Positions 1 to 64,000 of a stretch of 64,000 nt of DNA are shown here, piece after piece. Under the pieces are notes generated by a model. That model saw nothing but the letters and a program-made list of their open reading frames with translations, was not told where the DNA came from and ran no database searches. Each line of letters begins with the position of its first letter. The first letter of the stretch is position 1. Made by a program: the position numbers and the translations under genes. Source of the DNA: Kordia antarctica (lineage in GTDB: Bacteria; Bacteroidota; Bacteroidia; Flavobacteriales; Flavobacteriaceae); NCBI RefSeq assembly GCF_009901525.1, contig NZ_CP019288.1:682001-746000 (forward strand). Reading direction: 5' to 3'.

Positions 1-528
1 CATTCCTGTGAGTACATCTCCAGGAAAATGTACGCCAATGTAAATTCGGCTATAACCAACACATGCAGCCCAAAATAAAAGTATGAATACGATGTATTTG
101 AAGTGTTTACGTAAAACCAAGCCAATAAATGTAGCTAAAGCCATTGCGTTGGAAGCATGACCTGAAAAATATCCAAATTGTCCGCCACAATAAGGTTCTA
201 ATTTACCATTTATTAAAGTCGTTTTCACCAATCGCATGTGATCTATTAAATCAGCTGTGTGACAAGGTCTTAGACGTAAAAAGAGTGTTTTTTTGAATAG
301 ATTTGCGGTTTGATCGGTAATTGTAATTAATAATGCTACCAATACAAGTGTAAAGAATATTTCTTTCTTATTGTGTGTTTTTAAGATGAGAATCAACAAA
401 AAAGCATACAACGGAATTGCGTAGTATTTATCCGTGATAAACATCCAAAAACCGTCCCAAGTTGGCGTTCCGAGTCCATTTAAGAATAAAAATAATTCTT
501 TGTCGTAATTTATGAGTTGATCGATCAT
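1..528 (-). CDS. PAP2-family phosphatase, partial (3' end outside window)
   Basis: Reading back from an ATG at 528 gives 176 codons running off the left edge. The protein has several hydrophobic segments and the three PAP2 signature blocks in order: KTLFLRLRP (KX6RP type), SGH (in YFSGHASNA) and SRIYIGVHFPGD (SRX5HX3D). These hold the catalytic His residues of the lipid phosphatase / undecaprenyl-diphosphate phosphatase superfamily. The likely role is dephosphorylation of a membrane lipid phosphate at the inner membrane; the exact substrate cannot be told. It is the last visible gene of a same-strand row (MATE, small acidic protein, lipoprotein), 21 bp after the lipoprotein gene. The C-terminus is not visible. 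Confidence 0.88.
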   Translation of the reverse strand, partial: MIDQLINYDKELFLFLNGLGTPTWDGFWMFITDKYYAIPLYAFLLILILKTHNKKEIFFTLVLVALLITITDQTANLFKKTLFLRLRPCHTADLIDHMRLVKTTLINGKLEPYCGGQFGYFSGHASNAMALATFIGLVLRKHFKYIVFILLFWAACVGYSRIYIGVHFPGDVLTGM

Positions 529-549
529 ATTTATTATATACCCAACTAT

Positions 550-1386
550 TTACCTATTGAATCTAAAAGTAGAATCAACAGCAATATTCTTTTTATTGAT
601 TAAATCGTTTCGTATTTTTCCTTCAAGCGAAAGCTCATTGACTCTTGTACTACTACTTGTTGTATAAAAAGAAATTTGATCTCCGTTTGAAGAAATTATC
701 ATTTTTTGTTCAATTCTCTCAAGAGTTTTAAAGTCGTATACGAACGCGTGTGTCAAAATGTAACCACTAATAAATTCTTTATTTGTAGCATCTAAAACAG
801 GCGGAATAAGTAAAGCATCATGTACCAAAACTACATAATCTATTTCTTTTAATTGATTCAAACCTTTGTGATAACGCGATTCAATACGAACTTTTTCGCT
901 CATAGTAATGGAATCCATAACTGCAATGCTAGACTTTTTTTGCATAGCTTCTTCCCAAATTTCTTTGGCATTTCTTGTATCATAGGTTGATGTAGGAAAT
1001 TTCAAACTATAGCCAGTTCTAGCTCGTTGAGCATTTGTTTTACGGAATGAATCGTAATTAACATTATTTTTATTATGAATAAATAATGTGTTATTCTCTG
1101 TCATTTTCAACGAATCTATGTTTATTTCTTCTTCAATAGAAGTGTCAATAATAGCAGAAATAATTTCCATTTCATCTTTGGTATGAATTACTTTGACTGC
1201 AGTATTAAATTCTTGAAGCTTTTCAATAGAAGCGACTTTGGTAATCATTGAATCTAATTCACTATTTGTTTCTGTTGCTAATTGGTTGTAGACTTCTGAG
1301 CGAATTGTTACGAATGGTTCTGGTTCAGTATTACAAGAAGTAAAAATGCACAAGCATATGCATATTAGTAGTAAAGGTGTTCTCAT
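550..1386 (-). CDS. Lipoprotein of unknown function
   Basis: 278 aa. The N-terminus is a lipoprotein signal: a short basic start, a Leu/Ile/Cys-rich core and a lipobox FTSC with Cys18 as the predicted lipidated residue, followed by an acidic NTEPEP stretch. The mature part is hydrophilic, rich in Ser, Thr, Ile and Lys, with no repeat or motif I recognise. It probably sits on the periplasmic or outer membrane face. It lies 19 bp downstream of the 75-aa acidic gene and 21 bp upstream of the PAP2 gene, so co-transcription is likely. I do not recognise the family. Confidence 0.72.
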   Translation of the reverse strand: MRTPLLLICICLCIFTSCNTEPEPFVTIRSEVYNQLATETNSELDSMITKVASIEKLQEFNTAVKVIHTKDEMEIISAIIDTSIEEEINIDSLKMTENNTLFIHNKNNVNYDSFRKTNAQRARTGYSLKFPTSTYDTRNAKEIWEEAMQKKSSIAVMDSITMSEKVRIESRYHKGLNQLKEIDYVVLVHDALLIPPVLDATNKEFISGYILTHAFVYDFKTLERIEQKMIISSNGDQISFYTTSSSTRVNELSLEGKIRNDLINKKNIAVDSTFRFNR

Positions 1387-1405
1387 TTGTTAATTGTTTT
1401 TAGGA

Positions 1406-1633
1406 TTAATCGTCATATCTAGATAATTCGCGATCATAAAAGTCGTTTGCGGCTTGGATTAAATTTTCGGATTCAGAAGCCAATTCTTTTTCGTCTTCTT
1501 TATCAAATTCTTCTAACCATTCTACTTCATCATTTTCTAGATTGATGATGAATCTTGGGAATTCGGTATGTATAATGAAAATTGCATCGGGATAATCTGT
1601 ATTATCGCCCAATAAAAATTTAGGAAACTCCAT
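1406..1633 (-). CDS. Small acidic protein of unknown function
   Basis: 75 aa, strongly acidic in its second half (clusters such as EEFDKEDEKELASESE), with no signal peptide or membrane segment, so probably cytoplasmic. The N-terminal half (FPKFLLGDNTDYPDAIFIIHTEFPRF is described here only by its composition) is mixed hydrophobic and may form a small beta-rich fold. Its first 14 bases overlap the end of the MATE exporter gene, which suggests translational coupling. Short proteins of this kind next to unrelated genes are common in Flavobacteriaceae, but no function is known to me. Confidence 0.68.
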   Translation of the reverse strand: MEFPKFLLGDNTDYPDAIFIIHTEFPRFIINLENDEVEWLEEFDKEDEKELASESENLIQAANDFYDRELSRYDD

Positions 1634-3011
1634 AAATAGCTTGATTTTTAATAAGTTTTTTTGATAAATAATTGAATCTAATATACAATAATATTGCAGA
1701 AACGGTCAATCCGACGAGTAAACCCACCCAGATTCCTGCACTTTTGTATTCGGTGTGTAATCCGAGATAGTACGAAGTTGGAAAACCAACCATCCAATAC
1801 GCGAAAAATGTGATGAATGCCGGAATTTTAACATCTTGTAAACCGCGTAAAATACCCAAACCAACCACTTGAATTCCGTCTGAAATTTGAAAGAATGCAG
1901 CAACTAAGAGTAATTTGCCCGCAACCATAATTACTTCCTGATTGTCTACAAAGTTTACAGTATCTGTTTCGTTGATATATAAGGTTGGAAACCAGTTATT
2001 AAACACCATAAACATGATTGCGAAAAATATGTCAATAATCAACACTAATAGAAAAAGAGAAAATGCAATTCGGCGTAATTCTCCAAAACGACGCAATCCT
2101 TTTTGATTTCCTACTCTGATTGTTGCCGCAACACTTAATCCCATTGCAACCATAAACGTCATGGAAGAAAGGTTTAATGCGATTTGATTTGCCGCTTGTG
2201 AATTCTTCCCTAAAATACCTGACAACCAAATGGCAGCCGTAAAAATTCCTACTTCAAAAAGCATTTGTAACGACGATGGAAAACCTAAGGAGATAATCTT
2301 TTTTAATACTGATTTTTTAATTTCTTTAAAGTTGAAATTGGTAACGTATTCTTTAAATTTGTTTTTGTAACGTAATAATAACCAGATAAATACCAACATG
2401 ACTATTCGTGAAACTAAGGTTCCGATTGCTGCGCCAATAATTCCCCATTTAGGGAAAATCCAGATTCCAAAAATTAAAAAATAGTTGATAATGATGTTTA
2501 CTACATTTGCCAATAATGTTGCCCACATGGCGTATTTTGTTTGCGATAAACCATCTGCAAATTGCTTAAATGCCTGAAATATAATCAACGGAATTAAGGA
2601 AGCGGCAACTAAGTTTAGATACGGAATTGCTAAATCGACAACTTCTTCTGGTTGATCCATGATGTACATTAACGGTTTGGACATAATAGCACCAACAAAA
2701 ACGATAATTGCAATAATAGTACAAAGGATTAAACCATGTTTGAGCGCGCCTTTTACTTTCGCGGTATCGCCTTCAGCATCAGCTTCTGCAACTAATGTTG
2801 TAATTGCTGTTGAAAAACCGATTCCAATTGACATGGCAATGAACAGAAAACTATTACCTAATGAAACTGCTGCAAGTTCCGCAGTTCCTAATTGACCAAC
2901 CATTGCATTATCTACAAAACCGACAAATGTATGTCCTAGCATTCCCAAGATAATTGGAGATGCAAGCTTCAAATTATAGGCAAATTCTCTGGTGTAGTTT
3001 TGTAAAATCAC
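1620..3011 (-). CDS. MATE-family multidrug efflux transporter
   Basis: 463 aa with about 12 hydrophobic segments in two similar halves, as expected of MATE/NorM exporters, and close to their usual 450-470 aa. The N-terminal motif ILGMLGHTFVGFVDNAMVGQLGTAELAAVSLG is split here into its key parts: 'GHTFVGFVDNAMVG' and 'AELAAVSLG', both characteristic of the family. The role is Na+ or H+ driven export of cationic compounds across the inner membrane. It is the first gene of a minus-strand group, followed by the overlapping acidic protein gene. The start at 3011 fits the family; the 221 bp upstream separate it from the divergent peptide genes. Confidence 0.93.
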   Translation of the reverse strand: MILQNYTREFAYNLKLASPIILGMLGHTFVGFVDNAMVGQLGTAELAAVSLGNSFLFIAMSIGIGFSTAITTLVAEADAEGDTAKVKGALKHGLILCTIIAIIVFVGAIMSKPLMYIMDQPEEVVDLAIPYLNLVAASLIPLIIFQAFKQFADGLSQTKYAMWATLLANVVNIIINYFLIFGIWIFPKWGIIGAAIGTLVSRIVMLVFIWLLLRYKNKFKEYVTNFNFKEIKKSVLKKIISLGFPSSLQMLFEVGIFTAAIWLSGILGKNSQAANQIALNLSSMTFMVAMGLSVAATIRVGNQKGLRRFGELRRIAFSLFLLVLIIDIFFAIMFMVFNNWFPTLYINETDTVNFVDNQEVIMVAGKLLLVAAFFQISDGIQVVGLGILRGLQDVKIPAFITFFAYWMVGFPTSYYLGLHTEYKSAGIWVGLLVGLTVSAILLYIRFNYLSKKLIKNQAIYGVS

Positions 3012-3232
3012 TGGTTATTTTTTCAAATGGCAAATATAGTCCACTTTTGCTTTTACAGCTACATTTCTAGCCTAATTTATCCTTTCCATTTTATAAATTG
3101 AACAGCTATAATTTGTAAACTGTGTACTAGACTCCTTTTATTTTCGAAATATGAATCGTATTTTTAATATTATAAAAAGGTGAACCCTGAAAAACCTCAA
3201 AAAGAGTAAGGACAACTTAAAACTAAAATACC
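3012..3232. other. Intergenic region between MATE gene and peptide array
   Basis: Divergent 221-bp spacer that must hold the promoters for the MATE gene and the first peptide gene. I see no TAnnTTTG box with convincing spacing. Its last 57 bases are copy 1 of the leader repeat described separately. Confidence 0.4.
3176..3232 (+). repeat. Direct repeat, 5' leader copy 1 of peptide array
   Basis: 57 bases directly before the first peptide ATG. They match the corresponding stretches before the next two peptide genes almost base for base (core AAAGGTGAACCC, then AAACCTCAAAAAGAGTAAGG), 3 bases shorter near the 3' end. The stretch is non-coding. Confidence 0.85.
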
Positions 3233-3412
3233 ATGAAAAAAGACATTTTAAACATCGTAGGAGCAACAGTTATTTCAAAAGAAAATCAAAGTCAAATAAA
3301 TGGTGGCGCTGGTTACGATTTATCTAAGTGCGGATGCGATTGCGCAGGACGCGTTACTGGACCAAAATATTGTAAATGGTACACAGCTTGTCCACAAATA
3401 TATACTTGTTAA
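3233..3412 (+). CDS. Double-glycine leader Cys-rich peptide, copy 1
   Basis: 59 aa, translated by hand. Leader of about 25 residues (MKKDILNIVGATVIS, then QSQINGG) ending in Gly24-Gly25, the cleavage motif recognised by C39 peptidase-type exporters. The core is about 34 residues with six Cys: a CGCDCAGRVTGP block, then three spaced Cys ending in YTC at the C-terminus. It is the first of three tandem paralogues. The core ends right after the last Cys, without the GS(E/D)(I/M) tail of the other two. Likely an exported, disulfide-bonded or post-translationally modified peptide (bacteriocin or signal). The family resemblance is in the leader; the activity is unknown, and no processing enzyme lies in the window. 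Confidence 0.82.
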   Translation: MKKDILNIVGATVISKENQSQINGGAGYDLSKCGCDCAGRVTGPKYCKWYTACPQIYTC

Positions 3413-3432
3413 CAGTATTTAAAAATCTAAAT

Positions 3433-3492
3433 AAAGGTGAACCCAGAAAAACCTCAAAAAGAGTAAGGAAAACAACTTAAAACTTAAATATC
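3433..3492 (+). repeat. Direct repeat, 5' leader copy 2 of peptide array
   Basis: 60 bases up to the second peptide ATG, near-identical to copies 1 and 3 (one clear change, CCCAGAAA versus CCCTGAAA). It lies only 20 bases after the stop of peptide 1, so the duplicated unit is leader plus gene. Confidence 0.85.
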
Positions 3493-3690
3493 ATGAAAAA
3501 AAACATTTTAAACATCGCAGGAGCAACAGCTATTTCTAAAGAAAATCAAAGTCAAATAAATGGTGGTGCAGGTTGGTCATCAAACTGTAGTGGTTGTGGA
3601 TGCGATTGCGCAGGACGTGTTACAGGACCAAAATGTTGCCAGTGGACTATTGCTTGTCCTCAAGTGTATACTTGTGGCAGCGAAATATAA
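3493..3690 (+). CDS. Double-glycine leader Cys-rich peptide, copy 2
   Basis: 65 aa. The leader is nearly identical to copy 1 (MKKNILNIAGATAIS, then QSQINGG), with cleavage expected after Gly25. The core has eight Cys (positions 32, 35, 37, 39, 48, 49, 55, 61) around the shared block CGCDCAGRVTGP and ends CGSEI. Two extra Cys relative to copy 1 (one before the block, one giving a CC pair) point to diversification after tandem duplication. It is probably exported with its leader removed. Whether the Cys form disulfides or thioether links cannot be told from sequence. Confidence in the coding call rests on conservation with the neighbours and the fully maintained frame. Confidence 0.88.
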   Translation: MKKNILNIAGATAISKENQSQINGGAGWSSNCSGCGCDCAGRVTGPKCCQWTIACPQVYTCGSEI

Positions 3691-3798
3691 GTTTCCAATA
3701 CATAGCTACGGTTCTGTTTTATGTTGAAGCAGAAAGGAAATAGAAACGATTTTAAACTATCATTTTAGAGTTTATTTGGTATTATATAAATATAACTT

Positions 3799-3858
3799 AA
3801 AGGTGAACCCTGAAAAACCTCAAAAAGAGTAAGGAAAACAACTTAAAACTTAAATATC
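3799..3858 (+). repeat. Direct repeat, 5' leader copy 3 of peptide array
   Basis: 60 bases ending at the third peptide ATG, essentially identical to copy 2 except for one base near the start. It is separated from peptide 2 by 108 bases of unrelated AT-rich sequence. Confidence 0.85.
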
Positions 3859-4053
3859 ATGAAAAACAACATTTTAAACATTAAAGGAGCAACAGCTATT
3901 TCTAAAGAAGGTCAGAGTCAAATTAATGGTGGTGCAAGCGGATGCAATTCATCAAAGTGCGGATGCGATTGTGCAGGACGTGTTACAGGACCAGCATGTT
4001 GTCAATTGATTTGGGGTTGCCTACAAGTATACACTTGTGGTAGCGACATGTAA
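3859..4053 (+). CDS. Double-glycine leader Cys-rich peptide, copy 3
   Basis: 64 aa. Leader MKNNILNIKGATAIS, then QSQINGG; GG at 24-25. The core has eight Cys (29, 34, 36, 38, 47, 48, 54, 60), the invariant CGCDCAGRVTGP block, a CC pair and a YTCGSDM tail. The core between the block and the tail differs most among the three copies (KYCKWYTAC, KCCQWTIAC, ACCQLIWGC), as expected for the part that faces a target. It is the last gene of the array and is followed by a strong terminator. Confidence 0.87.
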   Translation: MKNNILNIKGATAISKEGQSQINGGASGCNSSKCGCDCAGRVTGPACCQLIWGCLQVYTCGSDM

Positions 4054-4118
4054 GTTTCCAATACAAAACTTTAGTAAATTATAGATTTTCAAATAATATC
4101 TATAAAATTTAATGAACA

Positions 4119-4153
4119 AAAAGGCTTCTTGAAACGATTTCAAGAAGCCTTTT
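4119..4153. terminator. Bidirectional intrinsic terminator
   Basis: Perfect 16-bp stem (AAAAGGCTTCTTGAAA with its complement) around a 3-base CGA loop. The A/T-rich ends act as a T-tract on either strand. It sits between the stop of peptide 3 (plus) and the stop of the lanthipeptide-like gene (minus), so it can end both convergent transcripts. Confidence 0.9.
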
Positions 4154-4178
4154 ATATGTAAAAAATAGATTTCGCAGT

Positions 4179-4373
4179 TTATATATCTCCAGTTTCACAA
4201 TCTAGTTGATATGAATCTGTTAGCGTTTTCCTTCCTCCTTTTGGAGTTCTTGAGTTATCAATAGTACATGGCTGTGTAGAATTTTGAACAGTTCCTTTAC
4301 CAAGAATACTAAATGAATTTATTTTTGCTATTTGTATTTTTTTGAGATTTAAAAGTTTTCGTTTCGTTTTCAT
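4179..4373 (-). CDS. Class I lanthipeptide-like precursor
   Basis: 64 aa from an ATG at 4373. The N-terminus (MKTKRKLLNLKKIQIAKIN) fits the leader pattern of Bacteroidetes class I lanthipeptide and related precursors, roughly 'K-L-x-L-x-K-x-x-I-A-x-L-N', followed by a G-K-G stretch where the GG cleavage site usually lies. The core is rich in Thr and Ser with two Cys (36 and 59), compatible with thioether rings. No LanB/LanC homologue is in the window. A longer upstream reading would overlap the regulator gene and gives no extra motif, so the internal start is preferred. Assignment is by leader pattern only. Confidence 0.62.
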   Translation of the reverse strand: MKTKRKLLNLKKIQIAKINSFSILGKGTVQNSTQPCTIDNSRTPKGGRKTLTDSYQLDCETGDI

Positions 4374-4464
4374 ATGAGAATTTGTATTAGTTTCATACAA
4401 GATACATAACTGTATGTAATGAATGTTGAAATAGTATTGCTGTTTTATAAATTGAACAACCTTT

Positions 4465-6126
4465 TTAGCGTATTTTTTTGAGAAATGTAGATGGGTTTTC
4501 GCCTGTTTTTGATTTGAATGCACGCGAAAATGAACCATGACTCCTATAGCCTACTTCTTTGGCAATTGCCTTTATGGTATACATCCGAAACTTTTTATCA
4601 TTTTCAAGCCTGTCAAGTGTATATTGAATGCGAAGGTTGTTTAGATATTCTGTAAAAGTCATCTTTTTTTGCGTATTCAAAATACTTGACAAATAGGTTG
4701 TATTTGTGTCTATTTTTTTGGCAGTCGCATATAAGTTATATTTTGGATTTAAGTAAAATTCGTGTGTTTCTAAGTTTTTTAATTTTTGAAGAATCTCATC
4801 TACAGTTTTATCACTTTTTATAGCATTTTGTGGTGCTGGTTTAGGGATAATCTTTTCTTCGGCAACAACAACAACTTTCTTTTTAGTAAATTGTTTGTAC
4901 AATAAGAAACCAAATATTCCGATGACGGCAATAGCAATACATAAAAATATGTAGAATCGTTTTTTATCTTTTTGTTGTTGTGCTTGAAACTTGTTTTTAA
5001 TCTTTTCAATTTCGTACTTAGTTGCAGTTTGAAGCACCGTTTCTTTATTTCCATTGGCTAGAATACTGGCGTTTAAATCTGTTGATTTTTGCCTATAGAT
5101 TGATTCCTTTTCAAATTGTTTGCTGCTTTTGTAAATATTAGCTTGCAACAGTAAAACGTCATGACAATCTGTTATCAACATTTTGTTTTCTTGGTAACGT
5201 ATTTCAAGATCGTTCAAAAAAGACAATGCTTCTGTGTATTCTGTTTTTTGAACATGATAATTTGCCAACAAATACATGATTTTAGAAATTTGTATATCGT
5301 TTTCTAAAACCTCAAAAATTTCTTTTGCTTTTATTAGGTTTTCATATGCTTCAGGGAAAAGTTCCTTTGCAGTATATGTTTTTCCTTTTAATTCGAATAA
5401 ATACGCTTTTCCTTCAACATCGTTATAATAATCAGCGATAATAATGCCTTTATCAATGTAAAATAATGCAGAATCTAGCTTTTTTTCAGCCTGATACGCT
5501 TTTGCAATAAACATATGATAATTGATATAATTTTCTACATAATTAATTGAATCTTTTTCGATTAACTTTTTTTCTTCAATAGTAGTAATGGCTTCTTTAA
5601 AGATTTTCTTAACTTCTGCATAATTTTCAAGTTCTAAACCCAAAATCTCCATATTTCCATTAATATGAATAAGTTGTGAGGTTCTTTTATTACGCTGTGC
5701 AACTCCGTATGTGTCTAGTAAAATTTGACCCGCTTTGTATTTATTGCCCAATTCTATTTCGGTTGTTGCTATTGCTAATTTTGTTTGAATATAACGTGCG
5801 CTATCCGCATCATCAGAAATATTTTGCAATGCTTTTTCATATTCAGACATCGCATCGTTGTAAATTCCTCTACTTTGGTAAAACTCCCCTAAGTAATAAT
5901 GCGCGCGATATATGTGTACAGAGTCATTCATAGTTTTTGCCTTATGAAAATACTCCATCCGAAGTTCTATCATCGAATCTATTTCAATTCCTTGATATGT
6001 TAATACAGCTTGTTCTGCTTCATCAAGAATTATTGTGATGTCTTTATTGGCTTCTTCTTGTGAAATAGTATCCGCACAAGAAAATGCTAAAAAACTAAGC
6101 AAGCATATGAGTAAAAAACGATTCAT
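4465..6126 (-). CDS. Membrane-bound TPR / AraC-type transcriptional regulator
   Basis: 553 aa. The N-terminus is a lipoprotein-like signal with lipobox LAFSC. Next come about 330 residues of helical TPR-type repeats (for example YYLGEFYQSRGIYNDAMSEYEKAL in pieces 'YYLGEFYQSRG' and 'AMSEYEKAL'). A single membrane segment follows near residue 395 (FYIFLCIAIAVIGIFGFLLY). The C-terminus is an AraC/XylS helix-turn-helix domain (IKAIAKEVGYRSHGSFSRAF). This layout is frequent in Flavobacteriaceae and is thought to couple a periplasmic or peptide signal to transcription. It lies next to the lanthipeptide-like gene on the same strand, so control of the peptide genes is plausible but unproven. Confidence 0.85.
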   Translation of the reverse strand: MNRFLLICLLSFLAFSCADTISQEEANKDITIILDEAEQAVLTYQGIEIDSMIELRMEYFHKAKTMNDSVHIYRAHYYLGEFYQSRGIYNDAMSEYEKALQNISDDADSARYIQTKLAIATTEIELGNKYKAGQILLDTYGVAQRNKRTSQLIHINGNMEILGLELENYAEVKKIFKEAITTIEEKKLIEKDSINYVENYINYHMFIAKAYQAEKKLDSALFYIDKGIIIADYYNDVEGKAYLFELKGKTYTAKELFPEAYENLIKAKEIFEVLENDIQISKIMYLLANYHVQKTEYTEALSFLNDLEIRYQENKMLITDCHDVLLLQANIYKSSKQFEKESIYRQKSTDLNASILANGNKETVLQTATKYEIEKIKNKFQAQQQKDKKRFYIFLCIAIAVIGIFGFLLYKQFTKKKVVVVAEEKIIPKPAPQNAIKSDKTVDEILQKLKNLETHEFYLNPKYNLYATAKKIDTNTTYLSSILNTQKKMTFTEYLNNLRIQYTLDRLENDKKFRMYTIKAIAKEVGYRSHGSFSRAFKSKTGENPSTFLKKIR

Positions 6127-6474
6127 ATTTATAAATTATATCCTTTTGAGAAATATACTTTTTTTACAATTAGGACAAAGAATTATCTGCCCTTTTTTTA
6201 TGGGATTCCGCAATTGTACTATAAGAAACCCATTTATAATAGAAATAAACCCTTTATATTCTTTTTTAACTTCATTTTAAGAAATAAAGTAGCAACTATT
6301 TCTTCAAAAATTCATAAAAAGACATCAAATTATGATCCCTTTTTCAATTACAAATATCTGATAAACAATTTATTAGTACAAACACCTCATTATTGAATCA
6401 CGTATTTGTACGTTAAATCTTTCCATTTATTGTTTATAAATTTGACATAATTATTAATCATAACAAATACTATC
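6127..6474. other. Intergenic region, AT-rich
   Basis: 348 bases between divergent genes. Short open frames here have no domain, biased composition or conserved start and look fortuitous. The only signal I can support is the promoter box before the 110-aa gene. Confidence 0.5.
6437..6444 (+). promoter_or_regulatory. Bacteroidetes -7 promoter box (TAAATTTG)
   Basis: Exact match to the TAnnTTTG consensus, 31 bases before the ATG of the 110-aa gene. A TTTG lies upstream at 6405-6408, but the spacing is longer than usual, so the -33 element is uncertain. Confidence 0.5.
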
Positions 6475-6807
6475 ATGGCTGGAAAGAAATTTAACAACAA
6501 ATCAAAAAATTACATCAATGTAACTTTATTAATTCGTCAAGGGACAAATATTCAAAAGCCTTCTTTAGAGCAGAAATTCTCTTTAGATGCTGGAGAATCT
6601 AAATTTGTAGAGTATGGAAATGCAACCAATATTTTCTTGAACGGTTTGGTACTTGAGTATAAGGATAAATCATCACAATCGCTTACAAATGCAAGAGAAG
6701 AAGTGATTGCTACAGGAGTTGCACCAACTTTTGATTGGGTTTTAAATACACATAGTGTTATTACCATCAACAGTACAAACGGATTGGACATTTCTGCGAG
6801 TAACTAA
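6475..6807 (+). CDS. Conserved-looking small protein of unknown function
   Basis: 110 aa, no signal peptide, no Cys, no membrane segment. The sequence alternates polar and hydrophobic residues with many Asn, Ser and Thr (for example NVTLLIRQGTNIQ and THSVITINSTNGLDIS), suggesting an all-beta fold. It stands alone between its own promoter box and its own terminator, so it is a single-gene transcript. I do not recognise the family. The clean promoter-gene-terminator layout and well-kept frame argue that it is real and possibly abundant. Confidence 0.75.
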   Translation: MAGKKFNNKSKNYINVTLLIRQGTNIQKPSLEQKFSLDAGESKFVEYGNATNIFLNGLVLEYKDKSSQSLTNAREEVIATGVAPTFDWVLNTHSVITINSTNGLDISASN

Positions 6808-6813
6808 AAAAGT

Positions 6814-6848
6814 AAAAGCGGCATTTTCGTATTGAAAATGCCGCTTTT
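6814..6848. terminator. Intrinsic terminator after 110-aa gene
   Basis: 15-bp perfect stem AAAAGCGGCATTTTC with its complement, 5-base loop, then T-run on the plus strand; A-run before it makes it usable from the minus strand too. Confidence 0.9.
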
Positions 6849-6927
6849 TTATGTTTTGGGTTTTGGGAATTTAAACGCAAAAGGTGTATCTCAATTTTTA
6901 AATCATTTAATTTTTTAATTAATTTAA

Positions 6928-7878
6928 CTACTTCTTCAAAAAAGAAACTACGTTCTCCTCTATTCTGTCCATAATATTTGAAACATCGCCTTTTACAAAA
7001 GTTTCTCCTGTAATATTCTCATACAATTCTATATAACGCTCAGAAACTGAGTTGACATATTCATCGCTCATCAAAGGAATTTCTTGTCCTTCTTTTCCTT
7101 GAAAATCGTTACCAATTAGCCATTGACGGACAAATTCTTTCGATAATTGTTTTTGTGGTTGTTGCTTTTTCTGCAGTTCGTTATACGTATCCGCATAGAA
7201 ATAACGGGAAGAATCTGGTGTGTGAATTTCGTCAATCAATACAATTTTTCCTTCTTTAGTTTTACCAAATTCGTATTTTGTATCAACCAAAATCAAACCT
7301 CTTTCTTTGGCGATTTTTGTTCCTTCTTTAAATAATAAATAGGTATATATTTCTAATAGAATATAATCTTCTTCAGAAACAATTCCACGAGAAAGTATAT
7401 CTTCACGAGAAATATCTTCATCATGTTCGCCCATTTCTGCTTTGGTTGCTGGCGTAATAATTGGCGAAGGAAATTTATCATTCTCAATCATTCCATTCGA
7501 CATTTCCACGCCGCAAAGCATACGTTTTCCCGCTTTATATTCACGTGCTGCATGACCTGACATATAACCTCTAATCACCATTTCCACCTTAAAAGGTTCA
7601 CACGCGTGACCAATAGCAACATTCGGATCTGGCGTTGCAATCAACCAATTTGGCACCAAATGTTCCGTAGCTTTCATCATTTTAGTGGCAATCTGATTTA
7701 AAATCTGCCCTTTATACGGAATTCCTTTTGGCATCACAACATCAAAAGCTGACAATCTATCAGATGCAATCATCACAAGCAAGTCGTCATTAATTGTATA
7801 TACTTCGCGTACTTTTCCTGTGTATTTTGCTGTTTGCCCGGGAAAATTAAAATTCGTCTCAGTAATCGTAGTGCTCAT
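6928..7878 (-). CDS. purC: Phosphoribosylaminoimidazole-succinocarboxamide synthase
   Basis: 316 aa SAICAR synthase, which joins aspartate to CAIR with ATP in de novo purine synthesis, in the cytoplasm. Characteristic blocks are visible: GKVREVY near the N-terminus, [15 protein letters not shown] (substrate loop), [20 protein letters not shown] region and LVDTKYEFG followed by [13 protein letters not shown]. The length fits the longer Bacteroidetes/eukaryote-like form. It lies downstream of phoH on the same strand, with a 325-bp spacer holding repeats, so it may have its own promoter. Assignment is secure. Confidence 0.97.
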
Positions 7879-7996
7879 TGTTTGTTGGGTCTATTGTGAT
7901 TTGTTTATTCGTTAATTTGCTTTTCTGTTAATTCAGTATTCGTGAAAAAACTTCTTAAATCAAAAATCAGCATTCGTTAATCGTTATTATTTGCTT

Positions 7997-8031
7997 GGTA
8001 TTAGGTATTAGGTATTAGGTATTAGGTATTA
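7997..8031. repeat. Tandem 7-bp array (GGTATTA)5
   Basis: Five perfect copies of GGTATTA, then a partial GGTA and an A-run. A sister array of GGCATTA lies near 31035. Likely a slippage-prone microsatellite. Confidence 0.95.
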
Positions 8032-8078
8032 GGTAAAAAAAACATTTATAATTAAAAATTCCTCATTAAATTTCCAAA

Positions 8079-8120
8079 ACGTCATTTCGAGTGATTTTCA
8101 CCAGAAAATTGTATCGAGAA
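8079..8120. repeat. Dispersed intergenic element, half copy
   Basis: ACGTCATTTCGAGTGATTTT, a spacer, then TTGTATCGAGAA. The same two blocks occur as both arms of larger palindromic copies near 10453 and 35098 and, more diverged, 39143. Confidence 0.75.
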
Positions 8121-8203
8121 ATGTTATGTTATTCTAAATGTTCTAGAAAACTTTTCACTTTTCACTTTTCACTTTAAAATTTCACATTCAACATTTATAA
8201 TTT

Positions 8204-9157
8204 CTAATTAGTATGTTCAATAGTTCGATACGCTTCAATCACTTTTTTCACAAGTCTGTGACGCACAACATCTTTATCGTCTAAATAAATAATTCCAATT
8301 CCTTTGACGTCTTTTAGTACTAATAACGCTTCTTTCAAGCCAGAAGTGACGCGTCTTGGTAAATCAATTTGTCCAGGATCGCCTGTCAACATAAATTTTG
8401 CATTTTTTCCCATACGTGTCAAAAACATCTTCATTTGCGCATGTGTTGTATTTTGAGCTTCATCCAAAATTACAAACGCATTATCCAACGTACGACCACG
8501 CATAAACGCCATTGGCGCAATCTGAATAGTTCCGTTTTCTATATAATTGGTTAATCTTTCTGGCGGAATCATATCGCGCAAAGCGTCATACAAAGGTTGC
8601 ATATACGGATCTAACTTTTCTTTTAAATCGCCTGGCAAGAAACCTAAACTTTCGCCAGCTTCTACTGCTGGACGTGTTAAAATAATTCGCCTAACTTCTT
8701 TATTTTTCAATGCTCTAACAGCCAAAGCAACTCCTGTATACGTTTTTCCCGTTCCTGCTGGACCAATGGCAAAAACCATATCATTTTTCCCCATCATTTC
8801 CACCAACTTTCGTTGATTTGCCGTAATTGCTTTTACTAATCTTCCATTGGTTCCGTGCAACAAAACTTCTCCACTTTCGTTGGAAGTATCATAATCTTTG
8901 GAACTTTCGCTAGTTAACACACGTTCAATGACATTTTCGTCAATTTTGTTGTACTTGCTAAAATGTTCCATTAGCATGTTCAATCGTTTGTCAAATTCTT
9001 CTAATAAGACTTCATCTCCGTAGGCTTTTATCTTGTTTCCTCTTGCTACAATTTTGAGTTTTGGGAAGTATTTTTTTAGCGATTCTATGTTGGTATTTTG
9101 TTGACCAAAAAACTCTCTTGGACTGATCTCAGAAAGTTCAAAAATAATTTCGTTCAA
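8204..9157 (-). CDS. phoH: PhoH-family ATPase (YbeZ type)
   Basis: 317 aa. N-terminal KH-like region (about 1-100), then the PhoH ATPase domain with Walker A IGPAGTGKTYT and Walker B/DEAQ motif VILDEAQNTTHAQMKMFLTRMG. This is the usual layout and length of PhoH/YbeZ proteins, which bind nucleotides and RNA and act in rRNA processing and stress, often with YbeY. Cytoplasmic. It is divergent from the SAM hydrolase gene with a 106-bp shared promoter region. Family assignment is secure; the detailed role is from general knowledge. Confidence 0.95.
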   Translation of the reverse strand: MNEIIFELSEISPREFFGQQNTNIESLKKYFPKLKIVARGNKIKAYGDEVLLEEFDKRLNMLMEHFSKYNKIDENVIERVLTSESSKDYDTSNESGEVLLHGTNGRLVKAITANQRKLVEMMGKNDMVFAIGPAGTGKTYTGVALAVRALKNKEVRRIILTRPAVEAGESLGFLPGDLKEKLDPYMQPLYDALRDMIPPERLTNYIENGTIQIAPMAFMRGRTLDNAFVILDEAQNTTHAQMKMFLTRMGKNAKFMLTGDPGQIDLPRRVTSGLKEALLVLKDVKGIGIIYLDDKDVVRHRLVKKVIEAYRTIEHTN

Positions 9158-9197
9158 AAGCGACTGGTATTAAGGTTATATTTCCGTTTTGTTTTTT

Positions 9198-9218
9198 TAG
9201 ATTTGCATAGCAAAGTTA
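9198..9218. promoter_or_regulatory. Divergent promoter boxes for phoH and SAM hydrolase
   Basis: Plus strand TAGATTTG (9198-9205) and minus strand TAACTTTG (complement of 9211-9218) both fit the TAnnTTTG -7 consensus. They would start transcripts about 50 bases before each gene. No clear -33 partner for either. Confidence 0.4.
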
Positions 9219-9263
9219 CCATTTTTTATAGATTAAATTTAAAGAAATATCAACAATTCGCCA

Positions 9264-10094
9264 ATGGCAATTATAACTTTAACAACTGATTTTGGGGAGA
9301 AAGACCATTTTGTGGGCGCAGTTAAAGGAGCTATTTATAGTGAACTTGATGATATTCGCATTGTTGATATCTCACACAGCGTAGATCCTTTTAATATTAC
9401 GGAAGCGGCGTATATTATACAAAATGCGTTTAATAGTTTCCCGAAAGGCAGCATTCATCTTATCGGAATCGATTCTGAGTTAAACCCTGAAAATAAGCAT
9501 ATTGCAGTAAAATTGGACGGTCATTTTTTCGTCTGTGCTAATAATGGAATCATGAGTTTGATTGCTTCTGAGATTCTTCCTGAAAAGATTGTAGAAATAA
9601 ATATTCACGACAGAATCGAGACAAATTTCCCAGTTTTAGACGTTTTTGTGAAAGTTGCGTGTCACATTGCGCGCGGCGGAACCTTAGAAGTTATCGGGAA
9701 AACAATTCAAGAAATAAAATATTTAACAGGCATTAAACCTGTCATAAATAATGACGAATCGCAAATTATTGGAAACGTGATTTATATTGATAATTATGGA
9801 AACGTTGTTACCAACATCACGCGAAAAATAGTAAAAGACGTCGGAAAAGGGCGTGATTTCGAGATTTCGGCGCGTACTTACAAATTCAAAACGATTCACG
9901 AACGTTACAGCGATGCTATCAATTTTACAGTAGAACGTCACAAACGTGAAGAAGATGGCAAAAAATTAGCGTTGTTTAATTCTGCAAATTTTTTAGAATT
10001 GGCCATTTACAAAAGCAATCCGCATACAGTTGGTAGCGCTTCTAGCCTATTTGGATTGCGATTTAGAGATACGATAACTATTAATTTTTTATAA
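9264..10094 (+). CDS. S-adenosyl-L-methionine hydrolase (adenosine-forming), DUF62 family
   Basis: 276 aa. The N-terminus carries the family hallmark: LTTDFGEKDHFVGAVKG, followed by VDISHSV and AAYIIQNAFNSFPKGSIHL. The family (Pfam S-adenosyl-L-methionine hydroxide adenosyltransferase) includes fluorinase and chlorinase, but most members hydrolyse SAM to adenosine and methionine, the likely role here. The C-terminal beta domain is complete (GNVIYIDNYGNVVTNI). Cytoplasmic. The next gene starts 4 bases after its stop, so the two form an operon. Start ATG at 9264 gives the typical MAIITLTTDFG beginning. Confidence 0.93.
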   Translation: MAIITLTTDFGEKDHFVGAVKGAIYSELDDIRIVDISHSVDPFNITEAAYIIQNAFNSFPKGSIHLIGIDSELNPENKHIAVKLDGHFFVCANNGIMSLIASEILPEKIVEINIHDRIETNFPVLDVFVKVACHIARGGTLEVIGKTIQEIKYLTGIKPVINNDESQIIGNVIYIDNYGNVVTNITRKIVKDVGKGRDFEISARTYKFKTIHERYSDAINFTVERHKREEDGKKLALFNSANFLELAIYKSNPHTVGSASSLFGLRFRDTITINFL

Positions 10095-10098
10095 AATT

Positions 10099-10398
10099 AT
10101 GTTTATACGAATTGTAAAAATGAGTTTTCACTCGGAACACATTCCTGAATTTTTGGCAATGTTTGATGAAAAGAAAGAATCGATCAAAAATCGGGAAGGT
10201 TGTGAGTTTTTAGAGTTGTATCAAGATAAAACAAATCCTGAAATATTCTTTACATACAGTCATTGGAAACATGTCGATAACTTAGAAGCATATCGCAATT
10301 CAGACTTATTCAAAAACGTTTGGAAACAAACAAAAGCCATGTTTAACGACAAACCTTTTGCTTGGAGCGTTGATAAATTAGTGAGTTTATCGAGTTAA
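10099..10398 (+). CDS. Antibiotic biosynthesis monooxygenase (ABM) domain protein
   Basis: 99 aa, a one-domain ferredoxin-like dimeric ABM fold. It shows IRIVKMSFHSEHIPEFLAMF at the start, EGCEFLELYQDK in the middle and FFTYSHWKHVDNLEAYRNSD toward the end, matching the family pattern (substrate or quinol oxidation without cofactor, or a stress-related heme/quinol role). The usual length is about 95-100 aa. It is co-transcribed with the SAM hydrolase gene (4-bp gap). The substrate is unknown. Confidence 0.88.
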   Translation: MFIRIVKMSFHSEHIPEFLAMFDEKKESIKNREGCEFLELYQDKTNPEIFFTYSHWKHVDNLEAYRNSDLFKNVWKQTKAMFNDKPFAWSVDKLVSLSS

Positions 10399-10452
10399 TA
10401 TCAATTTTATAGTAATCCGTTGTGCATTTCAAATTCAAAAATATGATAGTAA

Positions 10453-10572
10453 CGTCAGTTCGAGTGATTTTGAGGCACGAAAAATCGTATCGAGAACCTG
10501 TTTAGTGTAAAAAATTCTATTCTCGATACAAATTTTACTCATTTTCAATCGTAAAATTCACTCGAATTGACG
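10453..10572. repeat. Dispersed palindromic intergenic element, full copy
   Basis: Two inverted arms: CGTCAGTTCGAGTGATTTT ... GTATCGAGAA on the left and the reverse complement of CGTCAATTCGAGTGAATTTT ... TGTATCGAGAA on the right. About 120 bp; could fold into a long imperfect hairpin. Confidence 0.8.
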
Positions 10573-10685
10573 AATTTTATCAAAAAGCACAACGGTTTAT
10601 ATTATAATTGCAATACAAATACTAGAATCCATTCCGCATCGTTAGTGAACTGTGCGCAACAACAATTGTTACTAAAAAGAAATCA

Positions 10686-11411
10686 ATGCTAGCCATACTT
10701 CGAAAAGAAATCAATTCCTTTTTTTCCTCATCTATAGGATATTTGGTGATTGCCTTATTTTTAATTCTCAACGGATTATTCTTATGGTTTTTTAAGAGTG
10801 AATTCAACATTCTCGATTACGGATTTGCAGATTTAACACCATTTTTTACCTTAGCACCTTGGATTTTTATCTTTTTGATTCCTGCCATTACGATGCGAAG
10901 CTTTTCAGAAGAAAAACGTTTAGGAACACTTGAATTACTATTAACAAAACCAATTTCAGGTTGGGAAATTGTACTTGGAAAGTATTTTGGCGCGTTTGTT
11001 TTAATTCTTATTGCGTTGATTCCGACGTTATTATACGTTTTTACCGTGTACAGTTTAGGAAATCCTGTTGGAAACTTAGATGTCGGAAGTACGCTTGGCT
11101 CCTATTTTGGATTGTTATTCCTAATTGCTGCCTACACAAGTATTGGCGTATTTACATCGACGCTTTCGCAGAATCAGATTGTGGCGTTTATTGCGGCAGT
11201 TTTTATCTGTTTTGTACTATATTTTGGGTTTGAAGGAATTGCGAATGCGGCCGTTTTTGGCGATTTTAATCTTACGATAGAAAAACTAGGCATGAAACGT
11301 CATTTTGATAGTATTGCACGCGGCGTAATTGACACACGAGACGTAATTTACTTTTTAAGTGTAACCATATTCTTTTTATTTCTAACCGTAATTCAATTAA
11401 AAAAACGATAA
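10686..11411 (+). CDS. gldF: Gliding-motility ABC transporter permease GldF
   Basis: 241 aa with six hydrophobic segments (ABC-2 type permease). The N-terminus MLAILRKEINSFFSSSIGYLV, given here in part, and the loop RSFSEEKRLGTLELLLTKP(I/L) are typical of GldF. With GldA (ATPase, not in the window) and GldG it forms the ABC complex required for gliding in Flavobacterium johnsoniae. The stop is 2 bases before the gldG start, a conserved gldFG arrangement. Inner membrane. Confidence 0.95.
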   Translation: MLAILRKEINSFFSSSIGYLVIALFLILNGLFLWFFKSEFNILDYGFADLTPFFTLAPWIFIFLIPAITMRSFSEEKRLGTLELLLTKPISGWEIVLGKYFGAFVLILIALIPTLLYVFTVYSLGNPVGNLDVGSTLGSYFGLLFLIAAYTSIGVFTSTLSQNQIVAFIAAVFICFVLYFGFEGIANAAVFGDFNLTIEKLGMKRHFDSIARGVIDTRDVIYFLSVTIFFLFLTVIQLKKR

Positions 11412-11413
11412 GC

Positions 11414-13090
11414 TTGAAAAAAGAAACTCATACTAAAAAAGAAATCCACGTTAGTGTTAAGATACTTTTAGTCCTTATCGGATTAATCATTCTGAATGTA
11501 ATTGCAGGAAGCGTATTTACACGTTTCGATCTCACACAAGATAAACGGTATACTTTATCAGAAGCTTCAAAAGAAACGATTTCAAATGTAAATTCTCCTA
11601 TTACAATTGATGTTTTTCTGAAAGGCGATTTTCCTTCCGATTATAAACGTTTGGCAACTGAAACCGAACAATTATTGGCAGAATTTTCAGCATATAATTC
11701 AAATGTGAACTACAATTTTGTAGATCCAATCAAAGAAAATGCAGAATCTTTTTTGAATGAAAACGGAATGCCTCCAACTTTTATTACAGAAGAAGCAACC
11801 AATAAAATTTCGCGCGAAAGCGTGTATCCGTGGGCAATTGCCAATTATGGAACTAAAACTGTCAAAATTCAGCTGTATAAAAACAATCTTGCAAGTTCTT
11901 CATCTGAAAAAATTGCAAGTTCTGTGCAACATTTAGAATATGCGTTTGCAGATGCATTTACAAAATTAACCTTATTAGAAAAACAAACTATCGCAATTTT
12001 GAGAGGAAATGGCGAATTGGAAGATGTGTATATTGCTAGTTTTTTACAAACACTAAAAGATTACTACAAAATTGCTCCTTTTGATTTAAGTGCGTTTCCC
12101 GACAATCCTGAAAAGTCGTTGGAAAACTTAAATCGTTTCGATTTGATGATTGTTCCAAAACCAACAGAAGCATTTTCAGACGAAGAAAAATATGTATTAG
12201 ATCAATATACTATGAATGGCGGAAAATCCTTGTGGTTGGTAGAAACTGTACAAGCCGAAATGGACAGTTTGTATAGCGAAAATGGCGCATCACTTGCATT
12301 TCCAAGAGATTTACGCTTGAACGATTTCTTCTTTTCATACGGTTTACGAATCAACCCGAAACTGGTAAACGATGTGCAATGCGCACCAATTATGATGGCA
12401 GTTGGCGAAGGAAATGATACTCAATTTTTACCAATTCAATGGCGTTATAATCCGTTAGTAAAACCAGCTTTAAAACATCCAATTACAAATAATACGAATT
12501 TGGTAAAGTTTGAATTTGCCAATCAGATTGATACGTTAAAGAATAATCTTAAGAAGACAATTCTACTGAAAAGTTCGGCAGCATCAAAACTAGAAGGCGT
12601 TCCAAAACCAATTTCTTTGTCAGTCATTGAAAACGAACCAACACTAGAAACCTACGAAGGAAAAGGCAATCAAAATTTGGCGGTTTTAGTTGAAGGAACA
12701 TTTACATCGATGTATAAAAATAGAGTCAAACCATTTCAACTTTCAATGGATAAATTACAAGGCGAATCTAAAATGTTAGTGATTGCAGATGGCGATGTTA
12801 TCAAAAATCAAGTTACACGCGGAAGACCGCAAGATTTAGGCTTTGATATTGCGACAAAACGTGAATATGGAAACAAAGAATTCCTATTAAATTCGGTAAA
12901 TTACCTTTTAGACAATAATGGACTTATAAACATTCGATCTAAAGAATTAAAATTAGCATTTTTAGATACTGAGAAAGTACTAGAAGAAAAATCGTACTGG
13001 CAACTACTAAACATTGGACTTCCGCTTGTAATACTCGCAATTTTTGGCTTTGTATTTACCTATATTCGAAAGCGTAAATTTGCGAAATAG
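11414..13090 (+). CDS. gldG: Gliding-motility ABC transporter accessory protein GldG
   Basis: 558 aa. An N-terminal membrane anchor (ILLVLIGLIILNVIAGSVF) follows a short basic tail, then the motif RFDLTQDKRYTLSEASKE, the periplasmic ABC-2 auxiliary domain, and a C-terminal membrane segment (LLNIGLPLVILAIFGFVFTY) with a basic end. This matches GldG in length and layout. The start is TTG at 11414: no ATG is available before the first membrane segment, and the 2-base distance from gldF supports this start. It works with GldF in the gliding machinery. Confidence 0.94.
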   Translation: MKKETHTKKEIHVSVKILLVLIGLIILNVIAGSVFTRFDLTQDKRYTLSEASKETISNVNSPITIDVFLKGDFPSDYKRLATETEQLLAEFSAYNSNVNYNFVDPIKENAESFLNENGMPPTFITEEATNKISRESVYPWAIANYGTKTVKIQLYKNNLASSSSEKIASSVQHLEYAFADAFTKLTLLEKQTIAILRGNGELEDVYIASFLQTLKDYYKIAPFDLSAFPDNPEKSLENLNRFDLMIVPKPTEAFSDEEKYVLDQYTMNGGKSLWLVETVQAEMDSLYSENGASLAFPRDLRLNDFFFSYGLRINPKLVNDVQCAPIMMAVGEGNDTQFLPIQWRYNPLVKPALKHPITNNTNLVKFEFANQIDTLKNNLKKTILLKSSAASKLEGVPKPISLSVIENEPTLETYEGKGNQNLAVLVEGTFTSMYKNRVKPFQLSMDKLQGESKMLVIADGDVIKNQVTRGRPQDLGFDIATKREYGNKEFLLNSVNYLLDNNGLINIRSKELKLAFLDTEKVLEEKSYWQLLNIGLPLVILAIFGFVFTYIRKRKFAK

Positions 13091-13129
13091 TTGTTAATAA
13101 GTTTCCTTTCTTTACAACTACAATTGAGA

Positions 13130-13137
13130 TATATTTG
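13130..13137 (+). promoter_or_regulatory. -7 promoter box (TATATTTG) before dnaN
   Basis: Exact TAnnTTTG match about 105 bases before the dnaN ATG, leaving a 5' UTR of roughly 100 bases. -33 element not clear. Confidence 0.45.
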
Positions 13138-13242
13138 TAAGAATATTGAAATGTGATTCTTCAGGCATAAATTTACAGCCAAAAAAGCTATGTAATTTAG
13201 TTCGAATGAATTATTTTTGAACATTAAACAGAACACAAACAC

Positions 13243-14361
13243 ATGAAATTTATTGTATCAAGCACATATTTATTAAAGCAGCTTCAAGTTTTAGGAGGCG
13301 TAATTAATAATAGTAATACCTTACCTATTTTAGATAATTTTCTTTTTGAACTGAACCAAAATGAATTAACGGTTTCTGCTTCAGATTTGGAAACGACAAT
13401 GTCTTCAAAATTAGATGTAGAATCTGAAAGTGAAGGAAATGTTGCAGTTCCTGCGAAATTATTATTAGATACTTTAAAAACGTTTCCAGAGCAACCATTA
13501 ACGTTTGTTGTGGAAGATAATAATACAATTGAAATTAGTTCTAATCACGGTAAATACGCGTTGGCATATGCTGATGGCGCTGAGTTTCCAAATGCAGTTG
13601 AGTTAAAAGACCCAAGTTCAACAACAATAGCTGGACATGTACTAGCAACTGCAATTAGCAAAACAATTTTTGCTTCTGGAAATGATGATTTACGACCTGT
13701 AATGAGTGGCGTATTTTTCCAGTTTTCTCAAGAAAATTTAACGTTTGTTGCAACAGATGCTCACAAATTAGTGAAATATCAGCGTACAGATTTAAAAGCT
13801 TCACAAGTTGCGGAATTTATTATGCCAAAGAAACCTTTAACACTGTTAAAAGGAATTTTAGCCGGAAGCGAAGACGACGTTGTGATCGAATATAATGACA
13901 GTAATGCAAAATTTACGTTTGATAAAACTGTTTTAATTTGTCGTTTGATTGATGGAAAGTATCCAAACTACGAAGCGGTAATTCCAAAAGAGAATCCAAA
14001 TAAGTTAGAAATCAACAGAAATCAATTTTTAAATTCTGTGCGTCGTGTTAGTATTTTCTCTAACAAAACAACACACCAAATTCGTTTAAAAATTGCTGGC
14101 GCTGAATTAAATATTTCTGCGGAAGATATTGATTATTCAAACAAAGCAGAAGAACGTTTAACATGTGATTATCAAGGTGATGACATGCAAATAGGCTTCA
14201 ACTCACGTTTCCTAACAGAAATGATTAACAACTTAACTTCGGATGAAGTTTCGTTAGAAATGTCGTTACCAAACAGAGCTGGAATTTTAACACCAATTGA
14301 TGGTTTAGAAGAAGGCGAACACATTACAATGCTCGTTATGCCTGTGATGTTGAATAATTAA
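13243..14361 (+). CDS. dnaN: DNA polymerase III beta subunit (sliding clamp)
   Basis: 372 aa, three clamp domains. Recognisable blocks: N-terminal MKFIVSSTYLLKQLQVLGGVI, NTLPILDNFLFEL, the middle ATDAHKLVKYQRTD, and the C-terminal end HITMLVMPVML, which matches the conserved 'MPM/L' tail of the clamp. It forms the ring-shaped dimer that tethers the replicative polymerase. Length is normal (about 370). It is single-standing with its own terminator; dnaA is not adjacent, as is common in Bacteroidetes. Confidence 0.97.
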   Translation: MKFIVSSTYLLKQLQVLGGVINNSNTLPILDNFLFELNQNELTVSASDLETTMSSKLDVESESEGNVAVPAKLLLDTLKTFPEQPLTFVVEDNNTIEISSNHGKYALAYADGAEFPNAVELKDPSSTTIAGHVLATAISKTIFASGNDDLRPVMSGVFFQFSQENLTFVATDAHKLVKYQRTDLKASQVAEFIMPKKPLTLLKGILAGSEDDVVIEYNDSNAKFTFDKTVLICRLIDGKYPNYEAVIPKENPNKLEINRNQFLNSVRRVSIFSNKTTHQIRLKIAGAELNISAEDIDYSNKAEERLTCDYQGDDMQIGFNSRFLTEMINNLTSDEVSLEMSLPNRAGILTPIDGLEEGEHITMLVMPVMLNN

Positions 14362-14382
14362 GAATAAGAATTCTTTATATAG

Positions 14383-14417
14383 AAAAATCCGTTATACTAG
14401 TTGTATAACGGATTTTT
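14383..14417. terminator. Intrinsic terminator after dnaN
   Basis: 15-bp stem AAAAATCCGTTATAC with its complement, 5-base loop TAGTT, then a T-run. 22 bases after the dnaN stop. Confidence 0.9.
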
Positions 14418-14631
14418 TCATTCCTGCGAAAGGTAGGAATCTATTTGCCACGAATTTTAGCTTGATTATCGGCACGAGTTGAAAAACTCGCGCTAGCGTT
14501 TGTGTTTTCCATTTTTATTAAATGATTAAAAATATTGCTTCAAACTGTTCTATATCTAACATTCTAAAAATCTAACTAATCTAACTAATCAAACTAATCT
14601 AAGAAGTCTAAGAAGTCTAAGAAAGTCTAAA
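14418..14631. other. Spacer with repeat debris
   Basis: Contains a short hairpin ATTCCTgcgaaaggtAGGAAT, a GAGTTGAAAAACTCGCG motif also seen in the 29.9 and 33.0 kb elements, and a low-complexity run of TCTAACTAA and TCTAAGAAG units (about 14570-14630). No gene. Confidence 0.5.
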
Positions 14632-14970
14632 TTAAAGTAATTTAAACGACATTGGATAATACGGTTCATTTCCATTACTAACTTTAATCGCATTTATAAT
14701 TGGCATTATAAACAATAATATTCCAACGGTTAGTAACAATAATAATCCTAATCCAAAAACAAGAATTAACGGAATACTTATGATTCCATAAATTATCATA
14801 CTCAATTGAAAGTTTACAATTTGTTTTCCTTGTTCGTCCATTTCGTGTACATCGTTTTTGTTGCTTGCCCAAAGAATTAAGGGAACTATTAGACTTCCAA
14901 AACCTATAACGAAACTTGATAATTGACTTAAATGTGTAATTACCATTAACTGATTATCTTTTCTTCTCAT
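14632..14970 (-). CDS. DUF4870 domain membrane protein
   Basis: 112 aa. After a short polar start come HLSQLSSFVIGFGSLIVPLILW, the NKNDVHEMDEQGKQIVNFQLS block that marks DUF4870, and two further membrane segments. The family (about 100-120 aa, three to four membrane helices) is of unknown function. The gene is alone on the minus strand between dnaN and a GG-leader peptide gene. Confidence 0.9.
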   Translation of the reverse strand: MRRKDNQLMVITHLSQLSSFVIGFGSLIVPLILWASNKNDVHEMDEQGKQIVNFQLSMIIYGIISIPLILVFGLGLLLLLTVGILLFIMPIINAIKVSNGNEPYYPMSFKLL

Positions 14971-15190
14971 GATTGTGTGTTTTATTGATTGATACTTATG
15001 TGACGGGGATTTTCATATTTTGTTACACTTTTATTTTTTGATTGTGCTTCAGGAGCAATTTTAAAAGAATACTAACCAGCGATTTATGTATGAAAAAAAT
15101 TGATCCTACTAAGTATACAATTAACCATTTGTTGTTTCAATCTATTGTAATAAGCATCATTTTTCATTATTTCAACTGTTTAAGTGTTAA

Positions 15191-15207
15191 TTACGGTCTT
15201 ACCGTAA
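15191..15207. promoter_or_regulatory. Perfect inverted repeat, possible operator
   Basis: TTACGGTcttACCGTAA, 7-bp arms with a 3-base centre, 51 bases before the ATG of the 43-aa peptide gene. It is too short and lacks a T-run for a terminator, so a dimeric regulator site is the better guess. Confidence 0.4.
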
Positions 15208-15258
15208 GCGATTGAGGATTCATTTTTATACTTTCTTACCTAATCAAAACTATATATC

Positions 15259-15390
15259 ATGTTAAAAAACATTTTGAATCTTGATGGTGTTAAAACACTT
15301 GACAAAAAAGAACAAACAGAAATTAACGGAGGTATTAATTGCGCTTGTATCTATTGGGATACTGCTCGTGCATGGTGGGCATGTTGCTAA
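15259..15390 (+). CDS. Double-glycine leader peptide, Cys/Trp-rich core
   Basis: 43 aa, translated by hand. Leader MLKNILNLDGVKTLDKKEQ, then TEINGG, with cleavage expected after Gly25. The 18-residue core INCACIYWDTARAWWACC holds four Cys (a CxC and a final CC) and three Trp. The leader matches the consensus of the 3.2-4.1 kb peptides and the 38.1 kb peptide, while the core is unrelated. It has its own terminator 38 bases downstream. Likely an exported small peptide (bacteriocin or signal); no partner enzyme is adjacent. Confidence 0.8.
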   Translation: MLKNILNLDGVKTLDKKEQTEINGGINCACIYWDTARAWWACC

Positions 15391-15427
15391 TTCTATTTTT
15401 TACAAACTAACTTTGTTACGTTTAATT

Positions 15428-15465
15428 AAACTACTGATAAATTTTTGAAATTTTATCAGTAGTTT
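15428..15465 (+). terminator. Intrinsic terminator after 43-aa peptide gene
   Basis: 14-bp stem AAACTACTGATAAA with its complement, 10-base loop, followed by T-rich TTTTCTTTTC. Confidence 0.88.
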
Positions 15466-15507
15466 TCTTTTCTTCCTCACCTTATAGTTCGTGTTTAGAT
15501 AATTTTA

Positions 15508-15553
15508 GCAACTAATTAAGCAAACAGTATCTGCGATGAGATGACGTTTTTTT
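15508..15553 (+). ncRNA. 46-nt conserved element, copy A; candidate small RNA
   Basis: Starts GCAACTAATTA, contains TATC, an 8-base TGCGATGA loop and GATG, and ends in a run of seven T. It matches copy B at 37969-38014 in about 37 of 46 positions, including the GCGATGAGATG core and the T-run. A degenerate -7 box (TAATTTTA) lies directly before it. Both the TATC/GATG stem and the outer AAC/GTT pairing are possible. Function unknown; call rests on two copies only. Confidence 0.35.
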
Positions 15554-15579
15554 ATGCTTCAAACTAAAAACATTATCCT

Positions 15580-15587
15580 TATTTTTG
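15580..15587 (+). promoter_or_regulatory. -7 promoter box (TATTTTTG) before mnmE
   Basis: Exact TAnnTTTG match, 18 bases before the ATG at 15605. It lies inside the longer possible reading from 15554, which argues that translation begins at 15605. Confidence 0.55.
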
Positions 15588-15604
15588 CAGAAATTCATTT
15601 TAAT

Positions 15605-16996
15605 ATGATTCCAAATGATACAATTGTAGCTTTGGCAACACCTTCTGGAGCTGGCGCAATTTCAGTAATTCGAGTTTCTGGTAAAGAGGCAATTACGATT
15701 TGTGAACCAATTTTTAAATCGATTCGAAATAAAAAATTGAGCAAGCAAAAGTCGCACACCATACATTTAGGTCATATTATAGATGAAAATCGGTATTTAG
15801 ATGAAGTTTTAGTGTCTTTGTTTAAAGGTCCAAATTCATACACAGGTGAAAATACGATTGAAATTTCATGTCATGGTTCTGTGTACATTCAGCAGCAAAT
15901 CATTCAATTATTACTACGAAGTGGTTGTAGAAACGCGAATGCGGGAGAATTTACTTTGCGTTCATTTTTGAATGGAAAACTAGATTTATCTCAGGCAGAA
16001 GCTGTTGCAGATTTGATTGCGAGTGATTCGGAAGCTTCACATCAATTGGCAATGCAACAAATGCGTGGCGGATTTAGCAATGAAATCAAAAACCTGCGTG
16101 AAGAGTTATTAAACTTCGCTTCTTTGATAGAATTAGAACTCGATTTTGCGGAAGAAGATGTTGAATTTGCAGATCGCACGCAGTTTAAAACCTTAGTAAA
16201 ACGAATTCAATTTGTTCTAAAACGTTTGATTGATTCTTTTGCGGTTGGAAACGTGATCAAAAACGGAATTCCTGTTGCAATTGTTGGCGAACCAAATGTT
16301 GGAAAATCTACCTTATTAAATGCGTTGTTAAATGAAGAACGTGCCATTGTTTCTGAAATTGCTGGAACAACGCGTGATACCATTGAAGACGAATTAATTA
16401 TTGAAGGAATTTCGTTCCGATTCATTGATACCGCTGGAATCCGAGAAACCAAAGATGTTATAGAAAGTATCGGAATTCAGAAAACATTTGAAAAAATTGA
16501 GCAAGCGCAAGTTGTGGTGTATTTAATTGATAGCTCACAATTAACGGCGGATAGTTTAGCATTGTTAAAAACTGAAATCGGGAAAATTCAGAATAAATAT
16601 CCTCAAAAACCATTAGTAGTTGTTGCCAATAAAATTGACACGCTCAAAACGACTCAGATTGAAGAATTACAAGCTGAAATTGAAAACATTCACTTGCTTT
16701 CTGCCAAAGAAAATATTGGTGTAGAACAATTAAAAACGAAACTCGTTTCTTACGTAAACACTGGCGCATTAAGAAACAACGAAACAATTATTACCAACAC
16801 GCGTCATTACGATGCTTTACTAAAAGCGTTGGAAGAAATTGATAAAGTTCACTTCGGATTAGAATCTGGATTATCTGGTGATTTAATGGCGATTGACATT
16901 CGCCAAGCATTATTTCACTTCGGAGAAATCACAGGAGAAATCACCACGGACGATTTACTTGGTAATATATTTGCTAACTTTTGTATTGGAAAGTAA
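15605..16996 (+). CDS. mnmE: tRNA modification GTPase MnmE
   Basis: 463 aa from the ATG at 15605; an upstream in-frame ATG at 15554 would add 17 residues not typical of the family and would span the promoter box. N-terminal tetrahydrofolate-binding domain (IPNDTIVALATPSGAGAISV and GENTIEISCHG), helical domain, G domain with G1 GEPNVGKST, G3 DTAGIRET and G4 NKID, and the C-terminal CIGK motif with its catalytic-region Cys. With MnmG it adds the carboxymethylaminomethyl group to U34 of several tRNAs. Length is normal. Confidence 0.97.
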   Translation: MIPNDTIVALATPSGAGAISVIRVSGKEAITICEPIFKSIRNKKLSKQKSHTIHLGHIIDENRYLDEVLVSLFKGPNSYTGENTIEISCHGSVYIQQQIIQLLLRSGCRNANAGEFTLRSFLNGKLDLSQAEAVADLIASDSEASHQLAMQQMRGGFSNEIKNLREELLNFASLIELELDFAEEDVEFADRTQFKTLVKRIQFVLKRLIDSFAVGNVIKNGIPVAIVGEPNVGKSTLLNALLNEERAIVSEIAGTTRDTIEDELIIEGISFRFIDTAGIRETKDVIESIGIQKTFEKIEQAQVVVYLIDSSQLTADSLALLKTEIGKIQNKYPQKPLVVVANKIDTLKTTQIEELQAEIENIHLLSAKENIGVEQLKTKLVSYVNTGALRNNETIITNTRHYDALLKALEEIDKVHFGLESGLSGDLMAIDIRQALFHFGEITGEITTDDLLGNIFANFCIGK

Positions 16997-17929
16997 TTAC
17001 CATCTTTCCATTGTTCGGTAACTAATCGCTGTTTCTGTTTCGCCTTTTCGTAATGAACCGTATTTTTCACTGATATATTGTTTGTAAAACAACTTAAAAT
17101 CATTAAGGTTAGCTTTCCAATTTGAGTCTTCTGAAATTTGAAATTCTTTTATAAAATTATCGCTATGCTCAGGAAACTTATAAAATCGATCAAAATCTTT
17201 ACGTAAAAGATCTAAAATTTTCTCTTCGCTATTTCCTTGAAGTCTGTAATTATGCCAATTCACAGCTATTTTATCTAAGTCTCTAAAGTTCCCGTAGAAG
17301 CTATGACCTTGGTTTTCTAACCATTCTCTTAATTTTCCTTCTGGTAAATTATTTTCTTTCTCAAAACTCATTTTATTCCAAGTTTTTTTAAAGTCTTTCC
17401 AAATACTTCTATTGTAATCTTTATATGATGGCAATTCTACTGCAAATTGACAAATTCTATCAAAAAATTTATGTGCTAAATATACTTCACTGTCACGCAA
17501 ACTACTAACGCTTTTAGTTGATGTAAAAGCAATACGGATGTCGTATTCCTTTTTATCAAAACCAAATTTTCCTCCTTGACCACTGGAAATTCCTTTAAAT
17601 AATAAAGCTTGACTTTCTTTTGTGAGTTCTTCAACATCTGTAATGACCAATAATCCATGATTAACTTTTTCAAAGATCTTAATCCAATCATTTTCACCAT
17701 TTTTATTTGAATTTGCAGCACCAATGAAAACACTTTTCTGTAAATTCAAATCAGCTTCTTTTTTATAAAATTCTTGTAATTCCTTTAACCAATGCGCTTT
17801 TCCTGTACCACGTGAACCTAAAAATAGAATCGAAAATCTTCCTGGATTTGTTATAAATGAATTTAATTTCTGAACTGCTTCTCTTCTTTTTCCTATTTCT
17901 GTTTTAAATAAATCATTCATTTTGTCCAT
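16997..17929 (-). CDS. Orphan sigma-54-activator-like AAA+ ATPase
   Basis: 310 aa. Walker A is GSRGTGKAH (G38-K44), the GxxGTGK form of sigma-54 activators. A region like their Walker B follows (GLLVITDVEELTKESQALLFKGIS aligns with the 'GGTLFLDEIGEL...Q..LL..L' pattern, in parts), but the usual DE pair reads TD, so hydrolysis may be changed. FFDRICQFAVELPSYKDY matches the R(L/I).....LP.L..R block. The GAFTGA loop that contacts sigma-54 is absent, as are a receiver domain and a complete C-terminal HTH; the protein stops at SYRTMERW. It converges with mnmE (tail to tail, no gap). The partner is unknown. Confidence 0.6.
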   Translation of the reverse strand: MDKMNDLFKTEIGKRREAVQKLNSFITNPGRFSILFLGSRGTGKAHWLKELQEFYKKEADLNLQKSVFIGAANSNKNGENDWIKIFEKVNHGLLVITDVEELTKESQALLFKGISSGQGGKFGFDKKEYDIRIAFTSTKSVSSLRDSEVYLAHKFFDRICQFAVELPSYKDYNRSIWKDFKKTWNKMSFEKENNLPEGKLREWLENQGHSFYGNFRDLDKIAVNWHNYRLQGNSEEKILDLLRKDFDRFYKFPEHSDNFIKEFQISEDSNWKANLNDFKLFYKQYISEKYGSLRKGETETAISYRTMERW

Positions 17930-18022
17930 TTTTGCGTATTTTATGTAAAATTATGCGTACAAGTTAGGGAATTAAGTTTATTAATCATTTTTACCATGTT
18001 GTTGAATTAAAAAAACATAAAC

Positions 18023-18307
18023 ATGAGAAAAAAGAAAATTAAAAAAACCGAACACTGCTTGTTACGTCAATGGGAAAGAAATATTCCTGATTCATTATTA
18101 AGCAAAGCAATGTCATCTATTAACTTAGATAAAGACAAAAAGGTAATAGTAACACCTTTGTTCTTCAAACGAAAAAATATTGAATTCACAAAGAATTCAT
18201 GTTTGATTCTAATTATAAAAGAGCAAAAACTAATAACTGTTTATCAGAAACTATTCAAAAATTGTTTGTTTAAAAGAGACAAGAATGATTATGAAATTTT
18301 AGTTTAA
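18023..18307 (+). CDS. Small basic protein of unknown function (DUF4258-like?)
   Basis: 94 aa, basic and Lys-rich. The segment EHCLLRQWERNIPDSLLSKAM resembles the 'H...R...R.I....I..A' start of DUF4258/toxin-like small proteins, and the rest has beta-type segments (KVIVTPLFF, CLILIIKEQKLITVY) as in RelE-like folds. No antitoxin gene is adjacent. It sits 57 bp before the GT4/radical-SAM gene on the same strand and could share its transcript. Function not established. Confidence 0.55.
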   Translation: MRKKKIKKTEHCLLRQWERNIPDSLLSKAMSSINLDKDKKVIVTPLFFKRKNIEFTKNSCLILIIKEQKLITVYQKLFKNCLFKRDKNDYEILV

Positions 18308-18364
18308 AAAATTCTATATATTCATTAAAAATCCTACTTTTAACTGCGTAAATAATACCAAATA

Positions 18365-20668
18365 ATGCACATCTTAAAAATAATTCACGGCTATCCGCCA
18401 AACTATAATGCAGGTTCAGAAGTGTATAGTCAATCTATATGCAATGAATTGTCCAAAAATCATAGGGTTTCTGTTTTCACAAGAGATGAAAATCCTTATG
18501 CGCTTGATTTTGAGATTCGAAAAGAGAAAATCCATAGAAATTTAGACATTTATTTTGTAAATAATCCGCAAGGAAAAGACGGATATCGTCATGAAACGTT
18601 AGATCAAAATTTTGCAGAATTTATCAAAAATATTCAACCAGATATTGCACATATTGGACATCTAAATCATTTGTCAACAGGAATTATAGATGTATTGAAT
18701 GATTTCAGTATTCCAATTGTATTTACATTGCACGATTTTTGGTTAATGTGTCCAAGAGGTCAGTTTTTAACCAGAAGTATCGGAAAAGATTGCAACCATA
18801 ATTTGTGTGATAAGCAAGAAGATAAAAAATGTGCAACCGATTGTTATCAAGTATATTTCAGCGGGAAAAAAGAAGAAGAACAACAAGATATTGATAGTTG
18901 GAGTAATTGGGTTCATCGTAGAATGAAAGAAACAAAAGCAATTATACCAAAAATTGATCTATTTATTGCACCTTCAAACTATTTACTAGATCGATTTGTA
19001 CATGATTTTGAAATCCCAAAAGAGAAAATAACTTATCTAGATTATGGATTTCCCGCGAGTTATTTACATCCGACAGAAAATACAATACCTAAAGAAAACT
19101 TTACATTCGGTTATATTGGCACACATATTCCTGCTAAAGGCATCAATCAACTCATTGAAGCATTTAAATTGGTTGATAAATCGGCAACACTTAAAATTTT
19201 TGGGCGTGAAAAAGGACAAGCTACTAAAGCTTTGAAAATAATGGCTGCAACTAGTAAAAATAAAATTGAATTTTTGGGCGAATACATGAATGAAAATCTT
19301 GTAAAAGAAGTCTTTTCAAATGTAGATTGTATTGTGGTGCCTTCAATTTGGGGAGAAAATTCGCCATTGGTAATTCATGAAGCGCAAGCTTGTAAAATTC
19401 CTGTAATTACAGCTGATTTTGGCGGAATGAAAGAATATGTACAACATCATGTAAATGGACTATTATTTGAACATCGAAATGTGACTTCTTTGGCAGAACA
19501 ATTAAATTTCGCTGTGGCAAATCCTGAAAAAATGAAACAATATGGAAATAAAGGTTATTTGTATTCAGACGATGGAAAAGTTCCTGAAATTAAAACACAT
19601 TGTCAAGAATTGGTAAAGATTTATAATCATTATGGTATGACAAAAAATTTCTGGAGAATTACCATTGATACAAATCCTGAAGATTGCAATCTAAAATGTA
19701 TCATGTGCGAAGAACACAGTCCGTATAGTAATTTTATTGATACACTTTACAAAGAAACTGGCGTTAAAAGAAGGCGCATGGCTTTTGAGACTGTGCAAGA
19801 AATTTTTGCCCAAGCCGCTAAATTAGGCGTTACAGAAATCATTCCATCTACGATGGGCGAACCTTTATTATATAAGAAATTTGATCAAATTTTTGAGTTG
19901 GCAAAAGAATATAATATTAAAATCAACTTAACGACAAACGGAACGTTTCCGAAAAAAACAGTCTTAGATTGGGCAAAATTGATCGTTCCTAATACAAGTG
20001 ATGTGAAAATTAGTTGGAATGGCGCAACTGCTGAAACTTCAAAAGAAATCATGAAAGGAATCGATTTTGAGCAAGCGATTCAAAATGTTAAAGAATTTAT
20101 TACATATCGTGATCAGTATTTCAAAAAAACAGGCTATTTCTGTCGTGTAACATTTCAGTTGACATTTATGCAAAATAATATGCATGAGTTATCAGATATT
20201 ATAAAATTAGCCGCTTCACTTGGTGTCGATCGCGTAAAAGGTCATCAACTTTGGGATCATTTTGAAGAAATAAAACAGCTTTCTATGCGAGCATCTTCTG
20301 ATAGTATTTCGCAATGGAATTTGTATGTAGGACAAGCGCATACAACTGCTGGAAACTTTCGAAAACCTAATGGAGAAAAAGTATTACTAGAAAATATTGT
20401 TCCAATTTCCGAAGATGAAAAAATGGAAATGCCCGAAGATGCTGTCTGTCCTTTTTTAACAAAAGAATTATGGATTTCTGCCACAGGAAAAATTTCTCCA
20501 TGTTGCGCGCCAGACAATCTAAGACAATCGTTAGGTGATTTTGGAAATATAAATGCTACTTCCGTAGAAGAAGTATTAAAAAGTAAAAAATACCAAGATT
20601 TAGTCAAAAATTACAAATCCAAAGAAGTCTGTAAAACCTGCGTCATGCGAAAAACTATGGATTCATGA
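18365..20668 (+). CDS. GT4 glycosyltransferase / radical SAM-SPASM fusion
   Basis: 767 aa. Residues 1-430 form a GT-B fold of the GT4 type: GYPPNYNAGSEVYSQ at the donor-side start, GYIGTHIPAKGI, and the ENSPLVIHEAQACKIPVI (EX7E-like) nucleotide-sugar motif. From about 435 a radical SAM domain begins, with Cys441-X3-Cys445-X2-Cys448 for the [4Fe-4S]/SAM cluster. A SPASM-type C-terminal region follows (Cys713-Cys714 in ISPCCAPD, and CKTC at 756-759). The stop overlaps the next start by 4 bases. Inferred role: glycosyl transfer plus a radical modification of the same substrate class, soluble in the cytoplasm. The substrate is unknown. Confidence 0.88.
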   Translation: MHILKIIHGYPPNYNAGSEVYSQSICNELSKNHRVSVFTRDENPYALDFEIRKEKIHRNLDIYFVNNPQGKDGYRHETLDQNFAEFIKNIQPDIAHIGHLNHLSTGIIDVLNDFSIPIVFTLHDFWLMCPRGQFLTRSIGKDCNHNLCDKQEDKKCATDCYQVYFSGKKEEEQQDIDSWSNWVHRRMKETKAIIPKIDLFIAPSNYLLDRFVHDFEIPKEKITYLDYGFPASYLHPTENTIPKENFTFGYIGTHIPAKGINQLIEAFKLVDKSATLKIFGREKGQATKALKIMAATSKNKIEFLGEYMNENLVKEVFSNVDCIVVPSIWGENSPLVIHEAQACKIPVITADFGGMKEYVQHHVNGLLFEHRNVTSLAEQLNFAVANPEKMKQYGNKGYLYSDDGKVPEIKTHCQELVKIYNHYGMTKNFWRITIDTNPEDCNLKCIMCEEHSPYSNFIDTLYKETGVKRRRMAFETVQEIFAQAAKLGVTEIIPSTMGEPLLYKKFDQIFELAKEYNIKINLTTNGTFPKKTVLDWAKLIVPNTSDVKISWNGATAETSKEIMKGIDFEQAIQNVKEFITYRDQYFKKTGYFCRVTFQLTFMQNNMHELSDIIKLAASLGVDRVKGHQLWDHFEEIKQLSMRASSDSISQWNLYVGQAHTTAGNFRKPNGEKVLLENIVPISEDEKMEMPEDAVCPFLTKELWISATGKISPCCAPDNLRQSLGDFGNINATSVEEVLKSKKYQDLVKNYKSKEVCKTCVMRKTMDS

Positions 20669-21312
20669 AACATTCTACAATTACAAATTCAATCTGGAAT
20701 TTCAGAGATGCAAATACGCACAATCCAATTATTAAGGAAGGCTTTCTATTTAGAAGTTCTAGTTTTTCATTAATACCTAATAAAGAGTCCATTAATGACT
20801 TATTAAAAGAAAAAAACATAACTACAATCATTGATCTTCGCGCAGATAGAGAACTTTTAGCAAATCCATATTCTGGAACTATTTTAACAAATATTAAGTA
20901 CATTCATGCACCTTTTGATCCGTGGAATCAACCTGATTGGTTTCAAAAAAATCATCAAATTGGAACAAACGAAGAAATTGCATATCGCTTTTTCACAATG
21001 TGTTGCAAACGTTCTGTAAAACAAGTTGTTGAGACGATTCTTGAACAAAAATCTGGCAATATCGCCATTCATTGTCACGCAGGAAAAGACCGAACAGGAA
21101 TCATTTTTGCACTATTTCATTTGTTAATTAATTCGTCTTTGGAAAATATTTATGTAGATTATTTAGCAAGCGAAATGGACACTACTATGGACAAAATTGC
21201 TATTACGCTTGATATTATTGATGATGAAGGCGGAATTGAATCGTATTTGCATTCATGCGGATTGACAGAAAATAAACTTACAAAACTAAAACACAAGTTG
21301 CTAGATGAATAA
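20665..21312 (+). CDS. Tyrosine / dual-specificity phosphatase family protein
   Basis: 215 aa. The P-loop HCHAGKDRTG gives the CX5R active site (Cys137, Arg143), and the N-terminal part NFRDANTHNPIIKEGFLFRSS fits the bacterial 'Y_phosphatase3' type, with a Leu/Arg-Ala-Asp stretch (IDLRADREL) typical of the family. It starts inside the stop of the fusion gene (ATGA overlap) and its end overlaps the methyltransferase start by 8 bases, so it is translationally coupled on both sides. Substrate could be a phosphoprotein, phosphoinositide-like or sugar phosphate; inference only. Confidence 0.87.
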   Translation: MKHSTITNSIWNFRDANTHNPIIKEGFLFRSSSFSLIPNKESINDLLKEKNITTIIDLRADRELLANPYSGTILTNIKYIHAPFDPWNQPDWFQKNHQIGTNEEIAYRFFTMCCKRSVKQVVETILEQKSGNIAIHCHAGKDRTGIIFALFHLLINSSLENIYVDYLASEMDTTMDKIAITLDIIDDEGGIESYLHSCGLTENKLTKLKHKLLDE

Positions 21313-22270
21313 AAAAGATTCTTTAAAATCATTTTTTACGGAACATTGGAAATATTTGGCAGTAAGCACAGCTTGTAAACTGAATATTTTTGATGTTTTG
21401 GCTGAAAAAGGAAAAACCGCCATAGAAATTTCTCAATCGCTTTCTTTACACAAAAAAAATACAAAAATATTGCTAGATGCGTTGTATGAAATTGAGTTTC
21501 TCTCGCATGAAAATGATACATATATACTCACTGAAAATTCTATTTATTTGACTGAAAATCATTCTGAATCATTAAAATATGCGTGTATGCATTGGGCAAC
21601 CGAACATTTAACAACCTGGCAAAACCTAGATTTTTCAATTCGAACTAATAAAAGTGCTTTCGAAGATCAATTCGGAGCTTCTTATTTTGATTATTTGAAC
21701 CAAGATGTGCAAAAACTAACAGATTATCACAAAGCGATGAACGCATATGCAAGAGATGATTACAAAAAAATAAATCATGTAATTGATTTTAGTATTCACA
21801 AAAGTATTATGGATGTTGGCGGTAGTTATGGCGCGCTACTTCAAACAATTAAACAAAACAACATTAATGTAAAATGTTACTTATTTGACTTAGATTTAGT
21901 GATAGAAAGTCAAGAAAAACGAAATGATATCACGTATATAAAAGGTGATTTTTTTGAGAGAATTTCAACCTATTCAGAAGCAATTATTTTATCAAGAATT
22001 TTACACGATTGGAATGATGAAAAAGCAATTAAAATACTAAATAATACATTTAAATCCTTACCAGAAAACGGTTTTTTATATGTCATTGAAAATTGTTCCG
22101 ATAAATTAACGACAAATCTATCACTATTGTCTTTGAATATGTTGGCGGTTTGTGAAAGTTACGAACGTTCCTCTCTTGAATACATTTCATTAGCAAACAA
22201 AGCTGATTTTAAATTTCGTGAAGCAAAAAAACTAAATCAATTGCAAACCATTCTAATATTTACAAAATGA
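21305..22270 (+). CDS. SAM-dependent O-methyltransferase-like protein
   Basis: 321 aa with the two-part layout of the plant/fungal-type family 2 O-methyltransferases. An N-terminal winged-helix dimerisation domain (ACKLNIFDVLAEKGKTAIEIS) is followed by a Rossmann domain with motif I MDVGGSYGALLQ, the acidic LFDLDLV motif and SRILHDWNDEKAIKIL (the typical 'LHDW' His region). It acts on small molecules in the cytoplasm. It is joined to its neighbours by an 8-bp overlap upstream and a 4-bp overlap downstream. Substrate unknown; context suggests a modification pathway with the radical SAM protein. Confidence 0.86.
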   Translation: MNKKDSLKSFFTEHWKYLAVSTACKLNIFDVLAEKGKTAIEISQSLSLHKKNTKILLDALYEIEFLSHENDTYILTENSIYLTENHSESLKYACMHWATEHLTTWQNLDFSIRTNKSAFEDQFGASYFDYLNQDVQKLTDYHKAMNAYARDDYKKINHVIDFSIHKSIMDVGGSYGALLQTIKQNNINVKCYLFDLDLVIESQEKRNDITYIKGDFFERISTYSEAIILSRILHDWNDEKAIKILNNTFKSLPENGFLYVIENCSDKLTTNLSLLSLNMLAVCESYERSSLEYISLANKADFKFREAKKLNQLQTILIFTK

Positions 22271-22971
22271 TACATTGGAAAGATATTAAAGTTTCGACGG
22301 AAAATAATGGATTTATACATGAAGGAAAATCTTTATTCAACAAACAATTTGAAGAAGTCTTGAAATTTCATAGCCCAGGTTTAGCGCCTGTAAAAGATGT
22401 TTCTGGCTGGTATCATATTGGTGTAAAAGGAAATGCTTTGTACGACAATCGATATGAGAGAACTTTTGGCTATTATTTCAATAGAGCAAGCGTTATTAAA
22501 GGAGATTCTTCGTTCCATATTGATGAAAAAGGAAAGCGTATGTACGATGAAAATTATAATTGGACAGGAAACTTTCAAGAAAACTTATGTAGCGTTAGAA
22601 ATTCTAAAAATGAGTATTTTCATATTGATTTACGAGGAAAAAAAGTTTATAAAGAAACGTATAGATATGCAGGAGATTTTAAAGATGGGATTGCTTGCGT
22701 AAGATTGCAAGATGGATTTTATAAACACATTAGCATCAATGGAAATTTTATCAATGATATTGAATTTTTGGATTTAGGCGTATTTCATAAAAATTATGCA
22801 ACTGCAAAAGATGAAAATGGTTGGTTTCATATTAATAAGCAAGGAAAAGAATTATACGCACAGCGTTACCAACTAATTGAGCCTTTTTACAACGGTTTTG
22901 CAGTAGTTGATACTTTTCAACATACTAAAGAAATTATTAATGAAAAAGGAAAAATTATAGTTACATTATAA
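22267..22971 (+). CDS. WG-repeat protein
   Basis: 234 aa made of about five to six WG-type repeats: 'GWYHIGVKGNALYDNRYE', 'SSFHIDEKGKRMYDENYN', 'EYFHIDLRGKKVYKETYR', 'FYKHISINGNFI' and 'GWFHINKQGKELYAQRYQ'. Spacers carry F..G.A.V. The repeats form beta structures thought to bind partners or ligands. There is no signal peptide, so it is probably cytoplasmic. The start overlaps the methyltransferase stop (ATGA). It is the last gene of the coupled operon and converges with the next methyltransferase at 1 bp. Confidence 0.85.
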   Translation: MIHWKDIKVSTENNGFIHEGKSLFNKQFEEVLKFHSPGLAPVKDVSGWYHIGVKGNALYDNRYERTFGYYFNRASVIKGDSSFHIDEKGKRMYDENYNWTGNFQENLCSVRNSKNEYFHIDLRGKKVYKETYRYAGDFKDGIACVRLQDGFYKHISINGNFINDIEFLDLGVFHKNYATAKDENGWFHINKQGKELYAQRYQLIEPFYNGFAVVDTFQHTKEIINEKGKIIVTL

Positions 22972-22972
22972 T

Positions 22973-23617
22973 CTAAATATCAAAACAATTATCAGTTCTG
23001 TAAAATATAGATGTCTGCCATTCACTATGATTTATTGGTCCAATTCCTCTAAAATCAATCTTTTTGAAACTATTTTTCATAAAGTGTTCGTATCCTTCTG
23101 CATATTCATCTCTATCAGAATTATCCCAAATAATAATTCCATCACTTTTTAAGGCTTTAAGACACTTTTTAGCACATTCAACGCGTTCTCTTCCATCAAT
23201 TACAATGATATCAAACTCGTTAGTAAAATCTAATATTTTATCGCTATAACCTTCACCTAACGGAATTAATTCGCATTGTATATTAGCAAATGATTTAAGT
23301 TCGTTTAATTTTTGATTGTAGAATTCTGTGTCATGTTCTACAGAAAAAATACGTTTTACTTTTGATGCAAACCACAATGTAGAATTTCCGCTTCCAAATT
23401 CGAAAACGTTGAATGATGAATTCAGTTTTTGCGTTATAAAATGAATTGATGCATACGTAAACCAAGGCAAAGGTTCACTTTTTTCATTAACTGGTGACAA
23501 TAAAAATCTACTTAAAAACCATCCTTTTGGAAGTAAATATTTTTTAGAAAAAAAATAGGTTTCTAATATTCTTGCTGTAAACTTATATTTTCTCAATATT
23601 TTTTTTATAAATACCAT
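22973..23617 (-). CDS. Class I SAM-dependent methyltransferase-like protein
   Basis: 214 aa. Motif I is NVFEFGSGNSTLWFASKV, followed by IFSVEHD (acidic residue after beta 2), EFDIIVIDGRERVECAKKCL and IIWDNSDRDEY. This resembles TylF/FkbM-related and 'predicted O-methyltransferase' families that act on sugars or lipids. It has no signal peptide. The stop lies 1 bp from the end of the WG-repeat gene on the opposite strand. Start ATG at 23617 gives a short basic N-terminus before the fold. The substrate cannot be named. Confidence 0.8.
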   Translation of the reverse strand: MVFIKKILRKYKFTARILETYFFSKKYLLPKGWFLSRFLLSPVNEKSEPLPWFTYASIHFITQKLNSSFNVFEFGSGNSTLWFASKVKRIFSVEHDTEFYNQKLNELKSFANIQCELIPLGEGYSDKILDFTNEFDIIVIDGRERVECAKKCLKALKSDGIIIWDNSDRDEYAEGYEHFMKNSFKKIDFRGIGPINHSEWQTSIFYRTDNCFDI

Positions 23618-23678
23618 TTTGAGAATATGAATTGTTTTTAGTGATTGTGTGCAATAATAATCTTTTTTAAATGGATAA

Positions 23679-26600
23679 TTATCGCTTTAACGTAATGTTT
23701 GTTATTAATTCTTGTTTTTGCGCATCCATCGTATATTGAATTGAAACCCAATAATCACCCGATGGCATTTTACGACCATTATAGGTTCCGTTCCACTGTG
23801 GATAATTAGGTGTTAATATGGTAATTATTTTTCCATATCGATCATAAATATATACAAAGTAATTGCAATTTTGTACTTGCTCCAATTGCCAAGTATCGTT
23901 GAAACCATCACTATTTGGCGTGAAAAATTTACGAATTCTAAAACATGGTTCTGTTTCTACTTCACATATCAATTCAATAAATGGAAACACAATTGTACAT
24001 CCAGAGCTATTCTCTTCAATAGTGATGTTCGTGTAAATTCCAACACTCAAATTGTTCATTTCTAAAATTCCTGATGCGTCAGAAGTAACAATTGTAGTTT
24101 CCATTGAACCATTCAAACTATACGAAATTGTATACGCAGTATTTGCGGTTGCGCCTTGAAACGAAATAATTCCGTCACTTACGCCACATGCGCTTGGATT
24201 TGTGGTTGTTGGTATTAATACCAAATCAGAATTCGTTAAAGTTAGATTTCCAATGTTGGCAATGCAATTTGTAATCGTGTCTTCTACTACTATAGATTCG
24301 TACATTCCTGCACCTAAATTGTTCATTTCTAAAATTCCTGATACGTCAGAAGTAACAATTGTAGTTTCCATTGAACCATTCAAACTATACGAAATTGTAT
24401 ACGCAGTATTTGCGGTTGCGCCTTGAAACGAAATAATTCCGTCACTTACGCCACATGCACTTGGATTTGTGGTTGTTGGTGTTAATACCAAATCAGAATT
24501 CGTTAAAGTTAGATTTCCAATGTTGGCAATGCAATTTGTAATCGTGTCTTCTACTACTATAGATTCGTACATTCCTGCACCTAAATTGTTCATTTCTAAA
24601 ATTCCTGATGCGTCAGAAGTAACAATTGTAGTTTCCATTGAACCATTCAAACTATACGAAATTGTATACGCAGTATTTGCGGTTGCGCCTTGAAACGAAA
24701 TAATTCCATCACTTACGCCACATGCACTTGGATTTGTGGTTGTTGGTGTTAATACCAAATCAGAATTCGTTAAAGTTAGATTTCCAATGTTGGCAATGCA
24801 ATTTGTAATCGTGTCTTCTACGATTATTGATTCATAGATTCCAGTTCCCAAATTGTTCATTTCTAAAATTCCTGATGCGTCAGAAGTAACAATTGTAGTT
24901 TCCATTGAACCATTCAAACTATACGAAATTGTATACGCAGTATTTGCGGTTGCGCCTTGAAACGAAATAATTCCATCACTTACGCCACATGCACTTGGAT
25001 TTGTGGTTGTTGGTGTTAGAATAAGTGCTAAATTATCTATAATTAGTTCTCCAATGCCAGATGCACACGGATTAAGTGAATCTGTAACCATGATTATTTC
25101 ATAAATTCCTGCGCTTAATCCTGTGAGTAGTATTTCACCATCTGCGCTGGCATTATAAGTATTTACAACTTGATTTGATTCATTGAAATAATCAACCACA
25201 TAGTTTTGATTTGGTGCCAAACCAGCAATTAAAATAGAACCATCGGGCGTATTACAAGACGAAGTTGCAGTAGTGGTAAATATTAAATTAATCGTTGGTT
25301 GATCTAATAATATATCTCCAAGAATATCTTCACAATTCGAATTGACATCTAGTACTGTAAATGATACATACGTACCTCCAAAAATATTTGACAGCACAAT
25401 TTCTCCAGTTGCAGTAGAAGTTAACGTTATTGTTTCTGGATTTGTATTAAATTCATAACTTATTTGATACGTTGTATTTGACGCTAAATTACTTAATGAA
25501 ATGCTTCCATCTGGATTGCCACATATCGTTGGACTCTGTGTCGTGAAATTTACATCCAAACTGTCTGAGTTTAAAGTAGCATCTCCTAAATTATCAAAAC
25601 AAAGACCAACTGTATTGTTTACCGTAATATTCGTATAATTTCCTCCTGAAAGACCTGATATTGATAATTCTCCATTACCATCTGAAGAAATGTTAGTTGT
25701 AATTACATTAGATTCAAATTCATAGGTAATTTCATAAATTGTATTCGAATTTAAGTCAGCTATTACAATTTCTCCATCAGTAGCTGTACAATCCGTTGGG
25801 TTTTGAGTTGCAGCAATGACATATGAAATTTCGCCTAATTCCAATATCCAAACGGCTCCTTTATCATTTCCGTTTTCACTATCTTTATAAGCTCCTACTG
25901 CAAAACGATACGTTCCTGCATCATTCAAGATAGTTACAGATCCACCAAAAAAATCACCCGAATTTAGTGTTCCTGTAAAGCAATTTTCTCCATAAGTATA
26001 TATATATTCTTCAGATACAGTTCCATCATTATTCAATTCAATAAGATAGATAGCTCCTGTTTGACTTGAAAGCGTTGGGTTTTGTTGTCGCAAAGCACCG
26101 ACAACAATTTCTATTTTACCATCATTATCAATATCAATTACACCGTCAATAGATTCTCCAAAAAGCGCATTATTACTAATTGTCCCATTAAATCCTCCCG
26201 AAAGGTTAGATACTTTTTGATGATTTTTCACAGTTCCATCAGGATTCAAAAATAATACATAAAAACTTCCAGAGTTTGAAATTTGGTCATCATCCCTATA
26301 TGCACCAACAACAATATCAGTTGTTCCATCTTCATCCAAATCGCCAACACTTGCAACCGATCCTCCAAAATAATCTTCAAACTCTAATATTCCCGTAAAA
26401 TTCCCTTGTGTATCGCTAATTTTCTGAAAATTATTTACTGTAAAGTTAGCATTCATAAATAAAATCCAAACGGCACCTCTACGTGCACCGCCATCACCAT
26501 CTCTACGTGAACCAACTGCTAAATCTTCAATTCCGTCATTATTTATATCGCCAATATTTTCAATATCAGTTCCAAAAATTACATCTCCATTAAAAAACCC

Positions 26601-27128
26601 AGTAAAACCACCTTGTGTATCACTAATTTTTGAATGAGAATTTACTGTTCCGTCAGGATTCAAACTTAAAATCCAAACTGCTCCATGCCAAAATCCGCCA
26701 TCTCCATCATAATCAGCTCCAACTGCCAATTCTATTAAACCATCGTTATTTAAATCTCCTAAATAAGCAACAGCTCCACCAAATCGGTCATCATTATCTA
26801 AAATTCCAGTAAAATTTCCGCTCGTATCACTAATTTTAGTGTGAGAAATTACAAGATTATCTGCATCCAAAAACAAAATCCAAACAGCACCTCTATCGGT
26901 ACCTCCATCATCGTCAGTATATGCTCCAACGGCTAAATCATTAACACCATTTCCATCAAGATCTCCTATGGCATCAATTGAAATGGCAAAATTATCACTT
27001 ACATCAAGATTACCCGCGAAATTCCCTGTTAGTTCATTGATTTTTTGAGAACTAGAAACGGAGTAATTCTGAGAAAAACAACAACAACTATAGAGAATTG
27101 TAGCAATAAGAAAACAAGCTTTTTGCAT
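23679..27128 (-). CDS. Secreted FG-GAP / repeat adhesin-like protein, T9SS type B
   Basis: 1149 aa. Signal peptide at 1-20. Residues about 30-435 hold six FG-GAP blades ('GDLNNDGLIELAVGA' type), most with the Asp-rich calcium motif. Residues about 439-1060 hold seven SprB-like beta repeats of about 89 aa, each starting near '(T/F)T..P..C...DG'. The last four are almost identical. The C-terminus is the CHU_C/type B sorting domain (FFTPNSDGFNDTWQLE, IYDRYGKII, GTYNGRKMPSGDYWVSI) that directs export and surface attachment by T9SS. It looks like a surface adhesin. It is flanked by methyltransferase genes, with no close operon partner. Confidence 0.93.
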   Translation of the reverse strand: MQKACFLIATILYSCCCFSQNYSVSSSQKINELTGNFAGNLDVSDNFAISIDAIGDLDGNGVNDLAVGAYTDDDGGTDRGAVWILFLDADNLVISHTKISDTSGNFTGILDNDDRFGGAVAYLGDLNNDGLIELAVGADYDGDGGFWHGAVWILSLNPDGTVNSHSKISDTQGGFTGFFNGDVIFGTDIENIGDINNDGIEDLAVGSRRDGDGGARRGAVWILFMNANFTVNNFQKISDTQGNFTGILEFEDYFGGSVASVGDLDEDGTTDIVVGAYRDDDQISNSGSFYVLFLNPDGTVKNHQKVSNLSGGFNGTISNNALFGESIDGVIDIDNDGKIEIVVGALRQQNPTLSSQTGAIYLIELNNDGTVSEEYIYTYGENCFTGTLNSGDFFGGSVTILNDAGTYRFAVGAYKDSENGNDKGAVWILELGEISYVIAATQNPTDCTATDGEIVIADLNSNTIYEITYEFESNVITTNISSDGNGELSISGLSGGNYTNITVNNTVGLCFDNLGDATLNSDSLDVNFTTQSPTICGNPDGSISLSNLASNTTYQISYEFNTNPETITLTSTATGEIVLSNIFGGTYVSFTVLDVNSNCEDILGDILLDQPTINLIFTTTATSSCNTPDGSILIAGLAPNQNYVVDYFNESNQVVNTYNASADGEILLTGLSAGIYEIIMVTDSLNPCASGIGELIIDNLALILTPTTTNPSACGVSDGIISFQGATANTAYTISYSLNGSMETTIVTSDASGILEMNNLGTGIYESIIVEDTITNCIANIGNLTLTNSDLVLTPTTTNPSACGVSDGIISFQGATANTAYTISYSLNGSMETTIVTSDASGILEMNNLGAGMYESIVVEDTITNCIANIGNLTLTNSDLVLTPTTTNPSACGVSDGIISFQGATANTAYTISYSLNGSMETTIVTSDVSGILEMNNLGAGMYESIVVEDTITNCIANIGNLTLTNSDLVLIPTTTNPSACGVSDGIISFQGATANTAYTISYSLNGSMETTIVTSDASGILEMNNLSVGIYTNITIEENSSGCTIVFPFIELICEVETEPCFRIRKFFTPNSDGFNDTWQLEQVQNCNYFVYIYDRYGKIITILTPNYPQWNGTYNGRKMPSGDYWVSIQYTMDAQKQELITNITLKR
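24030..25020. repeat. Four tandem 267-bp near-identical repeats
   Basis: The anchor ATTGTTCATTTCTAAAATTC recurs at 24051, 24318, 24585 and 24852, a strict 267-bp (89 codon) period. Differences are few (for example ACGTCA against GCGTCA), so the copies are recent or homogenised by gene conversion. The array lies inside the 1149-aa T9SS gene. Confidence 0.95.
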
Positions 27129-27175
27129 TTTAAATTTATATTATTTAGTTACGTATAAAATATGGATGATTCATT

Positions 27176-27183
27176 TATATTTG
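27176..27183 (+). promoter_or_regulatory. -7 promoter box (TATATTTG) before FkbM gene
   Basis: TAnnTTTG match 20 bases before the ATG at 27203; no clear -33 partner. Confidence 0.35.
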
Positions 27184-27202
27184 CATCATACGAAACTGAA
27201 TT

Positions 27203-28102
27203 ATGAATATATTATATAAGATTATATATGAGCCAAATATAAATAAAATCATTAGAACTATAAATTATTTTTTGTCTCCGCTTTTACCTTCAAAAATTAA
27301 AATTCATCCGTCCGGAATACTAAAAGTTAAGATCGATGAAACTCATGGTTCCTTTCTCTTAAAAACAAATCAAACAAGCTACATATCTAGAGAAATTTTC
27401 TGGGAAGGTGCTTTAAATTTCGAATACTCTCCGATATTTATTGGTCTGATAAAAAAAATGAATGTTTTCATTGACATTGGAGCAAACATTGGCTACTACT
27501 CTATTTTGGGCAGTACCGTAAATCCTGAATTAATAACGTATGCATTTGAACCTTCTAGAGGCGCTAATTTTTATTTATCCGAAAATGTAAAATTAAATAG
27601 CTTTTCAAATAGAATAACTATTGAAACATCCGCTTTGATGGATACATCTGGTGAAATCGACTTCTATGAAATCCGAAATAAAAAATATCCTTCTATATAT
27701 AATTTATCGGGCGAACACAATATTGGTACCAAAACCTATAAATTGTCTAATAAAACCAACGTAAAAGCCACAACGCTCGATGCGTATTTTTTAGCTAAAA
27801 ATATGAACGAATTAGATATAATCAAATTAGACACCGAAGGCGCTGAAGGTCTAATTTTAAAAGGCGCACATGATGTAATTACAAAACACAATCCTATCAT
27901 TATATGCGAATTGTTATTCGATAAGATTGAAAAAGAACTCGAAGAAATCATGACCAAACATGCGTATCAATTTTATTGTCATACCGAAAAAGGCTTAAAA
28001 TTGGTAGATTCAATCGTTAGAACTGAAGATAATGGTGTCAGAAATGTATTTTTTGTTCCGCCAACCAAAACAACTTTCATTCAAGAATGGATTATAAATT
28101 AA
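27203..28102 (+). CDS. FkbM-family methyltransferase
   Basis: 299 aa. The FkbM core is present: FIDIGANIGYYSILG (motif I), TYAFEPSRGANFYL (acidic post-motif), NVKATTLDAYF and LDIIKLDTEGAEGLILKGA, ending with IICELL. The family methylates sugar or small-molecule hydroxyls, often in surface polysaccharide or natural product clusters. About 110 residues come before motif I, which is common. No signal peptide. It stands divergent from the T9SS surface protein gene, so a joint role in surface decoration is possible but only inferred. Confidence 0.92.
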   Translation: MNILYKIIYEPNINKIIRTINYFLSPLLPSKIKIHPSGILKVKIDETHGSFLLKTNQTSYISREIFWEGALNFEYSPIFIGLIKKMNVFIDIGANIGYYSILGSTVNPELITYAFEPSRGANFYLSENVKLNSFSNRITIETSALMDTSGEIDFYEIRNKKYPSIYNLSGEHNIGTKTYKLSNKTNVKATTLDAYFLAKNMNELDIIKLDTEGAEGLILKGAHDVITKHNPIIICELLFDKIEKELEEIMTKHAYQFYCHTEKGLKLVDSIVRTEDNGVRNVFFVPPTKTTFIQEWIIN

Positions 28103-28517
28103 TGTTTTTTTAATTTGAATCTAATTTTAAATAATTAAAAATCAATACTTTACATATTAATTTTAATTTTTTCTCAAAGATTAAAAACCAAGTTAAAACT
28201 TTCTTCGTATATAATTTTGAAAGCTAATTAAACACAAACCTAGTAGTAAACTTTGATAGTATTTAATTGTTAATTATTTGATAAAAAAAACCGTCTGCCG
28301 CCCTTACAGACGGTTTTCTTGTTTTATAAATTACAAATGCAAGAGCAACATTTTAGTTTAAAAGTTGAAAGGTTTATAAGTTTATTTAATGTGTAAATAA
28401 TTCACATACCAAAATACTAAAAGCGTTTACATTGAGCTTGTCGAAATGAAGCGATCCAAAGGCAAAGCCGTTTCCAAAAGCGACAGCGAGTCCAACAATC
28501 CAAGAAGTCTAAAAAAA
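28103..28517. other. Spacer with terminator and repeat fragments
   Basis: 415 bases. It holds a TAATTTTG box at 28211-28218 (in GTATATAATTTTGAAAG) followed by about 70 non-coding bases and the terminator listed next. Then comes AT-rich sequence and a repeat fragment around 28430 (ACATTGAGCTTGTCGAAATG), related to one near 29889. No credible gene. Confidence 0.5.
28287..28317 (+). terminator. Intrinsic terminator
   Basis: 11-bp stem AAAACCGTCTG with its complement, 9-base loop, T-rich tail. It lies 184 bases after the FkbM stop, so it may end that transcript or a short non-coding one. Confidence 0.85.
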
Positions 28518-29765
28518 CTATCCAAATCGCCCAACTTCAAAACCATCCAATTTCATCGAAGTATTCTTTTCTCCAATCAACTCACTCACCAACTTTCCTG
28601 TTGCCGGCCCCAAACTCCAACCCATCATTGCGTGACCAGTTGCAATTGTGAGGTTTTTATAGTTTTTTGTTTTTCCAATATATGGCAAACCGTCTGGAGA
28701 ACACGGACGTAATCCGCAAGCAGCATTTTCTAGGGAAGTTTTCGGAATCTGTAATCCATTATAAAAACTCTCAGCAACATTCGCAATCGCTTTCACACGT
28801 TTCGGATTGATTTTATGATTAATTTCGCCAATTTCCATCGTTCCTGCAAAACGTGTAAAACCTTGCATTGGCGTTACAGCAACTTTCGCTTCCACCAAAA
28901 TTGCAGGCATTGAAATTCCTGTGTTTTCGAAAACGTTGATACAGTATCCTTTTCCCGCTTGAAGCGGAATATTCATAGTAAGTTTTTTTGCCAACACTGA
29001 ACTCCAAGAACCTGCCGCAAGTACGAATTCGTCTGCTTTTAATGTTCGTTTCGAAGTTTGGACAGCAACAATTTTATCATTTGTAAATGTTAGATCGGTG
29101 ATAGATTCATTTGTATAAAACCGAACACCTTTTTTCTTCAAAAAAGCTATCATTTTTGGCATAAAATCGTTTGGCGTCATATGCGCATCTGAATCAAAAT
29201 AAATAGCACCTTTTATATTAAAATCAACGTTTGGCTCCAATTTTTTAACTTCTTCTTTGGTTAAATTTTGAGCGTTCAAACCTTCTTCAATCGCGCGTTT
29301 GCCTATTTTCCATTCTTCTTCACCTGCTTTTTCTGTTTGATAACACATTAACAAACCTTTTCGCTCTAAATGAAAGTCAAAATCATTGGAATTTTTCAAT
29401 TCAGAATACAATTCGCGACTCAACAAATTGATATCTTTAATAATAGGAATTGAGGTTGTAACGTGTTTCGCTGTGGCAGATTTTTTAAACAACCAAGACC
29501 ATTTTAAAAAGTCAACATCTAATCGTGGTTTTACATAAAAAGGACTCGACGAATTCAACATCCATTTCAAACCTTTGGTAATCATACCTGGCGCGGCTAA
29601 CGGAATAAAATGACTTGGCGTAATATATCCAGCATTCACAAAAGATGCGCCGCTAGAAATGTCGCTTTTATCTACAATTGTGACTTGATGTCCATCTTGT
29701 TGTAAATAATACGCGCAACAAAGTCCAATAATTCCGCCTCCGATAATGACAATTTCTTTTTTCAT
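28518..29765 (-). CDS. FAD-dependent D-amino-acid / D-hydroxyproline dehydrogenase
   Basis: 415 aa DAO-superfamily flavoenzyme. N-terminal ADP-binding motif IVIIGGGIIGLCCAYYLQQ, then SSGASFVNAGYITPSHF (DadA-like), and the C-terminal ACGLRPCSPDGLPYIG and ATGHAMMGWSLGPATG blocks that close the FAD site. In this context it most likely oxidises cis-4-hydroxy-D-proline to 1-pyrroline-4-hydroxy-2-carboxylate, step 2 of trans-4-hydroxyproline breakdown. It is probably membrane-associated, passing electrons to the respiratory chain. The family is secure; the substrate is inferred from the neighbours. Confidence 0.9.
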   Translation of the reverse strand: MKKEIVIIGGGIIGLCCAYYLQQDGHQVTIVDKSDISSGASFVNAGYITPSHFIPLAAPGMITKGLKWMLNSSSPFYVKPRLDVDFLKWSWLFKKSATAKHVTTSIPIIKDINLLSRELYSELKNSNDFDFHLERKGLLMCYQTEKAGEEEWKIGKRAIEEGLNAQNLTKEEVKKLEPNVDFNIKGAIYFDSDAHMTPNDFMPKMIAFLKKKGVRFYTNESITDLTFTNDKIVAVQTSKRTLKADEFVLAAGSWSSVLAKKLTMNIPLQAGKGYCINVFENTGISMPAILVEAKVAVTPMQGFTRFAGTMEIGEINHKINPKRVKAIANVAESFYNGLQIPKTSLENAACGLRPCSPDGLPYIGKTKNYKNLTIATGHAMMGWSLGPATGKLVSELIGEKNTSMKLDGFEVGRFG

Positions 29766-29789
29766 TCTTTCTTTAGATCATTAGACTCG

Positions 29790-29806
29790 TTCCCGCTGGG
29801 CGGGAA
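29790..29806. repeat. Small perfect hairpin TTCCCGC-TGG-GCGGGAA
   Basis: 7-bp perfect arms in an otherwise AT-rich spacer, upstream of the flavoenzyme gene. GC-rich relative to its surroundings; part of the repeat debris common between genes here. Confidence 0.6.
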
Positions 29807-29863
29807 TCTCTTGGATCGCTTTGCTTTTAGACTTTTTAGATTATTGCTATTTTATTTTATAAT

Positions 29864-29973
29864 CCGTCTTTGCGAGAGTTTTGTATACATTGAGCTAAGT
29901 CGAAATGAAAAAACTTGTGGCAATCTGCTTCGCTATAAACAGATTACTTCGTCATACTTCCTCGTAATGACGT
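29864..29973. repeat. Dispersed intergenic element, second family
   Basis: Begins CCGTCTTTGCGAGAGTTTT, contains GGCAATCTGCTTCGC and CAGATTACTTCGTCATAC, and ends CTCGTAATGACG. Closely matches the element at 33050-33139, including the inverted ends CGTC/GACG. Confidence 0.75.
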
Positions 29974-30019
29974 TACAAACATCTCAATACTAATACCTCG
30001 ATACTCATTAACTATTTTA

Positions 30020-31027
30020 TCAAATGACCTGAAAACCATGCGCATACGGATCATCATCTTCGTCAATAACAATCGTATTATAACCGTATATTTTTGCCCA
30101 ACCTTGAATACTTGGCACAATTGCTTGTTTTCCATCTAATGTAGTTTCTCGCTCTACACGACCAATAAATTTTGAACCAATATAACTTTCGTGAATAAAC
30201 TCCTCGCCTATTTTTAACTTTCCTTTGGCGTACAATTGTGCCAATCGCGCGGAAGTTCCTGTGCCACAAGGACTTCTGTCAATCGCTTTATCTCCATAGA
30301 AAACCGCATTTCTTCCCGAAGAAGTTTTGTCCAATGGATTTCCTGTCCAGAGCATGTGTGAAACATCGCGAATGGTTTCATCTTCTGGATGAATAAACAT
30401 ATTTGGATATTTTGCATTAATTCGATCACGAACAACTTGTGAATATTGAATTATTTTACTGGCAGTAAAATATTGAATACCTGAAAAATTTGCTTGCGGA
30501 TCCACAATTGCATAGTAATTTCCACCATAAGCGACATCAAATGAAAGTTTTCCTAATTCGGGACAATCAACCGTTAAATTTTCCGCAGTTAGAAAGCTTT
30601 TCACATTCGTTAACCGAACCCAATCTACTTTTTTTCCTGTTTGCTGATATTCAATTTCTACCAAACCTGCTGGCGTTTCCATTTTTATTTTTCCTGCAAT
30701 TTTCGGCGTAATTAAACCTTCTTCAATTGCAATCGTAATCGTTCCAATGGTTCCGTGTCCACACATTGGCAAACAGCCAGAAGTTTCTATAAATAGAATT
30801 CCAAAATCATTTTCAGGATTGCTTGGCGGAAATAATATACTTCCGCTCATCATATCATGACCGCGCGGTTCAAACATTAAACCTTTCCGAATCCAATCAA
30901 ATTCCTGTAGAAAATGCTGCCGTTTTTCGCTCATGTTTGCGCCTACCAAATTTGGTCCGCCGCCAGCAATAACTCTCACAGGGTTTCCACAAGTATGTGC
31001 ATCAATACAAAAAAACGTCTTTCGCAT
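30020..31027 (-). CDS. 4-hydroxyproline epimerase (proline racemase family)
   Basis: 335 aa from the ATG at 31027, giving MRKTFFCIDAHTCGNPVR, the usual family start. Four extra codons upstream come from the 7-bp repeat array and are not counted. Both catalytic Cys are present, in MCGHGTIG and DRSPCGTGTSA. This marks an epimerase rather than the trans-3-hydroxyproline dehydratase, which has Thr at the second site. It converts trans-4-hydroxy-L-proline to cis-4-hydroxy-D-proline in the cytoplasm, the first step of the pathway encoded by its neighbours. Confidence 0.94.
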   Translation of the reverse strand: MRKTFFCIDAHTCGNPVRVIAGGGPNLVGANMSEKRQHFLQEFDWIRKGLMFEPRGHDMMSGSILFPPSNPENDFGILFIETSGCLPMCGHGTIGTITIAIEEGLITPKIAGKIKMETPAGLVEIEYQQTGKKVDWVRLTNVKSFLTAENLTVDCPELGKLSFDVAYGGNYYAIVDPQANFSGIQYFTASKIIQYSQVVRDRINAKYPNMFIHPEDETIRDVSHMLWTGNPLDKTSSGRNAVFYGDKAIDRSPCGTGTSARLAQLYAKGKLKIGEEFIHESYIGSKFIGRVERETTLDGKQAIVPSIQGWAKIYGYNTIVIDEDDDPYAHGFQVI

Positions 31028-31034
31028 AGCATTA

Positions 31035-31083
31035 GGCATTAGGCATTAGGCATTAGGCATTAGGCATTAGGCATTAGGCATTA
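31035..31083. repeat. Tandem 7-bp array (GGCATTA)7
   Basis: Seven perfect GGCATTA units plus partial units on both sides. The minus strand reads TAATGCC repeatedly, so each unit offers an ATG next to the epimerase start. Related to the GGTATTA array near 8 kb by one base. Confidence 0.95.
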
Positions 31084-31161
31084 GGCAAAAATAATTTAGC
31101 ATCAAAAAATAAAACTATTTTTGTGATATTTCTTCTCCATGTTCATTTACTCAATAACTCT

Positions 31162-32745
31162 TTAAATTGCTTCTTTTGTTTCTTTTTCATTCACCAATCG
31201 AATAATGTTTAGTGGGTTTTCGTTCTTCAATTCATCTGGCAATAAGTTATTTGGCCAATCTTGGTAACTAAATGGACGAACCCAACGTTTAATGGAATCT
31301 CTACCAACCGCCGTAAATCTACTGTCCGTAGACGCAGGATATGGTCCGCCATGCAACATGGAAGGTACAACTTCCACACCAGTTGGAACGCCATTAAAAA
31401 TGATTCTTCCAACACGTTGTGCTAGCGCATTTACAATGTTTTGATGTTGTGCTACTTCGTTCTTTTCAGAAATAATAGTTCCCGTTAATTGTCCTTCTAA
31501 GTTTGCAATAATTTCTTCTAATTGCGATGCATCTTCACACTGAACAACCAACGAAAATGGTCCAAAAACTTCTTCATGCAATGCCGAATTTTCTAAAAAT
31601 GTTTTTCCGTCAACGGTGGCAACAGCTTGTTGTGCGTAGTTTTCAGCGACAGCTTTATCAACATTTGCAATCGTTTTAACATTATTTTGTTTTTGCGCTT
31701 TGGATTTATTGTTTTTGAATGATTTGTAAATGTTTGGATGCAACATGCATTGTGGCGCAATCGTTACAATTTCTTCCGATAAAGTTTGTATAAATTTTGT
31801 CAAAGAATCACTTTTTATTCCTAAAATTAGTCCTGGATTCGTGCAGAATTGTCCAGTTCCTAACGTAATGGAACTTGCGTACGTTTTCCCCCAAGATGCT
31901 GCTTTTTCTTCCAAGGCTTTTGGCAATAAAATGACAGGATTTATACTTCCCATTTCTGCAAATACTGGAATTGGTTCTGGGCGTTTTGCCGCTAAATCGA
32001 ATAATGCGCGTCCGCCACGAATACTTCCCGTAAAACCAACCGCTTTTACTTTTGGATGTTCTACTAATTGCTGCCCGACTTCAATTCCGCTACTGTTTAA
32101 GTTTGAAAATACACCATTTGGCATTCCTGTTTTTTGTGCCGCTTTCGCGATTGCCGAAGCAACTAATTCACCAGTTCCTGCATGCATTGGATGCGATTTT
32201 ACAATGACAGGACAACCGGAAGCCAACGCAGAAGCCGTATCGCCGCCTGCCGTTGAATATGCTAATGGAAAGTTACTCGCGCCAAAAACAACGACTGGAC
32301 CAATTGGAATTGACATTTTTCGTAAGTCTACTCTCGGATTTGGTTTTCGATCAGGTTGTGCAGGATCAATTCGTGCTTCCACCCAAGAACCTTCTTCAAG
32401 TAAAACTGCAAAAGTTCGTAATTGTCCAATAGTTCGTCCACGCTCACCTTTTGCGCGTCCTTCTGGCAATCCGCTTTCAGACATATATGTTTTGACCAAT
32501 TTGTCATCCAACGCCAAAATTTCATCAGCAATTGCATTTAAAAAGACAGCTTTTTTCTTTCCAGAGATTTTGTTGTAGGTTTTAAAAGCTTCTGCTGCTA
32601 ATTCCACAGCTTCTGAAATTTCGTCTGAAGTTGCTTCTGTGTAAACGATATCATTTTCAGTATTCGTTTGCGGATTGAAGGTTTTATACGTTGTTTTTCC
32701 TTTCGCGGAAAGCGAGTTTCCTATATAGTTTTTTCCAGTAATCAT
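31162..32745 (-). CDS. Alpha-ketoglutarate semialdehyde dehydrogenase (NADP-type ALDH)
   Basis: 527 aa aldehyde dehydrogenase, longer than classical ALDHs but normal for the ketoglutarate-semialdehyde group. Catalytic Glu lies in FAEMGSINPVI and catalytic Cys in LGTGQFCTNPGL. Other blocks: FGASNFPLAYSTAGGDTASA and GFTGSIRGGRALFDLAAKRP. It oxidises 2-oxoglutarate semialdehyde to 2-oxoglutarate, the last step of hydroxyproline breakdown, feeding the TCA cycle. The epimerase gene follows downstream after a 134-bp repeat-bearing spacer. Confidence 0.94.
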   Translation of the reverse strand: MITGKNYIGNSLSAKGKTTYKTFNPQTNTENDIVYTEATSDEISEAVELAAEAFKTYNKISGKKKAVFLNAIADEILALDDKLVKTYMSESGLPEGRAKGERGRTIGQLRTFAVLLEEGSWVEARIDPAQPDRKPNPRVDLRKMSIPIGPVVVFGASNFPLAYSTAGGDTASALASGCPVIVKSHPMHAGTGELVASAIAKAAQKTGMPNGVFSNLNSSGIEVGQQLVEHPKVKAVGFTGSIRGGRALFDLAAKRPEPIPVFAEMGSINPVILLPKALEEKAASWGKTYASSITLGTGQFCTNPGLILGIKSDSLTKFIQTLSEEIVTIAPQCMLHPNIYKSFKNNKSKAQKQNNVKTIANVDKAVAENYAQQAVATVDGKTFLENSALHEEVFGPFSLVVQCEDASQLEEIIANLEGQLTGTIISEKNEVAQHQNIVNALAQRVGRIIFNGVPTGVEVVPSMLHGGPYPASTDSRFTAVGRDSIKRWVRPFSYQDWPNNLLPDELKNENPLNIIRLVNEKETKEAI

Positions 32746-33173
32746 AATCGTTTTATAAATTAGTTATTATGTTCTTTTCTTTGCTTGCCCAAAGAAAATG
32801 AACCAAAAGAAATGGCACTTTTATGAGGAGTTTTTATTCCTTTTTTTTGAAAAGTAATAAAACCGTGAATTAAATCCTAAATTTCTTCCAAGGCTTCAGA
32901 AATTTTTAACGGATTTAATTCACTACTCTGCATAAAAGATAAAACCTTAGAATAAATTTTCAGCTATCTGCTTTGATTCTATCTGACTAAATTAGTAATG
33001 GTAAAGTCTTTTAATTTATACAAATTTATCTCATATTTCAATACTGCTCATTACGTCTTTGCGAGAGTTTTTGAAAAACTCGTGGTAATCTGTTTCTCTA
33101 TATGCAGATTACTTCAGTCATACTTCCTTCGTAATGACGCTTCATTATATATCTCAATACGTAATACTCACAA
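32746..33173. other. Spacer with repeats, no gene
   Basis: 428 bases. Near 32775 an inverted motif TTCTTTgcttgcccAAAGAA, and at 33050-33139 a dispersed element. No open frame with coding character. Confidence 0.6.
33050..33139. repeat. Dispersed intergenic element, second family
   Basis: ATTACGTCTTTGCGAGAG, an inner hairpin GAGTTTTTGAAAAACTC, TAATCTG...CAGATTA arms, and the closing CGTAATGACG inverted to the start. Near-copy at 29864-29973. Confidence 0.8.
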
Positions 33174-34097
33174 CTAATCAAGATACTGTTTGTAATCTGG
33201 TAAGTTTGGGCGCGTTTTAATGCCTTTTTCTATGATTGCTAATACATGTTCACGTTCTGTTCCGATTAATGGCAATCGCGGTTCGCGGACATTTTCTGTT
33301 CCAATTCCTGTTGCGACTTCCGCAAGTTTTATGTTTTGAACCAATTTTGTGTTGATGTCAAGTTCTAATATTGGTAAAAACCATCTGTAAATTTCGATAG
33401 CTTCTTGCGTTCTTCCTGATTTCGCTAAGGCATAAATTGCCACAGTTTCTGCTGGAAATGCACAAACCAACCCTGCAACCCAACCATCTGCGCCCATTAA
33501 CATACTTTCCAAAGCAAGTGTATCGACACCACTTAGAATTGCCAAACGATTACCAAACCGATTTCTGATTCGTGTAATGTTTGAAATATCGCGTGTTGAT
33601 TCTTTTACTGCTTGAATGTTTGAGCACTCATTCAATAATTCTTCAAACATATCCAATGTGACTTCAATTCCATAATCGACAGGATTGTTGTAAATCATTA
33701 TTGGCAAATCGGTACTGTTTGCAACCGATTTGAAATAGGTAACCGTTTCTCTGCTATCTGCTTTGTAACGCATTGGCGGCAACATCATTAAACCGCTTGC
33801 GCCATCTTCTTTGGCGTGTTTTGCAGCTTGTTTTGCGGCAACCGTAGATTGTTCGGCTACATTTATAATTACTGGAATTTTTCCATTGACGATTTTTACC
33901 GTTTCGCGAATTAAGATCCGTTTTTCTTCATTCGTTAATGTACTCGCTTCACCTAACGTTCCGCCGAGAATTATTCCGTGAACGCCAGCATCTACTTGTG
34001 CTTTTATGTTTACGGTAAACATGTCTAAATCTAACGTATCTTCTGCTGTAAATTTAGTCGTAACTGCTGGCATTACGCCTTTCCAATTGATTTTCAT
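33174..34097 (-). CDS. DHDPS-family 1-pyrroline-4-hydroxy-2-carboxylate deaminase
   Basis: 307 aa from the ATG at 34097 (MKINWKGVMPAVTTKF, the usual family start); an earlier in-frame ATG adds 13 atypical residues. Dihydrodipicolinate synthase-type TIM barrel: GGTLGEASTLT (phosphate-like loop), catalytic Tyr in MIYNNP and Schiff-base Lys in QAVKEST. Given the neighbours, the likely reaction is deamination of 1-pyrroline-4-hydroxy-2-carboxylate to 2-oxoglutarate semialdehyde, step 3 of hydroxyproline breakdown. It is divergent from the AraC regulator gene. Confidence 0.92.
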   Translation of the reverse strand: MKINWKGVMPAVTTKFTAEDTLDLDMFTVNIKAQVDAGVHGIILGGTLGEASTLTNEEKRILIRETVKIVNGKIPVIINVAEQSTVAAKQAAKHAKEDGASGLMMLPPMRYKADSRETVTYFKSVANSTDLPIMIYNNPVDYGIEVTLDMFEELLNECSNIQAVKESTRDISNITRIRNRFGNRLAILSGVDTLALESMLMGADGWVAGLVCAFPAETVAIYALAKSGRTQEAIEIYRWFLPILELDINTKLVQNIKLAEVATGIGTENVREPRLPLIGTEREHVLAIIEKGIKTRPNLPDYKQYLD

Positions 34098-34175
34098 GGT
34101 ATTGTTTTTTGATGTGATAAAAATACGTTTCATCAAACTATTGGAAATTGTAGATATTATCCAATTTTGATACTA

Positions 34176-34209
34176 TTTTATCATTATAACTTGATTTTGG
34201 TTATTTTTG
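34176..34209 (+). promoter_or_regulatory. Promoter of AraC regulator gene
   Basis: TTTG (34176-34179) and TATTTTTG (34202-34209) with a 22-base spacer match the Bacteroidetes -33/-7 pattern. Predicted transcript start near 34216, about 24 bases before the ATG. Confidence 0.55.
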
Positions 34210-34239
34210 GATTAATTTTAGCCTATTAATTTACTTTTA

Positions 34240-35091
34240 ATGAAAGTTTTACCATTTAAGATTCCGAAAGCTGAAGACGATATTTTGATTGTTCAGGAAG
34301 ATCGTGGACGCACTTTTTATGAAAAGTTACACCAACATGAAGAAATTCAACTTTCCTATATTGTTTCTGGAAAAGGAACGTTTATTATTGGAGATACGAT
34401 TCGCGATTTTCAATCGAATGATGTGTTATTGTTTGGTAGCAATGTTCCGCATGTGTTGAAAAGTGATGTTTCAACCGAGCAAGATTCCTATATGATTTCT
34501 GTGTTTTTTACATATGATAGTTTTGGTGAACATTTTTTTGATCTGCCAAAGCTTAAGAACTTAAAACGATTACTTGATGACGCAAATTTTGGTGTGAAGT
34601 TTCAAGAGAATCAAATTGTTTTGAAACCATTTTTTGAAGCGATTCTCCATCAAAAAACCATCAAACGATTCGCTACTTTTTTTGAAGTGCTTTCTATTTT
34701 GACAGAATCAAAGTATGAAACAGTTTCATCTTTTATCAATACAAAAAATTATACCGACGACGAAGGAAAACGCATGAGTGCAATTTTTGAGTTTGTGATG
34801 AATCATTTTGGCCAAAAGATTGTTTTGGAAGAGATTGCAACAATTGCTAACATGACGCCAAATGCTTTCTGCAAGTATTTTAAACAACGAACGAATAAAA
34901 CCTTTTTTCAGTTTTTGACAGCTATTCGTATTGAAAATGCGTGTAAGTTTTTGACCAATCAACAACAGTTGTCTATCTCAGATATTGCACATGATTGCGG
35001 CTTTTTTAATATTTCAAATTTTAATCGAAAGTTTAAGGATATTAAAGGCTTGACGCCTACTGAGTTTCGGAAAAATGTTTTGAAATTGTAA
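34240..35091 (+). CDS. AraC-family regulator of hydroxyproline genes
   Basis: 283 aa. An N-terminal cupin-type sensor (LHQHEEIQLSYIVSGKGTFIIGDT) is followed by a C-terminal AraC/XylS double HTH (IVLEEIATIANMTPNAFCKYFKQRT and ISDIAHDCGFFNISNFNRKFK, given in parts), with the usual GLTPTEFRK tail. It is divergent from the deaminase gene across a 142-bp promoter region, so it probably activates the catabolic genes when hydroxyproline or an intermediate is bound. Family secure, target by context. Confidence 0.93.
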   Translation: MKVLPFKIPKAEDDILIVQEDRGRTFYEKLHQHEEIQLSYIVSGKGTFIIGDTIRDFQSNDVLLFGSNVPHVLKSDVSTEQDSYMISVFFTYDSFGEHFFDLPKLKNLKRLLDDANFGVKFQENQIVLKPFFEAILHQKTIKRFATFFEVLSILTESKYETVSSFINTKNYTDDEGKRMSAIFEFVMNHFGQKIVLEEIATIANMTPNAFCKYFKQRTNKTFFQFLTAIRIENACKFLTNQQQLSISDIAHDCGFFNISNFNRKFKDIKGLTPTEFRKNVLKL

Positions 35092-35097
35092 ATAGAA

Positions 35098-35209
35098 CGT
35101 CTCTTCGAGTAGTTTTTCGAAATGAAATGAAGAAAAATTGTATCGAGAAGTTTTTAGTTTCAAAGTAATCTCGATACAAATTTGTTACACAAATTCACTC
35201 GATCTGACG
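35098..35209. repeat. Dispersed palindromic intergenic element, full copy
   Basis: Arms CGTCTCTTCGAGTAG ... ATTGTATCGAGAA and the inverted TCTCGATACAAAT ... CACTCGATCTGACG. Same design as the copy at 10453-10572. Confidence 0.8.
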
Positions 35210-35239
35210 AAGTTGTTATTATAAATCTAATTTCTAAAA

Positions 35240-35674
35240 TTAATCAAATAAACTAAAACCATAATAAAACGTTACCCAAACAATTACAGACGAGAAAAAG
35301 ATTCCGATTACGTTAGCTAAAAATGCCTTTTTACGTTCTATATTGAAGAGATACGTTGCAATAGTTCCTGCATATACACCAGTTCCTGGAATTGGAATCA
35401 TGACAAAAAACATTAAACCCCAGAAACCATATTTTTGTATTTTATCTTTTGCGCCACGTTTGGCTTTTCGGGCAACATATAACGCTCCTTTTTTGTAGAA
35501 TCGCCAGCGAAGTAAGTAACGATTAACGTGATCTAAGAAGAAAATCATGATCGGAAATACCAACACGTTTGCTACAAATGCAGCAACAAAAACGAGATAC
35601 GGATTTGCATCAGAACTCAGTCCAATCGGAATTCCAACTTTGGCTTCTCCGAAAGGAGAAATACTCCACAACAT
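35240..35674 (-). CDS. Small multidrug export-family membrane protein
   Basis: 144 aa with four hydrophobic segments. SPFGEAKVGIPIGLS at the start, LVFPIMIFFLDHVNRYLL, and FFVMIPIPGTGVYAGTIATYLF are typical of the 'putative small multi-drug export protein' family (COG2426). The actual substrate is not known for most members. Inner membrane. Single gene, divergent from the DUF1801 gene. Confidence 0.9.
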   Translation of the reverse strand: MLWSISPFGEAKVGIPIGLSSDANPYLVFVAAFVANVLVFPIMIFFLDHVNRYLLRWRFYKKGALYVARKAKRGAKDKIQKYGFWGLMFFVMIPIPGTGVYAGTIATYLFNIERKKAFLANVIGIFFSSVIVWVTFYYGFSLFD

Positions 35675-35740
35675 GGTATATATAATATCTTCGATAACTA
35701 TATTTCTTTTAAAAGGAATACAAAGCTACGTGAATTTGTA

Positions 35741-35772
35741 TTGTGAACAAATTTTAGGTTTATATAATTTTG
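35741..35772 (+). promoter_or_regulatory. Promoter of DUF1801 gene
   Basis: TTG (35741-35743) and TAATTTTG (35765-35772) with 21-base spacing. Predicted start near 35779, 45 bases before the ATG at 35824. Confidence 0.55.
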
Positions 35773-35823
35773 GTCAAAATTCACTTTTTAAATAGTATAT
35801 TGAGTTTCAAATTTTTATTGCAC

Positions 35824-36261
35824 ATGAATCCTACTCGAATTATTCATCCCGATTTTGAGAAATTTCTTCAATTGAAAGATCAAGAATGTATTGATCTTTT
35901 TATCGATTTGAGAAATTATGTATTGGAATTGTATCCAAATGCAAACGAACTTGTGTATCATACACATGCATTAACTGCTGTATTTTCTATATCTGAGAAG
36001 CTTTCGGATGCATTTTGCATGATTCCGATATATACAAAGCACATGAATTTAGGCTTTAATAAAGGAACAATTTTAGACGATTCGAAGCAATTATTACAAG
36101 GAACAGGAAAGTTGATTCGTCATATTCACATTTTAAATATAAAAACGTATAGAAATTCGGATGTTGAAAATTTGTTGAAATCCGCCATTGATCTTGCTAT
36201 TTCAGATATGAAGAAACCGTCAAAAATAATTGGAACGACTATTTCTAAAATTAAAAAGTAA
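35824..36261 (+). CDS. DUF1801 domain protein
   Basis: 145 aa from the ATG at 35824; a longer reading would begin with a TTG inside the promoter box and is rejected. DUF1801/YdhG-like alpha-beta fold: LRNYVLELYPNANELVYHTHALTAVF, CMIPIYTKHMNLGFNKG and LLQGTGKLIRHIHI match the family. Its function is unknown (proposed iron or ligand binding, not established). Cytoplasmic. Alone in its transcript as far as seen. Confidence 0.85.
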   Translation: MNPTRIIHPDFEKFLQLKDQECIDLFIDLRNYVLELYPNANELVYHTHALTAVFSISEKLSDAFCMIPIYTKHMNLGFNKGTILDDSKQLLQGTGKLIRHIHILNIKTYRNSDVENLLKSAIDLAISDMKKPSKIIGTTISKIKK

Positions 36262-36311
36262 CTTTTTCCTAAAATTGATACTTATAGTTATAAAAATTAA
36301 GATTTTTCAGT

Positions 36312-36809
36312 ATGATAGGAGAATGGATTACAGATATACTTGAGTTATTTTTAGATTTTTCTTTTTGGGGAAATAAAAAAGATACGCCTGCACATGAGAA
36401 AAAGCTGTATGTTTCAAAAAAATCAAAGAATTCATCCGTTGCGCGTGTTTATATTATTGGATGTATTATTATTTTGAGTGCTGTACTATTATTTTTTTTC
36501 TTACTAAAACCAATGCAACAGGTTAGCGATACAAAAGATACATTACAAACGATTACACATTTATTGAAACTTGAAAAAGAACATGCTAATCAATATCCAG
36601 AAACTATTGATGGAATTGCTCGCAGAAATCCAACTTTAGGAGATTTGAGTATTGATAGTTGGAACAATGCAATTTTTTATCAAAAAGCTGAAAACGGCGA
36701 AAGTTATACACTGATTTCAAAAGGAAAAGATGGCGTATTGCACACAGATGATGATATTGTAATTCATAAGAATTTTGAACAAGGCTTCACTACTATTCAA
36801 ACAAAATAA
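36312..36809 (+). CDS. GspG-like C-terminal domain membrane protein 1
   Basis: 165 aa. A 55-residue cytoplasmic part with basic stretch, one membrane helix (YIIGCIIILSAVLLFFFLL), then a domain like the C-terminus of type II pseudopilin GspG: LKLEKEHANQYPETIDGI, SWNNAIFYQ, YTLISKGKDGVLHTDDDI (Ca-loop like). There is no prepilin cleavage motif at the N-terminus, so it is not a true pseudopilin. Its paralogue follows 48 bp downstream. Probably faces the periplasm; role unknown. Confidence 0.75.
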   Translation: MIGEWITDILELFLDFSFWGNKKDTPAHEKKLYVSKKSKNSSVARVYIIGCIIILSAVLLFFFLLKPMQQVSDTKDTLQTITHLLKLEKEHANQYPETIDGIARRNPTLGDLSIDSWNNAIFYQKAENGESYTLISKGKDGVLHTDDDIVIHKNFEQGFTTIQTK

Positions 36810-36857
36810 AGTTAAAAAGTTGACTTTTCATACAAATTTTAGTACATTTACTCTCGT

Positions 36858-37238
36858 ATGGAAGAATTTATACGTTTCAGAAAGAGAGTTTCTTATGTCA
36901 GCATGAGCGTGTTTGCTTTGATTACTATTCTTTTCTTTTCTTCTTATACTGCCATGAAAAAAGAACGAAGAACAAACGGTAGGTTATTTTCCAGCGCACT
37001 TTTATTGGCTTATGAAAAGAATGATACAGGTGAATATCCTTTTGATTTGAATTGTTTTAGCACTCATAATAGATTTGATAAAGAATATATAACCACAGAC
37101 AGTTGGGGAAATACCTTTTTTTATGAAAGCTTTGATAATGGTAAAGATTACACCCTTTTTTCTGTAGGAAAAGATGGAATTCCTTTTACCGAAGATGATA
37201 TACACACTGAAAAATTGAATAGATCTAATTGTTACTAA
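36858..37238 (+). CDS. GspG-like C-terminal domain membrane protein 2
   Basis: 126 aa, shorter relative of the preceding gene: one N-terminal membrane helix (VSMSVFALITILFFSSY), then SALLLAYEKNDTGEYPF, DSWGNTFFYES and YTLFSVGKDGIPFTEDDI, the GspG-like end with its acidic loop. Two Cys (CFST and the C-terminal NCY) are not shared with the first. No prepilin motif. Its last 4 bases overlap the end of the convergent HAD gene. Confidence 0.75.
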   Translation: MEEFIRFRKRVSYVSMSVFALITILFFSSYTAMKKERRTNGRLFSSALLLAYEKNDTGEYPFDLNCFSTHNRFDKEYITTDSWGNTFFYESFDNGKDYTLFSVGKDGIPFTEDDIHTEKLNRSNCY

Positions 37239-37903
37239 TTTATTTCTTTAAATATCTCCTGAATTTTAGCATGTCGAATTTCTCCAAAATCTGAAATTAC
37301 CATATTTGCTATCGAATAATCTTGATTTTTAGAATGCACACTGTCATAACCAACACAAAATATTTTTGCCGCATTTGCCGCTTTAATTCCGTTGGTAGAA
37401 TCTTCAATAACCATACATTCTGAACGTTCGTAACCTGTTGCAAACGCTGCTTTTTCAAAAATTTCTGGATGCGGTTTGGATTGTTTTAAATCGGCTCCGC
37501 TAAATTTTGCAATGAAGTATTGATTTAAGTTGAATCGATCAAAAATATTATTAATCGTCATCATAGACGCCGAAGAAGCTAAGACAAGTTTCAATTCTTT
37601 TTCATGATATTCTTTGATGATGTCCAACACGCCATCAATTAACTGCAAACTAGGATCGTTCTCAAATATATATTTAAAGTGTTTTCGCTTGAGCTGAACT
37701 AAGGTTTCAGGTCTTTCTGTTAAACTAAAACGATCACATAATCGCTTGCAAATATTCAAAGTAGATTGTCCTGTGAATGATTGATACAACTCAGGAGAAA
37801 CCTCAATTTCAACATCATTAAACATTAAGTGATATGCTTTTTGATGTAACGGTTCTGTGTCTACAATTACACCATCCATATCAAATAAAACTCCTTTTAA
37901 CAT
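37235..37903 (-). CDS. HAD-superfamily phosphatase / beta-phosphoglucomutase-like
   Basis: 222 aa. HAD motif I FDMDGVIVDTEP with nucleophile Asp and the second Asp, motif II LVLASSAS, motif III Lys in KQSKPHPEIF, and motif IV VIEDSTNGIKAA. The DGVI(V/I)DTEPLH start and helical cap fit the beta-phosphoglucomutase / sugar phosphatase group. It likely dephosphorylates or isomerises a sugar phosphate in the cytoplasm; which one is not visible. Convergent with the GspG-like gene, and divergent from the 38.1 kb peptide gene. Confidence 0.9.
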   Translation of the reverse strand: MLKGVLFDMDGVIVDTEPLHQKAYHLMFNDVEIEVSPELYQSFTGQSTLNICKRLCDRFSLTERPETLVQLKRKHFKYIFENDPSLQLIDGVLDIIKEYHEKELKLVLASSASMMTINNIFDRFNLNQYFIAKFSGADLKQSKPHPEIFEKAAFATGYERSECMVIEDSTNGIKAANAAKIFCVGYDSVHSKNQDYSIANMVISDFGEIRHAKIQEIFKEIN

Positions 37904-37968
37904 TGCTTATTTTTTGGCGAATATACTAAAAGTAATTTGATAATTTCTGTGTAATTAGTTAGGTTTGG

Positions 37969-38014
37969 GCAACTAATTACGTAAACGCTATCAGCGATGA
38001 GATGGTGCTTTTTT
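37969..38014 (+). ncRNA. 46-nt conserved element, copy B; candidate small RNA
   Basis: Starts GCAACTAATTA, contains CGCTATC-AGCGATGA-GATGGTG (7-bp stem with two wobble pairs, 8-base loop) followed by CTTTTTT, an intrinsic-terminator shape. A TAGGTTTG box (37960-37967) lies directly before it, with a TTTG 20 bases further up, so a transcript of about 45 nt is possible. Copy A is at 15508-15553. It precedes the 38.1 kb peptide gene. Confidence 0.4.
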
Positions 38015-38108
38015 ACATGTAAGATTTATAAATCGTTAACAATTGTAATTTTTTTCTTAAATACTTTTACTTAAATTCGTTCATTATTAATTTTTTAAAA
38101 TATATATT

Positions 38109-38312
38109 ATGTTAAAATCAATTTTGAATTTAGGTTCAGAGATTACTAAATCTGAACAAAAATCTATTAATGGAGGAATGGTTTTTAAACCTTATCTATT
38201 TTATGGAGAACCAGATTGTCTAGCAGCTTGTAATGGTTTTTGTATATACACTCCAGTAATAATCAATGGTCAAGTTCAACAAAATTCACCAGATTGGTCT
38301 TGTGTATTATAA
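38109..38312 (+). CDS. Double-glycine leader peptide
   Basis: 67 aa. Leader MLKSILNLGSEITKSEQ, then KSINGG, GG at about 22-23, matching the other GG-leader peptides in the window. The core of about 44 residues has four Cys (CLAACNGFC and a final WSC) and many aromatic residues. It is unlike the cores of the other peptides. It has its own terminator directly after the stop. Probably exported; function unknown. Confidence 0.8.
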   Translation: MLKSILNLGSEITKSEQKSINGGMVFKPYLFYGEPDCLAACNGFCIYTPVIINGQVQQNSPDWSCVL

Positions 38313-38318
38313 AATTTA

Positions 38319-38340
38319 TAAGCGAACTTCGGTTCGCTTA
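38319..38340 (+). terminator. Intrinsic terminator with UUCG tetraloop
   Basis: 9-bp stem TAAGCGAAC with its complement around TTCG, then a run of seven T. 6 bases after the peptide stop. Confidence 0.92.
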
Positions 38341-38404
38341 TTTTTTTAGATTTGATTTGTTTACCATAGAAAATTAGTAATATTGCAACACAAATTACTT
38401 TTCT

Positions 38405-39076
38405 ATGATAATTCACGATTTTACTTCACAGTCTTCTTTAATGAACCAATTTATTTCAGAATTGCGCGAGGTCACAATTCAAAAAGATTCGATGCGTTTT
38501 CGCAGAAATATTGAACGTGTAGGAGAAATTTTGAGCTATGAATGCAGCAAAATATTAGCAAGAACTACTGAAATCATTGAAACGCCGTTAGGAACGAAAG
38601 AAATGACGTTACCAGCTAAAGATGTCGTGATTTGTTCTATTCTTCGCGCGGGTTTGCCTTTGCATCAAGGAATTTTGAATTATTTTGATACCGCCGAGAA
38701 TGCTTTTGTTTCTGCGTATCGCAATCATATTGATGATGGTGACGAATTTGAAATTGTAGTAAATTATATGGCAACACCTTCGTTGGAAGGAAAAACGCTG
38801 TTATTGGTAGATCCGATGTTGGCAACAGGACGCACGATGAAAAGTGTGTATGATGTGTTGTTACAGCAAGGAATTCCTAAGAATATTCACATTATTTCTG
38901 TGTTAGGTTCTACGCAAGGTGTTGATTATGTGAAGGAACATTTCCCTGAAGATACACATTTGTGGATTGCCGCAGTTGATAATGAATTGAATAGTCGCGG
39001 ATATATTATCCCTGGTTTGGGCGATGCTGGCGATTTAGCGTATGGAACGAAACGTCACTTCGACTCCGCTCAGTGA
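38405..39076 (+). CDS. upp: Uracil phosphoribosyltransferase
   Basis: 223 aa. PRPP loop LLLVDPMLATGRTM, substrate loop CSILRAGLPLHQGI and the C-terminal uracil-binding region YIIPGLGDAGDLAYGTK mark UPRTase, which converts uracil and PRPP to UMP (pyrimidine salvage). Family members usually end just after the 'GDAGDR(L/M)FGTK' block. Here the last residues RHFDSAQ come from an inverted repeat (GTCACTTCGACTCCGCTCAG, then TGAC) that supplies the stop codon, a short non-conserved tail. Confidence 0.95.
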   Translation: MIIHDFTSQSSLMNQFISELREVTIQKDSMRFRRNIERVGEILSYECSKILARTTEIIETPLGTKEMTLPAKDVVICSILRAGLPLHQGILNYFDTAENAFVSAYRNHIDDGDEFEIVVNYMATPSLEGKTLLLVDPMLATGRTMKSVYDVLLQQGIPKNIHIISVLGSTQGVDYVKEHFPEDTHLWIAAVDNELNSRGYIIPGLGDAGDLAYGTKRHFDSAQ

Positions 39077-39438
39077 CCTTTTTTAGACTTGCTTAGACTT
39101 GATTCGATTAGACTTGTTGGACTTGCTTAGATTATTTGGATTCGTCATTACGAGCGAGAGCGAAGTAATCTGTTAGATTGATAAACAGATGGCGAAAAAA
39201 ATTGTATCGAGAAACTTGTAATTTCAAAAGCTGTTCTCGACTGCGCTCGAACTGACAATTTATTGTTAATTAAATACACATCGCAAATTATCAAAAAGGC
39301 GTCATTCTGAACTTGATTCAGAATCACATAATAGTAAGAAATCAATTCTAAAAACGCTCGTGCAAATTTGTAATTAATCTACGAATGTTTTTAGCTTATT
39401 TATCGGCATCATTTTCAAATTTTCAAATTAATTCATAA
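39077..39438. other. Spacer with several repeats, no gene
   Basis: 362 bases. TTAGACTTG-type low-complexity runs, the palindromic element at 39143-39256, and a hairpin ATTCTGAacttgatTCAGAAT near 39304-39324. No coding frame supported. Confidence 0.6.
39143..39256. repeat. Dispersed palindromic intergenic element, diverged copy
   Basis: Left arm CGTCATTACGAGCGAG ... AATTGTATCGAGAA, right arm inverted TTCTCGACTGCGCTCGAACTGAC. Same design as 10453-10572 with a chimeric inner part (AATCTG...CAGAT) shared with the second family. Confidence 0.7.
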
Positions 39439-41394
39439 CTATTCTACAATAATCTTCTTTGTCGCTATTTTTCCATTAGAAATTATTTTAGAAAGATAAA
39501 TTCCGCTTGTTAAATTTAGTGGAATTGTAGTCGTTCCCGAGAATTGACTTGTGAATAATCTTCGTCCATCTAAAGCATATATTTCAATTGTTGCATCTTC
39601 TTCTATTCCTAGAATCGTAATATGATTTTTTGCTGGATTTGGATAGATTTTGATTGTATTCGCTGTAAATTCTTCCGTAGATAATGGTTGAACCCAAGCA
39701 ACGCCCATTTGATTTCCCCAAATATGTTCTACCAATTCTGGATGATCTATAAATGGATTTCTATTGAATTGCCACGTATACACAACATTATTACGATTCA
39801 TTTCAAAATCATCAGGCGGATCATTTCTGTGCCAAGTTAATAAGGTTGCTAAATCTCCTAATTGTCCTTCTACAGCAGGAAAACCATTTTCAATTGACAA
39901 TCCGTTGTAACGAACTGCTAAGAAAAGTACGCTTCGTGCCACATCGCCACGAAAGCTTCCCGCAGTTCCCGTCGGTCCTGTATATTGTCCGTAATGCTGA
40001 TTTCCTCTAGAGCTATTTTCAGGTCCGTCACTCGCTCTTAATGCATGTCCGTCAGAGTTTCCATGTCGTAATGAATCTGCTCTTGTGATCCAAAAAACAT
40101 CTCTTCCATCGGCAATATCATCTTCCTCTATACTTTCATAACCTGCTAACGAACGTGGAAATGTATGTTCTCTATTCCATTTTCCTGTACTGGTTGAGCT
40201 TGATTGTTGATCAAGTTTTGCGCGTCCTTGTTCGGTATAAACTAACCAAACTTGATTGCTATTTGCAGGATTCTGATCGGCTTCTTTCAAAATATCAAAT
40301 ACATCGGCATACGTTTGTGCGCGTACTACTCCAAATTCAGCAATAATGGCTTGCATTGCATCTTTTAAAGCATTATCTGCTAAACCGTCCATTGAGTCAT
40401 AATAACCAGTTGGCACTGTACTCGCAACTGTATTATATGTTGGGTTTAAAGGAGTTCCGAATGGTGCTACTGTAAAATCGTCATCAACAGCTCGGATAAG
40501 AACTTCATTGTTTAGAATGATATATTCTACTGAAAAATTGTCTTCTAAGTTGATGATTAATTCTTCATCGCCTTCATCCAATGTATCATCAACCAAGGTA
40601 ATCATTGTGGTTACCGACATTTGTCCTGTAGGAATTGTTACCGTTGTAGTTCCTGTAAAGTCAGCAGTATCAAAAGTTCCGTTATCAAGCGTGATTGTTA
40701 AGTCTAAGTCTGATGAAACTGCCGTTTCCGTAGTGAATTCTATTGTAAATGTTTCGCCTTCATTGTATTGATCGTTTGCCACATTGATGGCAATTCCATT
40801 CAAAATAATTCCACTTCCATCATTTAGTTGTCTTGGTGTTGGCGTTGCTACAAAATAGCTTCCGTCCGTTTCGTTACGTTGAATGGAGTTCGTATTGTTG
40901 TTTCCGCCTTCGCTAATTTGCGTTGTTAACCCTAATAAAGCTAATAATCCAACATCATCTGCTTCGCCAGTATCATATACAATTGCATCTACTAAGTTGG
41001 TGGTTGTTGCTTGTGTTCCTTGCGGAAAATCGGATCCGTTGGCAAGATAAATTGCAACTGCATCAGCACCATTTTGAATTACATTTGATCCTATTAGTAA
41101 TTGTGGTACTGGAGAAACTGTACTACTTCCAATTAATAATAATCCGTTGACATCTGTTGTTCGGCCGTCTAAATCTAATGTAAAATAACTACTATCATTT
41201 CCAGAACTCGAACCGTTGAAAAGTACTAATACATAACCGTCCAATAGAAAGTTTGGAGTACTTGATTTTAATTCAATGAATTCTTGTGTATCCGTTCCAG
41301 GCGTATCACAATCAATTTCATTTATTACAACTGTCTGACTTAATGCTAATTGACTTAACAATAACATTGCAAATAGGGAAAATATATGCTTCAT
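39439..41394 (-). CDS. Secreted endonuclease I with lamin-tail and Calx-beta domains, T9SS type A
   Basis: 651 aa from the ATG at 41394, which gives MKHIFSLFAMLLLSQLALSQ, a clean signal peptide. About 22-200 is a lamin tail domain (INEIDCDTPGTDTQEFIEL), 205-300 a Calx-beta-like domain (EGETFTIEFTTET, VDDTLDEGDEEL), 305-560 an endonuclease I domain (KWNREHTFPRS with catalytic His, RGDVARSVLFLAVRY). The last 80 residues are a T9SS type A signal (IKIYPNPAKNHITI, GIYLSKI). It likely degrades extracellular DNA for nutrients. Single gene. Confidence 0.93.
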   Translation of the reverse strand: MKHIFSLFAMLLLSQLALSQTVVINEIDCDTPGTDTQEFIELKSSTPNFLLDGYVLVLFNGSSSGNDSSYFTLDLDGRTTDVNGLLLIGSSTVSPVPQLLIGSNVIQNGADAVAIYLANGSDFPQGTQATTTNLVDAIVYDTGEADDVGLLALLGLTTQISEGGNNNTNSIQRNETDGSYFVATPTPRQLNDGSGIILNGIAINVANDQYNEGETFTIEFTTETAVSSDLDLTITLDNGTFDTADFTGTTTVTIPTGQMSVTTMITLVDDTLDEGDEELIINLEDNFSVEYIILNNEVLIRAVDDDFTVAPFGTPLNPTYNTVASTVPTGYYDSMDGLADNALKDAMQAIIAEFGVVRAQTYADVFDILKEADQNPANSNQVWLVYTEQGRAKLDQQSSSTSTGKWNREHTFPRSLAGYESIEEDDIADGRDVFWITRADSLRHGNSDGHALRASDGPENSSRGNQHYGQYTGPTGTAGSFRGDVARSVLFLAVRYNGLSIENGFPAVEGQLGDLATLLTWHRNDPPDDFEMNRNNVVYTWQFNRNPFIDHPELVEHIWGNQMGVAWVQPLSTEEFTANTIKIYPNPAKNHITILGIEEDATIEIYALDGRRLFTSQFSGTTTIPLNLTSGIYLSKIISNGKIATKKIIVE

Positions 41395-41498
41395 TATTCT
41401 ACTTTTGGTAAAAGTACAATAATACACGTATGTTTTATGTTAATCTTTAGTAGAATTTACGATAGCAAACCCGATCTTAAAAAACTTATGATTAGAAT

Positions 41499-42497
41499 TT
41501 AACGACTTGTATCTCCAATGGTAAGTGTAGTGTTTAGAATAATATCACGCACAGGAGCATTGTCTGGTTTAGATTCTAAGCGCTGTAACAATACGCTTGC
41601 AGTTTGTCTACCAATTTCTTGTGGATGTTGATCTATAGAAGATATTTTAGGATACGAAAGTTCGTTTTGTGCAGCATTTACATACCCAATTAAAGAGATA
41701 TTTTTTGAGTACGTTAATCCTTGTTTTTGAATGGCACTATTACAAAGCAACGTTGCATTGATATCAGCTGTAATTAGTCCGTCAATAGCATTGTTTTGTA
41801 AAGATTTTTGTAACGTTTGTTGAAGTTCATTTAAGTCCTCAGTTGCTATGATTACTGGGTTTTTAGCTTTTGACAGATATCCATCTTCGCGCAAGCGTCC
41901 AACAATTAATGTTGGAATAGAAGATACAAACGCAATTTTTTTACACCCTTTTTCTTCTAAATATTCATACGCACTTACAATACTATCGTAATCATTTATA
42001 TGAACAACATCAAATCCGAGTGGTTGCATTGGAATACGATCAAATAATACTAATGGAATTCCTCTTTGTTTAATGTCAATAATGTGATCAAATGTTTTCT
42101 TTTTGTTGGTTTCTTCAGCAATACAGATTAGAATTCCGTCCACATTTCCTTTCGAGAAATAGTCCAAACATTCTTTTTCTTTTTGAATACTTTCATTGCT
42201 GAAAAAAGTAATGATATTGTATTTTGATGAACTTACTATTTCATCAATTCCTTTTAATACAGATGCAAAAAATGGATTTTCAATACTCGGAATTACCACA
42301 CCTATTTGCATCGTTTCTTGCTTTTGCAAACGTACCGCAATAGGATTTGGCGAATAGCCTCTTAGTTTGGCAAGATTCTTTACACGTTCTTTTGTTTGCG
42401 CACTTATTTCTTCACTATTGTTCAATGATTTTGAAACCGTAGATACAGATATATTCAATTCTTTTGCTAATGATTTTAAAGAAACTACGTTTTTCAT
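41499..42497 (-). CDS. LacI-family transcriptional regulator
   Basis: 332 aa. N-terminal HTH VSLKSLAKELNISVSTVSKSLNN and hinge NPIAVRLQKQ, then a periplasmic-binding-protein-like sensor (IGVVIPSIENPFFASVLKGI, LFDRIP, SLIGYVNA). It is at the downstream end of the beta-glucan locus on the same strand, after a terminator, so it has its own promoter. It probably senses a glucan-derived sugar and represses or activates the locus; inferred from position. An 8-bp inverted repeat lies in its upstream region. Confidence 0.93.
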   Translation of the reverse strand: MKNVVSLKSLAKELNISVSTVSKSLNNSEEISAQTKERVKNLAKLRGYSPNPIAVRLQKQETMQIGVVIPSIENPFFASVLKGIDEIVSSSKYNIITFFSNESIQKEKECLDYFSKGNVDGILICIAEETNKKKTFDHIIDIKQRGIPLVLFDRIPMQPLGFDVVHINDYDSIVSAYEYLEEKGCKKIAFVSSIPTLIVGRLREDGYLSKAKNPVIIATEDLNELQQTLQKSLQNNAIDGLITADINATLLCNSAIQKQGLTYSKNISLIGYVNAAQNELSYPKISSIDQHPQEIGRQTASVLLQRLESKPDNAPVRDIILNTTLTIGDTSR

Positions 42498-42531
42498 TTA
42501 TTGAGATTTAGTTTTTTTCCAATTTTACAGG

Positions 42532-42570
42532 AATATGTAAAGTTAGTGAATTGACTTATACTTGTAAAAT
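42532..42570. promoter_or_regulatory. Inverted repeat ATTTTACA...TGTAAAAT upstream of LacI gene
   Basis: Two perfect 8-bp arms (42532-42539 and 42563-42570) separated by 23 bases, between the terminator and the LacI start. Could be an operator pair for autoregulation; the arms are AT-rich, so chance is possible. Confidence 0.3.
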
Positions 42571-42573
42571 ATA

Positions 42574-42607
42574 AAAAAGTGTGTCTATTTTCATAAACAC
42601 ACTTTTT
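42574..42607 (-). terminator. Intrinsic terminator at the end of the beta-glucan operon
   Basis: 11-bp stem AAAAAGTGTGT with its complement, 12-base loop, T-run in the minus direction. 22 bases after the stop of the 776-aa gene. Confidence 0.88.
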
Positions 42608-42629
42608 ATAGATATTAAAAAATTTATAT

Positions 42630-44960
42630 TTAGTTTTTCACTAATTTGATACTACTTAAACCTTTTTCAGATTGAATTTTGGCAAAATAGATTCCATTTT
42701 TCAACGAAGAACCATCAATAGTAACTTGAGAAGCATTTGGTGCTAATGTTAATACTTGTCTTCCTGCGATATCATATACTTGTACAGCTTTTATAATTAC
42801 ATTATCAGCTACAACATTCCATGAATCATTTGTTGGATTTGGATATGTTTTGAACGTAGATGCAGTAAATTCTTCTGTACTTAGTACCGTATTTTTATGG
42901 AAATAGATATTATCAACATAAACAACACCTAAGTTAGAAGTGATTAAGAATTGAGCTAAATCATCTCTTGTTAAGTTATTAGAGAAACTTGTAGCAATTG
43001 GAACATCAATAGAAACCCAAGTTCCTGTTGCTAATGGTGGCGTACTTCCTCCATTTATGTTTAATTCCATAGCTGAAACTTCACCATTAGTTCCGCCCCA
43101 TTGTGAGAATTTAGAGTTGAACACTTTCCCTGTTAAATCTGAGTTGTCTGTCCAGAAATCCATATGAAAATGTGTCATCCCAGAAGCATCAATTCTATTG
43201 TTTATGAATTCAACTCCGATGAAGTTTGTAAATGTAATTTTTTTGATATCATCACCAAAAGCAACTACATCTTCAGAAGTAGAATCGTCAAACGAAGCAT
43301 TCCAAGTTTCAATTGTCGTGTTTGTATATACATTACTGTATAATGATATTACATCTGCTGCAGGTCTGTTTGGCGGTGTTGGAGCTGCCATTGTAGGTCC
43401 TACTACTGCAAATGAAACTGTATATGTTTCTGTAACCGCACCATTTTGAGAAACGACTACAACTGTTGCATCACCTGGAATAGTTGGCGCTTGATTTATA
43501 GTTACACTCGTAACACTTGGATCCGTTGGAGTTGCCGTCGTAATTTGTGGAATTACTGTTGTTCCTGGAGCTAAATCCATTGTGTAATTAGTTGTTCCTG
43601 AAGAAAAACCAGCTAATGGAGTGCTATCAATTTCTAGCGCACTTAATGAAGCATCAGAACCTGGTGCTGTTGGATTTTTCCAGAAATATAAGTTGTCTAC
43701 ATAAATAGCATCAGAACCTGAGCCACCTCCGTCAAACTTAAATTGTATTGCTGAAGTAGGATCTCCTGTAATTCCTGAAACAGGAATATCTACACTAATC
43801 CAAGTACCTGAACCTGTGTTTGTAATTGGATGTGCAATTTCTCCTCCTGAACTAATTACAAAAACATTAGGATTAAAAGTTCCATTTATCCAAATATCAA
43901 CATGTAAAAACTCCATTGATGAAATATCTTGTGTACTTCCATATTGATTTCCTTGGTAATTAAAGTTTGGATATGCCAACACTATATTACCAGTTCCTGG
44001 ATCAAAAGCTGTATTTGCTGAACCAAAACCAGATTGGCTCCAATTTGGATTGAAATCTGTACCAGCAACGTTTGTATATGCACCACTGAAAATAGAAATT
44101 ACATCTACGCTATTTCTAGCAATTGGATCTGTAGCATTGTCCATTGGTGATGGTTCTAAATTGTCATTAAAAGATACAGTATATGTTTGCATCACACTTC
44201 CATTTTGAGAAGTAACTAATACGGTAGCATCTCCAGGAATTGCTGGTGCTTGTGTAATATTTACCATCGCATTTGAATCTGTTGGTGTTGCTGTTGTAAT
44301 CTGTGGAACTACTGTTGTTCCTGGCGCTAATTCTACGGTGTAATTTGTTACTCCAGAAGCAAAACCAGTTAATGGTGTACTGTCAATTTCTAACGCACTT
44401 AATGTAGCATCTGTTCCTGATGCCGAAGGATTTTTCCAGAAGTATAAATTGTCAACATAAATACCATCTGTAGATCCATTTCCTCCATCAAACTTAAATT
44501 GTATTGCTGAAGAAGTATCTCCTGTAATTCCTGCAACAGGAATATCTACACTAATCCAAGTACCTGAACCTGTGTTTGTAATTGGATGTGCAATTTCTCC
44601 TCCAGAGCTAATTACAAAAACATTTGGGTTAAAAGTTCCATCTACCCAAATATCAACGTGTAAAAACTCCATTGATGAAATGTCTTGCGTACTTCCAAAT
44701 TGATTTCCTTGATAATTAAAGTTTGGATACGCCAACACTATATTACCAGTTCCTGGATCAAAAGCTGTATTTGCTGTACCAAAACCAGATTGACTCCAAT
44801 TTGGGTTATAATCTGTACCAGCAACATCTGTATATGGGCCACTAAAAATGGAAATTACATCTGCACTAACTCTTGCTGGTGGATCTGTGGCATTATCTGT
44901 TGGTTGCGCAATCGCAAATGTTCCAACGAATAAGCATACTAAAAAAATAATTTTTTTCAT
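42630..44960 (-). CDS. T9SS-secreted multi-domain glucan-binding-like protein
   Basis: 776 aa. Signal peptide at 1-18. Three copies of a CBM-like module of about 160 aa (about 22-178, 270-430, 525-690), each starting near 'R..ADVIS(I/L)(F/Y)S..Y' and ending 'YVDN(L/I)YF(W/H)KN'. Two cadherin-like beta-sandwich spacers ('LSALEIDSTPL.GF.SG..NYT') lie between them. The end is a T9SS type A sorting domain (FKTYPNPTNDSWNV, GIYFAKI). No catalytic domain is seen. The first two modules are about 90% alike. It likely holds beta-glucan at the surface; the module is shared with the SusD-adjacent lipoprotein. Confidence 0.85.
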   Translation of the reverse strand: MKKIIFLVCLFVGTFAIAQPTDNATDPPARVSADVISIFSGPYTDVAGTDYNPNWSQSGFGTANTAFDPGTGNIVLAYPNFNYQGNQFGSTQDISSMEFLHVDIWVDGTFNPNVFVISSGGEIAHPITNTGSGTWISVDIPVAGITGDTSSAIQFKFDGGNGSTDGIYVDNLYFWKNPSASGTDATLSALEIDSTPLTGFASGVTNYTVELAPGTTVVPQITTATPTDSNAMVNITQAPAIPGDATVLVTSQNGSVMQTYTVSFNDNLEPSPMDNATDPIARNSVDVISIFSGAYTNVAGTDFNPNWSQSGFGSANTAFDPGTGNIVLAYPNFNYQGNQYGSTQDISSMEFLHVDIWINGTFNPNVFVISSGGEIAHPITNTGSGTWISVDIPVSGITGDPTSAIQFKFDGGGSGSDAIYVDNLYFWKNPTAPGSDASLSALEIDSTPLAGFSSGTTNYTMDLAPGTTVIPQITTATPTDPSVTSVTINQAPTIPGDATVVVVSQNGAVTETYTVSFAVVGPTMAAPTPPNRPAADVISLYSNVYTNTTIETWNASFDDSTSEDVVAFGDDIKKITFTNFIGVEFINNRIDASGMTHFHMDFWTDNSDLTGKVFNSKFSQWGGTNGEVSAMELNINGGSTPPLATGTWVSIDVPIATSFSNNLTRDDLAQFLITSNLGVVYVDNIYFHKNTVLSTEEFTASTFKTYPNPTNDSWNVVADNVIIKAVQVYDIAGRQVLTLAPNASQVTIDGSSLKNGIYFAKIQSEKGLSSIKLVKN

Positions 44961-44974
44961 AATAGTTTTCTGTT

Positions 44975-45859
44975 TTAAAATTTAAAATTTCCGTGTTTGT
45001 CCCAAAGTCCCCAATAGGCTCCAACATCGCCTTCGTCTCCTACTTTCCAAGATTCATCGAATGATGAGAAGTAAAAAATGTCAATGTCTTCTTCTTGAGA
45101 CCATTTTTGAGTGTTAATAAAGTATTTAATTGCATTTGTGTCTGATGGAAAAGCTCCTTCAAGGTTTGTACCTTTGTTTGGCCAACCAGTTTCAGTAATG
45201 ATAACTTTTTTACCATTTCCAGCACGAAGCGCTCGGTTATACATATCTTTCATGTATAATAGCGAATAATCTTGATCGCAACCTTCCCAAAAAGGGTAAC
45301 AGTTTGCTAAGATTACATCACAAGCTTCCGTGATTGCTGGACGTTCTGTGAATTCACAATAAGTATCTACATAGCCTACTGGAATTCCTTTAATTTGTTT
45401 TTTTGTATCATATATGAATTTTAGTAATTCTTCTTCTGTTAAATCGCCTCGGTACATAACTTCATTTCCAACGGCTGCAATGTCTACATATCCTTTCTTA
45501 GCAAGTGTAACGAGTCCTTCAATTTCCGCTTCGTTTATTTCTGGATTGTCTCCTAACCAAGCGCCAACTAAGGTTTTCATTCCTAGTTCTTTGGCAATTT
45601 TAGGAACCAACTCGTTTCCTTCTGTACATGAAAATGAACGTACCCAATTGGTGTATGGTTTGATGACTTCTAAACGACGTCTTATTTGTGCTTCCGAAAG
45701 TGTGTCACCTGGCTCTTGTCCTTCTTCATATGGACTAAAACACAATCCGTGCATTCCTCCGTCCAGACTTTTTCGCCATAGCGCTTTTAGATCATCAAAG
45801 GATTTTCCTTCAAAGTCTAAGGATGCTAATGCGAAAAATTTTTCTTCTCTAAAAGACAT
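44975..45859 (-). CDS. GH17 beta-1,3-glucanase-like enzyme, no signal peptide (copy 3)
   Basis: 294 aa TIM barrel of GH17. Acid/base Glu133 in AVGNEV and nucleophile Glu223 in ITETGWP; further GH17 marks are VRSFSCTEGNE and YFSSFDESWK near the end. It has no signal peptide, so it is expected in the cytoplasm, acting on imported short beta-1,3-glucans (hydrolysis or transglycosylation). It is one of three related GH17 domains in a row and starts 13 bp after the previous stop. Confidence 0.93.
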   Translation of the reverse strand: MSFREEKFFALASLDFEGKSFDDLKALWRKSLDGGMHGLCFSPYEEGQEPGDTLSEAQIRRRLEVIKPYTNWVRSFSCTEGNELVPKIAKELGMKTLVGAWLGDNPEINEAEIEGLVTLAKKGYVDIAAVGNEVMYRGDLTEEELLKFIYDTKKQIKGIPVGYVDTYCEFTERPAITEACDVILANCYPFWEGCDQDYSLLYMKDMYNRALRAGNGKKVIITETGWPNKGTNLEGAFPSDTNAIKYFINTQKWSQEEDIDIFYFSSFDESWKVGDEGDVGAYWGLWDKHGNFKF

Positions 45860-45872
45860 GTTTAGTTATTGG

Positions 45873-46781
45873 TTAAAATTTTAGTTTTTCATGCTTGTCC
45901 CAAAGTCCCCAATAGGCACCAACATCACCTTCATCTCCTGTTTTCCATGATTCATCAAATGATGAGAAATAGAAAATTTCTACGTTATCTTTGTCTGCCC
46001 AAGCTTGAGAATTAATAAAGTATTTCATGGCATTTATCTCAGAAGATTCTGCTCCTTTTAAACTACCACCTTCGCTTGGCCAACCTGTTTCTGTAATGAT
46101 GACTTTTTTACCTTGTGCTGCATGAGACGCTTGTCCGAACATTTGTTGCATATGTGCTAATGAACCATTTAGGTGGCAACCTTCCCAATATGGATAACAA
46201 TTACTTAGAATTACATCGCTGATCTCCACAAGTTCTGGATGTACTGAAAATTCATAATAAGCATCTACGTATCCTACTTCAACATTTGGCAACGCTTCTT
46301 TTACTCTTTTTATATAATCTAATAATTCTTCGAGTGTTAAATCGTTTCTGTACAGCACTTCGTTTCCAACTGCTGCAATGTCTACTACACCTTCTTTTCC
46401 TAATTGAATTAAAGCTTCAATTTCTTTTTCATTGTCTTCTTTATCATCTCCTAACCAAGCACCAACTAAGGTTTTCATTCCATGTTTTTTAGCTATTCGA
46501 GGAATGTGTTCGTTGCCTTCAATACAAGAAAAAGAACGTATCCATTTTGAATATGGCTTCAATATTTTTATTCTTCTTTCTACTTGCGCTTCGCTTATTA
46601 CATCTCCTGGCTCTTGTCCATCTTCATACATGCTAAAGCAGATGCCGTGCATACCTTTATTAAGCGCAGCTTTCCAAAGTTTTTTTAAATCTTTGATAGA
46701 ATATTTTTCAAAATCTATTCCTGAATGTTCTCTATAATTTACACCTTCGTATAAACGATAATCTTCGTCTCTATATGACAT
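45873..46781 (-). CDS. GH17 beta-1,3-glucanase-like enzyme, no signal peptide (copy 2)
   Basis: 302 aa, closely related to the next gene and to the transporter-fused domain. Glu141 in AVGNEV and Glu231 in ITETGWP are the expected catalytic pair; IRSFSCIEGNE and FSSFDESWKTGDEGDVGAYW are conserved. The N-terminus is about 8 residues longer than in copy 3, and there is no signal peptide. It likely works in the cytoplasm with its neighbours. It lies 72 bp after the fusion gene and 13 bp before copy 3. Confidence 0.93.
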   Translation of the reverse strand: MSYRDEDYRLYEGVNYREHSGIDFEKYSIKDLKKLWKAALNKGMHGICFSMYEDGQEPGDVISEAQVERRIKILKPYSKWIRSFSCIEGNEHIPRIAKKHGMKTLVGAWLGDDKEDNEKEIEALIQLGKEGVVDIAAVGNEVLYRNDLTLEELLDYIKRVKEALPNVEVGYVDAYYEFSVHPELVEISDVILSNCYPYWEGCHLNGSLAHMQQMFGQASHAAQGKKVIITETGWPSEGGSLKGAESSEINAMKYFINSQAWADKDNVEIFYFSSFDESWKTGDEGDVGAYWGLWDKHEKLKF

Positions 46782-46853
46782 TTTTTAGTTGTATTCTCTA
46801 TTAAATTTATAAGTACTGATGCTGCTTCTTTTCTTAGAAGCGCACTGTTTTTT

Positions 46854-49208
46854 TTAACTAAATTTTAATTGTTCATTTTTATCCCATATTCCCCAACGTG
46901 CTCCGACATCTCCTTCATTACGGATTTTCCATGATTCGTCAAACGATGAGAAATAATATATTTCTATGTTTTCTTCTCTTGACCATTTTTGAGTATTGAG
47001 AAAATATTTCATTGCATTTTCTGGTGAAGGAACCGCTCCATTTGTTTGCGATCCTTGATCTGGCCAACCAGTTTCTGTAATGATTACTTTTTTTCCTTTT
47101 GCTGCTTTTTGTACAAGGGCATGCATTTGTCTTAGATATATTGAAGAATTTTCAATACTGCTTCCTTCCCAAAAAGGATAACAGTTTACTAGTATTAAAT
47201 CGCAAGCGTCAATAAGTTTTGGGCGTTCTACGAATTGATAATACGCATCTACATATCCAATTGGAGTGTTTGGCAATGCTACTCTAACTCGTTGTATGTA
47301 ATCTATAATTTCCCTTTCACTTAATTCTTTTTGCATTAATACTTCATTTCCAATCACAGCAATGTCTACAAGACCACTTTTTGCTAGATTGATTAACGAA
47401 CTTATTTCTTCTTCATTACGTTTTTTATCGCTACTAATCCAAGCACCAACCATTGTTTTGAGTCCTCTTGCGCGTGCAACTTTTGGAATGAATTCGTTTC
47501 CGTCAGTACAAGAGAATGAACGTACCCATTTGGTATGCGAAGCAATAATATTTATACGTTTAACGATTTGATCTTCTGTCAATCTATCTCCAATATCTTG
47601 TCCTTCAGTATATGGACTAAAGCATAAACCGTGTATTCCTTTGTATAAAGAATCTCTGAATAGCGTTGCTAATTCGGAACTATTTTTTGAATCAAAATTG
47701 ATATCTTTTGACGTATCTATCTTTAAATTAAGACCGCCCAATGAGGAGAGTCTTGCTCCTTCATAATAAGAGGTTATGGGTTTTTTTGGTACAATTTTTC
47801 TTTTTGCTAATTCTGCGCTTATTTCTAATGCTTTTTCTTCTGTAAGATCATAGTTTCGCATTATATACATTGCGATCAACGTTCCTAAAATTGGGAATGC
47901 TGAAAAGAAAATTCGTAATCCAAGTACGGCTCCTTCTGGTTGTGTAGGTGCATTTGGTGTAAAATCAACCAAATACATAATCAATGCGCTTAATCCTCCA
48001 GCAATGGCAAAACCAAATTTTACCATCCACCAATAAATTGCTCCAAAAATTCCTTCTCTACGATGTCCGTTGTTTAGTTCGTCTAAATCACATACATCTG
48101 CTGTCATTGACATCATTAAAGTAAACAAAGCACCTATTCCGAACGAGAAGAATGGCAATGCAAATAATACCATGTAAGGTTTCCCTGGAATAAATAAAAA
48201 CCATAATAATATATATCCTATAATTGAAATCCCTTGTGAAACAATGAATGCTTTCTTTTTTCCTAATACTTTCGACATACGCGCTACAATTGGAATAACC
48301 AAAAATGTCGTAACTAATGCGCCAACACTTCCAAAAAGTGCGGGCCAAATCCATGAACCTTCTGGTCCTGTAACTCCATTAAATAAGTAGTACACAATAA
48401 TGAAAAATGAAAATCCTGCAACTGTATTAAATGCATTGAAAATTAAAAAGGTAGAAATACATAATTTTTTAAATTGTACAATTTTGAAAGCTTCTTTAAA
48501 TCCATTTAAGATTTCTTTTAAGCTTCCACTTATATTTTTCATGGTAAGTGGTGAGTAATCTTCATCTAGCGTAGATTTACTTTTGATGAAAAATGCTGGT
48601 ACCATTGCTAAAAACATACATATAATACCAACCCATACAGCCAGTGTTCTGGTGGCCACATCTGCGGAGGAAAACCAACCTTGATCATACATAATAACCC
48701 AAAACCAAGGTGCAATTACCCAAGCCCATTGTCCTATCCATTGTGCAATTGCCATGATGTTGGTACGTTCATGAAAATCATCACTCATTTCATAGCCCAT
48801 AGCTACATAAGGCACACTAAAAATGGTTAACCCTAAATAGAATACAATTGACCAAGCTAAAAAGTAATAAAAGTTATAGGTGATCCCATTATCTTTAAAT
48901 AATTGCCACATGAGTATATATCCAACTCCCATAATAATTGCTCCTAAAAAAACATAATGTCTCCTTCTTCCCCATTTAGATTTTGTATTGTCTGATATGA
49001 AACCCATGATTGGATCTGTGAATGCATCAAATATTCTGGGTAAAAAGAATAAAACAGCATATTGCAAGGTTGAAAAACCTAAATCTTGTACTAATACAAC
49101 CATGAAAATACCTAAGGCGGCAGGGAACATTTGATTCGCTAACATTCCTAAGCCAAAAGCAATTTTTTGACTCATGGGTACTTTGTTTGAAGAACTTGTT
49201 TTACTCAT
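46854..49208 (-). CDS. MFS/GPH sugar transporter fused to a GH17 domain
   Basis: 784 aa. Residues 1-470 form a 12-helix glycoside-pentoside-hexuronide type MFS transporter (FFLPRIFDAFTDPIMGFISDNT, KWGRRRHYV, DLDELNNGHRREGIFGA). A linker of about 20 residues leads to a GH17 domain (about 490-784) with both catalytic Glu (VIGNEVL and ITETGWPDQ) and the YFSSFDESWK block. With 12 helices both ends face the cytoplasm, so the glycosidase would act on the incoming sugar. The frame is unbroken across the junction. Probable import and immediate processing of beta-glucan oligosaccharides. Confidence 0.92.
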   Translation of the reverse strand: MSKTSSSNKVPMSQKIAFGLGMLANQMFPAALGIFMVVLVQDLGFSTLQYAVLFFLPRIFDAFTDPIMGFISDNTKSKWGRRRHYVFLGAIIMGVGYILMWQLFKDNGITYNFYYFLAWSIVFYLGLTIFSVPYVAMGYEMSDDFHERTNIMAIAQWIGQWAWVIAPWFWVIMYDQGWFSSADVATRTLAVWVGIICMFLAMVPAFFIKSKSTLDEDYSPLTMKNISGSLKEILNGFKEAFKIVQFKKLCISTFLIFNAFNTVAGFSFFIIVYYLFNGVTGPEGSWIWPALFGSVGALVTTFLVIPIVARMSKVLGKKKAFIVSQGISIIGYILLWFLFIPGKPYMVLFALPFFSFGIGALFTLMMSMTADVCDLDELNNGHRREGIFGAIYWWMVKFGFAIAGGLSALIMYLVDFTPNAPTQPEGAVLGLRIFFSAFPILGTLIAMYIMRNYDLTEEKALEISAELAKRKIVPKKPITSYYEGARLSSLGGLNLKIDTSKDINFDSKNSSELATLFRDSLYKGIHGLCFSPYTEGQDIGDRLTEDQIVKRINIIASHTKWVRSFSCTDGNEFIPKVARARGLKTMVGAWISSDKKRNEEEISSLINLAKSGLVDIAVIGNEVLMQKELSEREIIDYIQRVRVALPNTPIGYVDAYYQFVERPKLIDACDLILVNCYPFWEGSSIENSSIYLRQMHALVQKAAKGKKVIITETGWPDQGSQTNGAVPSPENAMKYFLNTQKWSREENIEIYYFSSFDESWKIRNEGDVGARWGIWDKNEQLKFS

Positions 49209-49219
49209 TAATGGTGGTT

Positions 49220-50755
49220 TTAGTTGGCTATGATGATGGTTTGTAATGCTTGTGGGTTTATAGATATATTTTTTACTTTTTCTCCTAGTTTGAGTGAAAA
49301 GTGTTTTTTACTTGTTCCTTCATTGAAAACAACTACTGCAATAGTTCCGTCAGGATTTTGCGCCGCAGTTACCATCAAATCTTTGTCAGTATTGTTTGCG
49401 TCAATTACTTTTGCGCCTGGACGAATGTATTTGCTAAAGTGTGCCATTGTGTAATATAAAGGCGTCATATAAACTTCATCATTTTCAGGGTCGACAATGA
49501 TTGGCGCAACACACCAATTTTTGAACCAATTTGGTCCGCCTTGTTTGTCCAACACCATATTCCAGTCTACCCAACCGTCAACCCAATTGTTTAGGCAGCC
49601 GATAATATCTCGCGCATAGCGATTTACGGGTGCATATTTTGGATGCAAGTGTTTGTCTTTTTCACTTGCCCAATCCCAGCCCCAATCTGTTGCTTCTTTT
49701 TTCCAATACCAAGCATCATTTTTCCATTCAGGAACTTGTGAGTCTACACAACCTTCTGTCTCAATTAGGTATTTGTTTGGTGCTTTGTTGTGTCCGTATT
49801 GTAATGCTTCTGGAAAGAAATCAAAAGTACTTTCATACCAGTGAATTGCAATTCCGTCAAAGTATTTTGAAGACGCTTCATCTTTATACATCGCATCAAC
49901 CCATTCTTTGATTCCAGCTCTGTTTTGATCGTATCCTAAGATTTTCACATCTCCTTTTCCGTCTGCTTCTAGTTTTGGTCCTAAATGGTTTTGAACCAAA
50001 TTTGTCATTTCTTCTGGCGAAAAGTGCATGCTTTCCCAGTTGTTTCCGTTTCCGTGTGGTTCATTCACAACTGTAATTCCCCAAATATCTATTCCTTCCG
50101 CTTTGTAAGCATCTAAGTATTTTGAGAAGAATAATGAATAGACGTCATTGTATTTTGGTAATAGTTTCCCACCAACATATTTTTTGTTGTCTTTCATCCA
50201 AGGCGGCGCAGTCCAAGGTGACGCAATGATTTTGAATCCGTCTTCGGAGGCTTTCATTGCATCTTTTATCATCGGAATTAAATCATCTTTGTCTTCTTTA
50301 ATAGAAAAATGTTCCAACGTCATATCATCAGCAACTGGCGCATATGTATAGTTATTTAATGAAAAATCACAAGAACTTATATGTGTTCGGGTAAGTGAGT
50401 AGCGCGCGCCATCGTCTCCGAAGTATGCTTGAATGATTTTATCTCGGTTTCCTTTACTGAGTTTATTCAACAAATACGCTGACGATTCTGTAAATGAACC
50501 TCCAAAACCAGTGATTGTTTGGTATTGTTTTTCTGGCGAAAGTACTATTTCAGAAACCTGTATAAGCGTATCGTTTTCCGCCGTTTTAAATTCAGTGAGT
50601 TGCGTTAATTTGTTTCCGCTTTCTGAAGTTTCAAATACGTCTGCTTGCATTATTGATTGTTTAGTTTTATTAGCAGTTACAGCGATCTGTGTGGTTTTAC
50701 ATGCTACAACTGTAATGAGCAACATTAGAAAACTATATTTTGTTACGTTTTTCAT
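49220..50755 (-). CDS. GH30 beta-glucanase lipoprotein
   Basis: 511 aa. Lipobox VVAC with Cys19, then a GH30 barrel with its side beta domain. Acid/base Glu232 in VVNEPHGN; nucleophile probably Glu334 in ETEGC. Other family blocks: GFGGSFTESSAY, ASPWTAPPWMKDN, GIAIHWYE and NWVDGWVDWNM. In laminarin loci GH30 enzymes usually remove beta-1,6-linked branches. It is outer-membrane or periplasmic. It starts 2 bases after the GH17 lipoprotein stop. Confidence 0.93.
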   Translation of the reverse strand: MKNVTKYSFLMLLITVVACKTTQIAVTANKTKQSIMQADVFETSESGNKLTQLTEFKTAENDTLIQVSEIVLSPEKQYQTITGFGGSFTESSAYLLNKLSKGNRDKIIQAYFGDDGARYSLTRTHISSCDFSLNNYTYAPVADDMTLEHFSIKEDKDDLIPMIKDAMKASEDGFKIIASPWTAPPWMKDNKKYVGGKLLPKYNDVYSLFFSKYLDAYKAEGIDIWGITVVNEPHGNGNNWESMHFSPEEMTNLVQNHLGPKLEADGKGDVKILGYDQNRAGIKEWVDAMYKDEASSKYFDGIAIHWYESTFDFFPEALQYGHNKAPNKYLIETEGCVDSQVPEWKNDAWYWKKEATDWGWDWASEKDKHLHPKYAPVNRYARDIIGCLNNWVDGWVDWNMVLDKQGGPNWFKNWCVAPIIVDPENDEVYMTPLYYTMAHFSKYIRPGAKVIDANNTDKDLMVTAAQNPDGTIAVVVFNEGTSKKHFSLKLGEKVKNISINPQALQTIIIAN

Positions 50756-50757
50756 AA

Positions 50758-52044
50758 TTAGTGCTTTACAACTCCTTTTTTTACAGGTGGCAACTGTACT
50801 TCTAACAATAGCGAATCTTTGTTTCCGCCGTAGGTTTTTATAATTGGTTTTCCGTTTCTGGTTAACCCATTAAATACGCCTTTGTCTACTAAATCCCAAA
50901 GTGCGTATTTTGCTTTTCCGTCAATCGTAAATAATCCGAAGTGATTTTCTGAACCGCCAGGATTCCGTGCATCTTTCCATATCTCATCAAACGCTTCAAA
51001 GTAAAAACAAGACATTTCTGCTTCGTTTGTCCATTGGCGCATATGATTGTAATACAATGCTTCTTTATATTCGTCCGCAGCTTTGCTTCCGTTGTTTCCG
51101 TAAAGTCCTTGAGAGAATGTTGTCCAACCAGTTTCCCCAATGTGAATTGGTTTGTCTACACCAATACTTTTCATGTAATTATACACGCTATCATATTGTG
51201 AGATTGCATATTTTTTGGCTCTCAACATCGCATTGTCAACTTTTTGAATACTTGAAGTTTTTTTGCCTTCTTCCACTCCCCAAAATACAGGATGATAGTG
51301 TGTATCGTGCATTGGATAAGTGTGCATGGAAATGTAATCGACTGCTTTTATAAGCTTATTTAAGTCTTCTACATGATATTCTTTGTCGTGTCCGCCCCAA
51401 GAAGCAAAATTGTCCGAACTCGTAATCCACAAGTCTTTTGGTAATTTTTTTTCTTTTTTGAGATCTTGCAAATGATTTACCCATTTTAAGATAACACTAG
51501 GTTGCACATAATAACTTGTTGCCCATTTTACCATTGCTTCGTTTCCGACAGCGATGATTTTTACGATTTCAGGATATTCATTTGCCAATGCAACCGCTCT
51601 TTCAATTTCGCCTGAATTTTGATCACTTTCTTGGTTGTGATCAGGAGTTTGCGCTGTCCACGCATTTTTACAATCAATCCACGCGCCTAACATTACATAC
51701 ATTTCAAAGTTTGCGTCTTCGTTTTTTAATTCGCGAATTGCTTTTAATATGTTTGGTGCTTGCGCTAATTGTACATTGTAGGTGCGTAAAATTCGAACAT
51801 TCAGTGCATGCAATATTTTCATGTCTTCTTTTAACGCTGCAATTGTTGGCTGAATGTCACGCAATGTATCACGATAACCTCCGTAAGAAATAGCTAAATA
51901 GTCTTTGTTTCCTAATATATCTTTGGCAGTCATTTCTTTTTGTGTTATTGGTTTTGGCGATTCTTTCTTTTTTTGTGAATTTTCACAAGACACTAGTACG
52001 AACGCTACTAATATTAGTTTCGATATGTATTTTAATGTACTCAT
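50758..52044 (-). CDS. GH17-type lipoprotein glycosidase
   Basis: 428 aa. Lipobox VLVSC, Cys20, then a GH17-like barrel: VRILRTYNVQ, IIAVGNEAMVKW (acid/base Glu), PIHIGETGWTTF (nucleophile Glu) and FEAFDEIWKDARNPGG. It is longer than and only distantly related to the three cytoplasmic-type GH17 domains of this locus. Likely acts on beta-1,3-glucan oligosaccharides in the periplasm or on the surface. 2-base spacing to GH30 suggests coupled translation. Confidence 0.9.
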   Translation of the reverse strand: MSTLKYISKLILVAFVLVSCENSQKKKESPKPITQKEMTAKDILGNKDYLAISYGGYRDTLRDIQPTIAALKEDMKILHALNVRILRTYNVQLAQAPNILKAIRELKNEDANFEMYVMLGAWIDCKNAWTAQTPDHNQESDQNSGEIERAVALANEYPEIVKIIAVGNEAMVKWATSYYVQPSVILKWVNHLQDLKKEKKLPKDLWITSSDNFASWGGHDKEYHVEDLNKLIKAVDYISMHTYPMHDTHYHPVFWGVEEGKKTSSIQKVDNAMLRAKKYAISQYDSVYNYMKSIGVDKPIHIGETGWTTFSQGLYGNNGSKAADEYKEALYYNHMRQWTNEAEMSCFYFEAFDEIWKDARNPGGSENHFGLFTIDGKAKYALWDLVDKGVFNGLTRNGKPIIKTYGGNKDSLLLEVQLPPVKKGVVKH

Positions 52045-52072
52045 GATTCTTTTTAAATGATATTTTTAAATA

Positions 52073-55000
52073 TTACTTTAAATAATTTCTCTTAATATTC
52101 ACATTGATTTGAATTACTTCGCCTGCGCGATCAAATACTTTTTGACTCGTTGCTGCATCTAACGTCAATGTTTCGAATGATTTTTTGCTTCCATCCTTAA
52201 ATTGAACTGTTAATGCTGTTGTTTCCGCTAATGTGTACACAATTGGTACTTGACAATACGTGAAACTTAACGAACCTTTTTGTACCGAAATCGCCTTCTC
52301 TTCTTTTGCTATATTTATGTAATTGAACGTGCTGTCTTTTAATAAGAATTCATCTTTTCGCAACATACACGGATCAAAATATAGTTTTCCTTCTGCTACA
52401 AAAACACCGAGTTCGCCAAAACGACTTAAGATGTCTTCTTTTACTTGTCCTGTCATTCCAGGTTGTTGCGCGCCTTTTCCTGCTGGCGTATGCGAATACG
52501 GATCTGTTGGAAAACCTCCATATAACGACGGCGATTTGTGCACGCCGATTCCTTCGTTGATTTCGTAATAGTGTTCTAACAATCGACCAACAACTTCATC
52601 GCTTTCTTTTTCGCGAATAGCTTTTAAACAACATTCCAATACCGCTAATTGTAGTTTTGAAACCATGTGCCAATAGATAGAACCTAATCCTTCATAACCG
52701 TAAAATGTTCCGGAACGTCCCGTAAATTCTTTGTGATTGAATACGTCTTCAAACGTTTCTAATACTTGAGAAGCTTCCGACTGAACTAAATTGCTGTACG
52801 AAGTTTCTTTTAATTCGTTTAATGCTTCCGCAAGATCGTTTGCGTTTTTAAAGTTTCCATTGAAATGAAATTCACCATTTACATCTTTCGAAATTATTTT
52901 ACTATTTCCGTCAGCGACTAATTGTTGTACTAATTTTGAGGTTTTTACCGCTTTCGCTGAAATGGTATTGCGTTCATTAAAACCTTTTAATTCTTTGTTT
53001 GGATAGAGAATATAACTGTATTGATCTGGTCGAAATAGTTTGCTACTTTTTAACGCATCTAACACAACTAATGCTTCTTTTGAAGAGATATAGCCTGAAC
53101 TTAATACCGCAACTTGACCTTCTAACATTTCATTCAGATAAGAAATAGAAACATTTTCGGTATCTTTTACGGTCATTAAATTGTATGCGTGATACAGATT
53201 ATCTGCACGTTTGTTAGCTTCAATCGCATGTTCTAAATACGCTAAACTTGTGGTTACAAAGTCTTTGATTTCTGTGATCGCAATATTCGTTTTTCTACCT
53301 GAAAACGCATTGTCATAGATTTGTTCTCTGTAATTGCTTCCCGCATTTCCTAAACCATCTAAAACACATCTACGGTCAGTGTCATTAATTTTTCCATTTA
53401 ATAAATCTTTATATATAGTGAACGTATGAGACACTTTATGGAAAAATTCCGCTAATTCATTGGAGATTTCAACTGTTTCTGTGTTTGTTTCTTCAAAAAT
53501 ACCTTCAAAGAATTTTAAGAAACGTCGCAAATAGTATAATGTTACCATGGAAACTCCGTTACCAACTAATGCGTTGTTTGCGTCATTCCATTCTGGACGT
53601 TGTGTATTCATCCAAATTCCACCTTCAGGTATAAAATTAGAAAGTTTTGCCAACGTTGTGGCTAATATTTTTTCAATGAAATTTACTTTGATGATAAATC
53701 TGTTTTCATCACGTAATAATGCGCCATCAGCACCTAATTCTTCACGTTGCTCATGAATTTTATGATCTAACGCTTCATCAAACTCAATGGTATCTTTAGG
53801 ATTTTTGAGTAAGTCTTGATATTTTTTTATTCTGTACGGAACATTTGCATAAACAAATAAGTCTTTGCTAAAGAAACTTTCCAGTTTTCCTGGTTGGTGA
53901 TTTTCTATGATTTCCAAAAACTTTAGCAAATAGATAATTTGATGATCGCCCCAATAACCAATGTACGACCAAGGATCTTCTGGCTCATCTATTTCCCAAT
54001 CAAAGCCGCCTTTTGTCACCCGATACGGATTGTAACCGTCAAATGTGGTGGCGTTTAAGAATTTATGAATCATACTTTCAATAAATTCCGGATATGAATG
54101 TGCCAACGCTTCCCAGTTTTGGAAAATATCGCGCCAGTTTCCTTCGTAATCTAATATTTTAGAACCATCTATTTCACTTCGTGTATTGATCGAAAATTTG
54201 TTCCAAGGACGACTTGGATCTCCGTGACGACGACTGAATTTTAATGGCATGTATTCCAAACATAAACGTCTGAAATTTTTGTCGGTGCTTTGGTGTGCAA
54301 TGTCTCGCAGCAACGAAAACGGGAATTCTTTAGGTAATCCATCAACAATTCCTTCTGTGGTGCGTGCTACTTTTTTATTTGCTTTTTCTAAGTAATTTTT
54401 GAAATCCCATCTTTCAATTTGATAGTTATTGTCAAAGATTCCACCACGCATAATGTTGAACAACGTGTTTGCAAAATGGCGTGTATCTCTAAATTTATCC
54501 GCAGATAATTGCAATCCATCAGAAGCGGCGTTGAGTCCAATTAAACGTTTTGTTCCAACATTGATACTTTGCTGAATGTTTTCAGCCAAGTCTGCTTCAT
54601 TTTTAATGTTTTGCGATAGTCTTGCAATGTCAGCATGATCTTGGTTTACATTGGCAACCGTGATCCAATCTTTATTTTCAGCAGCTTTTAATTGCACTTC
54701 TGAATTGATGAAATATGCACCTTTTTCTGCTTTTACATCCACTTCTTGCTGAATTGGGTGGCGTTTACGGAATGCTTTTAGTTGTAACGACGATAGTAAA
54801 TACTGCGCATTTTTAAACCCTAATGACCAAACTACATTCGCTTTTAACGCTTCACTAGGTTCTGCTTTGTCAACAATAATTGCGCTTAATGCGTAAATTC
54901 CTAAACCAGTATTTTCTTCAAGTTCATTTCGTTTGTACGCATCTACCAAGTTGCTACTTGCATTTTGTAAATCACTTCCAACGCCAAATGGCAAGATGTT

Positions 55001-55534
55001 TTGAATTCCGTCAAGTATATTTACTTGTACTTCATCTTGCGAATTGTTCGTTAGTTTCGATTTTTTTACAAATCCGTAAGCATCGCTAGAGTTCCATTGG
55101 TATTGAAATGTAAGTTCTAAATCGTGATTGATTTCTTCGAACATCACTTTGTTTCCGTAATTGTTTTTGTACAGATTACGTGTTGTTTTATATTTTCCTT
55201 CAAATCGTTCAGAAAAAGGTTCCCATACATGGTTTTTACCATTTTTTGTGATTTGAAAAATCGATTTACTTCCTGTAATGTCAGCGGATTCCGTGATTTT
55301 ATCGTCTGTGTAATATGGAAATAATGAAAATTCTGAATTTTTACGTCCTGCAGTTAATCCGCCATTGCTGGAAATAAACATCCAATGGTTAGAATCACTT
55401 ACAATACTCATGAAAAATGGTCGAATGGTATCACTATTCGAAATTTTATAAAAAAGTTCGTTGTCTATTTTGACGGTTTCTATTTGAGACATATGAGATA
55501 AAATATCTTGATCTAGAGTTGCTTCTTTAATCAT
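52073..55534 (-). CDS. GH149-type beta-1,3-glucan phosphorylase (GH94-related)
   Basis: 1153 aa, the size of GH149 enzymes (GH94 members are about 800). GH94-like layout: N-terminal beta sandwich (about 1-330), then the (alpha/alpha)6 barrel, with RPEWNDANNALVGNG holding the candidate acid Asp651 and PWSYIGYWGDHQIIYLL earlier. There is no signal peptide. It likely cleaves beta-1,3-gluco-oligosaccharides with phosphate, releasing glucose 1-phosphate in the cytoplasm. GH149 against a new GH94-like family rests on length, context and remembered motifs. 14-bp gap to the upstream hydrolase. Confidence 0.82.
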   Translation of the reverse strand: MIKEATLDQDILSHMSQIETVKIDNELFYKISNSDTIRPFFMSIVSDSNHWMFISSNGGLTAGRKNSEFSLFPYYTDDKITESADITGSKSIFQITKNGKNHVWEPFSERFEGKYKTTRNLYKNNYGNKVMFEEINHDLELTFQYQWNSSDAYGFVKKSKLTNNSQDEVQVNILDGIQNILPFGVGSDLQNASSNLVDAYKRNELEENTGLGIYALSAIIVDKAEPSEALKANVVWSLGFKNAQYLLSSLQLKAFRKRHPIQQEVDVKAEKGAYFINSEVQLKAAENKDWITVANVNQDHADIARLSQNIKNEADLAENIQQSINVGTKRLIGLNAASDGLQLSADKFRDTRHFANTLFNIMRGGIFDNNYQIERWDFKNYLEKANKKVARTTEGIVDGLPKEFPFSLLRDIAHQSTDKNFRRLCLEYMPLKFSRRHGDPSRPWNKFSINTRSEIDGSKILDYEGNWRDIFQNWEALAHSYPEFIESMIHKFLNATTFDGYNPYRVTKGGFDWEIDEPEDPWSYIGYWGDHQIIYLLKFLEIIENHQPGKLESFFSKDLFVYANVPYRIKKYQDLLKNPKDTIEFDEALDHKIHEQREELGADGALLRDENRFIIKVNFIEKILATTLAKLSNFIPEGGIWMNTQRPEWNDANNALVGNGVSMVTLYYLRRFLKFFEGIFEETNTETVEISNELAEFFHKVSHTFTIYKDLLNGKINDTDRRCVLDGLGNAGSNYREQIYDNAFSGRKTNIAITEIKDFVTTSLAYLEHAIEANKRADNLYHAYNLMTVKDTENVSISYLNEMLEGQVAVLSSGYISSKEALVVLDALKSSKLFRPDQYSYILYPNKELKGFNERNTISAKAVKTSKLVQQLVADGNSKIISKDVNGEFHFNGNFKNANDLAEALNELKETSYSNLVQSEASQVLETFEDVFNHKEFTGRSGTFYGYEGLGSIYWHMVSKLQLAVLECCLKAIREKESDEVVGRLLEHYYEINEGIGVHKSPSLYGGFPTDPYSHTPAGKGAQQPGMTGQVKEDILSRFGELGVFVAEGKLYFDPCMLRKDEFLLKDSTFNYINIAKEEKAISVQKGSLSFTYCQVPIVYTLAETTALTVQFKDGSKKSFETLTLDAATSQKVFDRAGEVIQINVNIKRNYLK

Positions 55535-55548
55535 TAATTGTTGTTATA

Positions 55549-56847
55549 TTATTTTTTAGCTTTCTGTACTGCATCCATTAACTTAATGCCATTAAAGTAA
55601 CTTGTTACAGTTTTTTGAGTTACATTTTCGTCATATGGATCAAATTTGTGAACTTCTTGTAATGCGTAATACGCGGCACGAGGATGTAATGTGTATAGTC
55701 CTTTTTCGTTATTTGGTCCTTTGGCACAGATACCAAACCATTCTTCGTTCATGTTGTTTATTCCTGGTTTTGAGTCTTTTGTGTAGCCATCATTGTTCCA
55801 AGAAGCTTCCGTATCATGAACTTCTAAGTTTTTTGTTTGCCCTCTTTTCCACCAACCATCGCTGAATTGGAAAGTGAATCCGCCGATAGCATTTTCTGCT
55901 TTTCCTAAACCTGCTGCATTAGCGTATATTTCTTTCCAGTTTCCTGTCATGTAATACGCTTGCGAATGTTGATCTTCTTTGTTGTCTCGCGCATTGAAAG
56001 CATCTGCTCCAAATTCTGCAAACATGATTGGTTTCCCTAATTCTTCTTTTACACGCTTAAAAGCATCTCCAAAAGAGATTCCACGATACATATTTGTCCC
56101 ATAAATATCAATGTCTGGACATTCATCTTTTACGAGTTCTAAGTATAATAAGTCACCATTACAGATAGCCACAGGATGCGACATATCTATTGTTTTTATT
56201 GCTAAGGTTGCTTCGTTGAATAATTTGTACATAGCACGCGCTCGTGCACGAATTGTAGTATTTTCATCATCGAGAGGAATGTTTTCTGTTTCTGCTTTTC
56301 CCCAAGAAAGTCCATAGTTATTTTCATTTCCCAACATGTACATCAACAATCCTGGCGTGTCTTTGTATTCGTCCGCCATCTGCTTGACAGCATTTAAAAG
56401 ATGTTCATTTACTTTAGGGTTTGCGTATTCCGTATTTTCCATGGAAACACCATCAATCAGTACACCATAACGACCGAAAGAGTGATTCAACATTGTATAT
56501 ATTCCGTAATTTTTATGAATGTAGGTTATCCATCTTGGTTGGATTCCTGTATAAACGCGAATTGTATTGACGCCCATATTTTTGAGCAATGTCATTTCCG
56601 CATCTAAAGCTTCTTTAATGAAATCGTCAGATTGATTCCATAAATTGAAAGAGTAGTTTGTTCCGATAGGAAAGTAATCCCAGTTCATCCCATTTATCAT
56701 GAAAACCTTCCCATTAACGAGCAATTTCATTCCTTGTTCATTTTTTTGAACAGTTACAGTGTCTCTTTTAGAAGTCAGCGATGTTGTTATAATAATCATC
56801 GCTACAACTGAAAAAACTAGTGCTAGTATTAGAAAAGTCTTTTTCAT
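55549..56847 (-). CDS. Clan GH-A glycosidase, family uncertain (GH2/GH5-like)
   Basis: 432 aa. An N-terminal hydrophobic anchor or signal (TFLILALVFSVVAMIIIT) is followed by a TIM-barrel hydrolase: KLLVNGKVFMINGMNWDYFP, NTIRVYTGIQPRW, MLGNENNYGLSW (acid/base Glu) and MFAEFGADAF (nucleophile Glu). The motif order fits clan GH-A enzymes such as GH2 or GH5-like beta-glycosidases and transglycosylases. No accessory domain. It sits between GH16 and the phosphorylase, so beta-glucan is the probable substrate. The exact family is not clear to me. Confidence 0.78.
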   Translation of the reverse strand: MKKTFLILALVFSVVAMIIITTSLTSKRDTVTVQKNEQGMKLLVNGKVFMINGMNWDYFPIGTNYSFNLWNQSDDFIKEALDAEMTLLKNMGVNTIRVYTGIQPRWITYIHKNYGIYTMLNHSFGRYGVLIDGVSMENTEYANPKVNEHLLNAVKQMADEYKDTPGLLMYMLGNENNYGLSWGKAETENIPLDDENTTIRARARAMYKLFNEATLAIKTIDMSHPVAICNGDLLYLELVKDECPDIDIYGTNMYRGISFGDAFKRVKEELGKPIMFAEFGADAFNARDNKEDQHSQAYYMTGNWKEIYANAAGLGKAENAIGGFTFQFSDGWWKRGQTKNLEVHDTEASWNNDGYTKDSKPGINNMNEEWFGICAKGPNNEKGLYTLHPRAAYYALQEVHKFDPYDENVTQKTVTSYFNGIKLMDAVQKAKK

Positions 56848-57156
56848 CTGTTATTTTTAATTAGTAATTAGGTCAGATGGGATTCGCAAATGGTCAAATT
56901 ATTTAGATGACTATTCACAGAGTCTGTTTTAGTATTGAAACTATATGAATTGTATACTTTATATGTACTAATGTTTGATTTTTACAATCTTGAAATGATT
57001 ATATTGCTACTTTTGTATGCTGTATTAGAAATTAGTTGTGTTCAATTTTGGGCAGCGTATCCTTAGAGTACTTACTGCATTTGCTCTTTTCTATAAAGGA
57101 AAAGAGCAAACGTTTGTAAGCAATTTTGATATAGCTGTATTCAATAATTTTCAATT
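56848..57156. other. Spacer inside the beta-glucan locus
   Basis: 309 bases, the longest gap in the locus. It holds the stem-loop at 57080-57110 and AT-rich sequence. No gene. Likely separates the SusCD-GH16 part from the downstream enzymes. Confidence 0.6.
57080..57110. terminator. Stem-loop after GH16; possible attenuating terminator
   Basis: 12-bp perfect stem TTTGCTCTTTTC with its complement, 7-base loop. No T-run in the minus direction (TGCAGTAAG follows), so it may stabilise the upstream transcript end rather than stop it. Confidence 0.5.
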
Positions 57157-58794
57157 TTATTGGTACACTCGTACATAGTCAATTTCCATCGTATCTTGAG
57201 TGAATCCTGGATCAATGGTTCCTCCTAATGTTCCGCCCATAGCGATGTTTAAGATTAGGAAAAAGTCACTGTCAAATGGTAAGGTAGCATTGTTTTCTAC
57301 CGTATGATATACGAAGTCGTCTACCAAGAACGTTATTGCAGTTGGTGTCCATTCTACCGTATAGTTATGAAATTCTGTCGTAGAAGTTGGCAATGATGTA
57401 GCCGCACCGTCACCAGCTCCTGGTGAAACTCCTGGATGGTGTACCGTTGCTAAAACAGTATTCTTATCTTGTCCTTTTTGTTCCATGATGTCTATTTCAC
57501 CACAACCAGGCCATGTGTTTGTTTGGTAATCTGCTCCTAAAGCCCATATTGCTGGCCACGTTCCTTGTGAAGCTGGCAATTTTGCACGTACTTCTACTCT
57601 TCCGTTCGTGAATTCGTATAGGTTTTCAGATTTTAAACGCGCAGATGTATAGTTTCCGCCACCTGTACTTATGGCATTTATTTTAAGAAATCCGCCATCT
57701 ACGACTACATTGTCAGCACTGTTTGTATAGGTTTGAGATTCTCCATTTCCCCATCCACCTGCACCGAGGTCGTAGGTCCAGTTTGCTGCATCTGGAGCTC
57801 CATCTACATCAAATTCGTCTTGCCAAACTAAGTTGTTGTATTGCGTTTGGAAGTTATTACTTGCTGGTTCTGCCGAAGTGATGATAAACCACCAATCAAA
57901 TCCGCTGTTTCCGTCTGTTGTTCTTAGTACAAGTTCATTCGGTACAGAACGATCAAAAATTTCGTATGTATGTGATCCACCTGTGTAATATCCGATGAAT
58001 CCATTTCCTGTAAGTGTAATTGTTTCAACGCCTCCAGGAGCAATTAACGCCCAAGTTTCAGAAAAATCATCATAGGGTAAATTTTCTATATCATCACCAT
58101 TAGGATTTCCACCAGAACCTCCAAGTTCATCAATGAAACTAGCACGTCCAAATACAGTTCCTGAAATATCAGTGGTTGGGTCATCATTGGTATTGTTAGT
58201 TACAAACGTAAACGTTCCGTCAGCATTAAAAATATATCTGTCATCATACATTCCAACGCCAACTTTTTCTTCTGGTCCAGCTCCATACCATTCTGTTGGC
58301 ACTGATCCACCAACAGGTCCTAAACCAAAGTGTCCTTGTTGTTCCGATTTGATTCTCCACGATCTTGAACTAGTTCCGACTAATTTGTCTATCAATTCCA
58401 TTGGTGGTGCATAGGTTGCCAATACATCTACGGTAATTGTTGTAGACGTTGAGATTCCTCCAGTTCCAAAAGCAATTACAGTTACTGTATATGAATTGAG
58501 TCCTAAGTTTGAGAATGTAAACAACGCTGTTCCTGCTGGATCTGTTTGTTGATTTGCTTCGTATACAAATCTATATGTGATTGTATCATCTGCGGAAGCG
58601 GTAAAGTTAACAACTCCACTTCCATCTCCGTTTGGATTATTTGCGTCCTGACCAACTATTACTGCTGTGACTTGTAAATTGGTCGGCGTTAGTAAATCTC
58701 CCACAGTCGCTTCATCATCCTGACAGCTAACAGTTAGCAATAGAATACCAAGAAGTGATGTGAATATATTTTTTAAATTTTTCATCTTTTTCAT
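57157..58794 (-). CDS. GH16 laminarinase lipoprotein
   Basis: 545 aa. Lipobox TVSC, Cys24, then a Fn3/PKD-like domain (about 35-125), a module of about 170 aa shared with the upstream lipoprotein ('W.......V....YDDRYIFNADGTF', about 135-305), and a GH16 jelly-roll (about 310-545) with the catalytic GEIDIMEQ motif and TVEWTPTAITFLVDD. It is an endo-beta-1,3-glucanase cutting laminarin at the surface. It starts 3 bases after the upstream lipoprotein stop. GH16 assignment is secure; specificity is inferred from the locus. Confidence 0.94.
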   Translation of the reverse strand: MKKMKNLKNIFTSLLGILLLTVSCQDDEATVGDLLTPTNLQVTAVIVGQDANNPNGDGSGVVNFTASADDTITYRFVYEANQQTDPAGTALFTFSNLGLNSYTVTVIAFGTGGISTSTTITVDVLATYAPPMELIDKLVGTSSRSWRIKSEQQGHFGLGPVGGSVPTEWYGAGPEEKVGVGMYDDRYIFNADGTFTFVTNNTNDDPTTDISGTVFGRASFIDELGGSGGNPNGDDIENLPYDDFSETWALIAPGGVETITLTGNGFIGYYTGGSHTYEIFDRSVPNELVLRTTDGNSGFDWWFIITSAEPASNNFQTQYNNLVWQDEFDVDGAPDAANWTYDLGAGGWGNGESQTYTNSADNVVVDGGFLKINAISTGGGNYTSARLKSENLYEFTNGRVEVRAKLPASQGTWPAIWALGADYQTNTWPGCGEIDIMEQKGQDKNTVLATVHHPGVSPGAGDGAATSLPTSTTEFHNYTVEWTPTAITFLVDDFVYHTVENNATLPFDSDFFLILNIAMGGTLGGTIDPGFTQDTMEIDYVRVYQ

Positions 58795-58797
58795 GTA

Positions 58798-60897
58798 TTA
58801 ATTCTTTAGTAGCTTGAATGTCCAAAATACGCCTGCACCAGCTTCAATTTCTAGTGTAATGGTATTTATATCGACAAATGTAATATTGTATGTTATAGAA
58901 CCTGGCGCGTTTGCTGGGTTTGAAAGTTCTCCTGCATTGTTTGCTTTAGGAATTCCTAAGTAAGCTCCTGTTCCGTTTAGTGTTACTGTATTTGCCGAAT
59001 TATCGTATGTAAATGTCGCTGCCGCAGATCCGTCATGTGGTGCTACTGGTGCGCCACAAGCGTCTCCTGCTCCACTTTGCCATCCTTCAATCCATGTGTC
59101 AGCTCCTAATACGTTGCTAAATGATCCGCTATTTGTAAATACATATTCGTCATCGTAAAAACAAGCTCTTTGTGCAACTCCTGCATCATCAATGGAGAAC
59201 CACTCTCCTGATCCTGCAGATGGTCCAACTTTAAGTGATCCTGCTTCTGGTGCAACACTCCATGAACCTGCTAATGGTGATACTGGCGCAGCACCATCTC
59301 TTACTAGTTTAAATGTCCAAAAGACACCTGAACCAGCTTCAATACTTACGATCATAGTGTTAATATCTACTAATGTAACATCGTATGTAATAGAACTTGG
59401 CGCATTTGCTGGATTTGAAAGTTCTCCTGCGTTGTTTGCTTTTGGTAAAGCAATGTATGCTCCTGTTCCGTTTAGTGTAATTGTTCCTGCTACATCATTG
59501 TGTATGTATGTTGCTGCTGCAGATCCGTCATGCGGTGCAATTGGTGCGCCACAAGCATCACCTGCGCCACTTTGCCATCCTTCAATCCATGTGTCTGCTC
59601 CTAAAACATTACTGAATGATCCATTTGTTCCAAAAACATACGTATCATCATAGTAACATGCTCTTGCTACTACTCCTGCATCATCAATGGAGAACCATTC
59701 TCCTGATCCTGGCATTGGTCCAACTTTAAGTGATCCTGCTTCTGCTGCCATTTTCCATGTTCCCGTTATTGGACTTGCTGCTGAAGGTTGTTTGTAGAAA
59801 TAGATATTGTCTATAAACACAGTTCCTGATGCCCAAGGTGTTCCAACAAACTTTAATTGGAATATTTCATCTACTGATAATCCTTGATCTGTATATTCTG
59901 AGATTGCAATTTCAATACTTGTCCATGATCCTGCTGTTAAAGGTCGCGTTACTGGTGCTTCTGTTGCTGCAGTTGGTCCGTTGATGAGTGACGTTTCAAG
60001 GTCAGTTACCACATCTGCTGTCCATACATCTAAGTGTAAAAATTCCATTGCTGAGACATCTACTGAAGTTCCGTCAGCTAATGCAATTCCTTGATAGCTT
60101 ATGTTGATGTACTGAAGCATTTGATCTCCTGCTAAGTCAAACGTTGTCCAGCTACTTCCTTGTCCACCTTGTCCCCAATCTGGGAAATAGTTTGTTCCTA
60201 CTTCATCCGTGTAAACACTACTAAATATAGAGATTACATCAACTGCTGCTCTTGCAGGTGGCGTTGGTGCTGATGTTAATGGTTGTACTATTGCAGTTAC
60301 TTCAAACTCTTCTGTATAGGTTGTGGTTGCAATTGCTCCACCCATGGCAACTACAGTAATTGTGTAGGTACCAGGATTGTCATAGATATGTGAGATTGTT
60401 TCTCCAATGTTTCCTACTACAACATCACTTCCATCTCCAAAATCAACTTGGTTGTTCATCGCAAAGTCTGCGGTTGCTGTAACATTTACTTGTTTTGATA
60501 TTGCAGCGTCGTTTTCAATAGTAACCACTAAGTTTTGCGGTGCTTGAAAAGAAACTACAATTCCTTGTGTTAAGGTCGTAATGTCTCCATTTAACGCTTT
60601 CGCTGTAAGTGTTACTTCATATGAGCCTTCTGCGTATGTATGTTCTACATAGTTCCCTGGCGCAATGTTTTCTTCTGCGTCAGCACCATCACCATAGTTA
60701 ATGTTGTATGTTGTAACTCCTTCACCAAGCGGCGTGATTTTCACCAAACCAGTATTGTCTTGTGTGATTTCTGTAAGCAACGATAGATTTGTAGGCGCAT
60801 TTACGGTGTCTATAAAATCGGTATTGTCATCTTCATCGCAACTGTATACTATCAGTGCGACTAGACATAAACTGAATACATATTTAATTATTTTCAT
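58798..60897 (-). CDS. Surface glycan-binding lipoprotein (PKD, CBM-like, tandem modules)
   Basis: 699 aa from the ATG at 60897, giving a lipoprotein signal with lipobox VYSC; an earlier start adds 17 charged residues before it. Two PKD domains (about 30-205, 'YNINYGDG' and 'NQVDFGDG'), one CBM-like module related to those of the 776-aa protein (about 210-375) and two near-identical modules of about 155 aa ('AGSLKVGP..GSGEWFSIDDAGV') at about 378-699. No catalytic motif. It takes the SusE/SusF position after SusD, so it probably binds beta-glucan on the outer membrane. Confidence 0.88.
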   Translation of the reverse strand: MKIIKYVFSLCLVALIVYSCDEDDNTDFIDTVNAPTNLSLLTEITQDNTGLVKITPLGEGVTTYNINYGDGADAEENIAPGNYVEHTYAEGSYEVTLTAKALNGDITTLTQGIVVSFQAPQNLVVTIENDAAISKQVNVTATADFAMNNQVDFGDGSDVVVGNIGETISHIYDNPGTYTITVVAMGGAIATTTYTEEFEVTAIVQPLTSAPTPPARAAVDVISIFSSVYTDEVGTNYFPDWGQGGQGSSWTTFDLAGDQMLQYINISYQGIALADGTSVDVSAMEFLHLDVWTADVVTDLETSLINGPTAATEAPVTRPLTAGSWTSIEIAISEYTDQGLSVDEIFQLKFVGTPWASGTVFIDNIYFYKQPSAASPITGTWKMAAEAGSLKVGPMPGSGEWFSIDDAGVVARACYYDDTYVFGTNGSFSNVLGADTWIEGWQSGAGDACGAPIAPHDGSAAATYIHNDVAGTITLNGTGAYIALPKANNAGELSNPANAPSSITYDVTLVDINTMIVSIEAGSGVFWTFKLVRDGAAPVSPLAGSWSVAPEAGSLKVGPSAGSGEWFSIDDAGVAQRACFYDDEYVFTNSGSFSNVLGADTWIEGWQSGAGDACGAPVAPHDGSAAATFTYDNSANTVTLNGTGAYLGIPKANNAGELSNPANAPGSITYNITFVDINTITLEIEAGAGVFWTFKLLKN

Positions 60898-60923
60898 CTT
60901 TTTTTCTTTTCTTTTTCTAGCTA

Positions 60924-62384
60924 TTAATATCCTGAATTTTGTATCCAACGATTTCCTGCCAATTCAATTTCGATTCTTGGAATTGGAAATAATTCGTTTT
61001 TCCCAGTAGAAAACCCAGGAATAGAGCTCGTTTGACCTGTTCTAACTTGGTCAAAGAAACGGTGTCCTTCGCCAGCTAGTTCAAGCCTTCTTTCTGCCAA
61101 CACATTTTCTAGTGTTGCAGGAATTCTGTTAGTTGTGTTTCCAAATGCTCTGTCACGAATTGCATCCAAAAATGTTTGAGGATTTGCAATTGGCGATGGT
61201 GCACGTAAGTTTGCTTCCGCAGCCATTAGTAAGATATCGGCATACCGAATAGCTCTGTAATTGTTGCTATGCGTTAGGTTTACATCTTGTAGGTTTGCTT
61301 CTGCGTATGGAATGTATTTTAGGTTGAAGTATCCTGTGTGTTCAGAACCTTCATTGAATATAACATCTGGTCGTGAAGCCACAAATGCATTGATGTCTAA
61401 TACGGTTGCTGCTAAACGTGTATCTCCAGTTTGGTATAAGTCTACAACACCTTGTACTGGTACATTGAAACTGAATCCACTTGTATAAGGTGAGAAGTTT
61501 CCGCCTCTGAATCTTGGTCCCATGAATCCTACTGCAATGTTTCCTTCAACACATTGAAAACAGCCAAATCCTGCTCCTTCTCCACCAAAGTATTGTACTT
61601 CGAATACAGATTCTTGATTGTTTTCATTACTGTTTAAAAAGATGGTTCCGAAGTTATTAACTAATTGGTATTGCCCAGAGTTAATGACTTGATTGAACGT
61701 TTGTGCTGCTTCTGTATATTTTTCTTGGTAAAGGTATATTTTTCCTAGTAAAGCCAATGCCGCTCCTTTAGTTGCTCTACCATTTTGTGATTGCGTCCAA
61801 GGTAATTCAGTAATTGCATTCATTAAGTCAACTTCTAAACGCGCATAAATAGCTGCTTTAGGTGTTCTGTCAATTGATTGTGTTTCTTCAATTGTGATTC
61901 TTCCATCAGTATATAATGGAACATCACCGAAGAATTTTACCAATTCGAAGTAATAGTATGATCTTAGAAATAAGTTTTCTGCAAGTAATTGCTCTTTTCC
62001 ATCAAAATCAATATTGTCTTGAAACTCTACAATGTAATTTGCTCTACTGATTCCTGCATACATCCATTGGAATACGTTACGCAACGCACCATTGTCTGCT
62101 GTATGAATCATGTCGTCGATTTGTTGCCAATCTAATACATCTGTTGGACTTTCGCCACCACATAAACTGTTATCAGAGGCAATTTCGCCCAAAATATTGT
62201 TTAAGTATGTTGTAGAAAGTAAATCATATACACCAATTAATGCAGCGTCATAATCTTCTGGTGTGTTGAAAAAGTTTTCTGAGTTTTCCTGACCTTCTGG
62301 TAGGATGTCTAAGTAATCATCACAAGATTGTATGCTCATGATGACGATCAGCGTTAGTGCTATTTTTGTTATCTTATTATACAT
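60924..62384 (-). CDS. SusD/RagB-family nutrient-binding lipoprotein
   Basis: 486 aa from the ATG at 62384 (MYNKITKIALTLIVIMS, lipobox SIQSC); a start 24 bases earlier would run into the SusC end and adds nothing. SusD marks: LDILPEGQENSENFFNTPEDY, the TPR-type helices (ALLGKIYLYQEKYTEAAQTF), and the C-terminal ADILLMAAEANL, LAERRLELAGEGHRFFD and PIPRIEIELAGN. It binds glucan chains as the lid of the SusC pore on the outer membrane. The SusC stop lies 10 bases upstream, as usual in SusCD pairs. Confidence 0.95.
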   Translation of the reverse strand: MYNKITKIALTLIVIMSIQSCDDYLDILPEGQENSENFFNTPEDYDAALIGVYDLLSTTYLNNILGEIASDNSLCGGESPTDVLDWQQIDDMIHTADNGALRNVFQWMYAGISRANYIVEFQDNIDFDGKEQLLAENLFLRSYYYFELVKFFGDVPLYTDGRITIEETQSIDRTPKAAIYARLEVDLMNAITELPWTQSQNGRATKGAALALLGKIYLYQEKYTEAAQTFNQVINSGQYQLVNNFGTIFLNSNENNQESVFEVQYFGGEGAGFGCFQCVEGNIAVGFMGPRFRGGNFSPYTSGFSFNVPVQGVVDLYQTGDTRLAATVLDINAFVASRPDVIFNEGSEHTGYFNLKYIPYAEANLQDVNLTHSNNYRAIRYADILLMAAEANLRAPSPIANPQTFLDAIRDRAFGNTTNRIPATLENVLAERRLELAGEGHRFFDQVRTGQTSSIPGFSTGKNELFPIPRIEIELAGNRWIQNSGY

Positions 62385-62394
62385 AGTTATCTTT

Positions 62395-64000
62395 TTAGAA
62401 TGATACATTGATTCCTGTTGTAAATGTTCTTGCTAATGGATATTGTCCTAAGTCAACACCAGCGCCCAACGGATTTGAATTTGATACATCAGGATTGTAT
62501 CCTTGATATTTTGTGAATGTATGCAAGTTGTTTACCGCAAAGTAGAGTCTGAATTTATCTAAATGAATTTTTTCTAATACTGAAGTCGGTAATGAATATC
62601 CTATTTGAACGTTTTGAATTCGTAAGTATGAACCATCTTCTACAAAGAAATCCGAGAATAAGTAGTTGTTTGAAGCATTTGTTGATGCTCTAGGAACTGT
62701 GTTTGATGTTCCTTCGCCTGTCCAACGATCTAAGTATAAGTCTGGTTTGTTACTATACGTTAGAAAACGCTCGTAACTTCTTGCAATGTCGTTTCCGATA
62801 GAAGCATATAGTGTTGTACTAAAGTCAAATTGTTTGTAATCTAGGTTTAAGTTGAATCCCATTGTTACTTCTGGAATTGGGCTTCCAATAACCGTTTGGT
62901 CATCACTACTTCCAAATTCAATCGCGCCATCGCCATCTACATCTACATATCGAATATCTCCTGGTTGCGCATTTGGCTGAGCTGCATGTGCATCAATTTC
63001 TGCTTGGTTTTGGAAAACTCCATCCGTTTGCAATCCGTAGAATACACCTATTGGCAATCCTGTTTGGAAACGTGAAGTGGTTTGGTTTAACCCAAATAAT
63101 CCGCCAGGCAAGAAACCTGCTGCATTGTTAACTTCTATTGCTTTGTTGTCAATACTTGTTAAGTTATATCCAAGTCCAATGCTGAAATCTTCTGAGAAAT
63201 CGTGTGAAAAGCTGATACTTAAGTCAAGACCTTTGTTTTCAATGGTTCCTGCATTTACTACTGGTGGCGAACTTCCTCCAGCGGTAGAACCTAATAATCC
63301 TGATACTTCAGGTACTAATAATAAGTCTTCCGTACGTTTTCTGTAGTAATCAAATGTAACATCTAATTTATTATCTAATAAACTAATATCAAACCCTATG
63401 TTTGTTTGTTTTGTTGTTTCCCATTTTAAACTTGGGTTTGCTAACGAACCAATTGCGTTTCCAAATGCTAATACATCGTTAAACGGATAGGTTGCTTCTG
63501 CTCCTGCTCCTTGCAAGAATCCTAACCAACGGTAACTTCCAATTTTATCACTTCCTGTAATACCGTAACTTCCTCTAAGTTTTAATGAATTGATTGTTTC
63601 TGTTTTGAAAAAATCTTCTTTCGATACTACCCAACCTGCAGATGCAGATGGAAAGTATGCAGCACGTTCGTTAGGTCCAAAACGTGTAGATGCATCTCTT
63701 CGTACTAATGCAGAGAATAAGTATTTTCCGTTGTAATCATATTGAATTCTTCCAAAAAGTGAGTACGTACGATCTTCTCCTCTTCCTGTTGCTGCATTAA
63801 TTGTTTGCTGAATGTCTTGTGGTGCGCCGTTTGGCGTATCATCTTCATCAATTATGAATGACTGCGTGTTACTTAAGAAAGCGTTGTTCCAAGTATCTGG
63901 ACCACTTACTAAGAAACCTGATGCAAAAATTCCATCATATTGCTCGCTTCTCATAGAGAATCCTACCAATCCTGTAAAGTTATGATTGCCAAATGATTTG
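62395..64000 (-). CDS. SusC/RagA TonB-dependent receptor, C-terminal part
   Basis: At least 534 residues, continuing past the window edge (N-terminus, plug and TonB box not seen). The beta-barrel is typical: YNGKYLFSALVRRDASTRFG, SLKLRGSYGITGSD, SFNLGYNLT-type strands (GIGLGYNLTSIDN), GDIRYVDVDGDGAI and PEVTMGFNLNLDYKQFD, ending TFTTGINVSF with the aromatic C-terminal residue of barrel proteins. Imports beta-gluco-oligosaccharides with SusD. The reading frame is open to the edge. Confidence 0.95.
   Translation of the reverse strand, partial: KSFGNHNFTGLVGFSMRSEQYDGIFASGFLVSGPDTWNNAFLSNTQSFIIDEDDTPNGAPQDIQQTINAATGRGEDRTYSLFGRIQYDYNGKYLFSALVRRDASTRFGPNERAAYFPSASAGWVVSKEDFFKTETINSLKLRGSYGITGSDKIGSYRWLGFLQGAGAEATYPFNDVLAFGNAIGSLANPSLKWETTKQTNIGFDISLLDNKLDVTFDYYRKRTEDLLLVPEVSGLLGSTAGGSSPPVVNAGTIENKGLDLSISFSHDFSEDFSIGLGYNLTSIDNKAIEVNNAAGFLPGGLFGLNQTTSRFQTGLPIGVFYGLQTDGVFQNQAEIDAHAAQPNAQPGDIRYVDVDGDGAIEFGSSDDQTVIGSPIPEVTMGFNLNLDYKQFDFSTTLYASIGNDIARSYERFLTYSNKPDLYLDRWTGEGTSNTVPRASTNASNNYLFSDFFVEDGSYLRIQNVQIGYSLPTSVLEKIHLDKFRLYFAVNNLHTFTKYQGYNPDVSNSNPLGAGVDLGQYPLARTFTTGINVSF

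What the first reader, a model, noticed from the sequence alone, without database searches (positions are those of the whole stretch)
18365..22971. Four-gene translationally coupled operon: GT4-rSAM, tyrosine phosphatase, O-methyltransferase, WG-repeat protein
Stops and starts overlap by 4, 8 and 4 bases. This tight coupling implies a joint task: build and modify a small molecule or glycan, remove a phosphate, methylate, and bind or scaffold it (WG repeats). A sixth gene, the 94-aa basic protein, is 57 bp upstream and might be a peptide-like substrate or regulator. No known pathway matches this set to my knowledge. It is the best candidate here for an undescribed system.
Basis: partly seen in the sequence, partly recalled or inferred. 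Interest (0 to 1): 0.78.

Follow-up and report, generated by a model that had tools for sequence, protein, structure and literature searches.

The report
Mobile sugar-and-radical chemistry gene cassette
A tightly packed group of bacterial genes that probably builds an unknown sugar-containing small molecule belongs to a mobile cassette, sometimes found with phage-defence genes, whose core also lies in the unexplained "Undecim Cluster" of the Wolbachia phage WO.

Summary
In detail: four genes overlap by 4, 8 and 4 bases and encode GT4-radical SAM/SPASM, DSP-type phosphatase, O-methyltransferase and WG-repeat protein. They are one version of a conserved, horizontally moving cassette. Of 80 loci examined (window plus 79 relatives), 63 had enough downstream sequence: 63 carry WG and 59 a phosphatase, from either of two unrelated families that changed 13 times on a quick tree. 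The methyltransferase is optional (28 of 63); a carbamoyltransferase can take its place.

Upstream, many loci carry a divergent RtcR-like CARF-sigma54 activator and a ~99-aa protein. Activators with a GAFTGA-like loop sit beside operons with a sigma54-like TGGCAY element. The window keeps a degenerate activator and has no such element.

Known anti-phage genes adjoin some loci (viperin 3, McrBC 4, CBASS 1), and viperin is enriched in carrier genomes. One copy lies in a prophage.

The core (GT4-rSAM; WG fused to O-methyltransferase) is homologous to UC3-UC4 of phage WO's Undecim Cluster, whose function is unknown.

Best reading: an often inducible cytoplasmic pathway making a glycosylated small molecule for biological conflict. 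Conservation is shown; product and role are inferred.

The parts
16997..17929 (-). Divergent sigma54-type AAA protein (310 aa), degenerate: no CARF domain, no GAFTGA-like loop, Walker A ends GKA
18023..18307 (+). 94-aa conserved small protein (family c6), first gene of the operon in many relatives; no convincing Pfam match
18365..20668 (+). GT4 glycosyltransferase (about residues 1-420) fused to radical SAM/SPASM (about 429-763); CxxxCxxC and EX7E motifs conserved (motif names recalled)
20665..21312 (+). DSP/Y_phosphatase3-type phosphatase, HCxAGKDRTG and DPW motifs present
21305..22270 (+). Methyltransf_2-type O-methyltransferase (optional member of the cassette)
22267..22971 (+). WG-repeat protein, 234 aa; high-confidence all-beta model (mean pLDDT 96) with about six repeated hairpins, counted by eye

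Best explanation
The operon is one version of a mobile, cytoplasmic biosynthetic cassette. GT4 transfers a sugar to an unknown acceptor. The fused radical SAM/SPASM domain modifies the same intermediate. A phosphatase (DSP or, elsewhere, histidine phosphatase; often with a LinB-like nucleotidyltransferase) removes a phosphate. An O-methyltransferase or carbamoyltransferase caps a hydroxyl. The WG protein binds or presents the intermediate to the tailoring enzyme, to which it is fused in some bacteria. In many relatives a divergent RtcR-like CARF-sigma54 activator senses a nucleotide-like danger signal and turns the operon on. The product most likely serves biological conflict: intracellular anti-phage defence in free-living bacteria, recruited to a symbiosis role in the Undecim Cluster. 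Shown by sequence: gene content, conservation, interchangeable modules, domain motifs, the activator and its promoter element, mobile context, some defence neighbours, homology to UC3-UC4. Inferred: reaction order, substrate, inducer and biological role.
For: Conserved core: WG 63/63, phosphatase 59/63. DSP and HisP almost exclusive (27 and 33, both in 1; Fisher 1.9e-12), with 13 changes by parsimony on a quick GT-rSAM tree (63 of 70 rows labelled). OMT 28 and CarbT 9, both in 1 (Fisher 0.036). Fusions: NTase-DSP, WG-OMT. Sugar chemistry: epimerase-type domain just before GT-rSAM in L046, L047, L049, L056, in the same ORF in L046; UDP-glucose dehydrogenase in L049. NTase nearest lincosamide nucleotidyltransferase, E 1.4e-7. 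Regulator: PADLOC RtcR CARF_AAA_HTH match E 1.5e-74; loop and TGGCAY element go together, raw 24/25 against 2/12 (Fisher 1.9e-6). Mobility: prophage copy L096, integrases and resolvases beside some loci, patchy presence. Defence: pVip in L055 and L075 and L024; CBASS genes beside WG-OMT in L059; McrBC in L005, L006, L007, L019 (by agreement of coordinates). pVip in 4 of 13 Flavobacteriaceae carriers, own genome included, against 7 of 396 other family genomes; in the genus pVip and the cassette are in the same 2 of 11 genomes, on different contigs or far apart.
Against: No biochemical or phage-challenge data. Seven of seven other pVip-positive family genomes lack the cassette, so viperin does not need it; and 39 of 49 carrier genomes searched lack pVip. 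McrBC is also commoner in carriers (16/50 against 12/118), so carriers may simply be defence-rich. No Pfam family was found in more than 3 of 130 sampled flanking proteins, so defence genes are not a constant neighbour. The window's own regulator is degenerate and no sigma54-like element was found. Homologues in Wolbachia phage WO and Arsenophonus plasmids suggest a host-associated role, and one paper says the Undecim genes are constitutively highly expressed (passages).
Confidence: 0.42

Rival explanations
1. Same biosynthetic logic, but the product is an ordinary secondary metabolite or host-interaction factor (as proposed for the Undecim Cluster), not anti-phage. The defence neighbours reflect shared mobile islands.
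For: Core homologous to Undecim UC3-UC4; Arsenophonus plasmids carry it beside panBCE; McrBC enrichment shows carriers are defence-rich in general.
Against: Among the recurrent clusters outside the core that I identified (integrases, recombinases, McrBC) there is no transporter, but several small clusters (c14-c23) were not identified. RtcR-like CARF regulators and neighbouring viperin point to intracellular conflict.
Confidence: 0.27
2. The WG protein is the substrate: GT4 and rSAM glycosylate and radically modify its repeats, the phosphatase and O-methyltransferase finish it, and the modified protein is the effector.
For: WG is present in 63/63 loci, is 230-234 aa long in 63 of 73 sequences, and has strictly conserved His, Tyr and Trp positions. 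SPASM enzymes often act on peptides (recalled).
Against: WG is fused to the O-methyltransferase in L048, L059, Arsenophonus and phage WO, which suits a scaffold better. The model is a compact, confident fold. Carbamoyltransferase and LinB-like NTase act on small molecules in known relatives (recalled).
Confidence: 0.15
3. RNA damage response: the cassette repairs or caps cleaved RNA ends (nucleotidyltransferase, phosphatase, methyltransferase) under an RtcR-like activator.
For: RtcR-like CARF-AAA regulator; NTase-phosphatase fusion; RtcR controls an RNA repair operon (PMC7790460, start of abstract in a listing).
Against: No ligase or cyclase in the window operon; relatives were not searched for them. 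GT4, carbamoyltransferase and LinB-like NTase are small-molecule enzymes. RtcR-like regulators unlinked to Rtc are known, often beside R-M systems (PMC4012209, passages).
Confidence: 0.08
4. Surface glycan (EPS/LPS) modification genes.
For: GT4 plus nucleotide-sugar enzymes in some relatives; the Undecim authors proposed EPS/LPS.
Against: No flippase or polymerase gene noticed beside the window operon (read by eye). The core proteins look cytoplasmic by eye; no signal-peptide search was run. Conserved phosphatase and WG are not EPS hallmarks (recalled).
Confidence: 0.08

Closest known systems
Undecim Cluster of Wolbachia phage WO (WD0611-WD0621; PMC9203015)
   Same: UC3 is the same GT4-radical SAM fusion (48.7% over 781 columns). 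The next protein is a WG-OMT fusion (WG part 45% over 209 residues; the rest by similarity to the Arsenophonus and Pyxidicoccus fusions). An epimerase gene lies just upstream.
   Different: The window cassette has separate WG and OMT genes, a phosphatase, an AAA gene and a small protein. No epimerase, PhyH-like, aldolase or transporter genes of the Undecim kind were noticed beside it (by eye). It lies in a 5.5-Mb Bacteroidota genome, not in an intracellular symbiont's phage.
RtcR / RtcR-like CARF-AAA-HTH sigma54 activators
   Same: Relatives of the window operon have a divergent activator with CARF-like N-terminus, GAFTGA-like loop and C-terminal helices.
   Different: The operon they face is not rtcAB. 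The window copy is truncated and degenerate.
Prokaryotic viperins (pVip)
   Same: A radical SAM enzyme; genuine pVip genes sit in or beside 3 cassettes and occur elsewhere in other carrier genomes.
   Different: The rSAM domain of P0001 is not a viperin: only E 1e-10 to pVip against 1e-84 to 1e-87 for real ones, and it has SPASM and GT4 parts.
TIGR04157-type GT with radical SAM peptide-maturase clusters of Bacteroidota
   Same: Glycosyltransferase working beside a radical SAM enzyme (family name; cluster context recalled).
   Different: Score 48.7 against a cut-off of 400; no precursor peptide recognised.

Membership tests
Undecim Cluster core | GT4-radical SAM fusion protein | tested here: met
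   48.7% identity over full length to the phage WO protein
Undecim Cluster core | WG and O-methyltransferase partners next to it | tested here: met
   WO 531-aa protein matches WG (E 1.2e-61) and WG-OMT fusions; separate genes in the window
Undecim Cluster core | full eleven-gene set with epimerase, aldolases and transporters | tested here: not met
   not seen beside the window operon (by eye) against the WO map
Prokaryotic viperin | full-length strong match to pVip models | tested here: not met
   P0001 E 9.7e-11 over residues 439-630 only
RtcR-like sigma54 activator (window gene 16997-17929) | CARF domain, Walker A Ser/Thr, GAFTGA loop | tested here: not met
   310 aa, no N-terminal domain, GKA, no loop; L009 and others meet it
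RtcR-like sigma54 activator (relatives, c7) | CARF-AAA-HTH architecture | tested here: met
   PADLOC RtcR_PspF1 CARF_AAA_HTH E 1.5e-74 (one member); Rossmann-like N-terminus in the model. The 50 Foldseek rows shown were sigma54 AAA proteins, so CARF rests on sequence
RiPP system with rSAM/SPASM maturase | short precursor peptide | tested here: inconclusive
   the 94-aa protein is a family conserved along its length and was not detected in 36 of 58 loci with enough upstream sequence; other short ORFs were not examined
RiPP system with rSAM/SPASM maturase | RiPP recognition element | not tested
   no RRE search was run
Known anti-phage system (PADLOC 2.0.0) | core proteins match defence models | tested here: not met
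   no match at E 0.01 for P0002-P0005; P0001 only weak pVip
Anti-phage defence system | protects cells from phage | not testable with these tools
   needs phage challenge

The most novel reading that the evidence does not exclude
This is an undescribed anti-phage 'chemical defence' family. A CARF-sigma54 sensor of infection switches on a GT4-rSAM-phosphatase-WG pathway that makes an antiviral glycosylated (perhaps nucleotide-like) metabolite, working alongside prokaryotic viperin. The Undecim Cluster of Wolbachia phage WO descends from it.
Probability: 0.33. Interest if true: 0.9.

Novelty: new variant of a known kind. Interest (0 to 1): 0.72.

Why it matters
The functions of the Undecim genes are called 'currently unknown' in a 2025 paper (PMC12801941, passages). 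Tracing their core to a cassette in many non-symbiotic bacteria, with defined regulators, interchangeable phosphatases and tailoring enzymes, and viperin, McrBC and CBASS neighbours at some loci, makes the question testable outside an intracellular symbiont. If the product is antiviral, it would be a new case of small-molecule phage defence.

Tried and rejected
Rejected: the 94-aa protein as a RiPP precursor, as unlikely (conserved along its length, not detected in 36 of 58 loci). A DUF4258/RelE-like identity for it was my own guess from memory; Pfam gave no support. Two small-protein families (c6, c9) compared: 43% probability, E 0.00024, left open. Rejected: P0001 as a viperin. EPS and RNA-repair readings kept as weak rivals.

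Results that cut against my reading: pVip was in 0 of 295 other genomes of a Bacteroidota sample, but in 7 of 396 in the family, so the first contrast overstates the enrichment; none of those 7 has the cassette. The 295 include one carrier (G350) without pVip; the 396 were not all screened for the cassette. Carriers are also richer in McrBC. The 50 carrier loci for one search were chosen by me from 69, not at random. Flank scan: 130 of 368 eligible flanking proteins (430 before high-GC loci were dropped), no matched control set; McrBC 3 of 130, type I restriction and methylase subunits 2 of 130 each (both lists capped at 25 families).

Led nowhere: in the listings shown (some capped), literature searches for WG-repeat or GT4-rSAM systems held no description of the cassette. 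Burroughs and Aravind 2016 and a 2020 CARF survey (title recalled) are not held, so prior mention there cannot be excluded. PDB relatives of WG by sequence: none at E 1. Fold comparison of the WG model never ran.

From the tree (70 of 80 loci): L057, L060, L083 and seven partial loci. L045 and L052 are from one genome, and L029 and L030 have identical GT-rSAM, so loci are not fully independent. The locus search kept the best 80 of 94 relatives. raw counts are reported. Reading the rows by hand: L051's loop match is false (it lies in another stretch), L043's site is inside the small gene, and L063 has a site but no loop match; the counts were not re-run. L006 and L071 hold both OMT and CarbT, or both phosphatases, respectively.
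Full report
What is there. The window holds four same-strand genes that overlap by 4, 8 and 4 bases: GT4-radical SAM/SPASM (18365-20668), DSP-type phosphatase (20665-21312), Methyltransf_2 O-methyltransferase (21305-22270) and a WG-repeat protein (22267-22971). Domains were confirmed with Pfam. A 94-aa conserved protein lies 57 bases upstream, and a divergent 310-aa sigma54-type AAA protein lies beyond it (16997-17929, -). The genome is one 5.5-Mb contig.

Conservation. The GT4-rSAM protein is rare: 2 of 149 genomes of the family (each from a different genus), 2 of 11 of the genus and 2 of 395 in the phylum sample, own genome included each time. A scan of one genome per species gave 94 relatives, of which the best 80 were kept. 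Most titles are Bacteroidota; others read Acidocella, proteobacterium, Deltaproteobacteria, Myxococcales, Pyxidicoccus, Planctomycetota, Spirochaetaceae and Uabimicrobium. After removing one copy and adding the window, 80 loci were examined. In the 63 with at least 4 kb downstream, WG is present in 63, a phosphatase in 59, O-methyltransferase in 28, carbamoyltransferase in 9 and nucleotidyltransferase in 19. GT4 and rSAM are fused in 43, split into two genes in 16 and undecided (partial) in 4. These counts are conditional on relatives close enough to be found with P0001.

Interchangeable parts. DSP-type and histidine phosphatases are unrelated families. They occur in 27 and 33 of the 63 loci and together in 1. 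On a quick tree of 70 GT-rSAM sequences (33 of 66 inner branches starred, 19 open) the phosphatase type changes 13 times and the tailoring state 19 times by parsimony. Catalytic motifs of both phosphatase families are conserved. This suggests that removing a phosphate, not a particular protein, is what the pathway needs. The nucleotidyltransferase part is closest to lincosamide nucleotidyltransferase among solved structures (E 1.4e-7). In L046, L047, L049 and L056 an epimerase-type sequence lies just before GT-rSAM, in L046 within the same ORF, and L049 has a UDP-glucose dehydrogenase gene. WG is fused to the O-methyltransferase in L048 and L059 and in Arsenophonus and phage WO. The simplest reading is a glycosylated small molecule that is radically modified, dephosphorylated and capped, with WG serving the tailoring step.

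Regulation. Of 58 loci with at least 3 kb upstream, 35 have a sigma54-type AAA gene, 17 loci with a CARF-like N-terminus; 22 have the small protein, each time with the AAA gene. One long form (L009) matches the RtcR CARF_AAA_HTH model (E 1.5e-74). Its model has a Rossmann-like N-terminus, although the 50 Foldseek rows shown were sigma54 AAA proteins. In 37 loci with a divergent AAA gene, a GAFTGA-like loop and a TGGCAY element upstream of the operon go together: raw counts 24 both, 1 loop only, 2 site only, 10 neither (Fisher 1.9e-6). Reading the rows by hand, the loop-only case (L051) is a false loop match and one site-only case (L043) lies inside the small gene. A full two-part sigma54 consensus is clear in few loci. 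The window copy has no CARF, no loop and Walker A ending in GKA, and no element was found, so sigma54 control appears lost there. Makarova et al. 2014 (PMC4012209, passages) note RtcR-like proteins not linked to Rtc and often beside restriction-modification systems.

Mobility and defence. A viral-collection contig (L096, apparently the same locus as L064) has the cassette between a GH108 endolysin gene and a phage integrase gene. Integrase or serine-recombinase clusters of five members each lie beside other loci. Prokaryotic viperin genes lie in or beside the operon in L055 and L075 (PADLOC E 1e-84 and 1e-87) and L024. L059 has a CD-NTase and a patatin effector gene directly downstream. McrBC genes fall inside L005, L006, L007 and L019 by agreement of coordinates; in L006 the gene ends 40 bases before GT4-rSAM. 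This is not a full census.

Viperin co-occurrence. Of 49 carrier genomes searched (50 loci that I picked from 69, one not held), 10 have pVip, plus the window's own genome: 11 of 50. In three the gene is linked to the cassette. Controls: 0 of 295 other genomes in a phylum sample and 7 of 396 others in the family. By locus titles, 4 of 13 Flavobacteriaceae carriers have pVip, own genome included (p 1.8e-4), 3 of 13 counting unlinked only (p 0.0027). In the genus, pVip and the cassette occur in the same 2 of 11 genomes, unlinked (Fisher 0.018). Against this: none of the 7 other pVip genomes of the family has the cassette, and McrBC is also enriched in carriers (16 of 50 against 12 of 118). The association holds in these samples but may partly reflect defence-rich genomes. 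The tests do not correct for shared ancestry or genome size.

Link to the Undecim Cluster. PHROGs has a full-length match (phrog_21308, E 9e-193). The phage records found are two Wolbachia phage WO entries. In MN180251 the GT-rSAM protein is 48.7% identical to P0001, and the next protein matches WG (45% over 209 residues) and the WG-OMT fusions. By gene order this is the Undecim Cluster (PMC9203015; passages and section 16 read). Its authors describe UC3 as a GT-radical SAM fusion and list UC4 under methylation, and propose EPS/LPS, antibiotic or cytotoxin-related roles; in what I read there is no mention of WG or of a free-living cassette. A 2025 paper calls the functions unknown (PMC12801941, passages). 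Arsenophonus plasmids from louse flies carry a similar set beside panBCE.

Verdict. The cassette and its modular logic are well supported. The product, and whether it acts against phages or on hosts, are inferred. In the listings shown I found no description of the wider cassette in the held papers, but two relevant papers are not held. I therefore call it a new variant of a known but unexplained kind.

Noticed in passing
L096 (IMGVR_UViG_2917530833), 1-13930: The cassette lies inside an apparent prophage between the endolysin and integrase genes, a usual place for accessory cargo.
   Followed up: partly
L097, L098 (Arsenophonus plasmids CP132902.1, CP132908.1): About 20-kb plasmids of louse-fly symbionts carry GT-rSAM and WG-OMT sequences beside panBCE; the GT-rSAM stretch has no protein record.
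   Followed up: partly
L085 8730-10215 (own genome, 5.04 Mb): A cytidylate kinase-like gene followed by a prokaryotic viperin gene, in one of only two of the 11 genus genomes that have viperin.
   Followed up: partly
L008 10295-11056, L020, L012 10296-10985, L052, L053, L061: An extra sequence with DxD-like motifs (by eye) follows GT-rSAM at the same place in six loci (two families that do not match each other; no Pfam match for the two scanned); possibly a second glycosyltransferase. In L053 and L061 it matches in several pieces.
   Followed up: partly
L054 1439-5674: An AbiE toxin-antitoxin pair and an IS66 transposase lie between rSAM and the phosphatase.
   Followed up: no
window 46854-49208 (-): By eye, one ORF looks like an MFS transporter fused to a glycoside-hydrolase-like domain resembling the two genes beside it, in what looks like a polysaccharide-use locus at about 44-64 kb. 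No family search was run.
   Followed up: no
window 23679-27128 (-): FG-GAP protein with a type IX secretion tail and four nearly identical internal repeats (by eye).
   Followed up: no
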